Program-made: the position numbers and the translations under genes
Part shown: one piece after another, positions 1-64,000 of the stretch
Layout of the letters: the number at the start of each line of letters is the position of its first letter
Numbering within the stretch: position 1 is the stretch's first letter
Notes under the pieces: model-generated
What the model was told of the DNA's origin: nothing
Seen by the model: only the letters and a program-made list of their open reading frames with translations
The model's database searches: none
From: Holdemania massiliensis AP2
GTDB taxonomy: Bacteria > Bacillota_I > Bacilli_A > Erysipelotrichales > Erysipelotrichaceae
DNA: 64,000 nt
Assembly (NCBI RefSeq): GCF_000327285.1
Contig: NZ_HE998568.1
Coordinates: 62,001 to 126,000 of the forward strand
Reading direction: 5' to 3'

Positions 1-205
1 TGCCAAAGATCAAATCGGAAATCTGACGGATGCTGGTAAAGATCAGCTTGACGGTTGGATTGCCCAAAAAGGGCAGCAGATCAATCATGTACGACTGGGT
101 AAAAGCGCCGGACAGGCCCAGCAGCAATCCGACAGGCGCCATAACACCAATTGGCAGCAGCAATGATCGACCGAAGCGTTGAATCTGCTCACTATACTTT
201 TTCAT
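1..205 (-). CDS. PTS permease EIIC component (N-terminal part)
   Basis: Partial gene; the start is at 205 and the rest lies outside the window. The visible 68 residues begin MKKYSEQIQRFGRSLLLPIG and continue with a hydrophobic segment and a PFLGNPTVKLIFTSI stretch, which matches the opening of glucose/glucoside-type phosphotransferase EIIC membrane domains. Such proteins bind and translocate a sugar while it is phosphorylated by the linked EIIB domain. A strong ribosome-binding site (GGAGGAACT) precedes the ATG. The RpiR-type regulator lies immediately upstream on the same strand and is a plausible controller. The sugar cannot be told from this fragment. Confidence 0.85.
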   Translation of the reverse strand, partial: MKKYSEQIQRFGRSLLLPIGVMAPVGLLLGLSGAFTQSYMIDLLPFLGNPTVKLIFTSIRQISDLIFG

Positions 206-365
206 AGCAGTTCCTCCTGCCTAATAAATTACAGAAATCTGAAAGCGATTTCAATCAATCTTCCGGTTATTTCCGACAGTCTTTTTTACTCTGGTCATCA
301 AAAGTGACCAGCGTCACGAATCAAGCAAAAAGCTTAGAATTCTGACTAAAACAGCTAAATTAAAA

Positions 366-382
366 CACGGAAAATCTCCGTG
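366..382 (-). terminator. Rho-independent terminator after rpiR-type gene
   Basis: A perfect 6-bp stem (CACGGA/TCCGTG) with a 5-base loop, followed on the minus strand by TTTTAATTT. It lies 30 bases past the stop of the regulator gene, so it separates that gene from the PTS gene. Confidence 0.6.
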
Positions 383-411
383 CTTTGTTCATAACTCGTT
401 CAGTTAGAAAT

Positions 412-1170
412 CTAAAATCCCGGCTTATTCTGTTTCAGCAATTCGACCTGAACATAATGCACTAACAAATCTGTCACAGCGAACATACCGATCCGTGTGA
501 TAATATCATCCACTTTGGTATCCATGGAACTGGCAGAACAATACAAAGCTAAATCGCTGTATTGAACTAACGGACTGTTGGAAAAGGCCGTTAATGTAAT
601 CAGTGAATTCCCATACGCTTTAACAATCTTAGCTGTTTCTACGATGATCGGCGTTTTTCCTGACAAAGAAATCGCAATCAGGACTTCCTCATGCGTCATC
701 TGTCGGGCAATGATATTCAGCAAATTATAATCCGGGATGTTAATACATTTAACATTCAGCGTTAAAAGCAGATGTTCCAGATAATACCCTACCGGTTTGC
801 TTGTGCCGCGGGATATGATATAGACACATTGTGAATTAACGATCGATCTGGCAGCTTTCTGAAGGATTTCCGGTCGGTTCAGCTGAATGGTTTTACTTAC
901 GTTACCCGTAATCTCCGCTTCCACGGTTTCCGCTGAAGCCGGCATTGGTGCTACTTTCGCTCGATTTTTCAAGAAAAAGCGCAGATCATTGTATCCCTCA
1001 AAACCAAGCTTCTGCGACATATTGATCACGACGGTCTTGGACACTCCACATTGATCTGCCAGCTTCTGACAAGTCATTTTTTGAATCGTTTCCTGATGAT
1101 CCAAAATGTAATGTAGCAAGCTTCGTTCGCTCCCTGTTAACAGATCATAATTATTAAGCCAAAAATCCAT
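412..1170 (-). CDS. RpiR-family transcriptional regulator (HTH + SIS)
   Basis: 252 residues, normal for the family. Residues about 1-75 form the HTH_6 DNA-binding domain (segment CQKLADQCGVSKTVVINMSQ is the helix-turn-helix). Residues about 105-240 form a sugar-isomerase (SIS) domain that usually binds a phosphosugar; the IISRGTSKPVGYYLEHLL and ISLSGKTPIIVE segments carry its ligand-loop serines. It is expected to sense the phosphorylated product of the adjacent PTS and control its expression. It has its own terminator, and it is divergent from the S9 peptidase gene. The ligand is unknown. Confidence 0.88.
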   Translation of the reverse strand: MDFWLNNYDLLTGSERSLLHYILDHQETIQKMTCQKLADQCGVSKTVVINMSQKLGFEGYNDLRFFLKNRAKVAPMPASAETVEAEITGNVSKTIQLNRPEILQKAARSIVNSQCVYIISRGTSKPVGYYLEHLLLTLNVKCINIPDYNLLNIIARQMTHEEVLIAISLSGKTPIIVETAKIVKAYGNSLITLTAFSNSPLVQYSDLALYCSASSMDTKVDDIITRIGMFAVTDLLVHYVQVELLKQNKPGF

Positions 1171-1365
1171 GCAGATTCCCCCTTAACATTGGAATGGAAT
1201 CATTATACCATGAGATAATCTTCGATAAATAGTCGGAAATGATTACAACTCCAATTTATATTAGGTTTTCTCACAAACTAAACTGTTGATTTTTTCTCCT
1301 TCCGTCTTTTTTCAATCATTCCTGCGCAGCGTGTGATAAAATAGACGATAGATGGGAGAGAAAGC

Positions 1366-3351
1366 ATGAAAAAAGTACAGATTCAAGATTTTATGGATTA
1401 TCGCTATCTGGGCAGCCTGCAGGTCAGCCCGGATCAGCAGCACGCAGTATTTACCGTTATCACCGCAGATCGGGAAGAGGATAAATATCCCGGCAACTTG
1501 TGGCTTCTGGATCTGCAAACAAAACGGACCCGTCAGCTGACGTCCGGCAACGAAGAAAAAAAAGCGATTTGGTGGAACAACGATACGCTTGTTTTCACCG
1601 GCTGCCGTGATCCGAAATTAAAGGAGAAAACCGCGGAAGGCGAAAGCATGACGGTTTTTTACAAGCTGAACATTCATGGCGGCGAAGCTACAGAATGGTT
1701 CCGGTTGGCCATGCCGGTCGGCAGTTTCCAGAAGGTCAATGACAATCAGCTGATTCTGTCTGTTGCTTACCGGGCGGACGGAATGAATGATTTTGAATGC
1801 AAGAACGATGATGAAAAAAAGAAATGGAAGGAAGAACGCGATTCTCACAAAGACTATGAATGGTTTGATGAAATCCCATTCTGGGCAAATGGACAGGGCA
1901 TCACCAATATGAAGCGGTCGCGCCTGTATTTGTTGGATCTGGACAGTCAGAAGACCACCCCGATCTCCGAGCCGTCAGCCAACGCCTCCATTTCGCACAT
2001 TCAGGACAACAAGCTACTTTATATCAGCAATCCGATGAATTCAGTCCGTGAGATTCCAAGCTCGCTGCACCAGTTTGACTGCACGACAAAACAAGATCTG
2101 ACACTGATTCCGGACCATGAGGTCAATGTCAGCTGGGCCTTCTATATCAAGCATAAGATCATTGCCGCAATCTCCGATTTTAAGGAATACGGCTATCATC
2201 AGCATGCCACTTTGTTTGTTGTGGAAGAAGATCAGCAGCGCACCCGGCTGGTTCATTATGACAATTCCTACGGAGCTTCACTGGGCTCTGACTGTATCCA
2301 GCAGTTTGGCACCGCGGTAAAAGCCTATCATGATAAAATCTATTTCAGCTGTACGGATGAAAACGACGGCTGCATGAAATGCTTTGATGAAAACGGTCAG
2401 CTGCAGCGGTTGTCCGGCTATCACGGTGGGATTGAAGACTTTGAAGTCACCGATGAAGGCATCATTTTCATTGGTCTGCGTGATCAGAAGCTGCAGGAAA
2501 TCTATTTCCTTAAAGATGAATCAGAGACGCAGCTGACCCATTTCAATAGTGATTATCATGCCAACACTGCCGTCTCCCCGATTGAAAAAATTGAATTCTA
2601 CAATGACGGCATCCGGCATGAGGGCTTTGTGATTAAACCGGCAGACTTCGATGTGAATAAGAAATATCCGGGGATTCTGGAAATTCACGGTGGGCCGAAA
2701 GGTACCTTCGGTCCTGTAATTAATCATGAAATGCAGGTCTTTGCGGCTAACGGTTACTTTGTCTTCTACTGCAACCCCCGCGGCTCCGATTCCCGCGGCA
2801 ATGCCTTTGCGGATATCCGCGGCCGTTTCGGCAAAGAGGATTACAGTGATCTGATGACCTTTACGGATGCGGTATTGGCAAAATATCCGCAGCTGGATGG
2901 AGAACGCTTAGGGGTTACCGGAAGCAGCTACGGCGGTTACATGAGCAACTGGATCATTACCCAAACCGACCGGTTTAAGGCCGCAATCCCGGAAGCTTCA
3001 ATCTCCAACTATGTCACCAAATTCTTATGTACGGATATCGGCTTCACTTACAACATGGACAACCAGGCTGCAACGCCATGGTCAGATGTCAGCTTAGTTT
3101 GGGAACAATCCCCACTGAAATATGCGGATCGAGTGAAGACACCGACAATGTTCATTCATTCCGATCAGGATTACCGCTGCTGGATCGCCGAACCGATTCA
3201 AATGTTCTATGCCCTGAAACTGCATGGTGTGGAAACCCGCTTCATGTTGTTCCATGGCGAACATCATGGACTGCCGATCTTTGGCAAGCCAACCCATCGC
3301 ATTCAGCGTTTAACAGCGATGGTGGAATGGTTCGACAAACATTGTAAATAA
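1366..3351 (+). CDS. S9-family serine peptidase (acylaminoacyl-peptidase-like)
   Basis: 661 residues with no signal peptide, so probably cytosolic. An N-terminal beta-propeller (about 1-400) precedes an alpha/beta-hydrolase domain (about 420-661). The triad is visible: Ser521 in GSSYGG, Asp602 in HSDQDYRC and His634 in GEHHGL. Family members cleave short peptides or N-acylated residues from peptides, which fits a genome region rich in peptide importers. The ATG at 1366 follows GGGAGAGAAAGC. A GATAAAAT sequence about 25 bases upstream may be the -10 element. A strong terminator follows. Confidence 0.92.
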   Translation: MKKVQIQDFMDYRYLGSLQVSPDQQHAVFTVITADREEDKYPGNLWLLDLQTKRTRQLTSGNEEKKAIWWNNDTLVFTGCRDPKLKEKTAEGESMTVFYKLNIHGGEATEWFRLAMPVGSFQKVNDNQLILSVAYRADGMNDFECKNDDEKKKWKEERDSHKDYEWFDEIPFWANGQGITNMKRSRLYLLDLDSQKTTPISEPSANASISHIQDNKLLYISNPMNSVREIPSSLHQFDCTTKQDLTLIPDHEVNVSWAFYIKHKIIAAISDFKEYGYHQHATLFVVEEDQQRTRLVHYDNSYGASLGSDCIQQFGTAVKAYHDKIYFSCTDENDGCMKCFDENGQLQRLSGYHGGIEDFEVTDEGIIFIGLRDQKLQEIYFLKDESETQLTHFNSDYHANTAVSPIEKIEFYNDGIRHEGFVIKPADFDVNKKYPGILEIHGGPKGTFGPVINHEMQVFAANGYFVFYCNPRGSDSRGNAFADIRGRFGKEDYSDLMTFTDAVLAKYPQLDGERLGVTGSSYGGYMSNWIITQTDRFKAAIPEASISNYVTKFLCTDIGFTYNMDNQAATPWSDVSLVWEQSPLKYADRVKTPTMFIHSDQDYRCWIAEPIQMFYALKLHGVETRFMLFHGEHHGLPIFGKPTHRIQRLTAMVEWFDKHCK

Positions 3352-3357
3352 ATTGGG

Positions 3358-3387
3358 AAAGGGGCTGTTCGAAAAAAGCCCCTTTTA
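3358..3387 (+). terminator. Rho-independent terminator after S9 peptidase
   Basis: Arms AAAGGGGCT and AGCCCCTTT enclose a 10-base loop, and the 3' arm runs directly into a T tract. It starts 7 bases after the peptidase stop codon. Confidence 0.85.
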
Positions 3388-3459
3388 TCATTTCACCGCA
3401 ATTGTCGGTTTCTTTTTCACTTCCATTCACGTTATAATACATCTATAAGGAGAGTGAAC

Positions 3460-3642
3460 ATGATGAAACAATCCCCGATGGAAACGGTCTATCAATCGAT
3501 GATGATCGGTCTGATGTCTGTGGTCGCGGCTTCAGCTGTCGTTTTTCCAACTATTTTTCTGGTTCAGTTTCATAAGTACCGCAAAGAAAGTGCTCAAAAG
3601 AAAATCAAGTTGTCCATCCAGACTGAAAATGAATCCGAATGA
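3460..3642 (+). CDS. Small single-span membrane protein, unknown function
   Basis: 60 residues from the ATG at 3460. AAGGAG at 3447-3452 is correctly spaced for this ATG, so I prefer it to the GTG six bases upstream. Residues about 12-35 form one hydrophobic helix (GLMSVVAASAVVFPTIFLVQF), followed by a basic tail. A TATAAT at 3433-3438 is a likely -10 box, and the gene ends inside its own terminator hairpin, so it appears to be monocistronic. I do not recognise a family. Confidence 0.6.
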   Translation: MMKQSPMETVYQSMMIGLMSVVAASAVVFPTIFLVQFHKYRKESAQKKIKLSIQTENESE

Positions 3643-3656
3643 TCGGATTCATTTTT
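3631..3656 (+). terminator. Terminator overlapping the stop of the small membrane protein gene
   Basis: A perfect 8-bp stem GAATCCGA/TCGGATTC with loop ATGA, then ATTTTTT. The TGA stop codon lies in the loop. Confidence 0.85.
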
Positions 3657-4207
3657 TAGTCTTTATCTTGAGAAACAGTCTGCGCTTCAAATTCAGCCCG
3701 CGTTAACGAATAACACAAACAGTCCTTCACTTCACCGTTAAACAGCCGAATTTTTTGCCGCATTGTCCCTTCATACTGAAAACCATTCTTTTCAATGACG
3801 CGTCGGGAGCCAGGATTATCCGTAAAATGATCCATGGCAATCAGTTCCGTTCCGGGATCCGCAAAGAGATATTGAATCATCCTGTTTACAGCTTCACTCA
3901 TATAACCATGATTCCAATATTCCTCATTCAGCGCGCAGCCGATGGATTTTGCAGCTAAATTTCTTCGTGATGAATCCACACCGGCGCTGATCATTCCAAT
4001 GACTTTGTCATTTTGCCTTAAAACGACAGCAAACACATCAGGCGCCGTGATCATCCGGCTCAAAATCAATCGGCTTTCCTCACGGCTTTGATGCGGCCGC
4101 CAACCTGCCCTCGGTCCGACATGCGGGTTCTTTGCCAGCGTGTACATATCCTCCAAATCGGTCATTTGCCAGGGACGAAGAATTAATCTTGGTGTTTCTA
4201 GGAGCAT
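3656..4207 (-). CDS. GNAT N-acetyltransferase, RimJ/RimL type
   Basis: 183 residues. It opens with the typical LETPRLILRPWQMTDLEDMY strand and contains the later GNAT parts: IGMISAGVD, then ALNEEYWNHGYMSEAVNRMI (acyl-CoA pyrophosphate-loop region), then DNPGSRRVIEKNGFQYEG near the end. This subgroup transfers acetyl from acetyl-CoA to a protein N-terminus or to small amines; the substrate cannot be inferred. Its end abuts the convergent terminator of the small membrane protein gene. Confidence 0.88.
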   Translation of the reverse strand: MLLETPRLILRPWQMTDLEDMYTLAKNPHVGPRAGWRPHQSREESRLILSRMITAPDVFAVVLRQNDKVIGMISAGVDSSRRNLAAKSIGCALNEEYWNHGYMSEAVNRMIQYLFADPGTELIAMDHFTDNPGSRRVIEKNGFQYEGTMRQKIRLFNGEVKDCLCYSLTRAEFEAQTVSQDKD

Positions 4208-4223
4208 ACGATCCCTTCTTTCA

Positions 4224-4248
4224 AAAGAAAGCCGTCAAATCGACGGCT
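4224..4248 (-). terminator. Terminator after peptide-binding protein gene 4264-5856
   Basis: Arms AGCCGTC and GACGGCT around a 5-base loop, with TTCTTTT following on the minus strand. Confidence 0.75.
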
Positions 4249-4263
4249 TAACTTAACAATAAC

Positions 4264-5856
4264 TTATTTGTAATTCGCGTAAGCAAATTCATTCGCTGCT
4301 GCAAGATCAGGAACATCTCGCGGCGTACCGTCTAAATTCGCAGCGACCGGCAGACAGTCACCGTTTTCAAACAGGAAGACCATAGGCATATCTTCGCTCA
4401 TTATCCGCTGAACTTCACTGTAGGCCTTTGCCCGCTCAGCATCATCCGCAGTTTCTACGCCAGCCTGCAGCGCGGCATCCATCTCTGGGTTGTTATACAG
4501 GCCAACATTGGTACCACCAGTCGATGCCACACGTCCGGCAACACCAGAAACGTCTGGTCCCTGATAGCCGGCAAGCATCGTCATATCAAAGTTGGAATTG
4601 GTAATAACTTTATCCTGCCAAGCGGCCATTTCCATGATATTCAAGGTCACGTTGATGCCGATCTCTTTCAGATTTTCTTTAACAATCTGAGCAATATCCT
4701 TAAAGTTTCCGCTTTCGAAGATATCCATCGTCATATCAAAATAGAATCCATCATCCCGTAATGTATACCCAGCATCTTCAATCAAAGCTTTGGCGGCAGC
4801 CACATCACGTGCTGGCATTGTGTACTGCTTGTCCAGATACTTGCCTTCCCATAATGGAGAAATGAAGTATTCCGCCAAAGCTCCTGTGCCATTAGCAACG
4901 CGATCATAAATACCCTGACGGTCAACACCCATGGCGACAGCCTGACGCAGCCGAACATCTTTAAAGATACTCGTTTCCATATTGAAGGTAATATACGTTC
5001 TGTTGATTGACAGATAGTGGAAATGCTTATAATTCGGATCATTATCCAGTTCATGCTTATTCGCTGTCGGAACCACCATTCCTAAATAATCAACTTCACC
5101 ATTCAGTAACGATTGATAAGCTGTAGTCGAATCCGGAATGACCTGGAAGATCAGCTTTTCAATAATCGGCTGGCCACCAAAATATTCTTCATTTTTTACT
5201 AATGTTGTTCCAACGCCAGCTTCATATTTTTCAAATTTATACGGACCGGTTCCAATTGGATTCCAGGCTGCTGGATTGGATACAAAATCACTGTACTGCG
5301 GATCATTCCAGATATGTTCCGGCATGATAAACGTTGCATACCAGCCTAATTTCGCCACAATCGCTACATCACGCTGACTCAAATTTAAGACAACGGTATT
5401 ATCATCCGGACATTCAATCGAAGTCACTGAAGCCACTGAATCTGACTTAGTCCATTTCTGTTCCTTCATCGTGTCCAATGTCCACTTGACATCAGCCGAA
5501 GTAAACGGTTCACCGTCATGCCATTTCACTCCTTCATGTAAATGAAAGGTTAATGTCAGCCCATCTTCCGAGAATTCCCAGCTTTCAGCCAGATCCGGCA
5601 GAATCTGATCATTAGCATTTAGCTTTACCAATCGGCTGTAGATATTCTGATTTGCACTATAAGCATAATCATCCGACTTCATATCCGGATTGAAACTTTG
5701 CGGATCCCCTTGAACTGCATAAATCAAAACATCCTGCGCTGGTATATTGCCTTCTGTTCCTGGAGTACCGTCCCCTTTCGGCGTGTCTGTACCGCATCCC
5801 GCCAATGCCAAACAAGCCATCAAAAAGGCTGCCAACAACTTTGTCCATTTCTTCAT
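4264..5856 (-). CDS. Peptide ABC transporter substrate-binding lipoprotein, subgroup A, copy 1
   Basis: 530 residues, the usual size for family-5 extracellular solute-binding proteins (OppA/DppA type). The signal peptide ends in lipobox LAGC, with Cys21 as the lipidation site. The family signature region WHDGEPFTSADVKWTLD is at about 110. This copy shares AGYQGPDVSGVAGRVAST near residue 430 with the next three paralogues, which separates subgroup A from the copies at 14390, 16163 and 30012. No permease or ATPase is adjacent, so it presumably delivers to the dppBCDF system at 17910-21731. A dyad (ATGAAA-TAAC-TTTCAT) lies about 125 bases upstream. Ligand unknown; short peptides are most likely. 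Confidence 0.93.
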   Translation of the reverse strand: MKKWTKLLAAFLMACLALAGCGTDTPKGDGTPGTEGNIPAQDVLIYAVQGDPQSFNPDMKSDDYAYSANQNIYSRLVKLNANDQILPDLAESWEFSEDGLTLTFHLHEGVKWHDGEPFTSADVKWTLDTMKEQKWTKSDSVASVTSIECPDDNTVVLNLSQRDVAIVAKLGWYATFIMPEHIWNDPQYSDFVSNPAAWNPIGTGPYKFEKYEAGVGTTLVKNEEYFGGQPIIEKLIFQVIPDSTTAYQSLLNGEVDYLGMVVPTANKHELDNDPNYKHFHYLSINRTYITFNMETSIFKDVRLRQAVAMGVDRQGIYDRVANGTGALAEYFISPLWEGKYLDKQYTMPARDVAAAKALIEDAGYTLRDDGFYFDMTMDIFESGNFKDIAQIVKENLKEIGINVTLNIMEMAAWQDKVITNSNFDMTMLAGYQGPDVSGVAGRVASTGGTNVGLYNNPEMDAALQAGVETADDAERAKAYSEVQRIMSEDMPMVFLFENGDCLPVAANLDGTPRDVPDLAAANEFAYANYK

Positions 5857-5950
5857 ATTTTCCTTCCCTCCTCATTTTTGCTTCATAAGAAAAATATAAT
5901 TTGAGTTTACATGTTTGAAAGAATATCGTCAAGACATTTCACGCATTTTC

Positions 5951-5998
5951 TTTCATTTAATGTATAATTTTCATTGTTGATTATGAAATAACTTTCAT
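5951..5998. promoter_or_regulatory. Possible operator: repeated TTTCAT/ATGAAA half-sites
   Basis: Within 48 bases there are three TTTCAT and one ATGAAA hexamers. The last pair forms the dyad ATGAAA-TAAC-TTTCAT at 5983-5998. It lies upstream of the binding-protein gene that starts at 5856 and resembles the perfect palindrome upstream of dppB (21821-21841). A weak promoter can be read inside it. The protein that would bind is unknown. Confidence 0.35.
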
Positions 5999-6012
5999 TG
6001 AGACGCAATAGA

Positions 6013-6064
6013 TAAAAAAAGTCTCGGCTTCTGAGCGAATCACTCGCTTCTTTCACCGAAACTT
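6013..6064 (-). terminator. Terminator after peptide-binding protein gene 6072-7640
   Basis: A two-part hairpin: outer arms around TTTCGG/CCGAGA and inner arms AGCGA/TCGCT with loop GTGAT, ending in CTTTTTTTA on the minus strand. Confidence 0.75.
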
Positions 6065-6071
6065 TAATTTC

Positions 6072-7640
6072 TTATTCTTTTACAAATTCGATATATGTGA
6101 ACTCATTAGAAGCTGCCTTTGTCGGCTCCTGATATGGCGTCCCCTTCAAAATTTTCTTAACTGGTACTTTAGCACCATTATCCATAAACAGGATAATCGG
6201 CATTTCTTCACTCATAATCCGCTGAACTTCGCTGTAAACAGCTTTTCTTTCTGTTTCATCGGATACCTGAACACCTTTTTCAAGTAATGCGTCCAATTCA
6301 GGATTAGAATAGCCCATAAAGTTCATCGAAGTTCCTGTACCTACACGACCGGAAACACCAGAAACATCAGGTCCTTGATATCCTGCAGACATTGTCATTT
6401 CAAAATCATGATTCAATTTAACCGTATCGCCCCAGGCTGCATATTCCATCATCGTCAGTTTAACGTCAATGCCGACTTCTTTTAGATTTGTCTGAATAAT
6501 CGTTGCCGCATCTTTGAAATAGCTACTGTCAAAAAATTTCATCTCTGTTGAGAAATAAATCCCGTTGGCATCCTTTGTATAACCGGCTTCTTCTAATAAT
6601 TGCTGAGCTTTGGCAATGTCGCGTTCCGGCATCTTGTACTGTTCATCCGCAAAGCCTGTGTTCGGAGCGATAAATGTCGAAGCCACAGCACCTGTACCGC
6701 CAGCACAGCGATCATAAATCATCTGACGATCAATACCATAGGCAATCGCCTGACGAACACGAGCGTCCTTAAATTTTTCATTCGTAACGTTCATCGTGAC
6801 ATAAGAACGATTCATGCCAACAACTGGATACACTTCATAGTTCGGATCATTGTCAAAATCATTGGCATTCTGCGTTGGGATTGACGTATAGTAATCTACC
6901 TCACCGGAAATAAATGCCTGCAGCGCAGTCGTTGCATCTGGAATAATAGAGTAAATGACTTTAGCGACTTTTGCTTTATCACCCCAGTAATCTTCATTCC
7001 GTTCTAGCACAATTTGAACGCCTTTTTGAAATTCAACAAACTTAAACGGGCCTGTTCCAACTGGTTTCATGTTGTATTCGTTTGTTGCCGTATCCGTACC
7101 TTCATACAAATGCTTCGGCATAATAAACGTTCCATACCAAGACAATTTCGCAATCAAGGAAACATCCGGGTATTTCAGATTCATGACGACGGTATTATCA
7201 TCCGGACATTCAATCGATTCAACAGATGCAAAGCTGTCGCTCTTATTCCATTTTTCTGCAATTAACGTGTCATATGTCCATTTAACATCCGCGGAAGTAA
7301 ATGGCTCCCCATCATGCCACTTCACGCCTTCATGGAGGTGGAATGTAACCTGTGTGCTGTCTTCGTTCCATTCCCAAGTTTCTGCCAGATCAGGAAGAAC
7401 TTGATCATAGGCATTTAATTTAACCAAACGGTTAAAAATGTTCTGGTTTGGTCCCCAAGCGTTGTCATCTGATTTAAAATCCGGGTGAAAGCTGGATGGG
7501 TCATTGGCAACAACTGCGACCAGCGTGTCATTCGTTGTTTCTGGAGTTTGTTCAGCAGGAGCGTTATTCTTGCCGCCGCACGCTGTGAGCGTCAAGGCTG
7601 CAATTAACCCTACTGCAAACAATTTGATTATTTTTTTCAT
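6072..7640 (-). CDS. Peptide ABC transporter substrate-binding lipoprotein, subgroup A, copy 2
   Basis: 522 residues; lipobox LTAC gives Cys21 as lipidated N-terminus. Family-5 features include WHDGEPFTSADVKWTYDTL and VGTGPFKFVEFQKGVQIVL. The subgroup A stretch AGYQGPDVSGVSGRVG is present. It diverges from copy 1 mostly in the central lobe that would line the peptide pocket (FISGEVDYYTSIPTQNAND), which suggests a different peptide preference. Own terminator; monocistronic by context. The start is supported by AAGAGGAAACTT before the ATG. Confidence 0.93.
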   Translation of the reverse strand: MKKIIKLFAVGLIAALTLTACGGKNNAPAEQTPETTNDTLVAVVANDPSSFHPDFKSDDNAWGPNQNIFNRLVKLNAYDQVLPDLAETWEWNEDSTQVTFHLHEGVKWHDGEPFTSADVKWTYDTLIAEKWNKSDSFASVESIECPDDNTVVMNLKYPDVSLIAKLSWYGTFIMPKHLYEGTDTATNEYNMKPVGTGPFKFVEFQKGVQIVLERNEDYWGDKAKVAKVIYSIIPDATTALQAFISGEVDYYTSIPTQNANDFDNDPNYEVYPVVGMNRSYVTMNVTNEKFKDARVRQAIAYGIDRQMIYDRCAGGTGAVASTFIAPNTGFADEQYKMPERDIAKAQQLLEEAGYTKDANGIYFSTEMKFFDSSYFKDAATIIQTNLKEVGIDVKLTMMEYAAWGDTVKLNHDFEMTMSAGYQGPDVSGVSGRVGTGTSMNFMGYSNPELDALLEKGVQVSDETERKAVYSEVQRIMSEEMPIILFMDNGAKVPVKKILKGTPYQEPTKAASNEFTYIEFVKE

Positions 7641-7697
7641 AAGTTTCCTCTTCTTTCTTTATTTATTATATCAGATGTCATGTGTTATAAAACAATG

Positions 7698-7732
7698 AAA
7701 AACGGAGAATTTATGTAAAAATCCTCCGTTTT
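7698..7732 (-). terminator. Terminator after peptide-binding protein gene 7743-9335
   Basis: Arms AAAACGGAG and CTCCGTTTTT enclose a 16-base AT-rich loop; the 3' arm provides the T tract on the minus strand. Confidence 0.7.
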
Positions 7733-7742
7733 CTGAATTTTT

Positions 7743-9335
7743 TTATTTTTTCAGCGTAACATACGTAAATTCGTTCGTTGCCGCTTTGTCTGGAACCTGA
7801 TATGGTGTACCGTCAAATTTCGCCTTGACAGGAATAACCTGACCATTGTCCAGTAACAGAACTATTGGCATATCTTCGCTCATCAGACGCTGAACCTCAT
7901 CGTAGGCTTCCTTACGAATTGCAGGATCCGAATTCTGAGCGCCTTTTTCGAGTGCTGCTTCCATTGCATCGCTGGAATAACCCGTAAAGTTGTTCGATCC
8001 GGTTTTTCCAACACGCATATAGATACCCGAAATATCGGGTCCCTGATAGCCTGCCAACATTGTCATATTGAAATTACGGCCTTCCTTAACCTGATCACCC
8101 CAAGCTGCGTATTCCATCATATTCAGATCCACTTTAATACCCGCTTCTTTCAGACTGGACTGAACAATTGCCGCTACATCTTTGAAGTTTCCGCTTTCAA
8201 ACGCGTCCAATGTTACCGTAAGATAATAGCCGTCAGCGTTTTTCTTCAATCCGCATTCTTCCATCAGGGCCTGAGCCTTCTCAATATCGCGTTCAGGCAG
8301 TTTGTAATTATCATTCAGATAGTCTTTAAACAGTGGCGAAACAAAATATTCCGGCAAAGCGCTCACACCATTTCCCATACGGTCAACAATGGCCTGCCGA
8401 TCAATCGCGTAAGCCACCGCCTGACGCAGCTTCGGATTGTTAAACGGTTCTTTCTCCATATTAAACGTCAGATAAGTTCTGTTAATGCTTAAGAAGGAGA
8501 AGACTTCGTAATTCGGATCATTATCGAAGTCGTGCAAATTGGCAGTCGGCAAGCTTGTCAGATAATCAATTTCACCATTCTTAAATGCTTCCACAGCCGT
8601 ATTGGCATCCGGAATAATCTGGAAAACCAAGCGTTCGATTTCCGGCGCACCGCCGAAGTAATCCTCATTCCGTTCTAAAGTTACACTCTGTCCGCTCTTG
8701 TATTCGACAAACTTAAACGGCCCCGAACCAATTGGCTTCTGCATTGCCGGATTTCTTGCAAAGTCCGGATAAGCTGGATCATTCCAGATATGTTCCGGCA
8801 GAATGAAAGTTGCATACCAAGCTAATAATGGAACAAGTCCGGCATCCGGATTCTTCATATTGAAGACTACGGTCAGATCATCCGGTGCTTCAATCGTATC
8901 GACATTGACAAAGGTGTCTGATTTCGACCATTTGTTTTCAATTATCGTATCATATGTCCATTTAACATCCTTTGAAGTTAATGGTTCACCGTCATGCCAC
9001 TTCACGCCGTCGCGCAGATGGAAGGTGAGCGTCATATTATCGTCGCTCCATTCATACGAAGTAGCCAAGTCAGGAATCGGCACATCCCCTGGAGCCAGTT
9101 TATACAACCGATTGAACAGGTTCTGAGCCATCGGCCACAAGTAGTCGTCCGACTTCATATCCGGATTAAAACTGGATGGATCACCTTCAACACGGGTGAT
9201 AAACGTACCGATCGTTTCTGTATTCTCTTTATCAGAATCCGTTGTCTGTGTTGGTTTATCCCCGCCGCCTGAACACCCGCTTAGCAGCAAAGCGACACAA
9301 AGCAGGGCTGATAGAATCTTAACGCTTTTTTTCAT
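7743..9335 (-). CDS. Peptide ABC transporter substrate-binding lipoprotein, subgroup A, copy 3
   Basis: 530 residues; lipobox LSGC, Cys21. The mature protein begins with a Gly/Ser-Thr-rich tether before the folded domain. Conserved family pieces are WHDGEPLTSKDVKWTYDTI and IGSGPFKFVEYKSGQSVTL, and the subgroup A motif reads AGYQGPDISGIYMRVGKT. The TSADVKW segment is replaced by TSKDVKW, as in copy 14390. It has its own terminator and a 240-base upstream gap rich in A+T. It is presumed to feed the single dppBCDF transporter. Confidence 0.93.
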   Translation of the reverse strand: MKKSVKILSALLCVALLLSGCSGGGDKPTQTTDSDKENTETIGTFITRVEGDPSSFNPDMKSDDYLWPMAQNLFNRLYKLAPGDVPIPDLATSYEWSDDNMTLTFHLRDGVKWHDGEPLTSKDVKWTYDTIIENKWSKSDTFVNVDTIEAPDDLTVVFNMKNPDAGLVPLLAWYATFILPEHIWNDPAYPDFARNPAMQKPIGSGPFKFVEYKSGQSVTLERNEDYFGGAPEIERLVFQIIPDANTAVEAFKNGEIDYLTSLPTANLHDFDNDPNYEVFSFLSINRTYLTFNMEKEPFNNPKLRQAVAYAIDRQAIVDRMGNGVSALPEYFVSPLFKDYLNDNYKLPERDIEKAQALMEECGLKKNADGYYLTVTLDAFESGNFKDVAAIVQSSLKEAGIKVDLNMMEYAAWGDQVKEGRNFNMTMLAGYQGPDISGIYMRVGKTGSNNFTGYSSDAMEAALEKGAQNSDPAIRKEAYDEVQRLMSEDMPIVLLLDNGQVIPVKAKFDGTPYQVPDKAATNEFTYVTLKK

Positions 9336-9528
9336 ACTCTATTTCCTTCCCTTTCTTTAAAAACAAAAAAATTATGGAGCTTGATCACTGTCCAATAGAA
9401 TCCCTCCCATTCACATAAGTTTATGATACAAGTGGAAGAAAAAGAATTCAAGCTTTTTTCTGTAAATATTTCATATATTTTGAAAATTGTTTTTCATAGC
9501 AAAGACACATTTTCAAAACTGATCATAA

Positions 9529-9560
9529 GAAAAAGACACGCCCAATTTGAGCATGTCTTT
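9529..9560 (-). terminator. Terminator after peptide-binding protein gene 9577-11172
   Basis: Imperfect arms AAAGACATGC and GCGTGTCTTT around a loop, followed by TTCTTATG on the minus strand. Confidence 0.65.
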
Positions 9561-9576
9561 AAAAGGTTGTATGAAA

Positions 9577-11172
9577 TTATTCAGCGCGGTATGTGTAAGT
9601 GTACTCCGAAGAAGCTGTCTTATCAAACAATTCAATCGGCATACCCTTCATTTCCTTTTTAATCGCATATTTGTAACCGTTGTCGATAATAGGGATGATC
9701 GGCAGGTCAGCCCGCATGATCTTCTGTATTTCTTTATAACATTCGATTCTTTCTTCTTTATTAGACAGAGTTACACCCTTTGCTAACAAAGCATCCAATT
9801 CAGGATTGGAATAGCCGCCGATATTCATCGAAGCGCCAGTTTCAACACGTCCGGATACACCAGCGATATCTGGTCCCTGATAGCCGGCCAGCATCGTCAT
9901 TTCAAAGTTCTTGTTAACCTGAACTTTATCCTGCCAAGCCGCCATTTCCATCATGTTGATCTTCAGATCAATACCGGCTTCTTTGACGTTCTGCTGAATA
10001 ACCGCAGCCAGATCTTTCCAGTTGCCGCTTTCAAAAGCGTCTAATGTGATATGCATATAGTAGCCATCTGCATCTTTTGTATAACCTGCTTCTTCCAGCA
10101 GCTTCATCGCTTGTTCAACGTTGCGTTCTGGTAATTTGGAATCTTCATCCAAATATTCCGTGAAAGCATGAGAAATCATGTACTTAGATGGTTCGCCAGC
10201 AGCCATGGTTCTATCCCAGCACCCCTGGTTATCAATCGCTAACGCGAATGCTTCACGGACACGTGGATCCTGGAAACGTTCGTCAGCTAAATTAAATGTG
10301 ACATAAGTACGGTTGATGCCCATTTCTTCATAGAAAACATAGTCCGGATTACCTTCCAGTTCACCATCATGAGCTGCCGGGATCATACTGCACAGATCGT
10401 CGACTTCACCATTCATGAAAGCTTCCCACAATGTATTATCATCATTGATGATCGCAAACTTCAGCGTTTTAGCATATGGCTTATCTCCCCAGAAGTCATC
10501 GTTGCGCTCTAAGGTTACATACTGACCGGCCTTGTATTCAACAAACTTGAACGGTCCGGTGCCGATTGGATTCTGGTTTGCCGGGTTCGTCGCAGTATCT
10601 GTACCTTCATAGATATGCTTCGGCATAATGAAGGTGCCATACCAAGCTAACTTCGCAATAATCGAAACATCCGGAGTCTTTAAGTTCATGACAACGGTGT
10701 TGTCGTCCGGACATTCAATGCTGTCAATGTTGGACAGATTGTCCGCTTTCGCCCATTTTTCAGCGATTGCCGTATCATAAGTCCACTTAACGTCAGCGGA
10801 AGTAAACGGTTCGCCATCATGCCATTTTACGCCATCATGCAGGTGGAATGTCAGGGTCATACCATCTTCACTGAATTCATACGACTCAGCCAAGTCTAAG
10901 TTAATCGAAGTTTTAGAACCTAATTTAACCAGACGGTTAAAGATGTTCTGGTTGATCGGCCATGCGCCGTCATCGGACTTGAAGTCCGGGTTGAAGCTCT
11001 GCGGATCCTGCTGTGTGACCATGATCAAAGTCTGATCAGTAGGAATTCCGCCATTTTCGCCGCCTGTCTGTCCGCCTTCGTTGGTTCCGCCGCCGTTGTT
11101 ATTCGATCCACAACCAGCCAGCGTTAAGGCCAGAGCCAGACACACGACTAAAACTTTAAGTAGTTTTTTCAT
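9577..11172 (-). CDS. Peptide ABC transporter substrate-binding lipoprotein, subgroup A, copy 4
   Basis: 531 residues; lipobox LAGC, Cys21, then an unusually Gly/Asn-rich flexible tether of about 20 residues. Family pieces are WHDGEPFTSADVKWTYDTA and IGTGPFKFVEYKAGQYVTL; subgroup A motif AGYQGPDIAGVSGRVETG. The central region has changes in otherwise conserved positions (ALAIDNQGCWDRTMAAGEPS, where relatives have DRQ), so its ligand may differ. It borders the AT-rich RiPP island. A small dyad (CGATTG/CAATCG) lies in its leader at 11193-11212. Confidence 0.93.
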   Translation of the reverse strand: MKKLLKVLVVCLALALTLAGCGSNNNGGGTNEGGQTGGENGGIPTDQTLIMVTQQDPQSFNPDFKSDDGAWPINQNIFNRLVKLGSKTSINLDLAESYEFSEDGMTLTFHLHDGVKWHDGEPFTSADVKWTYDTAIAEKWAKADNLSNIDSIECPDDNTVVMNLKTPDVSIIAKLAWYGTFIMPKHIYEGTDTATNPANQNPIGTGPFKFVEYKAGQYVTLERNDDFWGDKPYAKTLKFAIINDDNTLWEAFMNGEVDDLCSMIPAAHDGELEGNPDYVFYEEMGINRTYVTFNLADERFQDPRVREAFALAIDNQGCWDRTMAAGEPSKYMISHAFTEYLDEDSKLPERNVEQAMKLLEEAGYTKDADGYYMHITLDAFESGNWKDLAAVIQQNVKEAGIDLKINMMEMAAWQDKVQVNKNFEMTMLAGYQGPDIAGVSGRVETGASMNIGGYSNPELDALLAKGVTLSNKEERIECYKEIQKIMRADLPIIPIIDNGYKYAIKKEMKGMPIELFDKTASSEYTYTYRAE

Positions 11173-11330
11173 GTATTCTTTCCTCCTCTATCGATTGTTA
11201 TGATGCAATCGTTAGAATAATGATAAACGATTTCACAGGAAATGTGAAGGATTTGTGATAAATGAAAAAATAAAAATCATGAGTTTTCGGTAAAATTCAT
11301 GAAATTATTCATTGAACAATGCAAAGATTT

Positions 11331-12331
11331 TCATTTTTTGCGGTACTTACTATAACAAAAATCACAAATTGGAAAGCATGGCCTGGGTTGAATACTTCCT
11401 GTCATCAACAAACTACGCCCCGGACAAATTCGACATTTTTTCCTCAATTCACATTTTCTACAATCACTAGAATCTTCTAAATTCAAATACTGTTCAAAAT
11501 TCTTCCAAGCTTCATCAAAAGTATACTCATCTAAGCTATATTTCCATTCATGTAGCATATTACACATTAGTAAGTCATTATTAACAGACAAAAATGCATT
11601 ATACCTGCCAGAGCCGCAATGAATAAGACGATTTTCAGGCAAAAATTGATGAATATTGACCCAGCCTTCTTTCTCCATACTATCGTCCTTGTGATATTTT
11701 TCCAGCGATAACATTTTTTCAATTGGTAGTTGATATTTCAAAGTTGGCGAATTCATGCTATCTACAATTAATGAATCAAATCCAAACTTGATACCTTCTT
11801 TTATTGCGAATTCTCGAATATTAAAAAAATCATCATAATTTTCATTCAAAACAAAAGTTTTTAAGTATAGCTTAATATTGTTTTCTTTTAACTTATAGAC
11901 ATTCCTGATTACTTTACGAAAATTCTTTGTACCTGTAACATTTAAATACGTTTCTTCGCTAAATCCATATAAAGTTATTTCTACTAGATAAGGCTTATAC
12001 TTACTCAATAAATCAATTGTTGCATCATCTAAAAGTGCCCCGTTAGTAAATAAAGTAATTACACATCCCTTTTTTATTGCATGAGTATATATCTCCGGGA
12101 AATCAGGATTTAAAAAAATTTCTCCACCTGTAAAATTTAAAAATAAACAGCCTCTTTCAACAACAGTATCAATAAAGTTAATAGCTTTCTCTTTTTTAAA
12201 AATCTGTCCTTTTTGGACACATAGCAATGTAAACATCTGAAGTTACATTGCTGTGTTAGTTCTATTTCACAAGCTAAAGGGACCCTATGTTTCGAAGCTT
12301 CAAGGAACATTTCTGTTATCACTGTATTCAT
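11331..12331 (-). CDS. Radical SAM/SPASM peptide maturase, frame broken at a slippery site
   Basis: Two overlapping frames together encode one maturase. The upstream frame starts at ATG 12331 and carries the radical SAM cluster motif CNFRCLHC (Cys29, 33, 36). The downstream frame carries the TGGE loop and a C-terminal SPASM domain (CRKCELRKKCRIC, then more Cys to the end). A -1 shift at A-AAA-AAG (12191-12197) joins them into about 333 residues with normal family spacing between CxxxCxxC and TGGE. Such enzymes use S-adenosylmethionine to install crosslinks in a precursor peptide. The start overlaps the PqqD-like gene by ATGA. Base composition is far more AT-rich than flanking genes. Either programmed frameshifting, a loss-of-function indel or a homopolymer sequencing error would explain the break. 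Confidence 0.85.
12191..12211 (-). other. Possible -1 ribosomal frameshift site
   Basis: The heptamer A-AAA-AAG occupies 12191-12197 in exactly the phase needed (zero-frame codons TTA AAA AAG), and slippage by -1 enters the SPASM-encoding frame. An SD-like AAGGA at 12207-12211 ends 9 bases upstream. This arrangement resembles the E. coli dnaX signal. No strong downstream hairpin is obvious. A missing A in the six-A run would give the same effect. Confidence 0.4.
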
Positions 12332-12606
12332 TCAGCTACCTCAATGATGCCGGATTTTATCAAATTTTCCAAAACATTATTAACGTCATTTATCAGTGTT
12401 TCTTTCTCCACACTATATTTGTTAGATAGTATATTCAAAATATCAGCTATACTGTAATCTTGTTCTAAAAACTCCAGTATCTCTCTGGCAGTAATGTTCA
12501 TAAATAATGCATGGCTCATATCTGGCATTTCATCAAAAACAGGAATGATAAAATATTTGTGTCCTATTATTCGTTTTAAATGGGGTTTAACATTATAATT
12601 ACGCAT
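12328..12606 (-). CDS. PqqD-like RiPP precursor recognition protein
   Basis: 92 residues with the PqqD-type RRE pattern: an N-terminal strand region ending in DEMPDMSHALFMNITAREILEFLE, then the helical part YSIADILNILSNKYSVEKETLINDVNNVLENLIKSGIIE. Such proteins bind the leader of a precursor peptide and present it to the radical SAM enzyme. The ATG follows GAGGAGAG with good spacing. It is translationally coupled (ATGA overlap) to the maturase and lies 58 bases downstream of the precursor-like peptide gene. Confidence 0.85.
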   Translation of the reverse strand: MRNYNVKPHLKRIIGHKYFIIPVFDEMPDMSHALFMNITAREILEFLEQDYSIADILNILSNKYSVEKETLINDVNNVLENLIKSGIIEVAE

Positions 12607-12627
12607 CTTTTAATCTCTCCTCATTAT

Positions 12628-12661
12628 ATAAAACGGGAAGAACATTATCTTCCCGTTTTAT
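12628..12661 (-). terminator. Hairpin between precursor peptide and PqqD-like gene (partial terminator)
   Basis: A perfect 14-bp stem, ATAAAACGGGAAGA with TCTTCCCGTTTTAT, and a 6-base loop. It begins 2 bases after the precursor stop codon and is followed by a short T/A tract, then the ribosome-binding site of the PqqD-like gene. Such elements commonly let most transcripts end after the precursor, giving peptide in excess over enzymes. Confidence 0.75.
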
Positions 12662-12663
12662 AA

Positions 12664-12771
12664 TTAGTCTCTACAATCTCTAAAAATCTGGTACTGGTCA
12701 TTTTCATGTTCTACAATTTCTTCATTAACTAAATCAACAGAAACAATGGATGGCTTTACGTATTTTTCCAT
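12664..12771 (-). CDS. 35-residue RiPP precursor-like peptide
   Basis: A short gene with an ATG at 12771 preceded by AAAGGGG at good spacing, and with its own promoter upstream. The product starts MEKYVKPSIVSVDLVNEE and ends DQYQIFRDCRD. The KYxKPxI opening is typical of small leader peptides handled by radical SAM systems; the acidic middle would be leader and the last about 11 residues the core. The core has a single Cys plus Tyr, Phe, Arg and Asp as possible crosslink sites. The order precursor, PqqD-like protein, radical SAM/SPASM enzyme supports the assignment. No exporter or protease is adjacent. Confidence 0.75.
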   Translation of the reverse strand: MEKYVKPSIVSVDLVNEEIVEHENDQYQIFRDCRD

Positions 12772-12811
12772 ATTTATCCCCTTTCTTTAAATGAACTGTA
12801 TTTCTACTTTG

Positions 12812-12839
12812 ATTATAGCATTTTATAATTTTATAACAA
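12812..12839 (-). promoter_or_regulatory. Promoter of the RiPP operon
   Basis: On the minus strand TTGTTA (12834-12839), a 16-base spacer and TATAAT (12812-12817), with an extended TGC directly before the -10. The precursor ATG is about 40 bases downstream. Confidence 0.75.
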
Positions 12840-12914
12840 TGAGGTAAGAATTCTTTTTTATTATTAAATAACAAAATGATAAAAAACCCTTATTTAATTA
12901 ATCATGTAATATTT

Positions 12915-14297
12915 TTACCGATTTTTCTGCAGATAATCCGCAACCAGCATCCCGCTTTCAAGCTGAACGGCAATCAGCTTGCGAATCGGAATGACCTCGT
13001 AATGCAGTTCTTTTTCAGCGATTTCCGCACGCTTGGCAAATTCCTTTTCTCCCTCATCATGAATACGCTGCAGACGCTGCGCGGCTTCTAAGCTCGGATT
13101 CTTTGCTAACTCATGCTCGCAGGCGCGGATTAAGAGCGTCCACTGCAGTAATACACGGTACTTCGGGATTTCCAAGTTGTCAAACGCTTCGGATTCCTTG
13201 CACAGATCATCATAATTGGAATCCTGACGGATAAAATCGCATTCCTGACGGTAATCTTCCTCAAAATGTTCATAACCGTTGCTGACCATCTTTGCAAATC
13301 CATTGTCATCGCTGATCAGATCGGCGATCTGATCATAACGGAGCTTGACAGCCTTGCGGTTTTCATGCAGGATCTCACGGCCTTTTAAAGCAGCTTCCCG
13401 GCGTGAAAAATCCATCAGCTTGTCACTTTGAATCCGCGGTTCATAGAAATAAGGCAGCTCCGTGACCAAGGTCGTCGTATCATAGCCCTGCTGCAAGGCA
13501 TAATCCGCACTGCTGGTGCCGGTCGACATCAGCTTTTCCGGAGCGACAGTGCCATATTTCTCATTGTAATCATAAGTATCTTTGGAACTGATCATCGGAT
13601 AGATCGCCTGAGAGAACGGCGTGATGTAGTTAACCTCCGGCTCGCCTAAGTGAAGCGGAATATCCTGCTTGGCCGTCGCCGCGTAGAACTTATCCCACAG
13701 CTCCGGAATTTCTCTTGTCAAATACCAATACGTTCCGCCGAAGCCCGCATTATGCAGCGAATACATAAACTGCGGCTGAATCTTATCAATCAAATTCATG
13801 AGGCAAACGGTTTCCGGAATCGGCGTATCATAAGTATAATTTTTGTAGTGGAAAGGGAAATTCCATTCTACCTGTTCATAGCCTGCCGGACGGAAGTAAT
13901 GACGGGTAAAGTTTGTCAGAGTAATCGGCCCTTTAAACCAACCTTCATTCAGCTGCGTGCCATCCAGATCAATGCTTTTGATCAGATACCACGTATAATC
14001 CAGTTCGCTGCGCAGCCCTTCGTCCTCCGCTAAAGCGCGGGAGAAATACTCCAGCAGCATGGCTCCCATCGGTTCATTGGGATGCGGACAGCCAAACATC
14101 AGGGCATTGCGGCTTCCCTTGCCGATCTTCAGACAGTAGATCGGATGCCCTTTGCGGGATTTTCCAGCTTCAAAGATTTCTACGATATCCGGAAATTCGG
14201 CAGCCAGTTTTTTTGAATTTTCATCCATTTCATCAACCGTCAGAAATTGTTGATAATCAGGAATGTTGTCGATCAGTTTTTGAATAAAATCAGCCAT
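12915..14297 (-). CDS. M14-family zinc carboxypeptidase
   Basis: 460 residues, no signal peptide. Zinc ligands are His72 and Glu75 (HPNE) and His182 (SLHNAG); Glu280 in VTELPYFYEP is the candidate general base. M14 enzymes remove C-terminal residues from peptides or cell-wall stems. The RSRKGHPIYCLKIGKG-like opening (about 45-61) is typical. The long C-terminal extension (about 300-460) is helical and of unknown role. It is located between subgroup A and subgroup B peptide-binding proteins, which suggests that it trims imported peptides in the cytosol. Confidence 0.9.
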   Translation of the reverse strand: MADFIQKLIDNIPDYQQFLTVDEMDENSKKLAAEFPDIVEIFEAGKSRKGHPIYCLKIGKGSRNALMFGCPHPNEPMGAMLLEYFSRALAEDEGLRSELDYTWYLIKSIDLDGTQLNEGWFKGPITLTNFTRHYFRPAGYEQVEWNFPFHYKNYTYDTPIPETVCLMNLIDKIQPQFMYSLHNAGFGGTYWYLTREIPELWDKFYAATAKQDIPLHLGEPEVNYITPFSQAIYPMISSKDTYDYNEKYGTVAPEKLMSTGTSSADYALQQGYDTTTLVTELPYFYEPRIQSDKLMDFSRREAALKGREILHENRKAVKLRYDQIADLISDDNGFAKMVSNGYEHFEEDYRQECDFIRQDSNYDDLCKESEAFDNLEIPKYRVLLQWTLLIRACEHELAKNPSLEAAQRLQRIHDEGEKEFAKRAEIAEKELHYEVIPIRKLIAVQLESGMLVADYLQKNR

Positions 14298-14342
14298 GTT
14301 TCATTCTCCTTTTCTCTTTCATGGTTATCATTATATCAGAAA

Positions 14343-14375
14343 ACAGGCAAATCGGTTGGATTTGCCTGTCTTTTT
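14343..14375 (-). terminator. Bidirectional terminator after peptide-binding protein gene 14390-15994
   Basis: A perfect 11-bp stem ACAGGCAAATC/GATTTGCCTGT with a 5-base loop. T-rich sequence flanks it on both strands. It serves the gene ending at 14390. Confidence 0.85.
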
Positions 14376-14389
14376 CTTCCTGCTTTGAA

Positions 14390-15994
14390 TTATTGATCCA
14401 TCCAGACTTTCGCCATTTCATAGGTTCCATACAAGCTGGCCATTTCTGGTTCAAACGGACTGTTGTGAATATAGCTCTTCACCGGATACACGGCTGTAAA
14501 ATCCTTCAAAATAACGATCGGAACATCATCATGCATGATCTGCTGGACTTCTTTGTAATAAGGTGCGCGTTCTTCTTCAGAGAACACCTGAACTCCTTTG
14601 TTCAGCGCTTCATCCAACGCTGGGTTGTTGTACTTCGTCAGATTCAATGAGCCTTCGGAATGCACGCGGTTGCGGATCGCGGAAACGTCCGGTCCCTGTC
14701 CGCCGGAACACAACGCGATATCGAAATTGTAATCGTCAATAACTTTGGTCATCCACGCGCCCATTTCCAGGACATTCAGCTTGACGTCGATGCCGATCTG
14801 CTTCAAGCTGTCCTGCACAACAATGGCGGAATCCTTGAAGTCGCCGGAATCAAAGGTTGTTAATTCACAGCTGAAATAGATTCCGTTCGCGTCCGCCGTA
14901 TAGCCTGCTTCTTCGATGAGCTTCCGGGCTCCCTCAACATCATAAGCCGGGATCTTGGCGTCATCATTGAGCGCCCATGGGTACATCGGCGAAATGTAGT
15001 ATTCGGATACAGCGCCGAAGCCCTTCGCAGCTTTATCCAGAACGGCCTGGCGGTTGACGGCCATATCAACAGCCTGGCGAACGCGGACATCCGCAAACGG
15101 ATTTCCTTCGCCAATATTAAACGACAGATAGGTTCTTGAGCTGGAAACATACTGATAAACGTTGTAATTCTCAGGATTATCAATCAATTCCTGCAAATTC
15201 GAGGTCGGCACACCGCTCTGCATATCGTCAACTTCACCGTTGAGATAGGATTGGTATGCTGTCGAAGCATCCGGGATAATCGAGATAATCAATTTATCCA
15301 GATACGGTGCGCCGTCCCAATAATCCTCATTCCGTTCCATTTCGATCGAAACCCCCGGGGTGTACTTGACAAATTTAAACGGACCAGTGCCGATGGGATG
15401 CATGTTGTGTTCGTTCTGCGTCCAGTCTGTCCCCTCATATAAATGCGCCGGCATAATCCAAGTGCCCAGCCAGCTCAATACGCTGACGACGGAAGCATCC
15501 GGCTGCTTGAGATGGAAAACCGCTTTATAATCCCCGTCGGCCGTGACAGAATCAATCATGCTTAGCGTGTTGGACTGATAACCCTCTTCCAATACCTTTG
15601 TAAAAGTCCAGACGACGTCTTTGGAGGTAAACGGTTCGCCGTCATGCCATTTCACATTTTCACGCAAATTAAACGTTAAATCCATACCATCTTCGCTGAA
15701 TTCCCAATCCGTAGCCAGATCCGGCACCACATGGTTGTCGACAGTCATCTTAACCAGGCGGTTAAAAATATTGTATGTCGCCGGGAGCTGCAGATCGTCG
15801 GTCTTCATATTGGGGTTGAATGAATTCGGTTCGCCATGGCTGCGCATGACATACGTTCCCCCCTGAACCGGCTCGCCGGTCTGTTGCTCTTCATTCTCAG
15901 ACTTAGGTGCTGCCGTTTGGCCGCCGCCTGCGCATCCGGTCAAAGTCAGCGCTAAGCACAGCATCACCAGCATGCTTTGAAACAGTTTCTTCAT
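14390..15994 (-). CDS. Peptide ABC transporter substrate-binding lipoprotein, subgroup B, copy 1
   Basis: 534 residues; lipobox LTGC, Cys21. Subgroup B marks are GEPVQGGTYVMRSHGEP after the tether, SGGQGPDVSAIRNRVHSEGS near residue 430 and a C-terminus ending in VWMDQ. Family pieces WHDGEPFTSKDVVWTFTKV and GTGPFKFVKYTPGVSIEM are present. It is downstream of the dppBCDF locus and of copy 16163, but each has its own terminator. A TTTCA-N5-TGAAA dyad lies about 110 bases upstream at 16104-16118. Confidence 0.93.
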   Translation of the reverse strand: MKKLFQSMLVMLCLALTLTGCAGGGQTAAPKSENEEQQTGEPVQGGTYVMRSHGEPNSFNPNMKTDDLQLPATYNIFNRLVKMTVDNHVVPDLATDWEFSEDGMDLTFNLRENVKWHDGEPFTSKDVVWTFTKVLEEGYQSNTLSMIDSVTADGDYKAVFHLKQPDASVVSVLSWLGTWIMPAHLYEGTDWTQNEHNMHPIGTGPFKFVKYTPGVSIEMERNEDYWDGAPYLDKLIISIIPDASTAYQSYLNGEVDDMQSGVPTSNLQELIDNPENYNVYQYVSSSRTYLSFNIGEGNPFADVRVRQAVDMAVNRQAVLDKAAKGFGAVSEYYISPMYPWALNDDAKIPAYDVEGARKLIEEAGYTADANGIYFSCELTTFDSGDFKDSAIVVQDSLKQIGIDVKLNVLEMGAWMTKVIDDYNFDIALCSGGQGPDVSAIRNRVHSEGSLNLTKYNNPALDEALNKGVQVFSEEERAPYYKEVQQIMHDDVPIVILKDFTAVYPVKSYIHNSPFEPEMASLYGTYEMAKVWMDQ

Positions 15995-16116
15995 ATTGTT
16001 TTGAATCCTTTCTTTTCTCCCCTAGAGATTAATCTCAGTTTACTGCTTTCTGTAAATCAAGTCAATCTCTTTCTATTTGTTTTTATATTTTTTCAGAAAA
16101 CTCTTTCACAAAATGA

Positions 16117-16148
16117 AAATGAGTCCGATCTTAAGATCAAACTCATTT
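16117..16148 (-). terminator. Terminator after peptide-binding protein gene 16163-17755
   Basis: Near-perfect arms AAATGAGTTTGATC and GATCGGACTCATTT with a 4-base loop, followed by TCATTTTG on the minus strand. Confidence 0.75.
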
Positions 16149-16162
16149 CCTCAGCTTCGTTC

Positions 16163-17755
16163 CTATTCTTCAATCCAGACCAGCGAGAATTCATTGGAAG
16201 CCACAGAGTGAATGCCCTCCTCAGAATACGGATGACCATGGATCGTATTGCGAACCGCTACGGTGAACGTCGCTTCCTTCACTGGAACAATCGGCAGTTC
16301 TTCCGCCAGGATCACCTGCGCCTTTTTATAAATTTCAGCGCGTGCGGCTTCATCGGTTGTCACTGCGCCTTCATCCAGCAAAGCGTCCAGTTCAGCATTC
16401 TTGCAATGGGCCAAGTTGAAGGCACCGGCAGAGTGGACACGCATCGAGATAGCGGACGCATCAGGACCCTGCGATCCGGATAACATCGCCATCTGATAAT
16501 CGCTGTCAACCTGAACTTTTTGCTGCCATGTTCCCATTTCTGTAACATTCAGCTTCACATCAATGCCGATTTCTTTTAAATTCTGCTGCAGAACCGTCGC
16601 GGTATCCTTGAAATCACCGCTGTCAAACAGATCCAGAGTTACAGAGAAATAGATTCCATTGGCATCTGCCGTATAACCAGCCTCTTCAATCAGCTTGCGG
16701 GCGGCTTCTACATCCCGGGCTGGAATGGTAACTTCATCATTCATGGCCCAGGCGAAAACCGGACTCATGTAATACTGCGGGACAGCGCCGATTCCCTTAG
16801 CGGCCTTATCGAGAACTTCCTGGCGATCTATACCCAGATTGACCGCTTCACGCACACGAACATCATTAAACGGTTCTGCATCAAAGTTAAATGTCAAATA
16901 AGTGCGGTTATTAGAAGCTCTTTCATAAACCGTATAATCCGGATTGGCTTTCAGACCGGCGATCTCATTGCTTGGGATATTCAGCATCAAATCGTCCACT
17001 TCGCCGTTCATATAGGCCTGATAAGCTGTATTCGCATCCGGAATGATCGTAAAGATCAGTTTATCCAGATACGGAGCGCCTTTAAAATAATCTTCGTTGC
17101 GAACTAAAGTAATGGTCTGCGATTTCTCGTAGCTCTCAAACTTGAACGGACCGGTGCCAATTGGATGCATATTGGCTTCATTGGTAGCCCAATCTGTATT
17201 TTCATAAATATGCTTCGGTAAAATGAAAGTGCCTAACCAGCCCAATGAGCTTAAAATGGCAGCGCTCGGCGCGCTCATCTGAATTACAACGGTATTCGCA
17301 TCCGGACAAGTAATCTCCTCAATCATCTTGAAGCTGTTGGACTGGAATCCTTCGGTACGGATCATATCCAGCGTCCACTTGACATCTTCCGAGCTGAACG
17401 GCTCGCCGTCATGCCATTTTACATTGTCGTGCAGATGGAATGTCAGCGTTTTTCCATCTTCGCTGAATTCCCAGCTTTCCGCCAGATCTCCGACCAATTC
17501 CGTCGAAGCTGTCGTTTTAACTAAGCGATTAAATACGTTCATTGCGGTATAAGTCGCCATGTCGTCGCCCTTGACATCCGGATTAAAGCTGGCCGGATCG
17601 CTCGGCTGACGAACGATGTAGGTGCCTCCCTGAACGGGCTCGCCGGTATCGCCGGAGGGTGTCTGCGCATCGCCGTTTTCTTTCGGCGCGGATGAACAAC
17701 CCGCCAGCATGGCCAGCGCTAACAGAGCTGTCAGTGCTTTTCTTGCAAATTTCAT
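16163..17755 (-). CDS. Peptide ABC transporter substrate-binding lipoprotein, subgroup B, copy 2
   Basis: 530 residues from the ATG at 17755, which follows GAGGAGAAAGAAAG and gives a normal signal peptide with lipobox LAGC (Cys20). A frame-open extension to 17830 lacks signal-peptide character and is rejected. Subgroup B marks: GEPVQGGTYIVRQPSDP, SGSQGPDASAISMRVHSAG and end VWIEE. It is the binding protein nearest to dppF, so it is the best candidate for the cognate receptor of the transporter, although a terminator separates them. Confidence 0.93.
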   Translation of the reverse strand: MKFARKALTALLALAMLAGCSSAPKENGDAQTPSGDTGEPVQGGTYIVRQPSDPASFNPDVKGDDMATYTAMNVFNRLVKTTASTELVGDLAESWEFSEDGKTLTFHLHDNVKWHDGEPFSSEDVKWTLDMIRTEGFQSNSFKMIEEITCPDANTVVIQMSAPSAAILSSLGWLGTFILPKHIYENTDWATNEANMHPIGTGPFKFESYEKSQTITLVRNEDYFKGAPYLDKLIFTIIPDANTAYQAYMNGEVDDLMLNIPSNEIAGLKANPDYTVYERASNNRTYLTFNFDAEPFNDVRVREAVNLGIDRQEVLDKAAKGIGAVPQYYMSPVFAWAMNDEVTIPARDVEAARKLIEEAGYTADANGIYFSVTLDLFDSGDFKDTATVLQQNLKEIGIDVKLNVTEMGTWQQKVQVDSDYQMAMLSGSQGPDASAISMRVHSAGAFNLAHCKNAELDALLDEGAVTTDEAARAEIYKKAQVILAEELPIVPVKEATFTVAVRNTIHGHPYSEEGIHSVASNEFSLVWIEE

Positions 17756-17864
17756 CTTTCTTTCTCCTCGATTTCTATTTTTCCTTCCTTGCCGGAGCGG
17801 TAAACTCCCCACCCTTAGTCCGCTTTCCACACAGACTTATTGGTGAATGAAGGAAGTAAAGTTC

Positions 17865-17899
17865 TGAAAAAAGGCCCATCTGAAATATCAGATGAGCCT
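17865..17899 (-). terminator. Terminator after the dppBCDF operon
   Basis: Arms AGGCTCATCTG and CAGATGGGCCT around a short loop, followed by TTTTTTCAG on the minus strand, 11 bases past the dppF-type stop. Confidence 0.85.
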
Positions 17900-17909
17900 G
17901 GAACGCCAT

Positions 17910-18914
17910 TTACTTTTCAGCGTCGTTGCCGACAAAATGACAGGACACGATATGACCATTGCCCAGATCCTTGGCTTCCGGATATTCCTTAAAGCACTTT
18001 TCACAGGCTTGATAACACCGCGGAGCAAAATAGCAGCCCGGGCCGGTGTTGATCGGGGTCGGCGGTTCACCTTCAATTTCAATGATTTCACGTTTTTCCA
18101 GCGGATCCAAAGATGCGCAGTTGGAAATCAGAACTTTGGTATACGGATGCTGCGGATTGTGCAGAACCTCATCGGTAATGCCTGTTTCCACGATCCGGCC
18201 CAAATACATGACCGCCACCCGGTCGGAAATATAACGGGTAGTCGCAATATCATGACTGATGAAAACCATCGCCGTGTTTTCTTCCTTGCTTAATGTCTGC
18301 AGCATGTTGATGATATCGGCACGGATTGAAACGTCCAGCATGCTGACCGGTTCGTCAGCAACTAAGAACGTCGGACGCAGCAGCATGCTTCGCAAAATCG
18401 AAATACGCTGCAGCTGGCCTCCGGACAATTCATGCGGATGACGATAGATATAATCTTCAGCCGGTGCCATTCCGGCGTCTTCCAACGTCTTAATCATAAT
18501 GTTATGGCGTTCTTCCTCATTCGCGCCGATTTTGTGCAGCTTTAGGACGCTCATAAAGATTTTTTCGATTGTATAACGCGGGTCAAAGGTATCAAACGGA
18601 TTCTGGAAAATCATCTGGCAGGTCCGGCAGAATGCCAGGCGGTCTTTCTTTTTCAGCTGTGTGCTGGACACGCCGTTATATAAAATTTCACCAGCCGTCG
18701 GGTCTTCCAGATGAATCAAGACGCGGCCCAATGTCGATTTACCGCATCCGGATTCACCGATAACGCCCAGAGTTTCTCCTCTTTTCAGTTCAAAGCTAAC
18801 GCCGTCGACAGCTTTGATCGTCTGCTTTTTGCTGACTTTGCCATCCTGCTTGGTCACCTTTTTCTGGATATACCAGCGGGTCAGGTCTTTTACCTGAATA
18901 ACTGTATCCGACAT
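17910..18914 (-). CDS. dppF: Dipeptide/oligopeptide ABC transporter ATPase, DppF/OppF type
   Basis: 334 residues. Walker A GESGCGKST is at 53-61, the signature LSGGQ and Walker B FLVADEP follow, and the C-terminal oligopeptide-type extension carries the Cys-rich segment PGCYFAPRCYQACEKC, which in this family can hold an iron-sulfur cluster. It pairs with the neighbouring DppD-type ATPase to drive import. Last gene of a tight four-gene operon (3-base gap to dppD). Confidence 0.92.
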   Translation of the reverse strand: MSDTVIQVKDLTRWYIQKKVTKQDGKVSKKQTIKAVDGVSFELKRGETLGVIGESGCGKSTLGRVLIHLEDPTAGEILYNGVSSTQLKKKDRLAFCRTCQMIFQNPFDTFDPRYTIEKIFMSVLKLHKIGANEEERHNIMIKTLEDAGMAPAEDYIYRHPHELSGGQLQRISILRSMLLRPTFLVADEPVSMLDVSIRADIINMLQTLSKEENTAMVFISHDIATTRYISDRVAVMYLGRIVETGITDEVLHNPQHPYTKVLISNCASLDPLEKREIIEIEGEPPTPINTGPGCYFAPRCYQACEKCFKEYPEAKDLGNGHIVSCHFVGNDAEK

Positions 18915-18917
18915 CGC

Positions 18918-19886
18918 TTATTCACCTCCTACCTTGTGGCAGGCAACCTTCCAGTTGCCCTTTCCATTGACAGTCTTCAATTCCGGCTCTACCGTGCGGC
19001 ACTTTTCAGTCGCAAACGGACAGCGCGGAGCGAAAACACAGCCTGGAATTTCCTGACTTAAATCCGGCAGCGAACCCGGAATACCGCGCAGGTCGTTCTT
19101 CGCTCCCTTAAAGGAAGGGAACGATTTGAGCAGACCCTGTGTATATGGATGCTGCGGATTGACTAAAACGTCTTTCGTTTCGCCGCTTTCCATCAACCGG
19201 CCGGCATACATGACGGCAATCTTCTTGCAGGTGGAAGCAACGACGGATACGTCATGGGTAATCATGATGCGGGTAACATTCAAATTCTGTTCCAAGCTCA
19301 TGATTTCACGCAGAATCTGGCTCTGTGTCACAACGTCCAAAGCCGTTGTCGCTTCATCCAGAACCAACAGACGCGGATTATGAAGCAAGCTCAGCGCAAT
19401 GGAAACACGCTGCATCATACCGCCGGATAATTCATGCGGATATAACTCATAAACACGGTCGGACAGGTTAACAACTTTAAACAAATCATAAACCCGCTGT
19501 TTGATCTCTTCTTTTTGTGCATTTGGGAAATGCACACGGTAAACGTCTTCCATCTGAGCTCCGACTTTATGCACCGGACTCAGCGCGCTCATTGACTTCT
19601 GGAAAACGATCGACAGATCGGTCCAGCGCAGCGCATCCATTTCATCCTTGGTTAACTTTAACAGATCCTTGCCGTTGTAAAGAATTTCGCCGTCGACCTG
19701 CGTAATCCGCTGCGGCAGTAAGCGCAGTACGGCACTGGCCAGCGTGGATTTGCCGGAGCCGGATTCACCAACAATACCGATTGAATCCTGTTCCTCAATT
19801 TCCAGACTAACATGCTGACAGGCATGGACCTTTTTGTCTTTCATAATATAACGTACATTGACGTTTTTCAGTTCTAATAATGCCAT
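18918..19886 (-). CDS. dppD: Dipeptide/oligopeptide ABC transporter ATPase, DppD/OppD type
   Basis: 322 residues. Walker A GESGSGKST at 40-48, signature LSGGMMQRV, Walker B RLLVLDEATTALD, and the Cys-rich C-terminal element GCVFAPRCPFATEKC. It forms a heterodimer with the downstream ATPase. The gap to the upstream permease gene is 14 bases, with an AGGGAGGAAGG ribosome-binding site. Confidence 0.92.
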   Translation of the reverse strand: MALLELKNVNVRYIMKDKKVHACQHVSLEIEEQDSIGIVGESGSGKSTLASAVLRLLPQRITQVDGEILYNGKDLLKLTKDEMDALRWTDLSIVFQKSMSALSPVHKVGAQMEDVYRVHFPNAQKEEIKQRVYDLFKVVNLSDRVYELYPHELSGGMMQRVSIALSLLHNPRLLVLDEATTALDVVTQSQILREIMSLEQNLNVTRIMITHDVSVVASTCKKIAVMYAGRLMESGETKDVLVNPQHPYTQGLLKSFPSFKGAKNDLRGIPGSLPDLSQEIPGCVFAPRCPFATEKCRTVEPELKTVNGKGNWKVACHKVGGE

Positions 19887-19900
19887 TTTTTCCTTCCTCC

Positions 19901-20752
19901 CTAGTTATTGGCGTCCATCTTAGGCGAGAGCACGCGGTTGAGGCCGTCACCGATGAGGAAGAATGTCAGAACGGTGAAGACAACGGCAACGCCGGCAAAG
20001 GTGGAAATCCACCAGCCCTTCGGCATATACTGCTTGCCATGGTAGATAATCTGACCCCAGCTGACGACGTTTGGATCACCTAAGCCCAAGAACGACAGGC
20101 CGGCTTCGGACAGGATCGCGCTCGATACGTTCATCGTCGTCTGCGCGATAATCGGGAAAATTCCATTTGGAATAATATGTCTGAACATGATGCTGAAGCG
20201 GCTTTCTCCCATCGCCTGAGCACTCTTAACAAACGTTCTCTCCTTCAAGGAGATCGCCTGAGCCCGCATCAGACGGGCGTTGCCAGTCCAGGAAGTCAAA
20301 CCGATAACGATCATGATATACATGATATTGCTGCCAAACAGCGCAACGATGATCAGGATCAAGAAGAACGACGGCGTCATCAGGAAGAAGTTCATGAACT
20401 CTGAGATGAAGCGGTCGATCTTGCCGCCGAAGAAACCGGCGATTCCGCCGATGCAGGTTCCTAAGATACCGGAAATGCTCGCGGCTACAACACCGATCAT
20501 TAATGAAGTCCGTGTTCCATAGATAATTTCGCTTAAGACGTCGCGGCCTAAACCGTCTGTGCCCAGGATATGTCCCGGGGTGCCCGGTCCAGCAACCAGC
20601 GCATCATATAATTTATACGGATCACATGGAGCGATAATCGGTGCAAACAGCGCTACACAAAGCAGGACGATCAGAAGAATCACACCCATGCGCAGCTGCG
20701 AGTTCTTCTTCAATACCCGCATTACCGCCTGAAAAATATTGTCTTTTTTCAT
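19901..20752 (-). CDS. dppC: Dipeptide/oligopeptide ABC transporter permease, DppC/OppC type
   Basis: 283 residues with six expected membrane helices. The N-terminal FAPIIAPCDPYKLYDA segment and the EAA loop (AQAMGESRFSIMFRHIIPNG) that contacts the ATPases are both visible, as is GLSFLGLGDPNVVSWGQ, a hallmark of this permease half. It is 13 bases downstream of the DppB-type gene. Confidence 0.92.
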   Translation of the reverse strand: MKKDNIFQAVMRVLKKNSQLRMGVILLIVLLCVALFAPIIAPCDPYKLYDALVAGPGTPGHILGTDGLGRDVLSEIIYGTRTSLMIGVVAASISGILGTCIGGIAGFFGGKIDRFISEFMNFFLMTPSFFLILIIVALFGSNIMYIMIVIGLTSWTGNARLMRAQAISLKERTFVKSAQAMGESRFSIMFRHIIPNGIFPIIAQTTMNVSSAILSEAGLSFLGLGDPNVVSWGQIIYHGKQYMPKGWWISTFAGVAVVFTVLTFFLIGDGLNRVLSPKMDANN

Positions 20753-20765
20753 TGTTCAGTTCCTC

Positions 20766-21731
20766 CTAGTCGTAGCGAATCCGCGGATCGATAAAGCCGT
20801 AGAGGATATCGACCAGAATCATCGCGATACAGATAACGACGGATGTGACAAGGTAAATTCCTGTCAGCACCGGATAGTCACGCTTGGAAATCGAGCTGAA
20901 CATCAGTCGGCCCATCCCCGGCCATGCGAAAACGGTTTCGATTAAGACGGAACCGGAAAGCAGAAAGGCCAGCGACATGCCAAGAACTGTAACGGTCGGC
21001 AGAATCGCATTGCGCAGAACATACTTGTTGAAAATCCGGCTTTCCTTCATGCCCGTAGCTTTGAAGGTTGTAATGAAATCTTCCGACATGACCTGCAGAA
21101 CGGAAGAACGTGCGATGCGGAAATAATACGGCGTCTGCGTCAGCACCATCGTTGAAATCGGCAGCACCAAATGGCGGCAGACATCCGCGAAGTACGCAAA
21201 CCCTTTATAATTGGCTCGCAGGTTCACCATCCCCGAAGTCGGGAACCATTTCAGCGATGAAGCAAAGATCAGAATCATCATCAATCCGAGCCAGAATCCC
21301 GGCGTCGCATCGAACACATACGAAATGCTGCACACAAAGCGATCAAACCGCGATCCATTTTTGCGTGCGGCGTAGATTCCTATCAATGTACCAAAAGTGA
21401 CTGACAGCAGCACTGCGGTTAACGACAGCGCCAGTGTCGGGCCGATCTTCTCGCCGATCAGTTTAATGACGGATTCGTCACTGATGTAAGAATAGCCTAA
21501 GTCCCCCTTCGCTACATTGCCAAGAAACATGACGAACTGCTCCGGAATGGATTTGTCCAGGCCATATTTTTGCTGCAGTGCTTCGATCATCTCTTCGTTT
21601 GGATTATCCGTACCCGCCATAATGCGGATCGGATCGCCTGGGGCCAATCGGATCAACGTAAAGTTGAAGCAGACCGACAACAGGACAACGAGAAGACCAC
21701 TCAATGCACGTTTTCCAATATAACGTTTCAT
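20766..21731 (-). CDS. dppB: Dipeptide/oligopeptide ABC transporter permease, DppB/OppB type
   Basis: 321 residues. It opens with the typical KRALSGLLVVLLSVCFNFTL helix and RLAPGDPIRIMAG; the EAA loop reads KATGMKESRIFNKYVLRNA and the end is GFIDPRIRYD. First gene of the operon. The only permease pair in the window, yet seven binding proteins exist. Two strong palindromes lie in the upstream region. Confidence 0.92.
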   Translation of the reverse strand: MKRYIGKRALSGLLVVLLSVCFNFTLIRLAPGDPIRIMAGTDNPNEEMIEALQQKYGLDKSIPEQFVMFLGNVAKGDLGYSYISDESVIKLIGEKIGPTLALSLTAVLLSVTFGTLIGIYAARKNGSRFDRFVCSISYVFDATPGFWLGLMMILIFASSLKWFPTSGMVNLRANYKGFAYFADVCRHLVLPISTMVLTQTPYYFRIARSSVLQVMSEDFITTFKATGMKESRIFNKYVLRNAILPTVTVLGMSLAFLLSGSVLIETVFAWPGMGRLMFSSISKRDYPVLTGIYLVTSVVICIAMILVDILYGFIDPRIRYD

Positions 21732-21793
21732 TTCAAGATTTCCTCCTTTTACCTAAAATCTTTTTCCTCTGTCCTCTCAAACGGGAAAATAAA

Positions 21794-21841
21794 AATGTAA
21801 AATTTTCATAATTTTACATTCAATGAAACATAATTTCATTG
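21794..21841. promoter_or_regulatory. Tandem palindromes upstream of dppB
   Basis: Two adjacent perfect inverted repeats: AATGTAAAATT-TTCAT-AATTTTACATT at 21794-21820 (11-bp arms) and CAATGAAA-CATAA-TTTCATTG at 21821-21841 (8-bp arms). A TATAAT on the minus strand (21848-21853) directly upstream is a possible -10. The arrangement suggests binding of a dimeric repressor just after the transcription start. The second palindrome resembles the one at 5983-5998. Confidence 0.5.
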
Positions 21842-22039
21842 CTTTCTATTATACACGAAAATCCGTCAAATGGAATAACCTGAAAAGAATTTTCCTGATT
21901 TTTTTACCATTTTGCGCCGTTTTTCTTATTTTTTACATTCTTTTTCAGAAAGCGCTTGTAAACCTGAACTTGTGCAATTTTGCCGCTGGAAGTTCTCATT
22001 TTTCCCTTTAGAATAAGCCTGACAATAATCACATGATGT

Positions 22040-22921
22040 TTAGCGCCAGTGCGCAATGCGTTCTTTTAAGACCTGAACCGCAGCGTCACAGTCGCCGTCA
22101 TATCCTGTCTGTCCCAGAACGATATTCGGTTTGGTCGTGCCGTGGAAATCACTGCCGAAGGTTTCGGCCAGACCCCAGCGTTGGCAAACCTCATGGTAAA
22201 ACTGCCGGCCGCGTTCATCGTGATAGGAGCTGTAAACCTCAAACCCGTCAACACCGCCCTGACGCAGCTGATCCGCCGCGGTCTCATCCAGCTTCAGATT
22301 CTGCATCGGATGCGCTACGATCAGCGCGCCGCCGCATTGATGCACATAATCTGTGACCTGCTTCCACTCCGGCAGCCGCAGCTCAGCATAACCCCAGCAG
22401 CCGACCGCCAGCTGATCCCAATAGAAATTGGCGATTGGATTGGCACTGCGCTCTCCGCTTTGATAAGGGACTAATAAAGGATGCGTCTGCGTGGCCAGCA
22501 GTTCCTGAGTGATTTCAACATTGGTATAAGGCCGCCCCTTGGCCCGTTCAAGAATCGCCTGTTCATTCAGCTTTAAGCCATAGTGCTCTTCAATCAGCTG
22601 CAGCCGCTGCCGGCCTGTCCGCCGCAGTTCCTCGATATAATGATTTTTTAACCGGGTGAATCCGGGATCCCGCAGATTGCAGCCATAGCCTAACAAATGC
22701 ACGATATTGCTTCCGAAAAAACAGTCGATCTCAATCGCCGAGAGTGTTTCAACACCGGCCGCCTCGCCCTTGCGTTCCAATTCCAAAGCGCCGTCAATTT
22801 CATTGTGATCACTCACAGCGATCAGATCCAGCTGGTTTTCACGCGCCAGTTCCAGAATTGTATCAATTGACTCCGTTGCGTCAAAACTGGCCGAGCAGTG
22901 GATATGCAGATCTGCTTTCAT
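22040..22921 (-). CDS. PHP-domain metal-dependent phosphoesterase
   Basis: 293 residues. The PHP metal-binding motifs are present: ADLHIHCSASFD at the start, VSDHNEIDG, AIEIDCFF, VAHPMQNL and GSDFHGTTKP near the end. Related proteins hydrolyse 3',5'-nucleotide bisphosphates or RNA ends. The middle insertion (about 95-180) is usual for this subgroup. Divergent from the YggS-type gene. The 308 bases between it and dppB hold the palindromes described separately and no gene. Confidence 0.87.
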   Translation of the reverse strand: MKADLHIHCSASFDATESIDTILELARENQLDLIAVSDHNEIDGALELERKGEAAGVETLSAIEIDCFFGSNIVHLLGYGCNLRDPGFTRLKNHYIEELRRTGRQRLQLIEEHYGLKLNEQAILERAKGRPYTNVEITQELLATQTHPLLVPYQSGERSANPIANFYWDQLAVGCWGYAELRLPEWKQVTDYVHQCGGALIVAHPMQNLKLDETAADQLRQGGVDGFEVYSSYHDERGRQFYHEVCQRWGLAETFGSDFHGTTKPNIVLGQTGYDGDCDAAVQVLKERIAHWR

Positions 22922-22973
22922 CCTTCATTCCTCCTTGAAAGGTGGTATAATATCCCATGAAAAGAGGGATCCT

Positions 22974-23627
22974 ATGCCGAATCTTTATAAAACAATTTTA
23001 CAACAATGTTCACAACAATGTGAACTTCTGATCGTCTCCAAACATCGCTCAGTCGAACAAATTCAAGCCTATTACGATCAGGGGGCCCGAAATTTCGGCG
23101 AGAACCGCGTCCAGGAGCTGCTTCAGAAAGCACCGCAGCTGCCCCAGGATATCCGCTGGAATTTTATCGGACATCTGCAGCGCAACAAAGTCCGCGCCCT
23201 CATGCCTTATATCAGCCGGCTCTGCTCTCTGGATTCACTGGCCTTAGCCGCAGTCGCAGAAAAGGAAGCCGCCCGCTTGAACCGGACGCTGGGTGTTCTG
23301 GTCGAATTTAATCTAGCGGAAGAATCCAGCAAAACCGGTCTGGCAAAACAGGAAGCCGCGGCTTTTTTCCAGGCTCTGCAGCAATATGAACACCTGATCC
23401 CGGAAGGCATCATGGTGATGGGACCGCACGTCGATGACGAAGCGGCGATTGCCGCTGTCTTCCATGAAGCCCGCGCACTGTTTGAAGAACTCAAAGCGCA
23501 ATGGGGTGGTGAACACTTTACCGTATGTTCGATGGGGATGAGCCACGATTACCCGATCGCCTTACGCGAAGGATCGACCCAGCTGCGCTTGGGAACGATT
23601 TTGTTTGAGGATCCGTCCTCCATTTAA
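22974..23627 (+). CDS. YggS-family PLP-binding protein
   Basis: 217 residues from the ATG at 22974, preceded by AGAGGGATCCT. The open frame reaches back to 22935, but a TATAAT at 22946-22951 inside that extension argues for the later start. Lys23 in LLIVSKHRS is the expected Schiff-base lysine; GARNFGENRVQELLQKAP, RWNFIGHLQRNKV and SMGMSHDYPIALREGST are family hallmarks. The family maintains pyridoxal phosphate homeostasis. Its stop overlaps the convergent small membrane protein gene by 4 bases. Confidence 0.92.
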   Translation: MPNLYKTILQQCSQQCELLIVSKHRSVEQIQAYYDQGARNFGENRVQELLQKAPQLPQDIRWNFIGHLQRNKVRALMPYISRLCSLDSLALAAVAEKEAARLNRTLGVLVEFNLAEESSKTGLAKQEAAAFFQALQQYEHLIPEGIMVMGPHVDDEAAIAAVFHEARALFEELKAQWGGEHFTVCSMGMSHDYPIALREGSTQLRLGTILFEDPSSI

Positions 23628-23974
23628 TCGAAAAAGGCCCAGCCGCAGTACACATAAACCATATAGATCACAAAGCCCTGAATTCCCAGAAAATTGAAAA
23701 TGGATTTCAGCTGCGGGAAAACGATATAGCCCAGATCCCACAACAGGAAAAACATCAGAAAGAACGAGATGACGAGTTTTTTAAACCACGATTCATCTCT
23801 TCTTTTTTTATGGATATGCAGACTCAGGCCGAAGGCAAACAAACTCACGGCAATCGCAATCGTAACCAGCACCGATCGAATCGAAGCCGGCAGATAAAGC
23901 TGAAACAGCCGAACGATCAGACCGCTGACGATCATGATCAGAAAGGGAATGCCGTATCTTCTGGCAAAGCTCAT
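23624..23974 (-). CDS. Small polytopic membrane protein, unknown
   Basis: 116 residues with about three hydrophobic segments (9-30, 35-53, 65-110) and a basic loop KKRRDESWFKK between the second and third. GTGAGTTT precedes... the start region shows TAGGAGTGAGTTT before the ATG. No family recognised. It is monocistronic and convergent with the YggS-type gene. Confidence 0.65.
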   Translation of the reverse strand: MSFARRYGIPFLIMIVSGLIVRLFQLYLPASIRSVLVTIAIAVSLFAFGLSLHIHKKRRDESWFKKLVISFFLMFFLLWDLGYIVFPQLKSIFNFLGIQGFVIYMVYVYCGWAFFD

Positions 23975-24105
23975 AAACTCACTCCTAACTTAACGGTTTC
24001 TATTATACATGACTTCGACAGAATCTGACAAAGAAAAATTCCCGGGTCTTTCGCCTGTCCATTCCTTTCTGCTCGCTCATACCTTGACGATAGAGGAGGA
24101 GTGTT

Positions 24106-24687
24106 ATGGCCCATCTGATCTTTTTAAGCCTGCTGGTCAGCCTGGATGGTTTTTTCAGCGGCTTCAGCTTCAGCCTGAAGAAAATCCGCATCCGGCTTCC
24201 GCAGCTGCTTTTGATTTCGCTTTGTCCGCTGGTTATCGTTGCCGCGGTGATGTTATCCTCACAGTTATTAACTGCCGGTATTCCAGCGCAGGCCTCCAAG
24301 GGGTTAGGCTTCGTCCTGTTTTTCTGTCTGGCCTATCTGTCCTTTGCGGATGCGTTGAAAAAACGCAGTTCCAGTTCGCCGTCGTTAATCGCCGTGATTA
24401 ACAATCCCGCCCGTTCGGATCTTGATCAAAATCAGCACTTAAGCAGCCGTGAAGCCCTGCTTTTAGGTCTGGCGCTGAGTCTGGACAACGCCGTTTTGGG
24501 ATTCAGCTTCGCCCTGGATAAAGCGCCGGTCTGGTCTACGGCGCTGTGCTTTGCGGTTGTTAATTTTCTGTTAGTCAAAGCCGGAAATCTCTGTCAGACG
24601 CTGCCGTTTGTGCGGCGCATGGAAAAAGGCAGTGAATATCTGCCTTCGCTGTTGTTTCTGATTTTAGCTTTCAGCCGCCTGCTTTGA
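24106..24687 (+). CDS. YtaF/MntP-type membrane protein
   Basis: 193 residues, six predicted helices arranged as an internal repeat of two three-helix units. Each unit has the acidic helix motif of the MntP superfamily: SLVSLDG near residue 12 and LALSLDNAVLGF near 128. MntP exports manganese; the YtaF branch in spore formers has an unclear role. The first-unit SLDGFFSGFSFSLKK fits YtaF better than MntP. Strong GAGGAGGAGTGTT before ATG. Overlaps the convergent aminotransferase by 17 bases. Confidence 0.78.
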   Translation: MAHLIFLSLLVSLDGFFSGFSFSLKKIRIRLPQLLLISLCPLVIVAAVMLSSQLLTAGIPAQASKGLGFVLFFCLAYLSFADALKKRSSSSPSLIAVINNPARSDLDQNQHLSSREALLLGLALSLDNAVLGFSFALDKAPVWSTALCFAVVNFLLVKAGNLCQTLPFVRRMEKGSEYLPSLLFLILAFSRLL

Positions 24688-25801
24688 CGAACATTTCAAG
24701 CTGATCCAGCGCCCATTGAAGTGTTTCGCGCCGCACGCCGACGGATAACCGCACATGCTTTTCCCCCCTTTGTCCAAACAGGGTTCCCGGCAATACGGCG
24801 ACCCCGGCCCGCTCCGCCAGCTGCAGCGCAAAGTGTTCACTGCTTTCAGCATTGGCAGGAATGGCGGGAAAGCAGTAAAACCCGCCGCCGGGGCAGGGAC
24901 AGGATAATCCGATCGCGTTTAAGCGCTGCCAAGCAGCCTCGCATTGTTCTTTGACTTCCTGACGCCAGGACTCCGCCGGCAGCGTCAGCGCCGTGCAGGC
25001 TGCCTGCTGCACAAACCCCGCGACGCCCGACACCAGCGCCTGATGGGTTTTTAACAAAGCGGCTTCCCACCGCCGCGGCGCGCTGATCCAGCCCAGCCGC
25101 CATCCGGTCATCGCATAGGTTTTGGAAAAGCTGCCGATAAAAATAACGCGGTGGCGATAGGGGCGCAGCACTTTAAAATTGAGCGGCTGCCAGCTTAACT
25201 GTTCATAGGCAGCGTCGACAATCAAAGCTAAATCGTAGTTCTCCGCCAGCATCCCCAATTGATTTAAGGCTTCCGCGGATAAAACCTGACCGGTTGGATT
25301 GTTCGGACTGGCGACGATAATCGCCCGCGTACGAACACTGATCAGACGCTCCATCCGAGTGATATCCAGCTGCAGATGCTCATCCGCCGCGCAGGCCACC
25401 GGCACGGCCGAAGCCAGGCTGATCACGCTGCGTGTCCCCGGATAACCGGGATCACTGATTAAAACCTCGTCCCCAGGGTTCAGCAATGCCAGGCAGCAAA
25501 CGGCCAGTGCTTCCTGCGCTCCGTCTGTGACCAGCACTTGATGGGGATGAATCGTCCAGCCGCGCAGCTGACGCTCCCGTTTCGCCAGTTCCTGACGCAA
25601 AGACTGCAGGCCGGCTGCCGGAGGATAGTGCGTCAATCCCTGATCCAGCGCCGTCTTGGCCGCTTCAATGATTCGGCTGTCAGTGATTTGCGGGGGTTCG
25701 CCCAGGGTTAATTCTGCGCGCGGACTTAAATCATGCAGGCGGCTTGTCCAGGTACGGATCGGACTGACCGGCATTTTTCGTACTTCTTCATGAATTCGCA
25801 T
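24671..25801 (-). CDS. PLP-dependent aminotransferase, class I/II
   Basis: 376 residues from the ATG at 25801, which follows AAGGAGGCAACT; the open frame to 25843 lacks a better site. The catalytic lysine is in GSFSKTYAMTGWRLGW, the PLP-contact pieces are NNPTGQV and VDAAYEQL, and the opening LTLGEPPQITD with YPPAAGLQSLRQELA is typical of aspartate/alanine aminotransferase relatives. Fold type I; exact amino acid donor unknown. Divergent from another aminotransferase gene at 25889. Confidence 0.9.
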   Translation of the reverse strand: MRIHEEVRKMPVSPIRTWTSRLHDLSPRAELTLGEPPQITDSRIIEAAKTALDQGLTHYPPAAGLQSLRQELAKRERQLRGWTIHPHQVLVTDGAQEALAVCCLALLNPGDEVLISDPGYPGTRSVISLASAVPVACAADEHLQLDITRMERLISVRTRAIIVASPNNPTGQVLSAEALNQLGMLAENYDLALIVDAAYEQLSWQPLNFKVLRPYRHRVIFIGSFSKTYAMTGWRLGWISAPRRWEAALLKTHQALVSGVAGFVQQAACTALTLPAESWRQEVKEQCEAAWQRLNAIGLSCPCPGGGFYCFPAIPANAESSEHFALQLAERAGVAVLPGTLFGQRGEKHVRLSVGVRRETLQWALDQLEMFVKAGG

Positions 25802-25888
25802 AGTTGCCTCCTTCCCTTTCATTGTATGAAAGATTCTTTTCAATTCTGTGCAATTCAGTTATAATCAAGTCATTAAAAAGGAAAGAAG

Positions 25889-27133
25889 ATGATCCCGATG
25901 TCTTTTATGAAACAATCCGCCAATCTGCAGCCGATTGAAGATACGGTTTTCGCCGTTGTTTCCATGGCGAAGCAGGATATCGCCGAGCATGGCGCAGACG
26001 CCGTCGTCGATGCCACAATTGGTTCACTTTACGATGAATGCGGCAAGCTTGTCGCTTACCAGAATGTTTTCGACCACTATAACGCCATCGCTAAGGAAGT
26101 GAAGGCTGCTTACGCTGCCAGCTTTACCGGCAATCCCGGCTATCGTGCTCAGGTCAAAAACTGGGTCCTGCAGGATCAGCCAATCCATCTGAACGCTTCC
26201 GTCATCGCCACGCCCGGCGGTACCGGCGCTGTCAACATGACGATGATCAATGTCCTGGAACCAGGACAGACTGTTGTCCTGCCGGAAATCTGCTGGGGTT
26301 CGTATAACCTGATGGCCGCCCAAGCCGGACTGCAGACAGCTGCTTACTCGATGTTTGACGGCGATCACTTCAATCTCCCTTCCTTCAAGGAAACGTGCCG
26401 ACGCGTCATGGCCGATCAGGGACGCTTACTGGCAGTGATCAACGATCCTTGCCATAACCCAACCGGCTATTCCATGACCCTCGATGAATGGCGGCAGGTC
26501 GTTCGCTTCCTCAACGAACTGAGTGAACAGGGCCCCTGCGTCATCCTGAATGATATCGCTTATATTGATTACAGCTACCAGGGACAGCATAGCCGCGATT
26601 ACCTGAATTGCCTTAACGCCATGAATGAAAACGTTCTGACGGTGATCGCCTTCAGCTGTTCCAAAACCCTGACGTCTTACGGTCTGCGCTGCGGTGCTGC
26701 CCTAATCTTAGGGCAGGATGAACAACGTGTGCGCGAAGCGGAAATCGTTTTTGAAAAAACGGCTCGCGCGACCTGGAGTAACATTCCCAATGCGGCGATG
26801 GAAAACTTCACCTGGATCACCACGGAAAACCGCGCTGCCTTTGAATCGGAAAAACAGATCTATGTCGATCTGCTGAAACAGCGCAGTGCCTTATTCATTC
26901 AGGAAGCCGACGCCTGCGGGTTGGCGTATTATCCTTATAAGGAAGGCTTCTTCGTCACCCTGAAAACACCGGACAACAACCTGCGCGATCAATACCACGA
27001 AAAACTGATCGCCAATCATATCTATACGGTGAAAGTCAACAAAGGCATCCGGGTCGCCGTTTGTTCGTTAAGCGTCGCAAAAGTCAAAGGACTGGCTGAA
27101 CGGATGAAACAGATCCTCAGCACGCTGCAGTAA
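25889..27133 (+). CDS. PLP-dependent aminotransferase, aspartate/tyrosine-like
   Basis: 414 residues. ATPGGTGAVNMTMINVLEPGQ (PLP phosphate site), NDPCHNPTGYSMT (Asn-Pro contact), LNDIAYIDY (pyridine-N Asp) and FSCSKTLTSYGLRCGA (catalytic Lys) are all in family order. Sequence style is nearer to aromatic/aspartate aminotransferases of the Iβ-like set than to its neighbour. ATG at 25889 follows AAAGGAAAGAAG. A strong terminator follows. Confidence 0.88.
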   Translation: MIPMSFMKQSANLQPIEDTVFAVVSMAKQDIAEHGADAVVDATIGSLYDECGKLVAYQNVFDHYNAIAKEVKAAYAASFTGNPGYRAQVKNWVLQDQPIHLNASVIATPGGTGAVNMTMINVLEPGQTVVLPEICWGSYNLMAAQAGLQTAAYSMFDGDHFNLPSFKETCRRVMADQGRLLAVINDPCHNPTGYSMTLDEWRQVVRFLNELSEQGPCVILNDIAYIDYSYQGQHSRDYLNCLNAMNENVLTVIAFSCSKTLTSYGLRCGAALILGQDEQRVREAEIVFEKTARATWSNIPNAAMENFTWITTENRAAFESEKQIYVDLLKQRSALFIQEADACGLAYYPYKEGFFVTLKTPDNNLRDQYHEKLIANHIYTVKVNKGIRVAVCSLSVAKVKGLAERMKQILSTLQ

Positions 27134-27195
27134 TCAGTACCCACGGTACGCTTTGCTGAATCCGCTGTATTAAAAAACTTTTAAATCCAATCTGT

Positions 27196-27235
27196 AACAG
27201 ATGAGCTGCTTTCAATCGGCTCATCTGTTTTTTTC
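27196..27235 (+). terminator. Terminator after aminotransferase gene 25889-27133
   Basis: Arms AACAGATGAGC and GCTCATCTGTT enclose a 12-base loop, followed by a run of seven T. The rest of the 330-base gap to 27464 is AT-rich and holds only the MFS promoter. Confidence 0.85.
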
Positions 27236-27411
27236 ATCACGAATACACGGCAAAATGTCAGATAAAACCCAACGGAAACAACGCATCCGTTTCTGCTCCA
27301 ATCTTTCTCAGCGTTTCATTGTTCTATGTTGTCATCGCAAATATTTTAAATACAAATTAAAATTATCAATCTAAAAATCAAAATAAATTAAATAAATATT
27401 GATATTTTTAA

Positions 27412-27440
27412 TTGACAAACAAACATACAAGACATATCAT
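27412..27440 (+). promoter_or_regulatory. Promoter of MFS exporter gene
   Basis: TTGACA (27412-27417), a 17-base spacer and TATCAT (27435-27440), 24 bases upstream of the ATG at 27464. Confidence 0.8.
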
Positions 27441-27463
27441 AGAAATAAGAAGAGGTAAATGCC

Positions 27464-28708
27464 ATGAATGAAACGAAAACACTGAAGCTCTGGAATAAAA
27501 ACTTTATCCTGCTGTGGCAGGGAACACTGTTCTCCACTTTCGGGGATGTTCTTTACAGCATCTGCATCGGTTATTGGGTCTACGAAAAAACCGGATCCAC
27601 TGCCCTGATGGGCTTACTGAGCAGTATATCCATGTTCGTCGCGATGTTTCTGGGGCCCTTCTGCGGCGCGATCATCGACCGCAGCCACCGCAAATGGATG
27701 ATCGTCGGCACGGATCTGATCCGCGGTTCAACCATGATCGGCTTGGGGCTTATCGCTATGAGTCAGCACTTGGAAGTCTGGATGGTTTTGGTTACGGCCT
27801 TGATCGCCGCCTTATGCAACGCTTTCTTCACCCCGGCTTCGATGACCGTCATGACCGATCTGGTCATGCCTAAAGATTTAGTCCGGGCTCAGTCGCTGGC
27901 TGGCGGGATGCGTTCCTTGGTCGCCATGATCGGCAAGGGACTAAGCGGAGCGATCATTGCCTTTCTAGGCGTTCCCTTTGTCATTTTGCTCAACGGAATT
28001 TCACTGCTGATATCCGCCTTGACCGAATGCTTTATTGATGTGCCGCGAGCGCCGAAAACCGGTCTGCCCATCAGCTTAAAGATCTTATTGGCTGATTTAA
28101 AAGAAGGCGCCCGTTATGTTCTGAACGACCGCTGCTTCCGCATCATCGTCGTGATCGCCGTGACAGCCAATTTCTTCGGTTCCGGCATGAATGCCGTATT
28201 TCTGCCGTTTTGTTTAGGCAAGGGACTGGACGTTGTTCAGTATGGCTATCTGATGTCGCTGCAGTCGATTTCTGCCTTAATCGGGACGATTGTCATAGGC
28301 ACGCTCAACATCAAATCTGAATTGCGGATCAAGATGATGTTGTTCGGATTCCCGCTCAGTTCCCTGTTGTTTGCCGTGTGCTATTCGATGCAGACATTCA
28401 ACACCCTGGCGCTGTCCTTTTTGATCACGTTCTTTGTCAGCGCTGTCGCCAACGCAATCCTCAACGCCGCCTTCATGCTTGTCATCCCGCGTGAGAAACG
28501 GGCGATGATTTCCGGCTTCATCATGATGGCCTCCAGCGGCGGTCAGGCTTTGTCCTCACTGGTATTTGGTTTGGTTGCCGAATTTGTGGATCTGAGTTTC
28601 TTGGGTACCGTTTCCAGCCTGATCTCCATTCTACCGTTTGCCCTGATGTTCATCTATCCAGAAGTACAGAAACGCTTTTTGCAGGCAGAATTAAGTCCTG
28701 AATTATAA
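27464..28708 (+). CDS. MFS transporter, MefA/EntS-like drug efflux type
   Basis: 414 residues with about twelve membrane helices. The opening LWNKNFILLWQGTLFSTFGD and GPFCGAIIDRSHRKWMIVGTDLIRG (motif A between helices 2 and 3) match the macrolide-efflux/enterobactin-exporter branch of MFS. A proton-coupled exporter is expected; the substrate is unknown. Own promoter and terminator. Confidence 0.88.
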   Translation: MNETKTLKLWNKNFILLWQGTLFSTFGDVLYSICIGYWVYEKTGSTALMGLLSSISMFVAMFLGPFCGAIIDRSHRKWMIVGTDLIRGSTMIGLGLIAMSQHLEVWMVLVTALIAALCNAFFTPASMTVMTDLVMPKDLVRAQSLAGGMRSLVAMIGKGLSGAIIAFLGVPFVILLNGISLLISALTECFIDVPRAPKTGLPISLKILLADLKEGARYVLNDRCFRIIVVIAVTANFFGSGMNAVFLPFCLGKGLDVVQYGYLMSLQSISALIGTIVIGTLNIKSELRIKMMLFGFPLSSLLFAVCYSMQTFNTLALSFLITFFVSAVANAILNAAFMLVIPREKRAMISGFIMMASSGGQALSSLVFGLVAEFVDLSFLGTVSSLISILPFALMFIYPEVQKRFLQAELSPEL

Positions 28709-28746
28709 GCATCCTTCATTTTGCTCAGGATAAATCAAGGATCGCT

Positions 28747-28777
28747 GAACGCATTTTCATGAATGCGTTCTTTTTTT
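28747..28777 (+). terminator. Terminator after MFS exporter gene
   Basis: A perfect 9-bp stem GAACGCATT/AATGCGTTC with a 6-base loop and seven T. Beyond it, up to 29110, there is no supportable gene; only a small dyad TTCTGAAA/TTTCAGAA at 28808-28832 is visible. Confidence 0.88.
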
Positions 28778-29111
28778 CTGCACGCAAGAAAGTGATGCTT
28801 CGCTTCATTCTGAAAATCAAGACCTTTCAGAACTCCACTCTGTTTCTTGTCAAGGGAGTAAACCAGATCTCCGATTCCTTTCTACTCTTACTCTGCTTTC
28901 AAAGCACAGGTCTTTCTCAAAGGTTTCTTCCTTTCAGTCTGTTTACGGCTCACAATTCTTCAGTTTCCCTCCGCTCCCAAAAACTATCCTCTATCCTGTG
29001 ATACCCATCCGAATCCGATTGAAGAACTGCGATGTTTTACTGTTCATGATTCAATCCGCAATTGAGTTTGTTTCATTATTTTCTTTTTCTACTAGAACTT
29101 TCCCATTAAAC

Positions 29112-29137
29112 AAAAAAATCCGGAAAATTTCCGGATT
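29112..29137 (-). terminator. Terminator after ECF S-component gene
   Basis: Minus-strand stem AATCCGGAAA/TTTCCGGATT followed by TTTTTTG. Confidence 0.8.
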
Positions 29138-29190
29138 GCCGATTACGTCTTGTTTAAGCTTCTTATTTTGATCAAACACCTTGACGCTGA

Positions 29191-29769
29191 TCAGCGTCGA
29201 TTCCTGCCATAAAGATTGGCGAACGGCTTTCTCAGCGCCATATACAGCACGACGGAAACAAAGACGCAGATCACCGCATTGAAAGCTGTCACCCCGCCGG
29301 TCCAGGTCAGAATAATCGCCGCGGCTTCCGCATTGATCTGCAGGATAAATCGTTTGAATAAGTAACCGATGATCGGATCAAAGATCACATTGAAGCCTAA
29401 CCCGGCAATCGCGCTGATAGCCGCAATTTTAACGGCTTGCCGAGAATTCTCCGCCTTGGCCAAACCTAACTTCTGTCCAGCTTTTCCAGAAATATAACCG
29501 ATACAGAATTTCAGAAAAAATGTTTTCGGTGCTGAAGCAACATAGCGCGGGTCCAACAGATCCGCAATGGATAGGCCAATCGCTCCTGCGATTCCGCCCT
29601 CCACAGGTCCCAATAAAAACGCCGAAACCACAACGACGGCATTGGCGACATGAATCGCTACCGAAGATCCGGCCGCCAGCGGAATATCAATCTTCAGATA
29701 ACTGAAAACCACGTAATTGATCGCCGCAAAGATCGCGATAAAAGCCATTGTCCTTGTATTCTTTTTCAT
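29191..29769 (-). CDS. ECF transporter substrate-binding membrane protein (S component)
   Basis: 192 residues, five to six hydrophobic helices. The N-terminal MAFIAIFAAINYVVFSYLKI carries the AxxxA-type motif used by S components to dock the ECF module, and VAIHVANAVVVVSAFLLGPVEGGIAGAIGLSIADLL is characteristic of the family. It captures a vitamin or related small molecule and needs shared energising subunits (EcfA, EcfA', EcfT) encoded elsewhere. The vitamin cannot be named. The leader contains a GTTTTCCC/GGGAAAC hairpin at 29812-29831 that could be regulatory. Confidence 0.85.
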   Translation of the reverse strand: MKKNTRTMAFIAIFAAINYVVFSYLKIDIPLAAGSSVAIHVANAVVVVSAFLLGPVEGGIAGAIGLSIADLLDPRYVASAPKTFFLKFCIGYISGKAGQKLGLAKAENSRQAVKIAAISAIAGLGFNVIFDPIIGYLFKRFILQINAEAAAIILTWTGGVTAFNAVICVFVSVVLYMALRKPFANLYGRNRR

Positions 29770-29964
29770 CTTGATTCCCCTCTTCCTTTACGCTGCCGCA
29801 TTTTTATGCCGGTTTTCCCTGGCTGGGAAACTTGACAACCTTTTTCTATTGTAATACAAAACCTTGCGGCAGGGAACTTTTTAATGCAGGGAATAACTTT
29901 GGACATGCATTTTCCTGTGAATCATTGATTCAAATTCTTTCTTTATCCTTGAAGCATCATAGAA

Positions 29965-29989
29965 ATCCCCGGGAGAGTATCCCGGGGAT
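29965..29989 (-). terminator. Hairpin terminator after peptide-binding protein gene 30012-31604
   Basis: A perfect 10-bp GC-rich stem ATCCCCGGGA/TCCCGGGGAT with a 5-base loop. The following T tract is short (TTTCTATG), so termination may be partial. Confidence 0.65.
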
Positions 29990-30011
29990 AAGTACAGCCT
30001 CATTTCTCTGT

Positions 30012-31604
30012 TTACTGTTCAATCCAGACTTCGGAGAACTCATTGGTTCCCAAAGTTGTTGATTTTTCTTCTGACAGCGGATGATTGTGAATTGTGGCTT
30101 TGATCGGATAACTGTAAATTTCATCCGTAACAATCACCATCGGCAGATCCCGCTTCATGATTTCCTGAATCTGCTTATACACTTCTCCGCGCTGCGCCTT
30201 GTCTGAAACAGCAATTCCCTGCTTCAGCAATTCATCGACTTCTGGATTGGCATATTTGGAAATATTCAGCGATCCGTTGGAACTGATGCGATTTTCAATC
30301 GCATTGGCATCGGGTCCCTGAGCTCCGGAGTTCATCGCCATATCAAAGTTGTAGTTATCCAGGACTTTAGTCTGGAAGTTGGCAATCTCAGAGATATTCA
30401 GCTTCACTTCAATGCCGATTTCTTTCAGCTGCGCCTGAATCACTGTGGCCGTATCTTTAAAGTTTCCGCTTTCAAAGGTATCCAGCGAACAGGTGAAATA
30501 GATTCCATTTTCATCCTTCGTATAGCCGGCTTCCTCAATCAGCTTCATCGCCGCTTCACGGTCCATCTCTGGAATCCGGGCCGTTTCACTCATCGCCCAG
30601 TCAAAAACCGGCGACATATAGGTTTCGGGTACGCTGCCGATTCCTTTGGCGGCCTTGTCAAGAATTTCCTGACGATTTAACGCCATATCGACAGCCTGAC
30701 GAACGCGGACATCCGCAAACGGACCCTCTTTCAGATTAAACGAGAGATAGACGCGGCCGGTCGCAACATACTGATAAACGTTGTAATTCGGATCCTGTTT
30801 CAGCGAAGCGATTTCAGAGGACGGTGCCTTACCGAGGATATCGTCAACTTCGCCGTTCTGCCAAGCTTGGAACGCTGTCGATTCATCCGGAATAATCGAG
30901 ATGATCAGCTCGTCAATATAAGGCGCGCCTTTGAAATAATCTGCGTTGCGTTCCATCCGGATGGCGACGCTCTTTTCATAAGAAACAAATTTGAACGGTC
31001 CGGTGCCGACAGGCTGGAAGTTGGCAGGATTGGTGGACCAGTCATAATCCGGCGTATCGTAAATATGCTTCGGCATGATAAACGTCCCCAGCCAGCCGAT
31101 CGTCGCAACGATCCCGGAATTCGGCTCGGAAAGATGGAATACCGCGGTATTCTCATCCGGACAGGTAATCTCGCTCAGCTGTTTGAAGCTGTTGGATTGA
31201 TAACCTTCCGTCCGGATCTTGTCAAACGTCCATTTGACGTCTTCCGAGCTGAACGGCTCGCCGTCATGCCATTTCACGCCTTCATGCAAATGGAAGGTCA
31301 GCGTCAGCCCATCCTCGGAAAACTCCCAGCTCTCCGCCAGATCGCCGACGACTTCATTGGAAACCGTCTGTTTGACCAGCCGGTTAAAAATATTCTGATA
31401 AGCAACGACACCCCAGTCATCGACTTTCAGATCGGGATTAAAGCTGTAAGGGTCCCCCGCGCCGCGGACGATATACGTTCCGCCTTGAATCGGTTCGTTG
31501 GAAGCAGATGCGGTCGGTGCGGCAGTATTTTCTCCCTGAACTGCGCAGGCTGTCATCATGACGGCACAAACGCCGATGATCATTTTCTTTATCCAGTTTT
31601 TCAT
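30012..31604 (-). CDS. Peptide ABC transporter substrate-binding lipoprotein, subgroup B, copy 3 (T-box controlled)
   Basis: 530 residues; lipobox MTAC, Cys20. Subgroup B marks: NEPIQGGTYIVRGAGDP, SGAQGPDANAIENRISSNGS and end VWIEQ. Family pieces WHDGEPFSSEDVKWTFDKI and VGTGPFKFVSYEKSVAIRM. It is 8 kb from the permease genes and is the only copy with a T-box leader, so its supply is tied to the charging of one tRNA. Inferred role: import of peptides or a small compound that delivers that amino acid. Confidence 0.93.
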   Translation of the reverse strand: MKNWIKKMIIGVCAVMMTACAVQGENTAAPTASASNEPIQGGTYIVRGAGDPYSFNPDLKVDDWGVVAYQNIFNRLVKQTVSNEVVGDLAESWEFSEDGLTLTFHLHEGVKWHDGEPFSSEDVKWTFDKIRTEGYQSNSFKQLSEITCPDENTAVFHLSEPNSGIVATIGWLGTFIMPKHIYDTPDYDWSTNPANFQPVGTGPFKFVSYEKSVAIRMERNADYFKGAPYIDELIISIIPDESTAFQAWQNGEVDDILGKAPSSEIASLKQDPNYNVYQYVATGRVYLSFNLKEGPFADVRVRQAVDMALNRQEILDKAAKGIGSVPETYMSPVFDWAMSETARIPEMDREAAMKLIEEAGYTKDENGIYFTCSLDTFESGNFKDTATVIQAQLKEIGIEVKLNISEIANFQTKVLDNYNFDMAMNSGAQGPDANAIENRISSNGSLNISKYANPEVDELLKQGIAVSDKAQRGEVYKQIQEIMKRDLPMVIVTDEIYSYPIKATIHNHPLSEEKSTTLGTNEFSEVWIEQ

Positions 31605-31718
31605 TTTCGTTTTCTCCTTTTTCTAAAACCTTAGTTCATCCGTTTTAGAAAAGCAGTGCTCCGGAAACACCGGTACATTTCACCTGTTTCACACTCTCAT
31701 GCCCCCTTTAATCAAACA

Positions 31719-32003
31719 CAAAAAATCCGCCTTCTGTTTAGAAGACGGATTGATCAATCCGTGGTACCACTCCTATTATCCTGCCATAAAAACAGGATCA
31801 CTCTGCGGGCATCGTTGCAGCTGCAAGAATGCCTTCTTCTATAACGGGAATTCCCGGCTTCCCCTACTCGGATAACCTTTCAGTTCGCTGCTAACAGGGC
31901 AGTTGTCCCCGGTGTCTGTGCTGCCTTGCACCTGACGGCAGCTCTCTTGAATCAGACGTTCCAGTTTCTCATTTCCTGATCTATGCATTTGTGTTGATGA
32001 ATT
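31719..32003 (-). promoter_or_regulatory. T-box leader controlling the peptide-binding protein gene
   Basis: The antiterminator carries AGTGGTACCACGG (31759-31772), the T-box core that pairs with an uncharged tRNA acceptor end. A competing terminator follows: AATCCGTCTTC with GAAGGCGGATT and six T (31719-31751). Upstream, AGAGAG and GGTGCAAGG mark the Stem I apical region. Helices CTGG/CCGG and CGTCTG/CAGAC bracket a specifier loop with 3' side ACAACTGCCC; reading AAC-TGC suggests a cysteine codon (UGC), with CUG (Leu) as alternative. The controlled gene is the binding protein that starts at 31604. Confidence 0.85.
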
Positions 32004-32004
32004 C

Positions 32005-32033
32005 AGTTTACCGCAGGTCGGAAAACTTGTCAA
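32005..32033 (-). promoter_or_regulatory. Promoter of the T-box leader
   Basis: Minus strand TTGACA (32028-32033), 17-base spacer, TAAACT (32005-32010). Confidence 0.75.
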
Positions 32034-32064
32034 TTCTTTTTTCATTTTTTCTGAAAATTAATCA

Positions 32065-33231
32065 TCAGGAAGTGATTGTTTCAATCTCGGTTTCAGAAAC
32101 ATGCTGTTCTCCGCGCTTATTCTTATACATCTGATCATCCGCGCGGATCATCGTGGCTTCAATCGACTCTTCCGCTTGCACCCAGGCCACGCCAGCCGCG
32201 GCCGCTAAGGAAAACCCAAGCGTCTGGCTGCTTTGCTTCAGCTGATTTTTCAGTTGATTCAGACACGCCGTAGCTTCGGCTTTATCCACATCGCTGAGCA
32301 AGACGCAGAATTCATCGCCGCCGACCCGAAATACGCTGTCCGGCTGCCGGCAAAGAAACACCGTCTTCAAAGCCAAGGCGATTTCTCGCAACGCTCTATC
32401 TCCCGCCGCATGTCCTAATGTATCATTGACCTGTTTCAAACCGTTCATGTCCAGCTCGATGCAGCAAATCGAAATTCCGTTTTTCCGCAGCCGTTCCAGC
32501 TGATTGATCCGTTCCAAATACGCGGCGCGGTTGCCCAGTCCTGTCAGCGCATCGGTATAGGCAATGTGATATATTTTCTGTTCCTGCTGCAGCTGAATGT
32601 TCTGTTCTACAATTTTCTGCGTTTTCTGCAGCGAATGCAGCACGACCAGATAAAAAGCAAACGTCAGCAAGCAGACGGCCATAAAGACCGGGACATATTC
32701 ACGCCGCTGAGCAATCGGCGTCGGATACGCGGCGATAAAGCCCAAGACGAAATAGATCAGCATCGCGGTCACCGCCATCGATGTCCAGCCCCCCTCGACT
32801 TGCCGCATCAAAGTTTTTAACAGCTGAAAATAAGGATTGGCAAATACGAGCAGCGCAATAAACAACAACAGCGTCAGACCCAGAAAGAAAATCTCACCCT
32901 GAGGAAAGAACAAGCTGAGATATTTACTGAAGGACGCCGTGATTAGCGACAGGGTATCCGCCAGGGCAAACGACAGGAAAAACCGGGCGTCGCGGAAAGC
33001 CGAAAACAGCCAGAACAGCACCAGGCTCGGCAGACTCATCGTTAAAAGCGAAGACAGAACCATCGGAAACTGGAAAACGTAGACTGCAATGCCGTAAGCC
33101 GTGAAAAAGACAGTGCAGCCGGCTGCCAATTTGAACATTTTCTGCCGTGTTTGATCCTTCAGCGTAATCATTTGGGCAAAGATCAAAAGATTAAAAAACA
33201 GGATCATGACGTCTTCTATCATGGCAATCAT
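32065..33231 (-). CDS. Membrane diguanylate cyclase (GGDEF)
   Basis: 388 residues. About six membrane helices in 5-200, a short coiled linker (about 205-225), then a GGDEF domain (225-380). The active-site GGDEF is at 304-308 in RVGGDEF, and an inhibitory I-site RxxD (Arg295, Asp298) stands five residues before it, so the enzyme should make c-di-GMP with product inhibition. The membrane part is a sensor of unknown input. Two EAL proteins later in the window would degrade the product. Confidence 0.9.
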   Translation of the reverse strand: MIAMIEDVMILFFNLLIFAQMITLKDQTRQKMFKLAAGCTVFFTAYGIAVYVFQFPMVLSSLLTMSLPSLVLFWLFSAFRDARFFLSFALADTLSLITASFSKYLSLFFPQGEIFFLGLTLLLFIALLVFANPYFQLLKTLMRQVEGGWTSMAVTAMLIYFVLGFIAAYPTPIAQRREYVPVFMAVCLLTFAFYLVVLHSLQKTQKIVEQNIQLQQEQKIYHIAYTDALTGLGNRAAYLERINQLERLRKNGISICCIELDMNGLKQVNDTLGHAAGDRALREIALALKTVFLCRQPDSVFRVGGDEFCVLLSDVDKAEATACLNQLKNQLKQSSQTLGFSLAAAAGVAWVQAEESIEATMIRADDQMYKNKRGEQHVSETEIETITS

Positions 33232-33306
33232 TCCGCTGACCTCGCTTTCTGTTTTTATTTCTTATTTAGTATAACATAAGAAACTCAGGCTTTCGCCAAC
33301 AAATAC

Positions 33307-33350
33307 AAAAGCAGTGCCTCTTCCGTTGAAAGAAAAGAAAGACACTGCAT
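33307..33350 (-). terminator. Distal terminator downstream of C39-like peptidase gene
   Basis: Long imperfect stem GCAGTGTCTTTC with GGAAGAGGCACTGC, followed by TTTTG on the minus strand. It lies about 190 bases beyond the peptidase stop; a GC-rich CCCGCC/GGCGGG hairpin at 33479-33517 lies between. No gene is seen in the 307-base gap. Confidence 0.6.
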
Positions 33351-33538
33351 CCTTTTAGATATCTGAATGTTATTTCGATCCCCATGATGAGTCCTATACC
33401 TTCAACATGACGCGGCAGCGTTGCTGGCCTTGGATCTCGTTTCCAGATCGGCTTGCCTTCATGCCAGCGGGGGATAGTTGCCCGCCGCCGACAAGAGGCG
33501 GGGGAATTTTCGCTTATTTCGTTGAATTGCTGTTGGAT

Positions 33539-34366
33539 TTATTCAGTGATCGGCTGGGCGATCAAAAACATCAGATCGCGTTGATTCTCGATGCCCTGAC
33601 CTTCAAAGAAATCATACATCGTCCAGTTGTAATAAAACCGCTCCGCGCCATACACAGTATATCCGTCCTGATTGTGATCGGTCGTATCGTAAGGATCGGC
33701 AACGATCAGCACATCGTCCTGCGTCGTTTCCGTTCCCATATTATCATAGCCGATCACGACCTGCCAATGTCCGCCCCAATCGTTCCAGGCCACCATCACC
33801 GGCGTTCCTTCTTTCAACAAGGCTTCAAAACGTTCTAACGGAAAGACATCCCAAAGCTCATCCGCGGAATAATCCAGACTGCTTTCCAGCTCAAAGCCGC
33901 CGATCTGGTCAAAGATTGTGATCATGGATTCCATATCCGTAGCGGCCGGCGTCAAACCATTGCTTCGATACTCCGCCAGCGTGCGTTCCGTCTGATCCCC
34001 CAGCTGATGATAATAGTTCAGGACCAGTAAAGCGGAAACGACGCCGCAGGACCATTCCGAGGTCTGCTGCATCGTCTGAAACTGCGGCAGAATCGTCAGG
34101 GTATCCGTATTCTTCGCGTTGTAGAAATCAACCTGAGCGAAATAAGGTGAATCTGCATGGTCGCCTTCCCGTTCAACCGCATCCGCCCCGGCTTCCGGAT
34201 CTAAATCATCGCGGTAGGCCAGCTTCATCTGGTCGGTAAAGTTGCCATGCGCGGCATTGGAAACCGCGGGCTGCGGAGTGGCTGAAGGCGTAGGCGCAGC
34301 GGCAGGCGCAGCGGAACAGCCCGCAATGAAAAGCAGTGCGCAAAGCACAGAAATTAATTTTTTCAT
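33539..34366 (-). CDS. C39-like cysteine peptidase lipoprotein
   Basis: 275 residues. The signal peptide ends in lipobox IAGC (Cys17), followed by an Ala/Pro/Thr-rich tether, so the protein sits on the outer face of the membrane. The papain-like C39_2 motifs are present: oxyanion Gln and catalytic Cys in QQTSEWSCGVVSALLVL, His in GGHWQVVIGYD and Asp in VADPYD. Substrate unknown; peptide or wall-protein processing is plausible. A 340-base untranslated region with strong RNA structure precedes it. Confidence 0.85.
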   Translation of the reverse strand: MKKLISVLCALLFIAGCSAAPAAAPTPSATPQPAVSNAAHGNFTDQMKLAYRDDLDPEAGADAVEREGDHADSPYFAQVDFYNAKNTDTLTILPQFQTMQQTSEWSCGVVSALLVLNYYHQLGDQTERTLAEYRSNGLTPAATDMESMITIFDQIGGFELESSLDYSADELWDVFPLERFEALLKEGTPVMVAWNDWGGHWQVVIGYDNMGTETTQDDVLIVADPYDTTDHNQDGYTVYGAERFYYNWTMYDFFEGQGIENQRDLMFLIAQPITE

Positions 34367-34439
34367 AATATGATGATTCCCCTTTCAAAATAGAAAAACA
34401 AAAACAACAGTTCTTTTCGTTTCTTCAATTTTCTTCCGG

Positions 34440-34690
34440 TACGCTCCATGCGCCGGGACAGAAAGACAAGACGATGGCTTTTGGCCGCTTGGTGATTGCG
34501 TGTCACAGAACTTTTTCAAAGCTTAGCTTTGGCATCAACAAGGGTGACCCTGTTTCAATTTCGGCATTTGACCCGGCTGTCCGAGGCCTGTTCTTCGTGG
34601 AACATCAGGTCATGCGGCCGGTTGATTATCACCGGCAATGACGTGCTTCTAATCATTCAAAATGAACGGGTGTGATCGTCTTTTCCCCAT
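34440..34690 (-). ncRNA. Highly structured leader or small RNA, unknown class
   Basis: Minus-strand RNA between a promoter at 34718-34745 and the peptidase start at 34366. AAGACGAT (34675-34682) can pair with ATCGTCTT (34468-34475), closing about 200 bases that fold locally into a chain of hairpins: GTCAT/ATGAC around GCCGGT/ACCGGC, CCT..GTTC/GAAC.AGG, TCAA/TTGA, AAC.GGG/CCC..GTT, CAAAGC/GCTTTG, GTGA/TCAC and GGC/GCC. GC content is like coding DNA although no frame is open. It does not match the riboswitch consensus sequences I know. Regulatory leader of the peptidase gene or a free RNA. Confidence 0.5.
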
Positions 34691-34717
34691 CCCTCCTTCA
34701 AACTCAATCACGGAAAA

Positions 34718-34745
34718 ATTATACCAAAAATTTTTATGAACGCAA
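34718..34745 (-). promoter_or_regulatory. Promoter of the structured leader
   Basis: Minus strand TTGCGT (34740-34745), 16-base spacer, TATAAT (34718-34723). Confidence 0.65.
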
Positions 34746-34853
34746 GCATAAATTTAATAAAGTGAAATCATTTGTTTAGTGCAGCTAAACTTTTAAATTA
34801 TTTTTATTCCCTTTTCCTCTTCAGCGCTGATTTTCCCCTGAAAAGCAAACAAA

Positions 34854-34886
34854 AAGGATTGATCCTTCTTGCTGAAATCAACCCTT
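34854..34886 (-). terminator. Terminator after Nudix hydrolase gene
   Basis: Minus-strand arms AAGGGTTGAT and ATCAATCCTT followed by TTTGTTTG. Confidence 0.7.
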
Positions 34887-34895
34887 CGTGTTGTT

Positions 34896-35438
34896 CTATT
34901 CTGCTGCTTCCGTGCGTTTCATAAGCCAGGTTCTCAAACCCAGCTGCGATATCCCGCACTGAATCTGACCGCTGTTGAGCATTGGATAAAGGCTTTCCGG
35001 AGTAAACCAGCGCGCTTCTTCGACTTCCCGTTCATCGATGATCAACTCCGATTCTAGAGCCTTTCCCTCATAGACATAGACCTTTTGATCCGCCATGCCG
35101 TTAGAGGGATAAAACTGACAAAGCAGAACCGCATAATTAACATCAATCCCGGTTTCTTCCTTTACCTCACGAACAGCCGCTGCGGCAGGATCTTCACCCG
35201 TTTCCACCAAACCTGATGGTATTTCCCAGCCTTCCTGCTGAATCGGATAACGCCAGCTGCGGATCAGCAGCACCTGTCCCTGCGCATTTTCTGCAACAAG
35301 CGCGGCGGAAGCCTGAGGATAATGCAGCACGGTATAGGCATGCAGAATCCGGCCGTCCGCATATTCCGCTTCATCCTCATAAACCTCAATCCACGGATTT
35401 TTAACTTTGACCTGACGTTTTCGGCAAGTAAGCTTCAT
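34896..35438 (-). CDS. Nudix hydrolase, ADP-ribose pyrophosphatase-like
   Basis: 180 residues. A complete Nudix box runs from GLVETGED through REVKEETGI (Gx5Ex7REVxEExGI). The N-terminal strand region and SWRYPIQQEGWEIPSG resemble the NudF/ADP-ribose pyrophosphatase group, which cleaves ADP-ribose to AMP and ribose 5-phosphate using Mg2+. Starts 17 bases after the phosphatase gene on the same strand, so it may be co-transcribed with the hydrogenase cluster. Confidence 0.9.
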   Translation of the reverse strand: MKLTCRKRQVKVKNPWIEVYEDEAEYADGRILHAYTVLHYPQASAALVAENAQGQVLLIRSWRYPIQQEGWEIPSGLVETGEDPAAAAVREVKEETGIDVNYAVLLCQFYPSNGMADQKVYVYEGKALESELIIDEREVEEARWFTPESLYPMLNSGQIQCGISQLGLRTWLMKRTEAAE

Positions 35439-35454
35439 CAGCGACGCCCTTTCA

Positions 35455-36648
35455 TCAATACAATTCTATCTGAACAATCTTGCCCAGCTTCTTTAAATTC
35501 TCTGCCATCCGCTCGATCATGCGGATTTTGGCCCGCAGGGAGATCGTCGAATACGCCAGCTGGCGGTGCGCCGGATTATCCGAACGGCCAACCATAAACA
35601 CGATCTTCGTACAATCCTGCAGAAACATCTTGGTTAACAAAATTGCCCCGTCTTCCTGCTTCGTCAACAGAAACTGTTCATAAAACTGCGGAGACTGTGC
35701 GCATTCATGCAGATATTCATTGGCCTTCTGCAGCGTCAGGACGCCCTCCGTCACCAAATCCAGTCCTTCGATATACGCCATCGGCGGGACATCCGAGGTC
35801 AGTGACAAGAGATTTTCGATCTGAATTTCTTTTCCGGTAATCCGTGCAACAATGTTGGACGTCGTTCCTCCGCAGCAGATTTTCTTTCCGGTTGCGCTTA
35901 GCAGCCGGCCCACCACCTTGCGGTCATCCTCCGGATGTTCCGGAGGTCCAACCATTACGCGGGCTTCGGCAGCCGGAACTATTTTGGCGGTAGCGACTGT
36001 CGAATCGTCGCCGGGCTTGCCCTGATACAAATCGTTGACGCAGGCCAGTAAAATCCGCGTCACTTCGCGGGCGGGATCTGTCGACCGGCAATATTCCGTC
36101 AGATGTTTTTCGACGTCGGCATGGTCCCAGCCAAAGTTTAGAAAGGTTCCGACTCCGGCATGAATAATCCCGTCGGAAAAGACAACGATGAAATCATTCG
36201 GTTCTACCTGAAAGCTGCTTTCACGAATCTTCCGTCCTCCGATCATCCGCGTGGTCCGCGGCAGTTCCAGACACTGCCCCCTGCGCATGATGATTGCGGC
36301 AGGATTGTCGAATTCGATCAAATACGCAGTTCCATCGTAATAGATCTGAACGATCGTAAAGGTGGAGTAAGCGATTCCCCGCTCCTGGCATTGCGGCAGC
36401 GTCGCCGTAATCGTATCGACAGCCTCCTGCAGCGTTGACCCTTCCGCCATCATCTCACAGATAATCGTGCTGGTCAGCGTCGAAAGAATATTCGCTTTTA
36501 CCCCGCTGCCCAGTCCGTCCGCCAAAACAAGAATGCAGAACTGATCGCAGTAGCGGATCGCCACCTTGTCGCCGCACAGTTCCTCATTCTTTTTGATTAA
36601 TGAGGAAAACGAGGTTTCCACATGGATTTTTTCCTCAGTCATCTTCAT
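35455..36648 (-). CDS. SpoIIE-type PP2C serine phosphatase
   Basis: 397 residues. The PP2C/SpoIIE metal-site motifs are LVLADGLGSGVKA (about 42-54), DFIVVFSDGIIHAG and KPGDDSTVATAKI. The second half (about 225-397) has no motif I know. It overlaps the sensory hydrogenase gene by 14 bases, so the two are translationally coupled. In the literature, sensory-type [FeFe] hydrogenases often sit beside such phosphatases, and the expected role is signal output: dephosphorylation of a protein in response to H2 or redox state. Confidence 0.88.
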   Translation of the reverse strand: MKMTEEKIHVETSFSSLIKKNEELCGDKVAIRYCDQFCILVLADGLGSGVKANILSTLTSTIICEMMAEGSTLQEAVDTITATLPQCQERGIAYSTFTIVQIYYDGTAYLIEFDNPAAIIMRRGQCLELPRTTRMIGGRKIRESSFQVEPNDFIVVFSDGIIHAGVGTFLNFGWDHADVEKHLTEYCRSTDPAREVTRILLACVNDLYQGKPGDDSTVATAKIVPAAEARVMVGPPEHPEDDRKVVGRLLSATGKKICCGGTTSNIVARITGKEIQIENLLSLTSDVPPMAYIEGLDLVTEGVLTLQKANEYLHECAQSPQFYEQFLLTKQEDGAILLTKMFLQDCTKIVFMVGRSDNPAHRQLAYSTISLRAKIRMIERMAENLKKLGKIVQIELY

Positions 36649-38317
36649 CCATCGCTTTCATTAACCGCGTCAATGCCACCTTCGACTTGGCTGTAGTTTC
36701 GCCTAACAGACTGGCAATTTCCTGAACGACCCGCATCTGATCATCAATGACGGTCTGAGCGACTTCCACCGTTTTCATCTGCATCTGACGAATGACCTTT
36801 TCCTTGGTTTCTTCCACTGTTAAATCCATTAAGATTAGAATGACATACCGGTGATCCTCAATCGAGATCATCGCATGGTTTAAGATTTTATGATACTGCG
36901 GATATTCGCAGCGGTAATACTGCACGCCGACAAAATCCTGAAGCAGTTCATGCAGCCCCTGATCCGGCAGAATCGATTCCACCGGCATGCCGACCGGATC
37001 AAATTCCTGCAGGTTCATCATGTTCAGCGCAGCGGGATTGATCTCACGCACGCAGTTATTCTCATCTAAGACAAGAATGCCGTTGGGCGTATTTTCAATG
37101 ATCAGGTTGGATATCGACTGGGCATGTTCCAGCGCATATGGCAGACATAGCTTCGGATCCGCCTTGCCTTCCAATACAGCGATCGCTTTGGCACGGCAGC
37201 TTTCATAACCGCAGGCGCCGCAGTCCAGTTCTTTTTCCTTGGTCGTTTTGCCCATCAGAAACAACATGTCTTTAATTTCTTCTTCCGTATGGACCGACCG
37301 CTGAATTGGATCGGCCTGCCAGTCGGCGCGCAGTCTTGGCGGAAGCTGAGCCTGACGCACCTGATCCTGCGGATCCATGTTGCGCCGGATCGCGCTGCGG
37401 GCTTTCCATTCACTGTGGTCGACATGACATAACAACGGGCCGCCCAAACAGGATTGTTCACAGGCGGAAAGCTCAAAGAAATAGCCTTCCATGTGTCCCT
37501 GGGCAATCGAATTCAACGCATCCTTTACGCGTTCCATGCCTTCGGCGCTGACCCGTTCGTAAACTTCATCCGAGCTGCTTAAGGTACGGATGACCCCACC
37601 CGGAGTCGGATACATCCGAACTGTACTGGCTTGAAGATTTTCCCACGGTACCGCTTCAACCATTTCCTGAACCGGAATATCCTTGAGCCAGGCGGAGAGA
37701 TCCGGCATCGTTAAGACCGCATCAATCGCTCCGGCAAACCGCGGATCCGCCGCTTCCTTCTGCTTGGCGATGCACGGAGAGAGGAAAACAGTCTTATACC
37801 CCGGATAACGGACTTTTAAATCAAAGCCATGAGCAATCATCGGAGAAACGACCGGTGCCAGCTGATCGATCAGCTCCGGAAAATTCTTTTCCACATAGGT
37901 GACGACCGCCGGACAGCACGTCGACAGAATGTTTTTCATCTGCCGTTGTTCAATCAGCTGCATATAGGCTTCCGAAACCAATCGTGCGCCGACCGCCGTT
38001 TCCTCCACTACCGCAAATCCTAGGGCCTGCAGCTGCCGCTTCAGCTGCGGATAATCCGGCCAGACCGAAGCAAACGAAGGAGCAATGCTGAGTGCCAGCG
38101 GCTGTCCTTCACAAATCCACTGCCGAACAGCCTCAATATCACTGTGAACCTTTTTCGCGCTGTGTGGACAAATCGCATAGCATTTGCCGCACAGGATACA
38201 TTCCTCTTCAATAATGGTAGGCTGATGATTCTGATAGGTCATCGCCTTGGTCGGACAGACGCGCACACATCGCAGGCAGTTGCGGCAGTTCGCTTCAGAA
38301 AGCTGAATATAGCTCAT
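36635..38317 (-). CDS. Sensory-type [FeFe] hydrogenase with PAS domain (HydS-like)
   Basis: 560 residues. Two [4Fe-4S] ferredoxin motifs (Cys11-14-17-21 and Cys40-43-46-50), then an H-cluster domain with STCCPAVV, SPCIAKQKE and the atypical third motif ELSACEQSCLGGP, then a further Cys cluster CGACGYESC (about 380) and a PAS domain (about 410-510) before a helical tail. This architecture matches the group C sensory hydrogenases rather than catalytic H2 producers. Overlaps the phosphatase gene by 14 bases and the small ferredoxin gene by 4. Probably reports H2 to the phosphatase. Confidence 0.9.
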   Translation of the reverse strand: MSYIQLSEANCRNCLRCVRVCPTKAMTYQNHQPTIIEEECILCGKCYAICPHSAKKVHSDIEAVRQWICEGQPLALSIAPSFASVWPDYPQLKRQLQALGFAVVEETAVGARLVSEAYMQLIEQRQMKNILSTCCPAVVTYVEKNFPELIDQLAPVVSPMIAHGFDLKVRYPGYKTVFLSPCIAKQKEAADPRFAGAIDAVLTMPDLSAWLKDIPVQEMVEAVPWENLQASTVRMYPTPGGVIRTLSSSDEVYERVSAEGMERVKDALNSIAQGHMEGYFFELSACEQSCLGGPLLCHVDHSEWKARSAIRRNMDPQDQVRQAQLPPRLRADWQADPIQRSVHTEEEIKDMLFLMGKTTKEKELDCGACGYESCRAKAIAVLEGKADPKLCLPYALEHAQSISNLIIENTPNGILVLDENNCVREINPAALNMMNLQEFDPVGMPVESILPDQGLHELLQDFVGVQYYRCEYPQYHKILNHAMISIEDHRYVILILMDLTVEETKEKVIRQMQMKTVEVAQTVIDDQMRVVQEIASLLGETTAKSKVALTRLMKAMDEDD

Positions 38318-38562
38318 GCCAAAGCCGCCGTAATTTCCTGCAGGAGCACCTCTTTGACATTATGCAGACCGACGCCCAGCAGCTGCTTGCCGTTCACGCG
38401 TAGTCCCAGGCCCTGTGTGCAGACCTGCATGCAGAAGGCTCCTTTGACATTCACCTGGTCTTCCCAGCCCTTTTCTTTGATTAATTCCTGCAGAATCGTT
38501 ACGACTTCATTGCTGCCCTTGACGTAGCAGGCACTTCCAATACAAACTTCAACAGTGACCAT
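38314..38562 (-). CDS. Thioredoxin-like [2Fe-2S] ferredoxin
   Basis: 82 residues. Cys7 and Cys12 (CIGSAC) plus Cys44 and Cys48 (CMQVC) are the four ligands of the NuoE-like [2Fe-2S] fold. It is coupled by a 4-base overlap to the sensory hydrogenase gene and lies 18 bases downstream of the second hydrogenase gene. It likely shuttles electrons for one of them. Confidence 0.9.
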   Translation of the reverse strand: MVTVEVCIGSACYVKGSNEVVTILQELIKEKGWEDQVNVKGAFCMQVCTQGLGLRVNGKQLLGVGLHNVKEVLLQEITAALA

Positions 38563-38580
38563 GTCGACTCTCCTTTTCGT

Positions 38581-40035
38581 TTATTTGCGATGCATCGGCA
38601 CATCGGTAAAATCAAAGCTTTCCACGGATTCCTCAATCGTCTTCTGATTGCCGATATTCTCTTTTGCCATCCGTCCCTTGGTAATCATCGGCGGTTCGAT
38701 GACCGCCGGCCCGGCGATGCAGCCGCCCGGACAGGCCATGCCTTCCAAAATATCGCCGGTAAACTTGCCGAACTTCATCAGCGTCAGCTGCTTCTTGCAT
38801 TCCTGACAGCCATCGGCGTACACGCTGACCGGCGCCTTCATGGCTTTTTCTTTTGCTGCCTGCACGACCGCTTTGCTGACACCGCCGCCCTGGGCAAAGT
38901 TGCGTCCAAAGACAGACGGATAGTCTTCTTCATTGGCCTGAACTTCAGAAGGATCAATATGTTTGGCGATCATCATCGCAGCTACTTCTTCAAAGGTCAG
39001 AACATAATCCACCGCGGTAAAGGATTCCATGGCTTCCTGTTTTTTCGCTAGGCATGGGCCGATGAAGATCACGCCGTGATCGGGATGATCTTTTTTCAGC
39101 TTGCGGGCCAGCGCCATCATCGGTGAAACCACCGTGGACATGTTGTTTTCATAGATTTGCGGGAAGTGCATCTTAGCTAGATTGACAAACGCTGGACAGC
39201 ACGAGGTCGTCAGCGGTACGCCGACTTCCATTTTTTCTGCCAGCTCGGCTTGTTCCTCCCAGGCTACGGCATCCGCGCCCAAAGCGACTTCGTAGACTTT
39301 TTCAAAGCCTAACAGCTCAATGCTTTTTTTGATCTGCGGCAGAGTGGCACTGTCAAACTGCCCCTGAATGGCCGGAGCGATGATCGCATACATCGGCGTT
39401 CCCATTTTTAACAAACTGACTACCGGAACGATCCACGACATATCCTCGATTGCGCCGAACGGGCAAGCCGCTTGGCAGGCTCCGCAGTTAATGCATTTGG
39501 ATTCGTCGATCTGAGCAATCCCATTTTCATCCCAGCGAATCGCATCCACCGGACAATGCTGCGAACAAGGACGTTCTGTGACCACAATCGCATTGTAAGG
39601 ACAGCCGCGGGCACAGGCCCCGCATTCTTTACATTTCGTATAATCAATCTGGGCACGGTGCAGACCCATGCTGATGGCATCAAATTTACAGGAAGCCAGA
39701 CAGGCTTTCGCCATGCACTTCCGACAGTTATCCGTAATTTGAATTTTGCGGATGGTACAGCCGTCGCACGCCGCATCAATAACCTGAACAATCTGACGTG
39801 GATTGTACGCGGCTCCCTCATCCGCCATCTTCCCGCAGGCCAGCCGTGTACGCTGCCGCAGAATTTCTCTTTCCTTATACACGCAGCAGCGGAATTCCGC
39901 TTTGCGCCCGGGAATCAGTTTGCGGCTGATCGCCGCCGCGCTGTCCTCCGTTAAGTTTCCCTCATAAGCCAGCTGTGAAATTTCTTTGAGCACGTCAAAC
40001 TTAAACTGCCGTGCTTCGTGATTGAACATGGACAT
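38581..40035 (-). CDS. [FeFe] hydrogenase, group B-like
   Basis: 484 residues from the ATG at 40035, which follows GGAGGAGAAAACG; the longer frame to 40092 has no site. Many Cys in the first 200 residues form several [4Fe-4S] clusters (CRKCMAKAC, CKECGACARGC, CINCGACQAAC). H-cluster motifs are TTSCCPAFV, GPCLAKKQE and EGMACPGGCIAGP, which fit the monomeric group B enzymes. It probably oxidises or forms H2 with ferredoxin. First gene of the cluster. Maturases (HydE, F, G) are not in this window. Confidence 0.92.
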   Translation of the reverse strand: MSMFNHEARQFKFDVLKEISQLAYEGNLTEDSAAAISRKLIPGRKAEFRCCVYKEREILRQRTRLACGKMADEGAAYNPRQIVQVIDAACDGCTIRKIQITDNCRKCMAKACLASCKFDAISMGLHRAQIDYTKCKECGACARGCPYNAIVVTERPCSQHCPVDAIRWDENGIAQIDESKCINCGACQAACPFGAIEDMSWIVPVVSLLKMGTPMYAIIAPAIQGQFDSATLPQIKKSIELLGFEKVYEVALGADAVAWEEQAELAEKMEVGVPLTTSCCPAFVNLAKMHFPQIYENNMSTVVSPMMALARKLKKDHPDHGVIFIGPCLAKKQEAMESFTAVDYVLTFEEVAAMMIAKHIDPSEVQANEEDYPSVFGRNFAQGGGVSKAVVQAAKEKAMKAPVSVYADGCQECKKQLTLMKFGKFTGDILEGMACPGGCIAGPAVIEPPMITKGRMAKENIGNQKTIEESVESFDFTDVPMHRK

Positions 40036-40109
40036 CGTTTTCTCCTCCGTTGCTAACAAATTCACATTACCATAGATAGCGAACATTTTCAATTCTCTAA
40101 CTCTATTTT

Positions 40110-40138
40110 ATTATCGCATATTCTGTATAGGCTTTCAA
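40110..40138 (-). promoter_or_regulatory. Promoter of the hydrogenase operon
   Basis: Minus strand TTGAAA (40133-40138), 17-base spacer, GATAAT (40110-40115) preceded by TGC. Confidence 0.7.
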
Positions 40139-40415
40139 AATAATTATCAGCGTGATCAAAACACAGTTAAGTTTACTATTTCCTGGGAAATCGTACACGC
40201 TTATCCTGTTTGCGAATCCTTCCATTGCTGATATGAAATCTTTACTATGGTATGTTAAACCTAGCTGGCGCTACCATCTTCCTCTTCTGATTTATTTTCA
40301 GCAGCAAAAAGATAAAATAAGCTTTTTTCAATCCTCCTTAAAATATGAGGCAGTCAGGGACTGCTGAGCCATGCGTTACCTGCATATCTCAGTGGCAGAG
40401 ACCACGATCCCCAAC

Positions 40416-40447
40416 GAAAAAAGAACCCGCATTTTTTGCAGGTTCTT
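40416..40447 (-). terminator. Orphan terminator in the gene-poor region
   Basis: Minus-strand arms AAGAACCTGCA and TGCGGGTTCTT with one mismatch and a 5-base loop, followed by TTTTTTCG. No annotated gene ends here; the nearest upstream minus gene stops at 41001. It could end a transcript starting near 40919. Confidence 0.7.
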
Positions 40448-40664
40448 CATCTATATCGTTAATCTAATTTATACCGATGAACCGCAGCGGCTGTTTTCCA
40501 ACATTTCCGCAACTATCACTATGACATCAATTCGATTCCACTGCTGAAACCAAACCTTTTCTCATTTCTTCCTCGCGTTTACCCTTCACACTCACAAAAT
40601 GGCTGTTTATCTATTCGATGGCTGTTTTGCAAATTTTCAGCAAAATGGGAAGTTGTAAGAAGCA

Positions 40665-40739
40665 TCACACGGATCTGCGATTCATCGCACAACGCCAGCT
40701 TACTAGCGGCGGTTTCCTCTCTGTCCAGGTTCCATTCAC
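40665..40739 (-). CDS. Possible 24-residue small ORF with strong ribosome-binding site
   Basis: GTG at 40739 preceded by AAGGAGG with a 5-base spacing, ending in TGA at 40665. The product is basic (it starts NGTWTERKPPLVSW after the initiator). An overlapping ATG four bases later gives a 10-residue alternative. A 9-bp hairpin AGAATAAAC/GTTTATTCT (40752-40774) stands just before the ribosome-binding site. A TATAAT at 40919-40924 and the terminator at 40416-40447 could delimit the transcript. Coding status is uncertain; the remainder of 40140-41000 holds no supportable gene. Confidence 0.25.
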   Translation of the reverse strand: MNGTWTERKPPLVSWRCAMNRRSV

Positions 40740-40985
40740 TTTAACCTCCTTAGAATAAACATCACGTTTATTCTGAAAGCCTCATTCCTCATTTCTTTTC
40801 AGCCTTATTGAATATCTAAGAATCTAGGTTCTTTCCTTAACGGACTCTACCGTTCTGATCGGCTGGATGAGGATCCTGCTTCCTCTATTTGAAGATCTCT
40901 TTCCTTATCTTCACCTATATTATAGTCAGACTTCTCATAAAAGTAAGCCCTTTCATTTAATTTTTTTTCATGTTATAATAGATTT

Positions 40986-41026
40986 ATTGAGGGCTGTCTT
41001 TTACGACAACCCTCTTTTTCTATTCT
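40986..41026 (+). terminator. Hairpin terminator, plus orientation, at the end of the tocopherol-cyclase-like gene
   Basis: GAGGGCTGTC with GACAACCCTC followed by TTTTTCT on the plus strand. A TATAAT at 40973-40978 stands just upstream on the same strand. It overlaps the stop of the convergent gene at 41001 and may also limit that transcript. Confidence 0.6.
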
Positions 41027-42026
41027 TCGGTCCTTGTTCAGCAGCTGCCAGTTCCCATTGCAGCTCCATGCCGCCTTGCTCCCATAAGCTTTCATGCCTT
41101 TTCATTCCATGATGAAATAGGGTTACATGAGCCTTGCCGCTCAGACTTTCCTGAATCCGTCCCTGCATTTTACCTTGCTTTGGCGATGCCAAGGTGCAAG
41201 CCGGGCCGCATTCCAGATCAATCCAGATTTGCCAGGCTCCCTGATGAAAGCGCAGCTGTGCCCAACCGGAACCATCCTGGTGCTGATCGCACTGTAGCGA
41301 CTGCAGACGGCAGCCGGTATAGGTCGCAAAACGGTGCAGCTGATCCTGCAGCTTCACGACGATCAGACAGCCGTTGAACGTCAGCGGTCCGATGGGGATG
41401 CTGGCCAGGGAGAAGAAAAAACAGGAATCCTGAACGCCGCATTGATTTGACTGAAACCATATATACCGCTGTGGAAAAGAAGTTCCGCGATCTTTTTCCA
41501 AATAACCTGTCCCTGCGATGGGGACGGTTTTGCCCGCACTGCTGACAACCCCCTCCATACGGTGATGCAAACTGATCACGCCGTGGATGCATTCCATGTT
41601 GTTCAGATAAGCAAACGGACCCATAATCGTTGGCATATAACGGGAAAAGGGCAGTGGAGTCAGATCGGTCATCCGCAGCCGAACCTGCAGATCCGGCAGG
41701 TTCAGCCTGACCTGCGTTAAAGAAAATTCATTTTCGCCTAAGGTCAAATGAAAAGGCTTCTGGCGCAGAACCACTTCATTCCAGGCAAACTCCGCCCAGA
41801 TGGAACGGCCGATCAAAGTATCCGTTGTCTGAATAAAAAACGGAGCTTCCTGGCGTTGGGGACTGAAACCGACAATGACTGCCAATGAACACCGCTCATC
41901 CCATAAGCGGAAGTACCAGCCTTCAAAATAATTCTTTTTTTCACCCAGGGAATGCAGTCCCATTTCTTCTTTGCGTATTTGTGCAGCCCGCACGGAATCA
42001 CCTGCTTTCCCTTGCAGTATTTCCAA
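41001..42026 (-). CDS. Tocopherol cyclase-like family protein
   Basis: 341 residues, no signal peptide. It has the family marks EKKNYFEGWYFRLWDE near the N-terminus, YMPTIMGPFAYLNNMECIHGV in the middle and GTGYLEKDRGTSFPQRYIWFQSN. Plant members cyclise tocopherol precursors; bacterial members in gut anaerobes have no established reaction. The start is uncertain because no strong ribosome-binding site precedes 42026; ATG 41963 is an alternative. Confidence 0.82.
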   Translation of the reverse strand: MEILQGKAGDSVRAAQIRKEEMGLHSLGEKKNYFEGWYFRLWDERCSLAVIVGFSPQRQEAPFFIQTTDTLIGRSIWAEFAWNEVVLRQKPFHLTLGENEFSLTQVRLNLPDLQVRLRMTDLTPLPFSRYMPTIMGPFAYLNNMECIHGVISLHHRMEGVVSSAGKTVPIAGTGYLEKDRGTSFPQRYIWFQSNQCGVQDSCFFFSLASIPIGPLTFNGCLIVVKLQDQLHRFATYTGCRLQSLQCDQHQDGSGWAQLRFHQGAWQIWIDLECGPACTLASPKQGKMQGRIQESLSGKAHVTLFHHGMKRHESLWEQGGMELQWELAAAEQGPKNRKRGLS

Positions 42027-42229
42027 GTTTCGGTAGGCTTAACCCCTTTTCCTGAATAAAAATCCGAATTTTATCCCGACATCCTCAGCGCCAAGCTGCA
42101 GACAGATTGACCTGGATAGTTCAAAACTCAAGATCCGTGCGGATTTGTCTTCATGTGTGTTTAAACATACCGATGCTCCGCCTCACAGTCCATCTGCACC
42201 TTCTCAGGCTTTGCAAAGAAAGATTGATT

Positions 42230-43027
42230 TCAGGCCTTCACACAGCCCAGATGGATCAAAGCTCGGGCAATCCCATCCTGATCTGTAGAGGAAGTAACAT
42301 AGTCAGCCAGCTGTTTCACTTCATCCACAGCGTTGCCCATGGCCACTGCCGTTCCGGCCAGCTTCAGCATCTCGATATCATTATAATTATCCCCAAAAGC
42401 CGCGACTTCGTTGCAAGTGAAGCCTAACTGATCCAGCAGCTCCTGTAAACCCACGGCTTTGTTCATCCCCCGCTGCACAACATCATAGCCATCCTCGCTG
42501 TAGCGCAGAAAAACCAGTTCGGGATCTTTGTTAAAGACCGCTTCCACCGCTTTAGGATCAGCATGCACACTAGCGCTTTGCGGCAGATCGAGCTGATGCC
42601 GATCCTGGGCCGGACAGTCGATGAAAGGTTCAGAACCAATGTCAGATTCCTTTTGGGGCTGCAGCCAGTCGATTTTTTCCGGATATTGATAAATATAGCA
42701 ATGATCCAGAAACTTCCAAGCCAGTCCGGCCTGCGTTTGATGACAGAAATCATTGATCCGTTCGACTTGCGTTGGCGTCAGGTCATGATGAACCAAAACT
42801 CGTCCCTGGCCATCGGCGACCACAGCGCCGTTCACCGCCAAAATGTAATCCGGATTCAAGGCGTTCAGCGCCGCGCCCAAGCCATAATGCGTCCGCCCGG
42901 TCGCAATGACGAAAATCAATCCGTTCTGCTTGGCCTGGGCGATCGCTTTTTGGCATGAAGAAGGAATTTCATGGTTTTTTAGATCATATAACGTACCATC
43001 CACATCAAAGACCAGTAGTTTTAACAT
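42230..43027 (-). CDS. HAD-superfamily phosphatase, Cof type
   Basis: 265 residues from the ATG at 43027, nine bases after GGGAG; a GTG six bases upstream is possible. HAD motif I is FDVDGTLYDL with the nucleophile Asp, motif II is VIATGRTHYG, and motif IV is AAFGDNYNDIEMLKLAGTAVAMGNA. The C2-type cap (about 85-190) is that of sugar-phosphate or flavin-precursor phosphatases. Substrate unknown. Confidence 0.9.
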   Translation of the reverse strand: MLKLLVFDVDGTLYDLKNHEIPSSCQKAIAQAKQNGLIFVIATGRTHYGLGAALNALNPDYILAVNGAVVADGQGRVLVHHDLTPTQVERINDFCHQTQAGLAWKFLDHCYIYQYPEKIDWLQPQKESDIGSEPFIDCPAQDRHQLDLPQSASVHADPKAVEAVFNKDPELVFLRYSEDGYDVVQRGMNKAVGLQELLDQLGFTCNEVAAFGDNYNDIEMLKLAGTAVAMGNAVDEVKQLADYVTSSTDQDGIARALIHLGCVKA

Positions 43028-43092
43028 ATTCACTCACTCCCAAGTTTTATTGTACCAGAAATTCAAAGCTACAAAGACGCAAATCATGGATT

Positions 43093-43143
43093 AAAAAATA
43101 TTCTTGGACTCCGACACTGCGGTCTAAGTCAAGAATATTTTTA
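43093..43143 (-). terminator. Terminator after the SBP3-EAL signalling protein gene
   Basis: Minus strand: AAAATATTCTTG pairs with CAAGAATATTTT around an inner GACT..GAC/GTC..AGTC stem, followed by TTAATCC. The sequence is nearly symmetric and may act both ways. Confidence 0.8.
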
Positions 43144-46062
43144 TTCTGAGACTTTTTTCTGCGGCAGAGCCGCTGTTTGACACAAAGCCGCATAGTCCTC
43201 CTCCGGGACCGGACGGGAGAAATAATAGCCTTGAATATAACGGGTATTGATCGATTTAAGAAAATCCACCTGCGCTTGAGTTTCAACCCCTTCGACAATG
43301 ACCGGAACATTTAACGAATGCGACAGTTTTACGATCGCCTCAATAATCGCGAAGCTGCGCTGGGCATTGATTTCATCTGAGCTGATAAAGCCCATATCCA
43401 GCTTGATGATATCGACCGGTGCATCTTTGAACATATTCAGCGAGGAATAGCCTGCCCCGAAATCATCCATCAGCACTGTGAAATCGGCCTTCTGCAGCTG
43501 CCTGACGGCGGCATAGATCTGTTCGGTATCCTCCGCACAGGCGGTTTCTGTGATTTCCAGCTGCAGATCCTTCGTTTCCAGCTGATACTTTGCGATCAGA
43601 TCCGTAAATAAGTTGACTAGGTTCTGACGATAGAAGTTATATTTGGAAACATTGACAGAAATGGGCAGAACCTGCCCGTACTGTTCACGCTGTCGATGCA
43701 GAAACTGACAGGTCTTTTCCCAAACATACAAATCCAGGTGCATGATCAGACCTTTTTCTTCAAGAATGCCGACAAATTGACCGGGCCCCAGCAAGCCCCG
43801 CGCCGGATGCTGCCACCGGACCAGGGCTTCACCGCCGATGACCTGACGCGCTTCGATGTCGTATTTTGCCTGAATATAAATGATGATTTCCCCACGGGTC
43901 ATCGCACCTTCAATTTCATCGAGCACCTGTTGTTCGCGAATGAAGCGCTGGCGCTGCTCATCCGTATAGAAGCCGACCTGAGAAAACAGCGGATCGGTTC
44001 GATTCTTTGCTGCCAAAGCTGCCCGATCCTGCATGAGCTTCATCGGCAGGGTCCGCTCCGTAATCGGATATACTCCAAACTCCAAGGATAGATTCAGTTC
44101 GGTATGATAGTCTTTCAGAATATCCACAGGACCGTTGTTCTGATAAGCCGCCTGCGGAGTCAAAAGCATAAAATGATCGGCGGTAATCCGACAGGCTAAA
44201 GAGCCAGGATAGCGTTGGCAATAGGCTTTCAGCTGGGTACCGATATGAGCCAACAGCTGGTCGGCCTTTTCCACTCCCATTAATTCATTGACGATTTTAA
44301 AGCGCTGAATGTTCATGTAGATCAGATAATAAGGTTGCGGATTCTGAAGCAGAAAGGTTCTCGCTCTTTCGGTAAATGCCTCCTCATTATACAAACCGCT
44401 GATGCGGTCCACTTCGGCCTTATGCTGGAACATTTCTGTTCTGCGCTTCTGAATTTGTTCCTCCGTTTGCTTGCGGCGGCGGTAGATGAGCAGCGTAACC
44501 CCCAAGATCAGAGCCAGAGCCAAGGAGGCGGCCAAATCCGCATTGGCTTTCAGCCAGTCCGTCCAGGATTGTTTATAATGCAGGCCCACCGTGGCTTCGT
44601 AGATAATCTGATTGATTTCCTTTTGGGACAAACTAGCGATCGTTTTATTCAGAATCGACATCAACATCGGATCCAGCTTGGAGCTGGCCGCAAAACAGGG
44701 CTGCAGGGATGGAAATTCCAGCGGATAATCATCCCGCAAATCTGAAATTCCCGGTTTCCAGTTATAATAATTGAGTGTATACGAATCGCAGACCGTGGCC
44801 GCTGCCTGATGATCCGCCACCGCCTGCAGACATTGTTCCAGCGTATCCGCATACAAAAGGATTCCATCTGGGATTTGATTTAGAAACTCGCTGCCCAGAG
44901 CCGTGTTTTCGGTGACGATCAAGCTGAATTGTTCCCCTGCTGACCAAGATTCATCCGGGCTGACCACTGCCATCAAGTCCAGATCCAGCAGCGGATCGCT
45001 GAGCTGAAATGATTCATTTTCCCGCAGCCGCAAGTTCTGCCGGGTTATCCCAACATATAAGCCCTGCTGCGGATTCTGGTTTAAAAACACTGTGTAATCT
45101 GGCTGACTGAACTGCGGCTGCAATGAAAACCGCAGACCTGATTTCTTCTCAATCAGTTCAAGCAGCTGCGGCCAGATCCCTTTCAGTGTTCCTGATTCGA
45201 CGTAAGCAAAGGGAATCTGCCCGCCATCCAGACCGACAGGAATTTCACCGCTGTTTTGGATATAGGCCGCTTCTTCTCGGGTGAACAGCGACTGAATTGA
45301 ATACTGACTATCGCCGTAATAGGTATCATACAAATGGGCTTCAAAATACGGATCGTCTAACAAGATTTCCTCCAACGCCTCGTCGACCTGTTCCATCAGT
45401 TGGGTATTGGTTTTGCTGGTGATGATGTAAAATGGCGAAGGCTTTAGTTTAAGTACAACCTTAGCTTCCTTATGCAAAGCCAGTGCGCCGCTGACAATCA
45501 GATCCACCTTTTCACTCAGCAAGGCCTCCATCATTTGACTTTCAGTTTTGAATTCCTCTAAAGGACATTCCAGATGATGTTTCTCAGCGTATTCCTGCCA
45601 ACAGCGGTTCTGGTAACTGCCCTCAAGCAGTCCCACGCGCAGCCCGTCCATCGCCGCCGGGTCATCATAATAAATCGGCATTTCCTCCCGGGTATAAACG
45701 ACCGTCAATTCATTGCCAATCGGCTGTTTGGAAAACAAAAACTGGGCTTCCCGCTCCGGAGTCCATTGCGCACAGAGTGTCAAATCCAGCTGCCCCTCGC
45801 GAACTTGCTCAAGGATCTGCTGCCAGTCGCCATAGACATATTCAATCTGCCAGCCTGTAATCGCCGCGATCCGCTCCAACAGCTCCACACCGTAGCCGGT
45901 ATATTCGTCTTCTTCGCTCGGTTCAATAAACCCGGCATAATCAATATAGCCTACCCGAATCACCGGTGACTGCGCACAAACCGAGGCAGGCTGAAAGAAA
46001 GGACTGATAAGACTCCATCCCAGGCAGAGGATAAGCATAAGAATAAAACTGCGTTTTTTCAT
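43141..46062 (-). CDS. Receptor-type c-di-GMP phosphodiesterase (two SBP3 domains, degenerate GGDEF, EAL)
   Basis: 973 residues. A signal peptide ends near Ala30-Gln31 (VCAQS). Two extracytoplasmic amino-acid-binding-type (family 3) domains follow (about 35-255 and 275-500), then one membrane helix (ALALILGVTLLIY, about 517-535), a GGDEF domain whose active site reads ITADHF instead of GGDEF, and an EAL domain with intact EALVRW (745-747), DDFGAGYSS and KLDMGF. It should sense a small external ligand and break down c-di-GMP, with the dead GGDEF domain as regulator. Own terminator. Confidence 0.9.
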   Translation of the reverse strand: MKKRSFILMLILCLGWSLISPFFQPASVCAQSPVIRVGYIDYAGFIEPSEEDEYTGYGVELLERIAAITGWQIEYVYGDWQQILEQVREGQLDLTLCAQWTPEREAQFLFSKQPIGNELTVVYTREEMPIYYDDPAAMDGLRVGLLEGSYQNRCWQEYAEKHHLECPLEEFKTESQMMEALLSEKVDLIVSGALALHKEAKVVLKLKPSPFYIITSKTNTQLMEQVDEALEEILLDDPYFEAHLYDTYYGDSQYSIQSLFTREEAAYIQNSGEIPVGLDGGQIPFAYVESGTLKGIWPQLLELIEKKSGLRFSLQPQFSQPDYTVFLNQNPQQGLYVGITRQNLRLRENESFQLSDPLLDLDLMAVVSPDESWSAGEQFSLIVTENTALGSEFLNQIPDGILLYADTLEQCLQAVADHQAAATVCDSYTLNYYNWKPGISDLRDDYPLEFPSLQPCFAASSKLDPMLMSILNKTIASLSQKEINQIIYEATVGLHYKQSWTDWLKANADLAASLALALILGVTLLIYRRRKQTEEQIQKRRTEMFQHKAEVDRISGLYNEEAFTERARTFLLQNPQPYYLIYMNIQRFKIVNELMGVEKADQLLAHIGTQLKAYCQRYPGSLACRITADHFMLLTPQAAYQNNGPVDILKDYHTELNLSLEFGVYPITERTLPMKLMQDRAALAAKNRTDPLFSQVGFYTDEQRQRFIREQQVLDEIEGAMTRGEIIIYIQAKYDIEARQVIGGEALVRWQHPARGLLGPGQFVGILEEKGLIMHLDLYVWEKTCQFLHRQREQYGQVLPISVNVSKYNFYRQNLVNLFTDLIAKYQLETKDLQLEITETACAEDTEQIYAAVRQLQKADFTVLMDDFGAGYSSLNMFKDAPVDIIKLDMGFISSDEINAQRSFAIIEAIVKLSHSLNVPVIVEGVETQAQVDFLKSINTRYIQGYYFSRPVPEEDYAALCQTAALPQKKVSE

Positions 46063-46305
46063 TCAGCTTTCTCAATCTTTCCTTTCCGATGAACGATCAG
46101 ATTCAGGCCGCTGCCGATTTTCAGGCAGTCATCCATAAGTGATTTTCCAATAAGTTCCGTATATTAATTATAACATTGATCCATCCAAAAGGTGAATGAT
46201 TCTTGCGCCAAACCGTTTGCACCGAAACCGCTTCTTTTTCTTCCCAGACGCCATGGAAATCGCTGCTTTAATTCAGTATACCTTTTCCCTCACTCTAAAA
46301 GCTTA

Positions 46306-46341
46306 AGAAAAAAGGATAACGGTCAATGAGAACCGTTATCC
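46306..46341 (-). terminator. Terminator after Tat flavoprotein gene
   Basis: A perfect 10-bp stem GGATAACGGT/ACCGTTATCC with an 8-base loop, then TTTTTTC on the minus strand. Confidence 0.88.
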
Positions 46342-46353
46342 GATAAACTTCTG

Positions 46354-47889
46354 TTATGCTGAACGTTTAGCGGCAGCCGCTCCGGCTTTGCGGCCAAAGT
46401 GGCATGTACCGATGACCGCTGTACCGCTGCCTGGATAATATGGACCGACCCAGCCGCCGGCATTTAAGCCTGCGGCATATAAGCCTTCAATGACCTTGCC
46501 ATTGACATCGACCACTTCGCAGTCTGTCGTGATCTTCAATCCGCCTAAGGCGCCCAGATTATAGGAAGTGTTCTTATAGGCATAGAATGGCCCGCTGAGT
46601 GGTTCCAGACCGTCTTTGCGTCCGAAAGGATCCGTTCCTGCCGCGACGTCTTCGTTCCAGTCCCGCATCGTTCTGACCAAGCCGGCCGCGTCAATACCCA
46701 GCTTTCCAGCCAGATCTTCCAAAGTTTCTGCCATGATCAGCACGCCATCCTCAACATCCTTAGCCGCGGTTTCCGCCGTCCAAGGTGAAGTTGGCGCATC
46801 CAGGCTGCTGGTGCCGAAAATCATATAAGTCGGGCCCTGCAGCTGCATTTCCTGCTGATAGATCGCGCGGTAATGATAAGCATAGGTCGCATCTTCGCAG
46901 ACAAACCGCCGTCCAGCCTGGTTGACGATGAACGATGGGAATAACGGATTGCGGTTGTCCGTCGCCGCTCCGGTCTTGCCGCAGAAGTCAATCGTTCCGC
47001 CGCTCACATAGGCTGCGCCCAATTCCATGCCCATGCGGATGCCATCGCCGGTATCGGTAGCCACGCACAGACAGATCTGTGTCGTATCATCCCAATATTG
47101 CTGCGGATTCAGTTCCTTCGCCATATCGGCATTCTGATCGACACTTGCGGCAGCCAGAATAACACCGCGATTGGCCTTGATCGTGATTGTCTGTCCGTTC
47201 TGTGTCGCTTCCGCGCCGATGACTTTGCCGTTTTCTGTGATCAGCCGTGTCACTTCCGTTTCATATTCAACCACGGCGCCTAAGCCTTCGGCAACTTTTA
47301 AAACGGCCTGAACATAAATTCCGCCGCTGCCGGAAGCGCCGCCGCCCTCATAGACGTGAATTCGGTCTGCCAGCACTTCATCCTTTAAATACGGCACATG
47401 ACAATGACCGTAGACACTCGTCCACTTCAAGCCGCAGGTGCTGGCCAGCCATTCAATGTCTTCCGGAGCGCCCAAGGCCAGATCTTTGACCAGCGCTTCA
47501 TCCAGCTGTCCTTCGCCTTCTGCCATCCAGCATTCAAAATGCTTTTCCGGTGTGTCATCTTGATATTGTGTAAATTGTTTCTGGTAGGTGGTTCCGGCAG
47601 CCTGCATGACGCCGCCGGACAGATTGGTGGTTCCTCCGGCAATCCCGGCCTTTTCCAAAACCAGAACCTTTGCCCCGGCCTCAGCCGCGGCGGCCGCCGC
47701 ACAGACCCCGGTTCCGCCAGCGCCGACGATCAGAACATCGGTTTCTTTTGTCCACTGGATTGAAGATGCCGAAGACTTCGGTGTTTCTTCACTGCTGCAT
47801 CCGCCTAACATCCCGACAGCCGCTAAACCTAAAGTGGATGCGGCCGCTCCCTTCAGGAAATCGCGGCGGCTGATTGATTTCTTTGCCAT
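46354..47889 (-). CDS. Tat-exported FAD oxidoreductase, fumarate-reductase-flavoprotein-like
   Basis: 511 residues. It starts with a twin-arginine signal SRRDFLKGAAAS, and GMLGGC (Cys31) could serve as a lipobox, so the protein is probably folded with FAD in the cytosol and anchored outside. The FAD-binding fold is DVLIVGAGGTGVCAAAAAAE with acidic VLVLEK, and the C-terminal FAD loop is GLYAAGLNAGGWVGPYYPGSG. Relatives in gut Firmicutes reduce varied unsaturated organic acids with electrons from outside heme or flavin donors; the acceptor here is unknown. The TetR gene upstream may control it. Confidence 0.88.
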   Translation of the reverse strand: MAKKSISRRDFLKGAAASTLGLAAVGMLGGCSSEETPKSSASSIQWTKETDVLIVGAGGTGVCAAAAAAEAGAKVLVLEKAGIAGGTTNLSGGVMQAAGTTYQKQFTQYQDDTPEKHFECWMAEGEGQLDEALVKDLALGAPEDIEWLASTCGLKWTSVYGHCHVPYLKDEVLADRIHVYEGGGASGSGGIYVQAVLKVAEGLGAVVEYETEVTRLITENGKVIGAEATQNGQTITIKANRGVILAAASVDQNADMAKELNPQQYWDDTTQICLCVATDTGDGIRMGMELGAAYVSGGTIDFCGKTGAATDNRNPLFPSFIVNQAGRRFVCEDATYAYHYRAIYQQEMQLQGPTYMIFGTSSLDAPTSPWTAETAAKDVEDGVLIMAETLEDLAGKLGIDAAGLVRTMRDWNEDVAAGTDPFGRKDGLEPLSGPFYAYKNTSYNLGALGGLKITTDCEVVDVNGKVIEGLYAAGLNAGGWVGPYYPGSGTAVIGTCHFGRKAGAAAAKRSA

Positions 47890-47989
47890 ATTTCTTTCCT
47901 CCTGTTTGTGATTTCATTATCCAATTCTCTTTGTCAGGAATCAAGAAACAGGTCGCGCATTTTGTTTCTCTTTGTCCGTCATTTCACGA

Positions 47990-48550
47990 TCAATCGTTGA
48001 AATAAGCCTTAAACCGCTGCGGCAGGGTGTCGCAGGACAGCTGGATCATTTCGTCGATCGACCGATCCATCCCCTTTTCCACCCATTCGCACATCAATTC
48101 CAAATTGCCGTAAATATGTACCCGCAGCATCGCCATCGTATGCCAGTCCGCAACGTCTTCTCCATTTCGCTTCAGCGTTTCGGTATACAAATTCAGACTG
48201 ATCTCAAAGATATAATGACGCAAGGAATTGGGATCATGTGAACGCAGGGCATTCTGAAAGAAAAACAAGTTTTCTTCAAAAATCTGATATAAAGCCTTCA
48301 CCGAATCATGCCAGCCGCATCCGTCTAAAAAAGTAAACAGTGTCTTATCGAGAATCTTCTGATAACTCTTATTGACCAGATCATATTTATCTTGATAGCG
48401 CCGGTAAAAACTTGAACGGCTGACATGGGCCTGCTTCAGAATATCATTGACGGTCAGCTTATCCAGCGGCATCGTCCGCATCAGCTCCATTAAGGCATCA
48501 AACAGACATTGTTCCAGTTCCTCTTCGTTTTGATTGATCGCAATCGTCAT
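47990..48550 (-). CDS. TetR/AcrR-family transcriptional regulator
   Basis: 186 residues from the ATG at 48550, which follows AAGGAGAGGATCAGG; a longer frame to 48571 would swallow that site. The N-terminal HTH reads LDKLTVNDILKQAHVSRSSFYRRYQDKYDLV. The C-terminal ligand domain resembles the DhaS-like branch with a CGWHDSVKALYQIFEEN segment. The next gene downstream, 100 bases away on the same strand, is the Tat flavoprotein, its most likely target. Confidence 0.88.
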   Translation of the reverse strand: MTIAINQNEEELEQCLFDALMELMRTMPLDKLTVNDILKQAHVSRSSFYRRYQDKYDLVNKSYQKILDKTLFTFLDGCGWHDSVKALYQIFEENLFFFQNALRSHDPNSLRHYIFEISLNLYTETLKRNGEDVADWHTMAMLRVHIYGNLELMCEWVEKGMDRSIDEMIQLSCDTLPQRFKAYFND

Positions 48551-48656
48551 CCTGATCCTCTCCTTCATCACTTAGTTACACCGCAGTCTCTTTTTATGAT
48601 AACCAAGGATATCAAGCTTGACAATCCCTTTCCTGATTTCATCAGCGGATTTACCC

Positions 48657-48690
48657 AAAAAGAAAACACCAGCTTGCTTCACCGGTGTTT
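48657..48690 (-). terminator. Terminator after nitroreductase gene
   Basis: Minus-strand AAACACCGG pairs with CTGGTGTTT, followed by TCTTTTTGGG. Confidence 0.75.
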
Positions 48691-48697
48691 CTTACGA

Positions 48698-49219
48698 TTA
48701 CAGCTTCAGGATATAACCTGCTTTGCGCGGCTTCGGCTGCGGAGCTTCGCCTTCCGGAATGCCTAAGGCCAGCGCGCCGACGCCGCGCAGATTCTCGCTT
48801 AAACCCCAGGTCTTTAACAACGCTTTGCCTTCTTCGCTGTCAAACATCTGCCGTTCCCGATGAATCCAGACGCTGCCCAAACCAACGGCATGAGCGGCCT
48901 GCATCATCGTACATAAGACGCAGCTGCCGTCTTCCACCCAGGTACTGACTGTACTGTCGGCTAAGACCAGTACAATGACCGGCGCGCCGTAATAAGGATC
49001 GGTACCCGGTGTTGCATATTCTGCATTCATCCGCGTCAGCTGAGCGCGCAGCTGCGGATCCTGCACCGCAATGATGACCGGCGCCTGCTTGCCTTGGCCA
49101 GTTGGCGCATAAGTCCCGGTTTCCAGCACGGTATCCAGCAGTGCAGCGGCTGGGGCTTTGGCTTGGAAACGGCGGATTGCCCGGCGTGTTTGAAGATCTT
49201 TGATCGTTGATTCTGACAT
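48698..49219 (-). CDS. Nitroreductase-family FMN protein
   Basis: 173 residues. The FMN phosphate contact is RRAIRRFQAKAPAAA near the N-terminus, with GTYAPTGQGKQAP, MMQAAHAVGLGSVWIHR and ALGIPEGEAPQPKPRK in typical order. Probably a dimeric NAD(P)H-dependent reductase; the natural substrate is not predictable. Start follows AGGAGGGTCATTGAA. Monocistronic. Confidence 0.9.
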   Translation of the reverse strand: MSESTIKDLQTRRAIRRFQAKAPAAALLDTVLETGTYAPTGQGKQAPVIIAVQDPQLRAQLTRMNAEYATPGTDPYYGAPVIVLVLADSTVSTWVEDGSCVLCTMMQAAHAVGLGSVWIHRERQMFDSEEGKALLKTWGLSENLRGVGALALGIPEGEAPQPKPRKAGYILKL

Positions 49220-49258
49220 TTCAATGACCCTCCTTTTTCTTCAATTATACCGCAGCCG

Positions 49259-51196
49259 TCAAGCTTTTGCCTGAGGCCAAGCATGAAAATCTGCTAGAAA
49301 TTCAATCAGTTCCGGTTCTGGAAGCGGTCTGGAGTAATAGAAACCTTGAATTAAATCGACGCCCTCTGCCCGGACAAACTGATCCTGTTTTTCCGTTTCC
49401 ACCCCTTCTGCCAGCACTTCGCAGCCCAACTCGTGAAAGACACGGATCAAATAACGGATCATGGTCGCGCTGCGCGGATTTTCCACAGCTGAAACAACTA
49501 GGCTGCGGTCCAATTTAACGGTACTGAGCGGCATATGCATTACCGAATCAATGTTCGAATAGCCCGTACCGAAATCATCCATTTCGATGCGTACGCCCTG
49601 TTCCATCATCGTCCTGGCAAAACGAGTTGTTTCCTCCGGATTTTCTGCCAGCGCTGTTTCGGTAATTTCAATGATGATCTGTTCGGGGGCAACCTGACAT
49701 TCCCGCAGCGTTTGCAGGACCTTTTCCGCCAGCTGGGGCTGAACCAGCTGAACTGCCGAAAAATTGATATGAACCGCCGGCAGTGTCACGCCGTTTTCCT
49801 GCAAGCGAACCATAACAGCGCAGATCTGCCGCAGAATCTGCCAGGTCATCGCCACAATCAAGCCGGTTTCCTCGGCAATCGGTATAAATTCTGCTGGAGA
49901 CAGGGGACCCAAAGGACTTTCCGGGATCCGCATCAAGGACTCCACAGCACTGATCCTTCCCGTTTTCACTTCGTAGATCGGCTGATACACCATGACGAAT
50001 TCCTGATCCTGCAGCTTTTGTTTCAGAATTTCGATTATTTCGTTGCGCCGGCGCATGCCTTCCAGCATTTTCTGATCACAATAGCATTGTTTCCAATGAT
50101 GCAGCTTTGCCTGATTTACCGCATATTCCAGACCGTTGATCAAGCCCTCCAGACTTCTAGCACTGTGAGGATAGGCCGCGATCCCGATCACCGCGTGCAG
50201 CCGGCAGCTGTAGCTGTCAATTTCAAAAGGTTCATTGAAACGGCTATGAATATTTTTTTGCAGCTCTTCCATCTGCTCTGGGCTGCGGCCGCGGATTAAC
50301 AGCGCAAATTCATCCCCGGAAAAACGGTATACCGGATAAGGAGCTGTCAAGGTCTTTAAGGTGGAAGCAATAAGCTTCAAAAAATGATCGCCGGTGCGTT
50401 GGCCAAAGTGATCGTTGATCTGTTTGAAATCCCGCAGCGAAATCACCATCACTAAAAACAGCGGCTGCCCACGCTGGATGGACAAGCTGATCATTTTCTG
50501 AAATTCAACACGATTGTCTAGACCGGTCAGCGGATCCAGCAAGCTCTGCTTGTTCTGCAGGTACAGATAGATCAATAAAATTGCCGTCGTTGCCGCGGAA
50601 CCGCTTAAAATAACCGCGGGAAACAGCTGCTGGACAACGATAACGCTGGCTGCAATTAAAGGAAAAACAAACAAAATTTTATAGATCTGCGGTTCCAGCC
50701 AGCTGCGGTACACCCGCACCAGCACCACCGAGATCAGACAGTAAAAATAAAAAATCAGATACGTTGTGATGATCAGCGGACCACGCAGATACACCCCGGC
50801 CTGAATTGAAAACAACACACCGGTGAGCGGATTGATCAGCACCAAAACGGCATAGAGTATCCCCGGCAGAATGCCCAGGATACAGGCCCGCCTGCCGCCG
50901 GCATGTTCCTCAAAAACCGTCGCTGCCGTATAACAATAATAAGCCAGCCCCATTAACGGCGTCGCCAGAAAGTAGATTTCCGTTATGCCCCAGCACAGCC
51001 AGGAATCCGCCCAATCGGGATTGGCTAAAAGCAGCGTTGAAAGGACATTGGACACCATCGCCGCAAAGGTTGCCCCCAAACAGCACTGAAACATCCGGTT
51101 CTTCCAGGACGGCAGCAGCGCGCCCTTATGCGAGTACACCAGAATGATCGATAAAAAAACAATCGAGATGCACTCAGCAGCGATATTCCAGGCCAT
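49259..51196 (-). CDS. Membrane GGDEF-EAL protein
   Basis: 645 residues. About seven membrane helices in 1-215, then a GGDEF domain with SGDEF at 293-297 in place of GGDEF, then an EAL domain in which the EAL triplet is ESL (419-421). Other phosphodiesterase residues are kept: INFSAVQL, EITETAL, MDDFGTGYSN and KLDRSLV. It may be a working phosphodiesterase with weaker catalysis, with the GGDEF domain as a GTP sensor; cyclase activity cannot be excluded. Confidence 0.88.
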   Translation of the reverse strand: MAWNIAAECISIVFLSIILVYSHKGALLPSWKNRMFQCCLGATFAAMVSNVLSTLLLANPDWADSWLCWGITEIYFLATPLMGLAYYCYTAATVFEEHAGGRRACILGILPGILYAVLVLINPLTGVLFSIQAGVYLRGPLIITTYLIFYFYCLISVVLVRVYRSWLEPQIYKILFVFPLIAASVIVVQQLFPAVILSGSAATTAILLIYLYLQNKQSLLDPLTGLDNRVEFQKMISLSIQRGQPLFLVMVISLRDFKQINDHFGQRTGDHFLKLIASTLKTLTAPYPVYRFSGDEFALLIRGRSPEQMEELQKNIHSRFNEPFEIDSYSCRLHAVIGIAAYPHSARSLEGLINGLEYAVNQAKLHHWKQCYCDQKMLEGMRRRNEIIEILKQKLQDQEFVMVYQPIYEVKTGRISAVESLMRIPESPLGPLSPAEFIPIAEETGLIVAMTWQILRQICAVMVRLQENGVTLPAVHINFSAVQLVQPQLAEKVLQTLRECQVAPEQIIIEITETALAENPEETTRFARTMMEQGVRIEMDDFGTGYSNIDSVMHMPLSTVKLDRSLVVSAVENPRSATMIRYLIRVFHELGCEVLAEGVETEKQDQFVRAEGVDLIQGFYYSRPLPEPELIEFLADFHAWPQAKA

Positions 51197-51353
51197 ACAT
51201 TCCCTCTTTCCCCTGATTTTGTTCGTTAGTAAACCGTTTTCATTATAACCATTTTTAAAACCAATTACAATTCAAGAAAACACCTGAATCACAAAGTCTC
51301 CGGGAAATTCTCCAACCGTTCAATGCTCAAAATACCTTTGTCAAAATGAAGTC

Positions 51354-51935
51354 CTAGTTTTGCGGCTTCTTCAACCAGCCTGATTTCGTTTTTTTCTTTG
51401 TCGGCACAGGTTTTAATTTGTTTTTCAGAAAGGTCAGCGTTTCCTCATCGCAGTTCTTTTTTTCTAAAGCATACCCCATATATCTATTCGGCGAGATAAA
51501 CAGATACTCCTCATTTTCAAGATAGCCATAACAATCCTCATAATTTATGCGTTCCCACCCTTGTTCTGAGCGAACCTCAAAATCCTCATCATGAAAGGTA
51601 TAAGATAACGTATATCCGGCTTTTAACCGCCGATTGCTTTCGATATCAGTATTCAGCTGCAGGCGTCTGCCCTTTTTAAATACTCTTGGCATGGATAAAG
51701 CCCACAGTATATAAAGCAGACCCATAATCACATAGGAACAGCTCATATAAGTTTTTAAAATTCCATTCCAATCAAACAAAAATAAACATCCCCCAACAAT
51801 CCAAAAGACACCCGTCCATGTGTAAAGTGTTATGTTAGTATGTTTCATTTGAGCAAGCATCTCGGCGTTTCCCAAGTCGTAAAAGACTGTGTAAGCATAG
51901 GGCCCGACATGCGTCTGAACTTCTGTTGATCTCAT
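51354..51935 (-). CDS. YcxB-like membrane protein
   Basis: 193 residues from the ATG at 51935, which suits the AGGGG sequence better than the ATG two codons earlier. Two helices (GVFWIVGGCLFLF and SYVIMGLLYILWALSM), then a soluble C-terminal domain with YTFHDEDFEVRS and YEDCYGYLENEEYLFISPN as in YcxB-type proteins. Function unknown. Confidence 0.75.
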   Translation of the reverse strand: MRSTEVQTHVGPYAYTVFYDLGNAEMLAQMKHTNITLYTWTGVFWIVGGCLFLFDWNGILKTYMSCSYVIMGLLYILWALSMPRVFKKGRRLQLNTDIESNRRLKAGYTLSYTFHDEDFEVRSEQGWERINYEDCYGYLENEEYLFISPNRYMGYALEKKNCDEETLTFLKNKLKPVPTKKKTKSGWLKKPQN

Positions 51936-52063
51936 TCTCATTTTCCCCTATTCCATCCGGATCGCCTTCCGCTTATGCCCATCCTGCGATCCCTCATCAA
52001 AGTAATTTCATTATACCGAGCTTGACGCTGGAAAGCAATCGACCCTAAAACAAACCTCGATAT

Positions 52064-52100
52064 CCAAAAAAGAAAAACATCCGCGGTTTCACGGATGTTT
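52064..52100 (-). terminator. Terminator after typA
   Basis: Minus-strand AAACATCCG and CGGATGTTT around a loop, followed by TTCTTTTTT. Confidence 0.8.
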
Positions 52101-52106
52101 AAGGTT

Positions 52107-53948
52107 TTATTCTTCTTCCAGCTCAGCCGCGGCCTTGTTCAGCTCACGCATATGCTGACGACGTTCCAATGCCGTAAGATATTTTTTACGGATTCGAATA
52201 TCCGTCGGCGTCAATTCGACCAGTTCATCATCATTGATGAATTCCAACGCTTCTTCCAGTGACATGATCTTCGGCGGAACCAGCTTCATCGCTTCATCGT
52301 TGCCAGTGGAACGCACGGCCGTCATCTTCTTGTTTTTTAACGGATTGACGTCCATATCCATGTTCCGCGCAGCCATGCCGATGATCATCCCTTCGTAGAC
52401 CTCGGTCTGCGGAGAAACAAACAGCTGGCCGCGTTCCTGGATATTCCATAAGGCATAGGTCATTGCCTTGCCTGTTTCCGTAGAGATCAGCGCGCCGTTT
52501 GCCCGCTGCGGGATATCGCCTTTGTAAGCTTCATACCCAGCCAGACGGCGAACCATCGTGCCTTCACCGCGGGTATCGTTGATGAACTCAGAGCGATAGC
52601 CTAATAAGCCCCGCGTTGGAACAGTATACAGAATCCGGGTGTAGCTGCCCTCATCCTGAATATCGACCATGATGCCTTTGCGCAGATTCAGCTTGGAAAT
52701 GACTGTTCCTGAATATTCATTCGGAACACTGCAGACCACTTCTTCAACCGGCTCATACAGAGCACCGTCCACTTTGTGCATGATGACTTCCGGCTTGGAG
52801 ACCGCAACCTCATACCCTTCCCGACGCATATTTTCTAACAGAACTGACAGATGCAGCTCGCCACGTCCGGAAACTTTGAAGCAGTCAGTCGTATCCGTTT
52901 CTTCCACCTTCAGCCCAACATTGACTTCCAGTTCTTTTTCCAGCCGCTCACGGATGTTGCGGGAAGTGACATATTTGCCGGACTGTCCTGCAAAAGGCGA
53001 GGTGTTGACCATGAAGTTCATCGACAATGTCGGCTCTTCAATCCGGATCATCGGCAGAGGACGGATATTTTCGGGATCACACAGCGTATCCCCGATGGAA
53101 ATATCCGCAACACCGGAAATCATGACGATTTCTCCGCACTGCGCTTCCGATACCGCAATCCGGCTCAGGCCCTTATAGACGAATACCTGATTGATTTTGC
53201 GGCGTTCCTGCCGGCCTTCATCGTTACACAGAATAACGGTGCTGCCTTCTTTTAAAGTGCCTTCGTAAACCCGGCCAATTCCTAAACGGCCGATATAGTC
53301 GTCATAGGCCAGTGCGGAAACCTGCATCTGTACCGGTTCCTCGGTTAAATCCGGATAAGCTTCGCAATGCTTCAAAATAGTTTCAAACAGCGGCGTAATA
53401 TCTTCATTTTCATCTGCCGGCTGATAGCGGACAATCCCCTGCCGGGCAATGCCGTAAAGAATCGGGAAATCCAGCTGTTCATCCGTCGCGTTCAAATCGA
53501 GGAATAAATCGTAAACCTCATCGATGACCTGATCAGCGCGTTCATCCTTCTTGTCAATCTTGTTGATCAAAAGAATCGGGCGCAGGCCGCATTCCAGACT
53601 TTTCTGCAGTACAAAGCGCGTCTGCGGCATCGGTCCTTCACTGGAGTCTACCAACAGAATAACGGTATCCACCGTTTTGATAATCCGCTCAACCTCGGAA
53701 GAGAAATCCGCGTGACCCGGAGTATCGACAATATTAATCTTGTAATCCTTGTACGTCACAGAACAGTTTTTGGAATAAATCGTAATTCCTCTTTCCCGTT
53801 CCAGATCGTTGCTGTCCATAACGCAATCAACCGTTTCCTCGTTATCCCGGAAAACGTGACTCTGATTTAAAAACGCATCCACCAACGTCGACTTACCGGC
53901 GTCGACATGGGCAATGACCGCGATGTTAATAATCTTCTGATATGCCAT
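52107..53948 (-). CDS. typA: Ribosome-associated translational GTPase TypA/BipA
   Basis: 613 residues, the usual length. GTPase motifs are AHVDAGKST (G1), RERGITIYSKN (switch I), DTPGHADF (G3) and NKIDK (G4). EF-G-like domains and the TypA-specific C-terminal region ending in LTALERRQHMRELNKAAAELEEE follow. It binds the ribosome and supports 50S assembly and stress growth. Monocistronic with own terminator. Confidence 0.97.
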   Translation of the reverse strand: MAYQKIINIAVIAHVDAGKSTLVDAFLNQSHVFRDNEETVDCVMDSNDLERERGITIYSKNCSVTYKDYKINIVDTPGHADFSSEVERIIKTVDTVILLVDSSEGPMPQTRFVLQKSLECGLRPILLINKIDKKDERADQVIDEVYDLFLDLNATDEQLDFPILYGIARQGIVRYQPADENEDITPLFETILKHCEAYPDLTEEPVQMQVSALAYDDYIGRLGIGRVYEGTLKEGSTVILCNDEGRQERRKINQVFVYKGLSRIAVSEAQCGEIVMISGVADISIGDTLCDPENIRPLPMIRIEEPTLSMNFMVNTSPFAGQSGKYVTSRNIRERLEKELEVNVGLKVEETDTTDCFKVSGRGELHLSVLLENMRREGYEVAVSKPEVIMHKVDGALYEPVEEVVCSVPNEYSGTVISKLNLRKGIMVDIQDEGSYTRILYTVPTRGLLGYRSEFINDTRGEGTMVRRLAGYEAYKGDIPQRANGALISTETGKAMTYALWNIQERGQLFVSPQTEVYEGMIIGMAARNMDMDVNPLKNKKMTAVRSTGNDEAMKLVPPKIMSLEEALEFINDDELVELTPTDIRIRKKYLTALERRQHMRELNKAAAELEEE

Positions 53949-54162
53949 AAAAGTACCATTCCTTTACACAGTGCTTTATTATAGACGCATTATCCTTAAA
54001 TTACAACAAAAACCGCATAACAAAGCGATAAATTGAAGATTGGCAAATTTTGAAAAAGGCCGGAAAAACAAAGCTGAACGCAATCTGGATATCAATTTTT
54101 TTCAATCTTCGACATTCTGACGCATAAAAACAAGCTTACTTTGAAAACAGGTTCTTTAAGCA

Positions 54163-54191
54163 AAGGAAAACCGGTCAGTCAGCGACCGGTT
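54163..54191 (-). terminator. Terminator at the end of the flotillin gene
   Basis: Minus-strand AACCGGTC/GACCGGTT; the stop codon TGA lies in the hairpin loop. TTCCTTTG follows. Confidence 0.75.
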
Positions 54192-55722
54192 CGTCTTCCG
54201 CTTGTGATTTTTGTGCATCTGTGGTTTCCTGCTCGGCTTCGGCGGCTGCCGAGGGCTGCGTCAGGGTCAGACCGGACACGTTCAGATTGCGGTTCACCTT
54301 GGCGTCATAGGAGCCTGCACGAACAATCTCTTTCAGATCAATGCCGGTGGTTTCCTTCATGGACTCAAATAATTTGGCCATGACCGCCGGTACGTTCTGC
54401 GATACGCCATCAAGTCCGCTGCCCTCGCCGCCAATAATCGTAATCTTATCGATCTGGCTTAACGGTTCGGCGATCTTGCCGGCAACCTCAGGCAGAATCT
54501 GGATCAGCATTTCCGCCATCGCGGCATTGTTGTATTTCTGATAGGCCAGAGCTTTCTTTTCCATGGCTTCGGCCTCGGCAATTCCTTTAGCCCGGGCGGC
54601 TTCCGCTTCGGCTTCACCGACCATCTGAATTCCCTGAGCCTCGCGCTCTTTCGTGTACCGTTCGGCATCCGCCTTGGCTTTCTGGGCCTCAGCTTCCTGC
54701 TGAATTTCAAATTTACGGGCTTCCGCTTCTTTCTGCCGGGCGTACAGCTGAGCATCCGAGCGCTGCTGCTGAGCATATTTCTCCGCTTCCGCCTGCTTGC
54801 GGATCTGCGCGTCCAAGGCCTTTTCCTTGACCTCGGCTTCTTTTTGTTTTAACAGGACTTCCCGTTCCTGCTTGGCAATATTCGCGTTCGCCGAAGTAAT
54901 TTCAATCGTTTTCCGCTGCGTTTCCTGTTCGATCTGATAGGCCGCATCGGCTTCCGCCTGCTTCAAGTCGGCGTCTTTCTTCAATTCGGCCTTCTGAATT
55001 TCCAGCTCATTGTTTTTAATCGCAATTTCCCGTTCGGCATTGATCCGTGCGTCGCTGGCCTGACGATCCGCCTCAGCTTTGGCTACGGCAATTTCCTTGT
55101 CCGCTTCGGCCTTGGCAATCGCGGCTTTCTTCTTGATCTGAGAAATATTGTCGATGCCCAAATCGTCGATCACGCCGTTGGAATCGGAGAAGTTCTGGAC
55201 GTTAAAGCTGATGATATCCAATCCCATTGCCGCTAAGTCCGGCATTGCGTTTTCCTTGACCAGTTCGGCAAATTTCTGACGATCACTGACCATTTCTTCC
55301 AGCTTCATCCGACCGACGATCTCACGCATGTTGCCTTCCAGTACTTCCCGCGCGACACGGGCAATATAGTCGGTATCCTGATTCAGGAAATTCTCCGCGG
55401 CCACGGACAGCCGCTGATTGTCGCTGCTGATCTTGATGTTGACCGCGGCGTCTACCTGAATGTTGATATAATCGGCGGTCGGTACGGCCGTAGACGTTTT
55501 TACGTCAATCGGAATCAGCTTCAGACTCAGCCGGTCCATCCGTTCAAAGAAAGGAATTTTAATACTGGCCTTGCCGATGATAATTTTCTTCCGCAGGCCG
55601 GAAATGATATACGCCGTATCTGGCGGCGCTTTGATGTAGCCGGTCGTCAAAATCACGATGACGAGCACAGCAATGACGAGCACGATGATCAAGCTTTGAT
55701 AAGCCATTACTGCTTCCAACAC
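54175..55722 (-). CDS. Flotillin-family membrane scaffold protein
   Basis: About 515 residues. One N-terminal helix (SLIIVLVIAVLVIVILTTGYI), an SPFH domain (about 30-190, with DVKTSTAVPTADYINIQVDA), a long coiled coil rich in KAEAE repeats (about 200-400) and a C-terminal FloT-like part. It organises membrane microdomains. Start choice: AGGAGGG touches ATG 55728, so the GTG at 55722 (seven bases away) or TTG 55719 is more likely; ATG 55707 is also possible. Confidence 0.9.
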   Translation of the reverse strand: MLEAVMAYQSLIIVLVIAVLVIVILTTGYIKAPPDTAYIISGLRKKIIIGKASIKIPFFERMDRLSLKLIPIDVKTSTAVPTADYINIQVDAAVNIKISSDNQRLSVAAENFLNQDTDYIARVAREVLEGNMREIVGRMKLEEMVSDRQKFAELVKENAMPDLAAMGLDIISFNVQNFSDSNGVIDDLGIDNISQIKKKAAIAKAEADKEIAVAKAEADRQASDARINAEREIAIKNNELEIQKAELKKDADLKQAEADAAYQIEQETQRKTIEITSANANIAKQEREVLLKQKEAEVKEKALDAQIRKQAEAEKYAQQQRSDAQLYARQKEAEARKFEIQQEAEAQKAKADAERYTKEREAQGIQMVGEAEAEAARAKGIAEAEAMEKKALAYQKYNNAAMAEMLIQILPEVAGKIAEPLSQIDKITIIGGEGSGLDGVSQNVPAVMAKLFESMKETTGIDLKEIVRAGSYDAKVNRNLNVSGLTLTQPSAAAEAEQETTDAQKSQAEDEPVAD

Positions 55723-55919
55723 AAACATCCCTCCTTCACTTGTGGTGGCGCCTTGCTTCTTTTCTGTCTGCTGATCCCTCACCTCTTTTCTAAAATTTGT
55801 CTTAACTAATTCTTCATCAGAATATTTGTCTTAACAAATTGTTAAACCTAGTATAGCATGAAATGATTACTTTGTAAATATATTAACAAGCAAAACTGAA
55901 CTGTGTTCATGATTGATTA

Positions 55920-55953
55920 TAAAAACAGGAACAAGCTGATTTCTCGTTCCTGC
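55920..55953 (-). terminator. Terminator after D-Ala-D-Ala carboxypeptidase gene
   Basis: Minus-strand CAGGAAC/GTTCCTG stem followed by TTTTTATAA. Confidence 0.8.
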
Positions 55954-55963
55954 AAAGATTCAA

Positions 55964-57343
55964 TCAAAGGTGCGGACGGCGTCTGCGTTTTTTACGTGCT
56001 GATTGATACCGGCGCTGTTCCCGTCGGTAATCACGAAGCAAAATCAGACACAGAATGAGTCCCAAAACGCTCAGGGCAAAGAAAATCGTATTGTTCTTTA
56101 CCCATTGCTGAAATTGATAAAAGCCATAGAGCAGGGCACTGCGCTTATAGCTGCGCGGACTGACTAGTTCCAGTTCTTTTAACACTGTGGGCGTTTCAGT
56201 ATCCGTGCGGCTGATTTTCACCGTTCCTAAACGCTGTCCTTCCGAGATCGGCGCCTGAAGATCCTGATCCAGTTCGGTTTCAATCAGCAGCGTGGACAGA
56301 TCCAGCGTCTTCGGCAGATTCAGCACAATATCACTTCCGGCTGATAGCGACAGCTTGTTGTTGAACAAAACAAACGGCACCTTGGTTTCCAGCAGAATCT
56401 GGTCCGCTGTCAATACCGTTTGCCGGGCATAATACTCATAAAAATAATCATAGATATGCGCGGCATCCAGAATGTGATAAGGGGTATTGGAAACTGGGGC
56501 ATGCGCGGTGATCAACAGATACCTCGTGCCGTTTTTCTCCGCAATCGACGCCAGACACAGACCCGCCGGATTGGTATAGCCGGTTTTCCCGCCGATAATA
56601 GAATCGTTGACGATCCGTGAGGAATTCGCCGTGATCGTCGCATTCGCCTCATTTTCTGGTCCAGTAGTAAGCTTCGCAAACAGCGTGCTTTCCCAGACCA
56701 GACCGCCCGGATGCAGCGATGGATTGGCAGTATAGCGCCGGGTTTGAAAAATCTCGCGGAAGGTGGGGTTTTCCAGCGCGTAGCGCATCAGCTTTTCAAG
56801 ATCCCGCAGCGTGGTGTAGTGATCAGGATCATGCAGACCGGAGGTATTAACAAAGTGAGTTCCACTCATCCCCAGAGCCGCCGCTTTCTCATTCATCAGT
56901 TCAACAAACGCCGCTTCACTGCCGGCTTCTTCCAAAGCCAGAGCCTGCGCAGCGTCAGCGCCGGAAGGCAGAAACAAACCATAAAGCAAGTCTTTAACGC
57001 TGACTTCTTCCCCCGGCTTAAACCCGGCAACCGAGGCATGCGCTTCCGCCAGCCCGGCAAACACCTCCGGCCCAAGCACCATGGTGCTTTCTAACGCCGG
57101 TGCATTCTCAATCGCCACCAACAGCGTCATCATCTTGGTCATCGAAGCCGGATAAATGGTCTGCTCACTCCCCTCATCCAGCATGATCTGATTGTTATCC
57201 AAATCGACCATGTAAACATAGTCGCTTTTGATCTCCGGAAAATCCGGTTCTTCTGAAATCGTGGCCTGCGCGCTTAACGGCAGCGGCGTCAATGTCAGAA
57301 GGAAAACCACCATCAGTACTATTTTTTGAATCCTGTTCTTCAC
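55964..57343 (-). CDS. D-alanyl-D-alanine carboxypeptidase (PBP5/DacF type)
   Basis: 459 residues from the GTG at 57343, which follows GAGGAGTTTTGTAAA and gives a clean signal peptide ending in LSAQA. Active-site motifs: SxxK in PASMTKMMT, the second motif reads SGADAA where most relatives have SGN, and KTG in GGKTGYTN. A C-terminal PBP5 beta domain and a membrane helix with a basic tail (about 405-459) complete it. It removes the terminal D-Ala from peptidoglycan stems. Confidence 0.92.
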   Translation of the reverse strand: MKNRIQKIVLMVVFLLTLTPLPLSAQATISEEPDFPEIKSDYVYMVDLDNNQIMLDEGSEQTIYPASMTKMMTLLVAIENAPALESTMVLGPEVFAGLAEAHASVAGFKPGEEVSVKDLLYGLFLPSGADAAQALALEEAGSEAAFVELMNEKAAALGMSGTHFVNTSGLHDPDHYTTLRDLEKLMRYALENPTFREIFQTRRYTANPSLHPGGLVWESTLFAKLTTGPENEANATITANSSRIVNDSIIGGKTGYTNPAGLCLASIAEKNGTRYLLITAHAPVSNTPYHILDAAHIYDYFYEYYARQTVLTADQILLETKVPFVLFNNKLSLSAGSDIVLNLPKTLDLSTLLIETELDQDLQAPISEGQRLGTVKISRTDTETPTVLKELELVSPRSYKRSALLYGFYQFQQWVKNNTIFFALSVLGLILCLILLRDYRREQRRYQSARKKRRRRPHL

Positions 57344-57422
57344 TTTACAAAACTCCTCACTCATATTGTCTATTATACCAAACTGTCCCGGCTTATTCCT
57401 TGAGATTTTCTTTCAATTTCAC

Positions 57423-57473
57423 AAAAAACAGGAAAAACGAAGCGGTCCGGCTGGCTGCCTTTTCTGCTTCGTT
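57423..57473 (-). terminator. Terminator after ABC permease gene
   Basis: Minus-strand AACGAAGC and GCTTCGTT around a long inner stem, then TTTCCTGTTTTTT. Confidence 0.8.
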
Positions 57474-57534
57474 CTGAAGACTCCTCTGATAAGTAATCCG
57501 CCGAACAGATCCCATATCCATAAAAACGGATTGT

Positions 57535-59553
57535 TTATTCCAGACGGCGGGACTGCACGCGATCGCGGATCACGCTTAAGCTGCTGGTATAGGTAATCAG
57601 GAAATAACCGCCGTAGATCAGGGCCAGAAATCCGCCGACCAGCAGGACCTGGCTGCCGATATCAATTTTGGCCAGCGCCACGAGTGAGCGGATCACAGCG
57701 CTGACGCCGACAATGGAATGCACGACGGCTAACGCCAGCGGAAATAAGAAATAAATCGCAATCTGAATAAACAAGGAACGGCGGATCATCTTTTCCTCCA
57801 CGCCGATCTTGCGCAGCAAAGCATAGCGCTGCACGTTGTCCGCCGACTCGGACAGCTGCTGCAAAGCCAGAATCGCCGCGGAAGCAATCAGAAACACCAG
57901 GCCCAAATAGACGGCAATGTAGGACAGGATCAATTTCATACCGCCGGAAGCTTCAAACATCTCGGCCCGGGTTACAGTATTGTACGCCAAGCCGGTGGTC
58001 TGCCCATACTTTTTAGCCAAGTCGTCCATCATCGCATCGCCTTCTTCAACGGATACTTTGTAATTCAAATTGAGCGACTGACTGGCCGGCAGCTTGTTAA
58101 CAAAATAGCTGTCCGGCAGAACAATCGTCAGAAAATTGCCGAAGGCGCTGAAATTCTGAAGCTGTAAAAATAAGGCCGGCTGACTGACAATCAGCTGTTT
58201 TCCATCCACGGTCAGCTCACGGTGTTCCTTGACGGCCTTGAGTATGTCGGATTCTGCGGCATTCATCGAATACGTAAGCAGATACTCATTATCACCTAAG
58301 GTTACCTCGGGTTTTGACTGCATAGACAAAGCGGTGTTCAGTTGGGAAAGCGGCAGAAAATCGATCGTCATTTCTCCAACGTTTTGAGAAGTGCTGTTCT
58401 GCATCAGGGTGATGACCTCCGCACTGCAGTAGTCTTTCACCTTTAAAGCCATATCATACAGATCGAGATCCGCCGCCTCGGCCGCAAAGCCATCCAAATC
58501 CAATCCCTGATCACGAATATCCTGACTCAAACTGGAGCCCAGCTGCGGTGTGTCATAAACATAAAGCGTCGCATCATACGGCGAAGTTTTTTCCACATCC
58601 CCAGCCAGAACCTGATTGAATGACAACCCGGTGCACAGGGCGCCGATCGTCAGCAGCAGCATGATCGAAATCACCGTCATCGAAACAAAGGCTGAATTGA
58701 TCCGGCTGTTCAGCTGCCGCATGACAAACATATTCAAATTGCGGTAATAGAAGCTCTGCCGGCTCTGCACAAACTTTAACAGAAAACCGGACAGAGAGAA
58801 GAAAAACAGAAACGTTCCAATCGAGCCGAGAACGATCGAGGCCGCAAATTCCATATCAAACATCATAAAGCCATTGTCCAGAATCAAAGCATAAGCACAG
58901 CCGAGAATGATCAGACTGGCAAGGAACAGAACTGCGGACAACCCGATCGAGCGCAGCTTCAGCGCTTCGTTGCGGCGATCCCCCTGCAGCAGATCAATCA
59001 GCTTGTACCGCTGAACAACCCACGTATTGAAAATTAAAACAATCAGATACATACCGCCGAAGAAAACCGCGGACTTCACGATCGCGTTGAAGGAAATAAT
59101 GAACTCAAAGGCCTTCAGCTGCACCATAAACAAATTCGCGGTGACCACCGTCAGGGCCTGCGATACGAGAATGCCTAAGCCTAAACCCGCCGCAAACGCT
59201 AAGGTTCCAATCATCACAGTTTCGATCATCAGAATCCGGGCAACCGTCCCTTTGTTCATACCCAGCACCAGATACAGCCCCAGTTCTTTTTTACGCCGGC
59301 GAATCAGAAAGTTGTTGGCATAAACAATAAGGAATCCCAGAACCACACAGACGAAAATCGAGAAGATGCCCATCATGTTGTTCAAGAGCACCAGCATCTT
59401 CGCCTGGGTTTCGCTGAGCGCCATCATCACTGACTGAGCCTGAATGGAATTAAAAACATAAAACAGGCAGACGCCGAAGGTCAGGGTCAAAAAGTAAACG
59501 CCGTAATCCCGAATACTGCGGCGGACATTGCCCAGCGCAATTTTAAAGTACAT
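57535..59553 (-). CDS. ABC transporter permease, BceB/FtsX-like
   Basis: 672 residues with ten expected helices and a large extracellular domain (about 315-520) between helices, the BceB layout. RRSIRDYGVYFLTLTFGVCLFYVFN opens it, and FtsX-type segments occur around 60-140 and 555-660. BceB-type permeases confer resistance to, or sense, cell-wall peptide antibiotics. It overlaps the ATPase gene by 11 bases. Confidence 0.9.
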   Translation of the reverse strand: MYFKIALGNVRRSIRDYGVYFLTLTFGVCLFYVFNSIQAQSVMMALSETQAKMLVLLNNMMGIFSIFVCVVLGFLIVYANNFLIRRRKKELGLYLVLGMNKGTVARILMIETVMIGTLAFAAGLGLGILVSQALTVVTANLFMVQLKAFEFIISFNAIVKSAVFFGGMYLIVLIFNTWVVQRYKLIDLLQGDRRNEALKLRSIGLSAVLFLASLIILGCAYALILDNGFMMFDMEFAASIVLGSIGTFLFFFSLSGFLLKFVQSRQSFYYRNLNMFVMRQLNSRINSAFVSMTVISIMLLLTIGALCTGLSFNQVLAGDVEKTSPYDATLYVYDTPQLGSSLSQDIRDQGLDLDGFAAEAADLDLYDMALKVKDYCSAEVITLMQNSTSQNVGEMTIDFLPLSQLNTALSMQSKPEVTLGDNEYLLTYSMNAAESDILKAVKEHRELTVDGKQLIVSQPALFLQLQNFSAFGNFLTIVLPDSYFVNKLPASQSLNLNYKVSVEEGDAMMDDLAKKYGQTTGLAYNTVTRAEMFEASGGMKLILSYIAVYLGLVFLIASAAILALQQLSESADNVQRYALLRKIGVEEKMIRRSLFIQIAIYFLFPLALAVVHSIVGVSAVIRSLVALAKIDIGSQVLLVGGFLALIYGGYFLITYTSSLSVIRDRVQSRRLE

Positions 59554-60310
59554 TGTTGGTGTCCCCTCCTAACAGGCTGACCACTTCAATAATCCGATTG
59601 AAGAAGGTCTTGCGGTCATCCTCGCCGCGGATGAGTTCATTGAAGATCCGACCGTCCTTGATAAACAGGATGCGGTGGGCGAAGCTGGCTGTGAAAGCAT
59701 CATGCGTGACCATTAAGATCGTAGCTTCCAGGGATTTATTCAGCACCTCAAAGCTGTTCAGCAGCATTCTTGACGCCTTGGAATCCAAGGCCCCGGTCGG
59801 CTCGTCCGCCAGAATCAGCGCAGGACGACAGATCATCGCCCGAGCGCAGGCCACCCGCTGCTGCTGGCCGCCGGACATCTGATACGGATATTTTTTCAGC
59901 ACCTCCTCAATCCCCAGCTGAGTTGCCAGCTTTTTAATCCGGCTTTCGATTTTCTTCGGACTGACCCGTTGAATCGTCAGCGGCAGCGCGATATTTTCAT
60001 AAGCCGTCAGCGTATCCAGCAGATTGAAATCCTGAAAGATAAAACCGAGCTGTTCCCGGCGGAACTTGGAAAGCTGACCGCTTTTCATCTTGGTGATATC
60101 TTCTTTGCCGATCAGAATGTGGCCGCTGGTCACATTGTCAATCGTCGAAATGCAGTTAAGCAGCGTGGTCTTGCCGGAGCCGGAGGGTCCCATAATACCG
60201 ACGAACTCACCTTTTGCCACCTGAAAGCTGATATCCTCGATAGCTCGGGTAATACTTCCTTTATTCCCGTAAATCTTTTCGATCTGTTTGACTTGTAAAA
60301 TGGTTTCCAT
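59543..60310 (-). CDS. ABC transporter ATPase, BceA-like
   Basis: 255 residues from the ATG at 60310, which follows AAGGAAGGG; the longer frame to 60388 overlaps the small peptide gene and is rejected. Walker A GPSGSGKTT, signature YQMSGGQQQRVACARAM and Walker B ALILADEPTGALDS are complete. Partner of the downstream permease. No two-component system of the Bce type is adjacent, which is unusual. Confidence 0.92.
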   Translation of the reverse strand: METILQVKQIEKIYGNKGSITRAIEDISFQVAKGEFVGIMGPSGSGKTTLLNCISTIDNVTSGHILIGKEDITKMKSGQLSKFRREQLGFIFQDFNLLDTLTAYENIALPLTIQRVSPKKIESRIKKLATQLGIEEVLKKYPYQMSGGQQQRVACARAMICRPALILADEPTGALDSKASRMLLNSFEVLNKSLEATILMVTHDAFTASFAHRILFIKDGRIFNELIRGEDDRKTFFNRIIEVVSLLGGDTNNVL

Positions 60311-60327
60311 AGTTTTTCCCTTCCTTA

Positions 60328-60417
60328 TTAATGAATATTGCCGAGGCCATTCTGGCCCAATACAATTACCTGAAATAAAACCTGGCATACAATCAGAATC
60401 TTATTGAATGTTTTCAT
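60328..60417 (-). CDS. 29-residue hydrophobic peptide upstream of the Bce-like ABC genes
   Basis: A short gene with strong AAGGAGG nine bases before the ATG at 60417. The product reads MKTFNKILIVCQVLFQVIV then ends LGQNGLGNIH: two basic residues, one hydrophobic stretch, a short polar tail. It ends 17 bases before the ATPase start. It could be a tiny membrane protein, a secreted peptide handled by the transporter, or a translated leader. No family recognised. Confidence 0.55.
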   Translation of the reverse strand: MKTFNKILIVCQVLFQVIVLGQNGLGNIH

Positions 60418-60445
60418 AAGCTGATTCCTCCTTGATTACGGTTTT

Positions 60446-60510
60446 ATTATATCCTTGTCTACAATATTGTACCTTAGAAGGGTCTTACAGCTTGCTAACA
60501 GAATTGTAAG
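60446..60510 (-). promoter_or_regulatory. Promoter and palindromes of the Bce-like operon
   Basis: A minus-strand TATAAT (60446-60451) with a poor -35. A perfect palindrome TACAATATTGTA covers 60460-60471, in the place of the -35, and CTTACA/TGTAAG inverted repeats at 60484-60510 flank it upstream. The TACA-N4-TGTA spacing is similar to sites bound by BceR-type response regulators. This suggests an activator-dependent promoter. Confidence 0.5.
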
Positions 60511-60762
60511 ATTCCTCGCCGGATGCAGAAGCGTTGATTTTCTATGACAAACCGATGTGGATTTATTGAATCCATGATTCTGTTTTTGTTTCTAATCAAA
60601 CCAAAAATCCATGTAAAAAAGCATCGCGGGCCGCACGCTTTTCATCCTATGAACTCAGGCTTTAAAAATCGGGCTTCCCCAGACCTTCATCTTGCGGCTG
60701 TGAATAAGGAAATAAGAAATCGGTATGAAAAACCAAAGCTGCGATCCCAGCTTGAATAAGAA

Positions 60763-60796
60763 AAGTCCGCTTTCAGCTGCAAACTGATAACGGACC
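60763..60796 (-). terminator. Terminator downstream of the amidohydrolase pair
   Basis: Minus-strand GTCCG with inner TTATCAG, loop, CTGA and CGGAC, then TTTTCTTA. A second hairpin AAATCTG/CAGATTT lies at 60834-60856. No gene is supported between 60520 and 60915. Confidence 0.65.
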
Positions 60797-60915
60797 TGCT
60801 TGTCGGATTTTTTCATTATTCATGAATCTTTTAAATCTGCAAAGACGTCAGATTTCTCCACACGCTTCTGCGGAACGATCATGATCAATAAACAGTGTGA
60901 AAGTCAAGCACAATT

Positions 60916-62070
60916 TTATCGGCGATAGACGACTTCCCCATCCACCATGGTCAACATGACATGCGCTGAGGTCGAAACAACCGGATTCTGATCAAAGAGG
61001 ACAAGATCGGCGTCTTTTCCTGCTTCTAATGATCCAATTCGATCCTCGCAGCCTAAAATTTTCGCCGCGTTGATCGTAATCATCCGCAGAACCCGCTCAG
61101 GCGGACAACCAAAGCGTACAGCTTCTCCAGCCTGAGCCAAAATCATCCACGGATTGCGGGCCGGACCATCGGTCATAATCGCGCACAGAACTCCCCGTTC
61201 ATCCAGATCTTTCAAACAGCCGGTATCGACCAGATGCAGTTCATTGGGACCCTTCTGGGCCCCGATTGGGCCGTAAATAATCGCCAGCCGGTCTTTTTCC
61301 GCTTCGATCTCATCCAGGAAATCACTGGAGCCTAAGGCATGATCAATTGTAATCCGGATATCAAATTCTTTTGCCAGCTCAATGCAGGTCAGAATATCAT
61401 GCTGATAAACATGAATTTTTAACGGAATCTGCTTATCCAAAACCAGCTCGCCATTTTCCAAGCCTTGATCCAGCTTCGGCATTTTTGCCGGATCGCCCTG
61501 AGCTTCCGCTTTTTTCTTACGGTAATCCTGAACCTGATGGAAGTATTCACGAATCGTTTCCGCGATCGCCATCCGCGTCATCGGACTTTGATTGCGCTTG
61601 CCGTAAACGCCTTTCGGATTGCCGCCGACCGCCGCTTTCAAAGCAAACGGCTGTCTGACACAGCGCTGCGCCAGACTGGAGCCGGCGGATTTGATCACAC
61701 AGCCCAGGCCGCAGATCACATTGGCACTGCCCGGAACAATCCCGCTGGCTGTAATCCCCGTTTCCAAAGCCGCCGCAAACTGCGGCGACAGCGGATCCAC
61801 GCCATCGTAGGCATTCAATTGGGCTGTGACCGGATTGACGCTTTCATTCAAATCCTGGGCTCCGGTTTTGGTATCAAAGCCGCCGATATGACTATGCGCA
61901 TCCACCAGCCCCGGCAAAACCAGCAAGCCGGAAGCGTCGATGACTTCAGCCTGTTCCGCTGTTATATTTTCGGCAATTCGCACGATTTTTCCATCCTCAA
62001 TCAGAACATCAGCCCGCAGTGTTCCCTGCGGTCCCATCGTCATAACCGTTCCGTTTTTAATCAGTTTCAT
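60916..62070 (-). CDS. Metal-dependent amidohydrolase (imidazolonepropionase-like)
   Basis: 384 residues. Metal ligands are complete: HxH in VDAHSHIGGFD, His in KIHVYQHD, His in ITIDHALG and Asp in IMTDGP. It has the composite-domain edges (KLIKNGTVMTMGPQG at the start, IGSLEAGKDADLVLFDQNP at the end). It should hydrolyse a C-N bond in a cyclic or peptide-like compound. It overlaps its paralogue's stop by 4 bases (ATGA), so the two are probably made as partners. Confidence 0.9.
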   Translation of the reverse strand: MKLIKNGTVMTMGPQGTLRADVLIEDGKIVRIAENITAEQAEVIDASGLLVLPGLVDAHSHIGGFDTKTGAQDLNESVNPVTAQLNAYDGVDPLSPQFAAALETGITASGIVPGSANVICGLGCVIKSAGSSLAQRCVRQPFALKAAVGGNPKGVYGKRNQSPMTRMAIAETIREYFHQVQDYRKKKAEAQGDPAKMPKLDQGLENGELVLDKQIPLKIHVYQHDILTCIELAKEFDIRITIDHALGSSDFLDEIEAEKDRLAIIYGPIGAQKGPNELHLVDTGCLKDLDERGVLCAIMTDGPARNPWMILAQAGEAVRFGCPPERVLRMITINAAKILGCEDRIGSLEAGKDADLVLFDQNPVVSTSAHVMLTMVDGEVVYRR

Positions 62071-63209
62071 TGTTGATAACCTCCCTGAACATAGACCACC
62101 TTGCCCTGCATGAAGACCTTTTCCACACGTCCCGCATAAGTTTCAATCGGATTATCGCTCCAGATTACAAAATCAGCGTCTTTTCCGGCTTCAATCGAGC
62201 CGATGCGGTCAGCGCAGCCCAGCATCTTCGCGGCTTGAAGCGTCAGCATGTTCAGTACATCTTCACTGTTTCCGCAGGCCCGCATCATCCGCGCCGCTGT
62301 CCAGATCAGTCCTTCTTTGCCGTTAGGATTGTTGCCGACCGTCGCCATCGCGACCGGCAAACCCTGTTTATATAATGCATACAAGCCTTCCAGATCCGCT
62401 TTTTGCGAATAAGCGTTAAAGCCATAGGAAAGGTTGCCCAGAATCACGCCCTGCGTCTTGTCCAGCAGATCCACATCCTCCGCATGAATATCATATCCCA
62501 GAGCCAGGATCGGCTTTAAGTCATAGTCTTCACATACTCGCAGAATCCCGCGCAGCTCAGCGGCATTGTTGGCGGCGATCACAAGCGGCATTTCCTTCGC
62601 CAGCACTTTTTTTAACGCCTTGGCTTTCTCATCCCGCTTGGTTTCCGGCTGACTTTCATCATAGGCCTGAGCCTGACGCAGCGCCTCTTTCAGCAAACTG
62701 AAGATGCCCATTTTCGTCATCGGCTGAACCTGCCGTGAACCATAAGCCTCCTTAACCTGATCGGTGACCGAGCCCTTCATCCCCACTTCATCCTTCACCA
62801 GCATCTTAAACGGGTTGATGCCGGCGGTTCTGAATACGGCCATCTGACCGCCCAGAATATTGGAATTACTCGGCGCCGCGGCTAAAGCTGTAATTCCGTA
62901 GGTATACGGCGCCTGTTCGCTGACACAGTCCCCATCATAAGCATATAAAGCCTTTAAATGTGGTGTAAGCGGATCGCTCTTTTCGTCGTTATCGCGAACT
63001 TCCCCGCGCCGGATCGCCATCCCCAGCTCACTCATCGCATCGATAAAGCCTGGCAGAATGACCTTCCCGGAAGCGTCGATAAAGCCTTCCGCTTTTTCCT
63101 TTAAACCCGTTCCGACCGCGACGATCTTTCCCTCGTCAATCAGGATGTCGCCCTGCTTCAGCACTTCACCGGTACCGGTGTGAACCGTGCCGCCTGTAAT
63201 ACAAATCAT
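62067..63209 (-). CDS. Amidohydrolase-like protein without metal ligands (probable pseudoenzyme)
   Basis: 380 residues from the ATG at 63209, which follows GAGGAGGGATTGG. Clearly a paralogue of the next gene over its whole length (IGSIEAGKDADFVIWSDNP matches). Every metal ligand is changed: HSH becomes MSE in IDAMSELGM, the His strand becomes VIAANNAAE, the second His becomes ALGYD and the Asp becomes MATVGNN. The fold is intact and the frame is open, so it is probably a regulatory or structural partner rather than a decayed gene. Confidence 0.85.
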   Translation of the reverse strand: MICITGGTVHTGTGEVLKQGDILIDEGKIVAVGTGLKEKAEGFIDASGKVILPGFIDAMSELGMAIRRGEVRDNDEKSDPLTPHLKALYAYDGDCVSEQAPYTYGITALAAAPSNSNILGGQMAVFRTAGINPFKMLVKDEVGMKGSVTDQVKEAYGSRQVQPMTKMGIFSLLKEALRQAQAYDESQPETKRDEKAKALKKVLAKEMPLVIAANNAAELRGILRVCEDYDLKPILALGYDIHAEDVDLLDKTQGVILGNLSYGFNAYSQKADLEGLYALYKQGLPVAMATVGNNPNGKEGLIWTAARMMRACGNSEDVLNMLTLQAAKMLGCADRIGSIEAGKDADFVIWSDNPIETYAGRVEKVFMQGKVVYVQGGYQQ

Positions 63210-63297
63210 CCAATCCCTCCTCAAGAATCATGTCTTTATTGTACGCCAGAGCATGTGGGAAAGGCAAGCCGCAGATTTTTTGCGAAAGTTTATTTTC

Positions 63298-63315
63298 AAA
63301 GCTGCTGTCAGCTTT
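63298..63315. terminator. Weak hairpin after the YolD-like gene
   Basis: AAAGCTG/CAGCTTT with loop CTGT, about 30 bases past the stop at 63348. The T tract is poor on the minus strand. Confidence 0.35.
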
Positions 63316-63347
63316 CATTTTATTTTGATCTGACAGAAGAAAAAGAC

Positions 63348-63806
63348 TTACCCTGGAAAATCAAGGCCGCCTGAAATGGGAAACAGATCACTGTCAAGCT
63401 GCCGCAGATCCGCAAAGGCAACGCGGGTGCCGTCCGTAAAAATGATATGTTTTTGGTACGAATCAATCTTTTTCAGCCGCCCTTTTTTCATCATGTATGC
63501 GCCGCCGACCTTTTTTTCATCCTTCACAAAATAAAGAACTTCAATCAGAGGCTGTCGCTGAATTTGCGTGAGGAGGTATTGCAGCTGTTTGTCCAAAAAA
63601 CGTTTCTCATCTTCATCCAGCACAATCTTTTCCTCTGTTAACCGCGCGGCTTCTTCAATTTCCTCTTCGTATCCAGTCAAGGCCGCAAACGGATTAAACT
63701 GCGCTGCCCGATCCATCCGCGCCATCGGAGGATGGATTTTGGAAACCGGGTGGGGAAGATCAATCAGGTCTTCATAGGGAAAATAAATGGGATCCTGTGC
63801 TTTCAT
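63348..63806 (-). CDS. YolD-like protein next to a Y-family polymerase
   Basis: 152 residues. The MARMDRAAQFNPFAALTGYEEEI stretch near residue 29 is the mark of small proteins that in Firmicutes accompany Y-family polymerase genes. The C-terminal part contains an OB/Sm-like strand region GRLKKIDSYQKHIIFTDGTRVAF. Exact role unknown. Its ribosome-binding site AAGGAGG overlaps the polymerase stop codon, so the two form an operon. Confidence 0.82.
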   Translation of the reverse strand: MKAQDPIYFPYEDLIDLPHPVSKIHPPMARMDRAAQFNPFAALTGYEEEIEEAARLTEEKIVLDEDEKRFLDKQLQYLLTQIQRQPLIEVLYFVKDEKKVGGAYMMKKGRLKKIDSYQKHIIFTDGTRVAFADLRQLDSDLFPISGGLDFPG

Positions 63807-63818
63807 GAAGTTTCCTCC

Positions 63819-64000
63819 TTATGCTTTATGCCCGCCGATCTGCTGGTTGCGCTTGATCGTCGTCGCACCTTCGACAAGATTAGTCCCTTTCAGTACGGCA
63901 TTCTTGCCATATTTCCGTTTGATCTCTAAAATCGCCTGCTGCACCTGCTTTTCTTTTTCCAGCTCCTGACTTTCCTGACGACGCTGGCGCAGAATCGCTT
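63819..64000 (-). CDS. Y-family DNA polymerase (C-terminal end only)
   Basis: The last 60 codons of a gene that starts beyond the window. The end contains IKRKYGKNAVLKGTNLVEG followed by ATTIKRNQQIGGHKA, a well known C-terminus of UmuC/DinB-like polymerases of Firmicutes, which copy damaged DNA. The final codon is followed directly by the ribosome-binding site of the YolD-like gene. Confidence 0.88.
   Translation of the reverse strand, partial: AILRQRRQESQELEKEKQVQQAILEIKRKYGKNAVLKGTNLVEGATTIKRNQQIGGHKA

Follow-up and report, generated by a model that had tools for sequence, protein, structure and literature searches.

A minimal radical SAM RiPP cassette, probably acquired, with a maturase gene interrupted by a frameshift in the assembly of Holdemania massiliensis AP2

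A short open reading frame (ORF), a gene for a PqqD-like protein and a radical SAM (rSAM) gene lie side by side among peptide-transport genes of Holdemania massiliensis AP2. In a preliminary description of the 64,000-nucleotide stretch of DNA analyzed here (the window) they were taken for a RiPP operon behind one promoter, with an intact maturase. The question is whether such a pathway is indeed present, how it reached this place and whether its enzyme can be made. We consider it probable that the locus is an acquired minimal rSAM RiPP cassette and that, in the assembly, a single-base frameshift disrupts its maturase gene. According to the ORF list and the sequence, the minus strand carries, in order, a 35-aa precursor, a strong hairpin, a 92-aa PqqD-type protein serving as RiPP recognition element (RRE) and a split rSAM gene (Table 1); just the three genes of the cassette lie between a peptidase gene and an OppA gene. 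Strand and order are those described before. A single maturase ORF, which had been assumed, is not there: the sequence has two, joined only by a -1 shift. A cassette of the rSAM/SPASM type with a discrete RRE calls for a short precursor adjoining the RRE and rSAM genes, which is found, and for an intact rSAM ORF with CxxxCxxC, which is not, the motif being in a separate 64-aa ORF. This frameshift, the hairpin and a drop in GC content had been overlooked at first reading.

Table 1. Positions in the window of the features of the cassette
Feature	Position	Strand	Basis
Acquired segment, extent	11325..12914	.	Empty site in congeners and GC drop
Candidate sigma-70 promoter, TTGTTA - 16 nt - TATAAT, TG before the -10 hexamer	12812..12839	-	Consensus scan, 10/12
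Precursor gene, 35 aa, MEKYVKPSIVSVDLVNEEIVEHENDQYQIFRDCRD	12664..12771	-	ATG and SD (GAAAGGGG at 12778-12785)
Hairpin between precursor and pqqD, 15-bp perfect stem	12627..12662	-	Folding and inverted repeat I2
PqqD-type discrete RRE, 92 aa	12328..12606	-	PF05402, E 1.6e-9, above gathering cut-off
Maturase 5' fragment, 64-aa ORF with CNFRCLHCY; ATG overlaps the pqqD stop (ATGA, 12331-12328)	12137..12331	-	Radical_SAM positions 1-27, E 0.0011, below cut-off
-1 frameshift site TTTTTAAAAAAG	12191..12202	-	Sequence
Maturase 3' fragment, 301-aa ORF with TGGE and seven auxiliary-cluster Cys	11331..12236	-	PF04055, E 2e-16

The PF04055 match of the 301-aa ORF starts at profile position 26, so it does not include the CxxxCxxC part; the maturase frame resumes in this ORF at 12191. 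Joining of the two frames gives a normal rSAM/SPASM protein of 333 aa (CYVSKKDRFLKK-EKAINFIDTVVERG...FTGGE), which is colinear from end to end with intact homologues and about 30-35% identical to those in other Bacillota. Its auxiliary cysteines (C239, C257, C291, C294, C300, C303 and C323) have the SPASM-like spacing C-x17-C ... C-x2-C-x5-C-x2-C ... C. All seven, together with all cysteines of the SAM cluster, are common to the joined protein and the 7-8 homologues aligned with it. The frame is intact in the homologues, and the split was found only in the window. Both translated fragments should be inactive, because the first is without most of the barrel and the second without the iron-sulfur motif. 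Judged from the sequence, an active maturase is not encoded as assembled; the pathway as sequenced should be inactive unless the gene is recoded, and may be silent in the sequenced strain.

At the shift, frame zero reads TTT TTA AAA AAG AGA and the -1 frame goes on as GAG AAA GCT ATT. The simplest cause, we infer, is the loss of one A from an A7 tract, which would leave A6 and yield exactly the observed sequence. The -1 frame downstream is free of further lesions over 286 codons and all its cysteines are intact, which points to a recent event, to an error or to a change that is tolerated. A mistake of assembly or sequencing at the homopolymer, with an intact and working cassette in the organism, can be entertained as a tentative explanation: the site lies in T5A6, the commonest context of indels, and such an error would leave the 286 codons and their cysteines undamaged, as they are. 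However, when the genes of the window were checked against the syntenic part of a congener (G079), 33 others (43.5 kb) were all in frame despite 42 A/T runs of at least six. The assembly is therefore not generally error-prone, which leaves room for a single error. One weak frameshift candidate was left by this check, a short plus-strand ORF of G079 that matches 31558-31976 and may not be a gene; a second apparent frameshift, at 48699-48914, was rejected as two adjacent genes. The same check showed that five genes intact in the window are broken in G079 (L131-L134), which amounts to several lesions in that assembly or strain.

A AAA AAG, the canonical slippery heptamer for -1 shifts, is found in the window at 12197-12191, in the zero frame, with AAAGGA 9 nt upstream, an arrangement like that of dnaX. 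A full maturase might thus be made by ribosomal -1 slippage on it, or by transcriptional slippage, or from a phase-variable tract, and the absence of decay in the downstream frame would agree with any of these. We nevertheless regard recoding as improbable, since no stimulatory RNA structure was found downstream of the shift (the RNA is less structured than shuffles, z +1.3 to +1.4), no homologue is split, and contraction of an A tract before G creates the heptamer automatically.

The other parts of the cassette are intact. The presence of an RRE in the 92-residue protein, predicted earlier, is borne out by the PF05402 match and by its fold: the six best PDB matches of its AlphaFold model (pLDDT 76) are structures of two lasso RREs, TbiB1 and TfuB1, solved together with their leaders (probability 0.91-1.00, E above 0.07). 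It is the sole PqqD-family gene in its own genome, and viral contigs scanned with it gave no match. The candidate promoter stands before the precursor, where it is expected, but sites like it occur at about chance frequency in this AT-rich region (13 found against 10.2 expected in the consensus scan). The hairpin has a folding energy of -21.5 kcal/mol (z -5.68), and none of 200 shuffles was as stable. It is a probable attenuator or processing element, and its place after the precursor gene fits a precursor made in excess over its enzymes.

The precursor has the leader motif YVKPSI and a single cysteine, Cys33, followed by Arg-Asp (DCRD end). The leader fits the motif YxxPx[ILV] bound by RREs of the lasso and PQQ types. 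Binding of YxxP leaders to such RREs has been published, and [Y/W]xxPx[L/V/I/A/F/Y] is the motif recognised by discrete lasso RREs, common to the leaders of PQQ and of LPP, the linear polyphosphorylated peptides (PMC13381572, PMC12710340). Among shuffled window peptides 0.4% have the motif near the start. Four HMMs were built from the precursors of relatives, the window peptide being excluded; three ranked it first of 2053 small ORFs in the window, with weak E-values (0.33, 0.25 and 0.17), and the fourth, from single-Cys precursors alone, did not. There were no NCBIfam or Pfam matches to the precursor, no match in plasmids searched with it and no close homologue among the short ORFs beside related maturases; its core is unlike the core of any relative.

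Relatives of the maturase were gathered by a profile scan of genome_contigs and by whole-genome searches, and they form a sparse group. Two kinds of YxxP precursor were seen at their loci: multi-Cys ones in minimal cassettes, and single-Cys ones ending in C-x(1-2)-[D/E] in clusters with a kinase and a signal peptidase. The first kind is found at eight minimal loci, where the rSAM gene adjoins a short ORF with an SD and a leader starting [KES]YxxP (L052 MKYVKPQVVKFEVSIKVNSNSSDRSSCDGGHCVKSRYGQDH; L058 MEYKKPEVQKVSLEAKGTEKEKSADGPSKCSNSCCYYRDGATW; L135 MKYEKPDFSEVEVSTTQNTVDSSGKEGASQCSASCCWGEGCWWA; also L054, L055, L062, L026 and L061). These precursors have 2-4 cysteines and lie downstream of the rSAM gene. 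The second kind is found in uncultured Bacilli, beside an rSAM/SPASM enzyme, an HprK-like kinase, PqqD and a signal-peptidase-like (SpI-like) protein, the kinase and the signal-peptidase-like proteins being assigned by eye. Eight loci of this group (L136 at 9937-12419, L137, L138, L141, L145, L147, L148 and L153) carry single-Cys YxxP precursors, such as MTEKQVKKEYQAPTIQVVEFTLQEGIAESLLSGENLVCIEELE of L147 and MKKKQKEIYESPQIDVIEFELEDSIAVSGDYGSSTTCGDEAFGGF of L145. The window has the DCRD end of the single-Cys kind and the gene layout of the minimal cassettes. In the rSAM tree it has a long branch and belongs to the side of the minimal cassettes, a side with 99/98 support; its exact sister is uncertain.

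An acidic residue stands two or three positions after the cysteine in all eight single-Cys relatives, which are not independent of each other, and in the window. Given this dependence, the shared C-x(1-2)-[D/E] spacing is no more than suggestive of an acidic crosslink partner. The earlier statement that the core fits no known precursor motif thus holds for named families and has to be modified for the single-Cys YxxP precursors beside related rSAMs. Similarly, the search for homologous short ORFs that had been proposed did find YxxP-leader ORFs adjoining related maturases, none of them a close homologue. Together with the PF05402 match and the fold match to lasso RREs, these ORFs corroborate the description of the locus as a RiPP cassette with an RRE and a SPASM-type rSAM.

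Since the paper on LPP (PMC13381572) does not mention radical SAM enzymes, the eight clusters with single-Cys precursors look like rSAM-bearing LPP-like clusters; several of them adjoin very large secreted-looking proteins (992-1170 aa). The minimal rSAM/PqqD cassette of L054 (2-5183) lies beside an FtsK/SpoIIIE ATPase and small helical proteins, and that of L052 (6085-10790) has as neighbours a protein with an FHA domain, a small ORF resembling an rSAM activase and an AAA protein of the Cdc48 type; these surroundings are possibly a secretion or conflict-type system. L052 and L053 are apparently one locus (equal match coordinates and identity, 27.8 kb contigs) in two MAGs, one assigned to Bacilli and the other to Lachnospiraceae, so that MAGs cannot be relied on to identify the hosts of such cassettes. 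In a genome of the same family (G134, locus L156), an rSAM/PqqD region has short Cys-rich peptides of up to 71 aa that share an NFxKPTFDFVLFNT leader, and an 81-aa FETPFAYKIEF peptide (665-880, 1271-1441 and 3655-3900).

The cassette differs sharply from its surroundings. Its GC content is 27-32% over about 1.5 kb, against 41-50% on both sides. In two congeners (G079 and G105) the site measures ~40 bp versus ~1590 in the window; the flanks align at 82-84%, and the peptidase and OppA-like genes are direct neighbours with the cassette missing. No rSAM homologue was found in three congeners at E <= 1e-15. We conclude that the cassette was probably acquired horizontally, because it forms a GC island, has a clean empty site in two congeners and lacks a homologue in three. 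Among 196 genomes of the family no other rSAM match was closer than 34%, a single-sequence scan of genome_contigs found no relative, and phages and plasmids have distant rSAMs only (20-30% identical). A search for mobile-element ends or terminal repeats around the cassette found none, only short chance-like repeats besides the hairpin. No paper joining Holdemania with rSAM and RiPP was found in the literature.

Absence from the congeners would also be expected if the transferred rSAM gene were a decaying pseudogene and the short ORF were just a remnant or had arisen by chance, as would the frameshift itself and the divergent core of the precursor. However, there is a single lesion in 1.4 kb, and the SD, the hairpin, the ATGA overlap and the leader motif are all intact; this explanation is rather unlikely.

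Because two congeners keep the flanks without the cassette, its peptide-transport context is incidental, one of the two possibilities named before, and on the sequence comparison the peptide-binding proteins and the peptidase were most likely at the site before it. A peptide signalling or uptake unit, in which the cassette cooperates with the OppA-like proteins and the M14-type peptidase on its flanks, would account for the adjacency; it is highly improbable, given flanks 82-84% identical around an empty site and related cassettes in unrelated contexts. The array itself comprises six tandem genes for OppA-like peptide-binding proteins, all on the same strand (4264-17830) and partly 65-76% alike in DNA, with transporter genes beside it at 17910-21731. 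The preliminary description was right that no exporter or leader peptidase is near the locus, and neither a C39 peptidase nor the lasso B2-type peptidase family (PF13471) was detectable in the genome as a whole.

We compared the acquired cassette with named systems. The best solved relative of the rSAM profile is SkfB (sporulation killing factor enzyme), followed by PqqE and SuiB; this likeness leaves the bond type undecided. Among the best matches listed, the joined protein reached no NCBIfam model at its cut-off, and the rSAM family therefore appears unnamed in NCBIfam. Its best match there is MftC of mycofactocin, which like PQQ (PqqD/PqqE) combines an rSAM/SPASM enzyme with a PqqD-type RRE, but the scores are low (MftC 74.2 bits, cut-off 265; PqqE 47.8 bits, cut-off 381); the cassette has no other genes of these pathways and the precursor no motif of them. 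Sactipeptide maturases are equally distant (AlbA 58.9/850, StsB 50.2/625 and SkfB 51/300 bits versus cut-offs). The streptosactin type (StsA precursor, StsB rSAM/SPASM, StsC discrete RRE) resembles the window in its small precursor, discrete RRE and rSAM with auxiliary clusters, and StsC-type RREs belong to the W/Y/LxxP-binding group (PMC12710340); unlike StsA, the window precursor has one Cys, with another leader and core. PapB, which acts on spaced motifs and connects their Cys with Asp/Glu (PMC9413430), makes ranthipeptides such as freyrasin with Cys-to-Asp/Glu thioethers. The window shares with these a SPASM-type rSAM and a lone Cys that an acidic residue follows closely (C-R-D), whereas the joined protein scores 47.6 bits against the PapB cut-off of 340. 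With LPP and the lasso peptides of Bacillota it shares the YxxPx[hydrophobic] leader and the lasso-type RRE (PMC13381572), but it has an rSAM enzyme in place of the HprK-like kinase or SpI peptidase of LPP, and no lasso cyclase or B2 peptidase. The closest resemblance in layout is to the unnamed minimal cassettes of Bacillota described above, whose rSAM enzymes share about 30-35% identity over the aligned parts, whose PqqD precedes the rSAM or is fused to it, and which have an adjacent YxxP-leader peptide; in the window, unlike there, the precursor lies upstream of the rSAM gene.

From motif, fold and precedent we infer how an intact copy would work. The PqqD-type RRE would take up the leader YVKPSI in its groove and hand the C-terminal core over to the SPASM-type rSAM enzyme. 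Given an active enzyme, a radical thioether might then form between Cys33 and an acidic residue close by, for example Asp35, or a different residue of the core; we put this forward as a plausible proposal held with some reserve, the Cys-to-Asp thioether being our best guess for the product from the sequence. Removal of the leader and export would be left to genes elsewhere in the genome. A bolder reading, which we think unlikely, is that the precursor of the window and the single-Cys YxxP precursors of the kinase/SpI-type clusters make up a class of rSAM peptides not described before. The lone C-terminal Cys would in these be bonded to the acidic residue that follows it at a distance of two or three positions, and the maturase in this strain would be switched by the A-tract frameshift.

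The acquired cassette draws attention to a group of rSAM/SPASM maturases, as yet without a name and sparse across Bacillota, that go with discrete lasso-type RREs and YxxP leaders. Precursors of the group measure about 35-49 aa, a size suited to quick co-expression tests, and the single-Cys C-x(1-2)-[D/E] ends provide a concrete crosslink hypothesis. The case of the window also illustrates that a readable 'operon' can conceal a broken enzyme.
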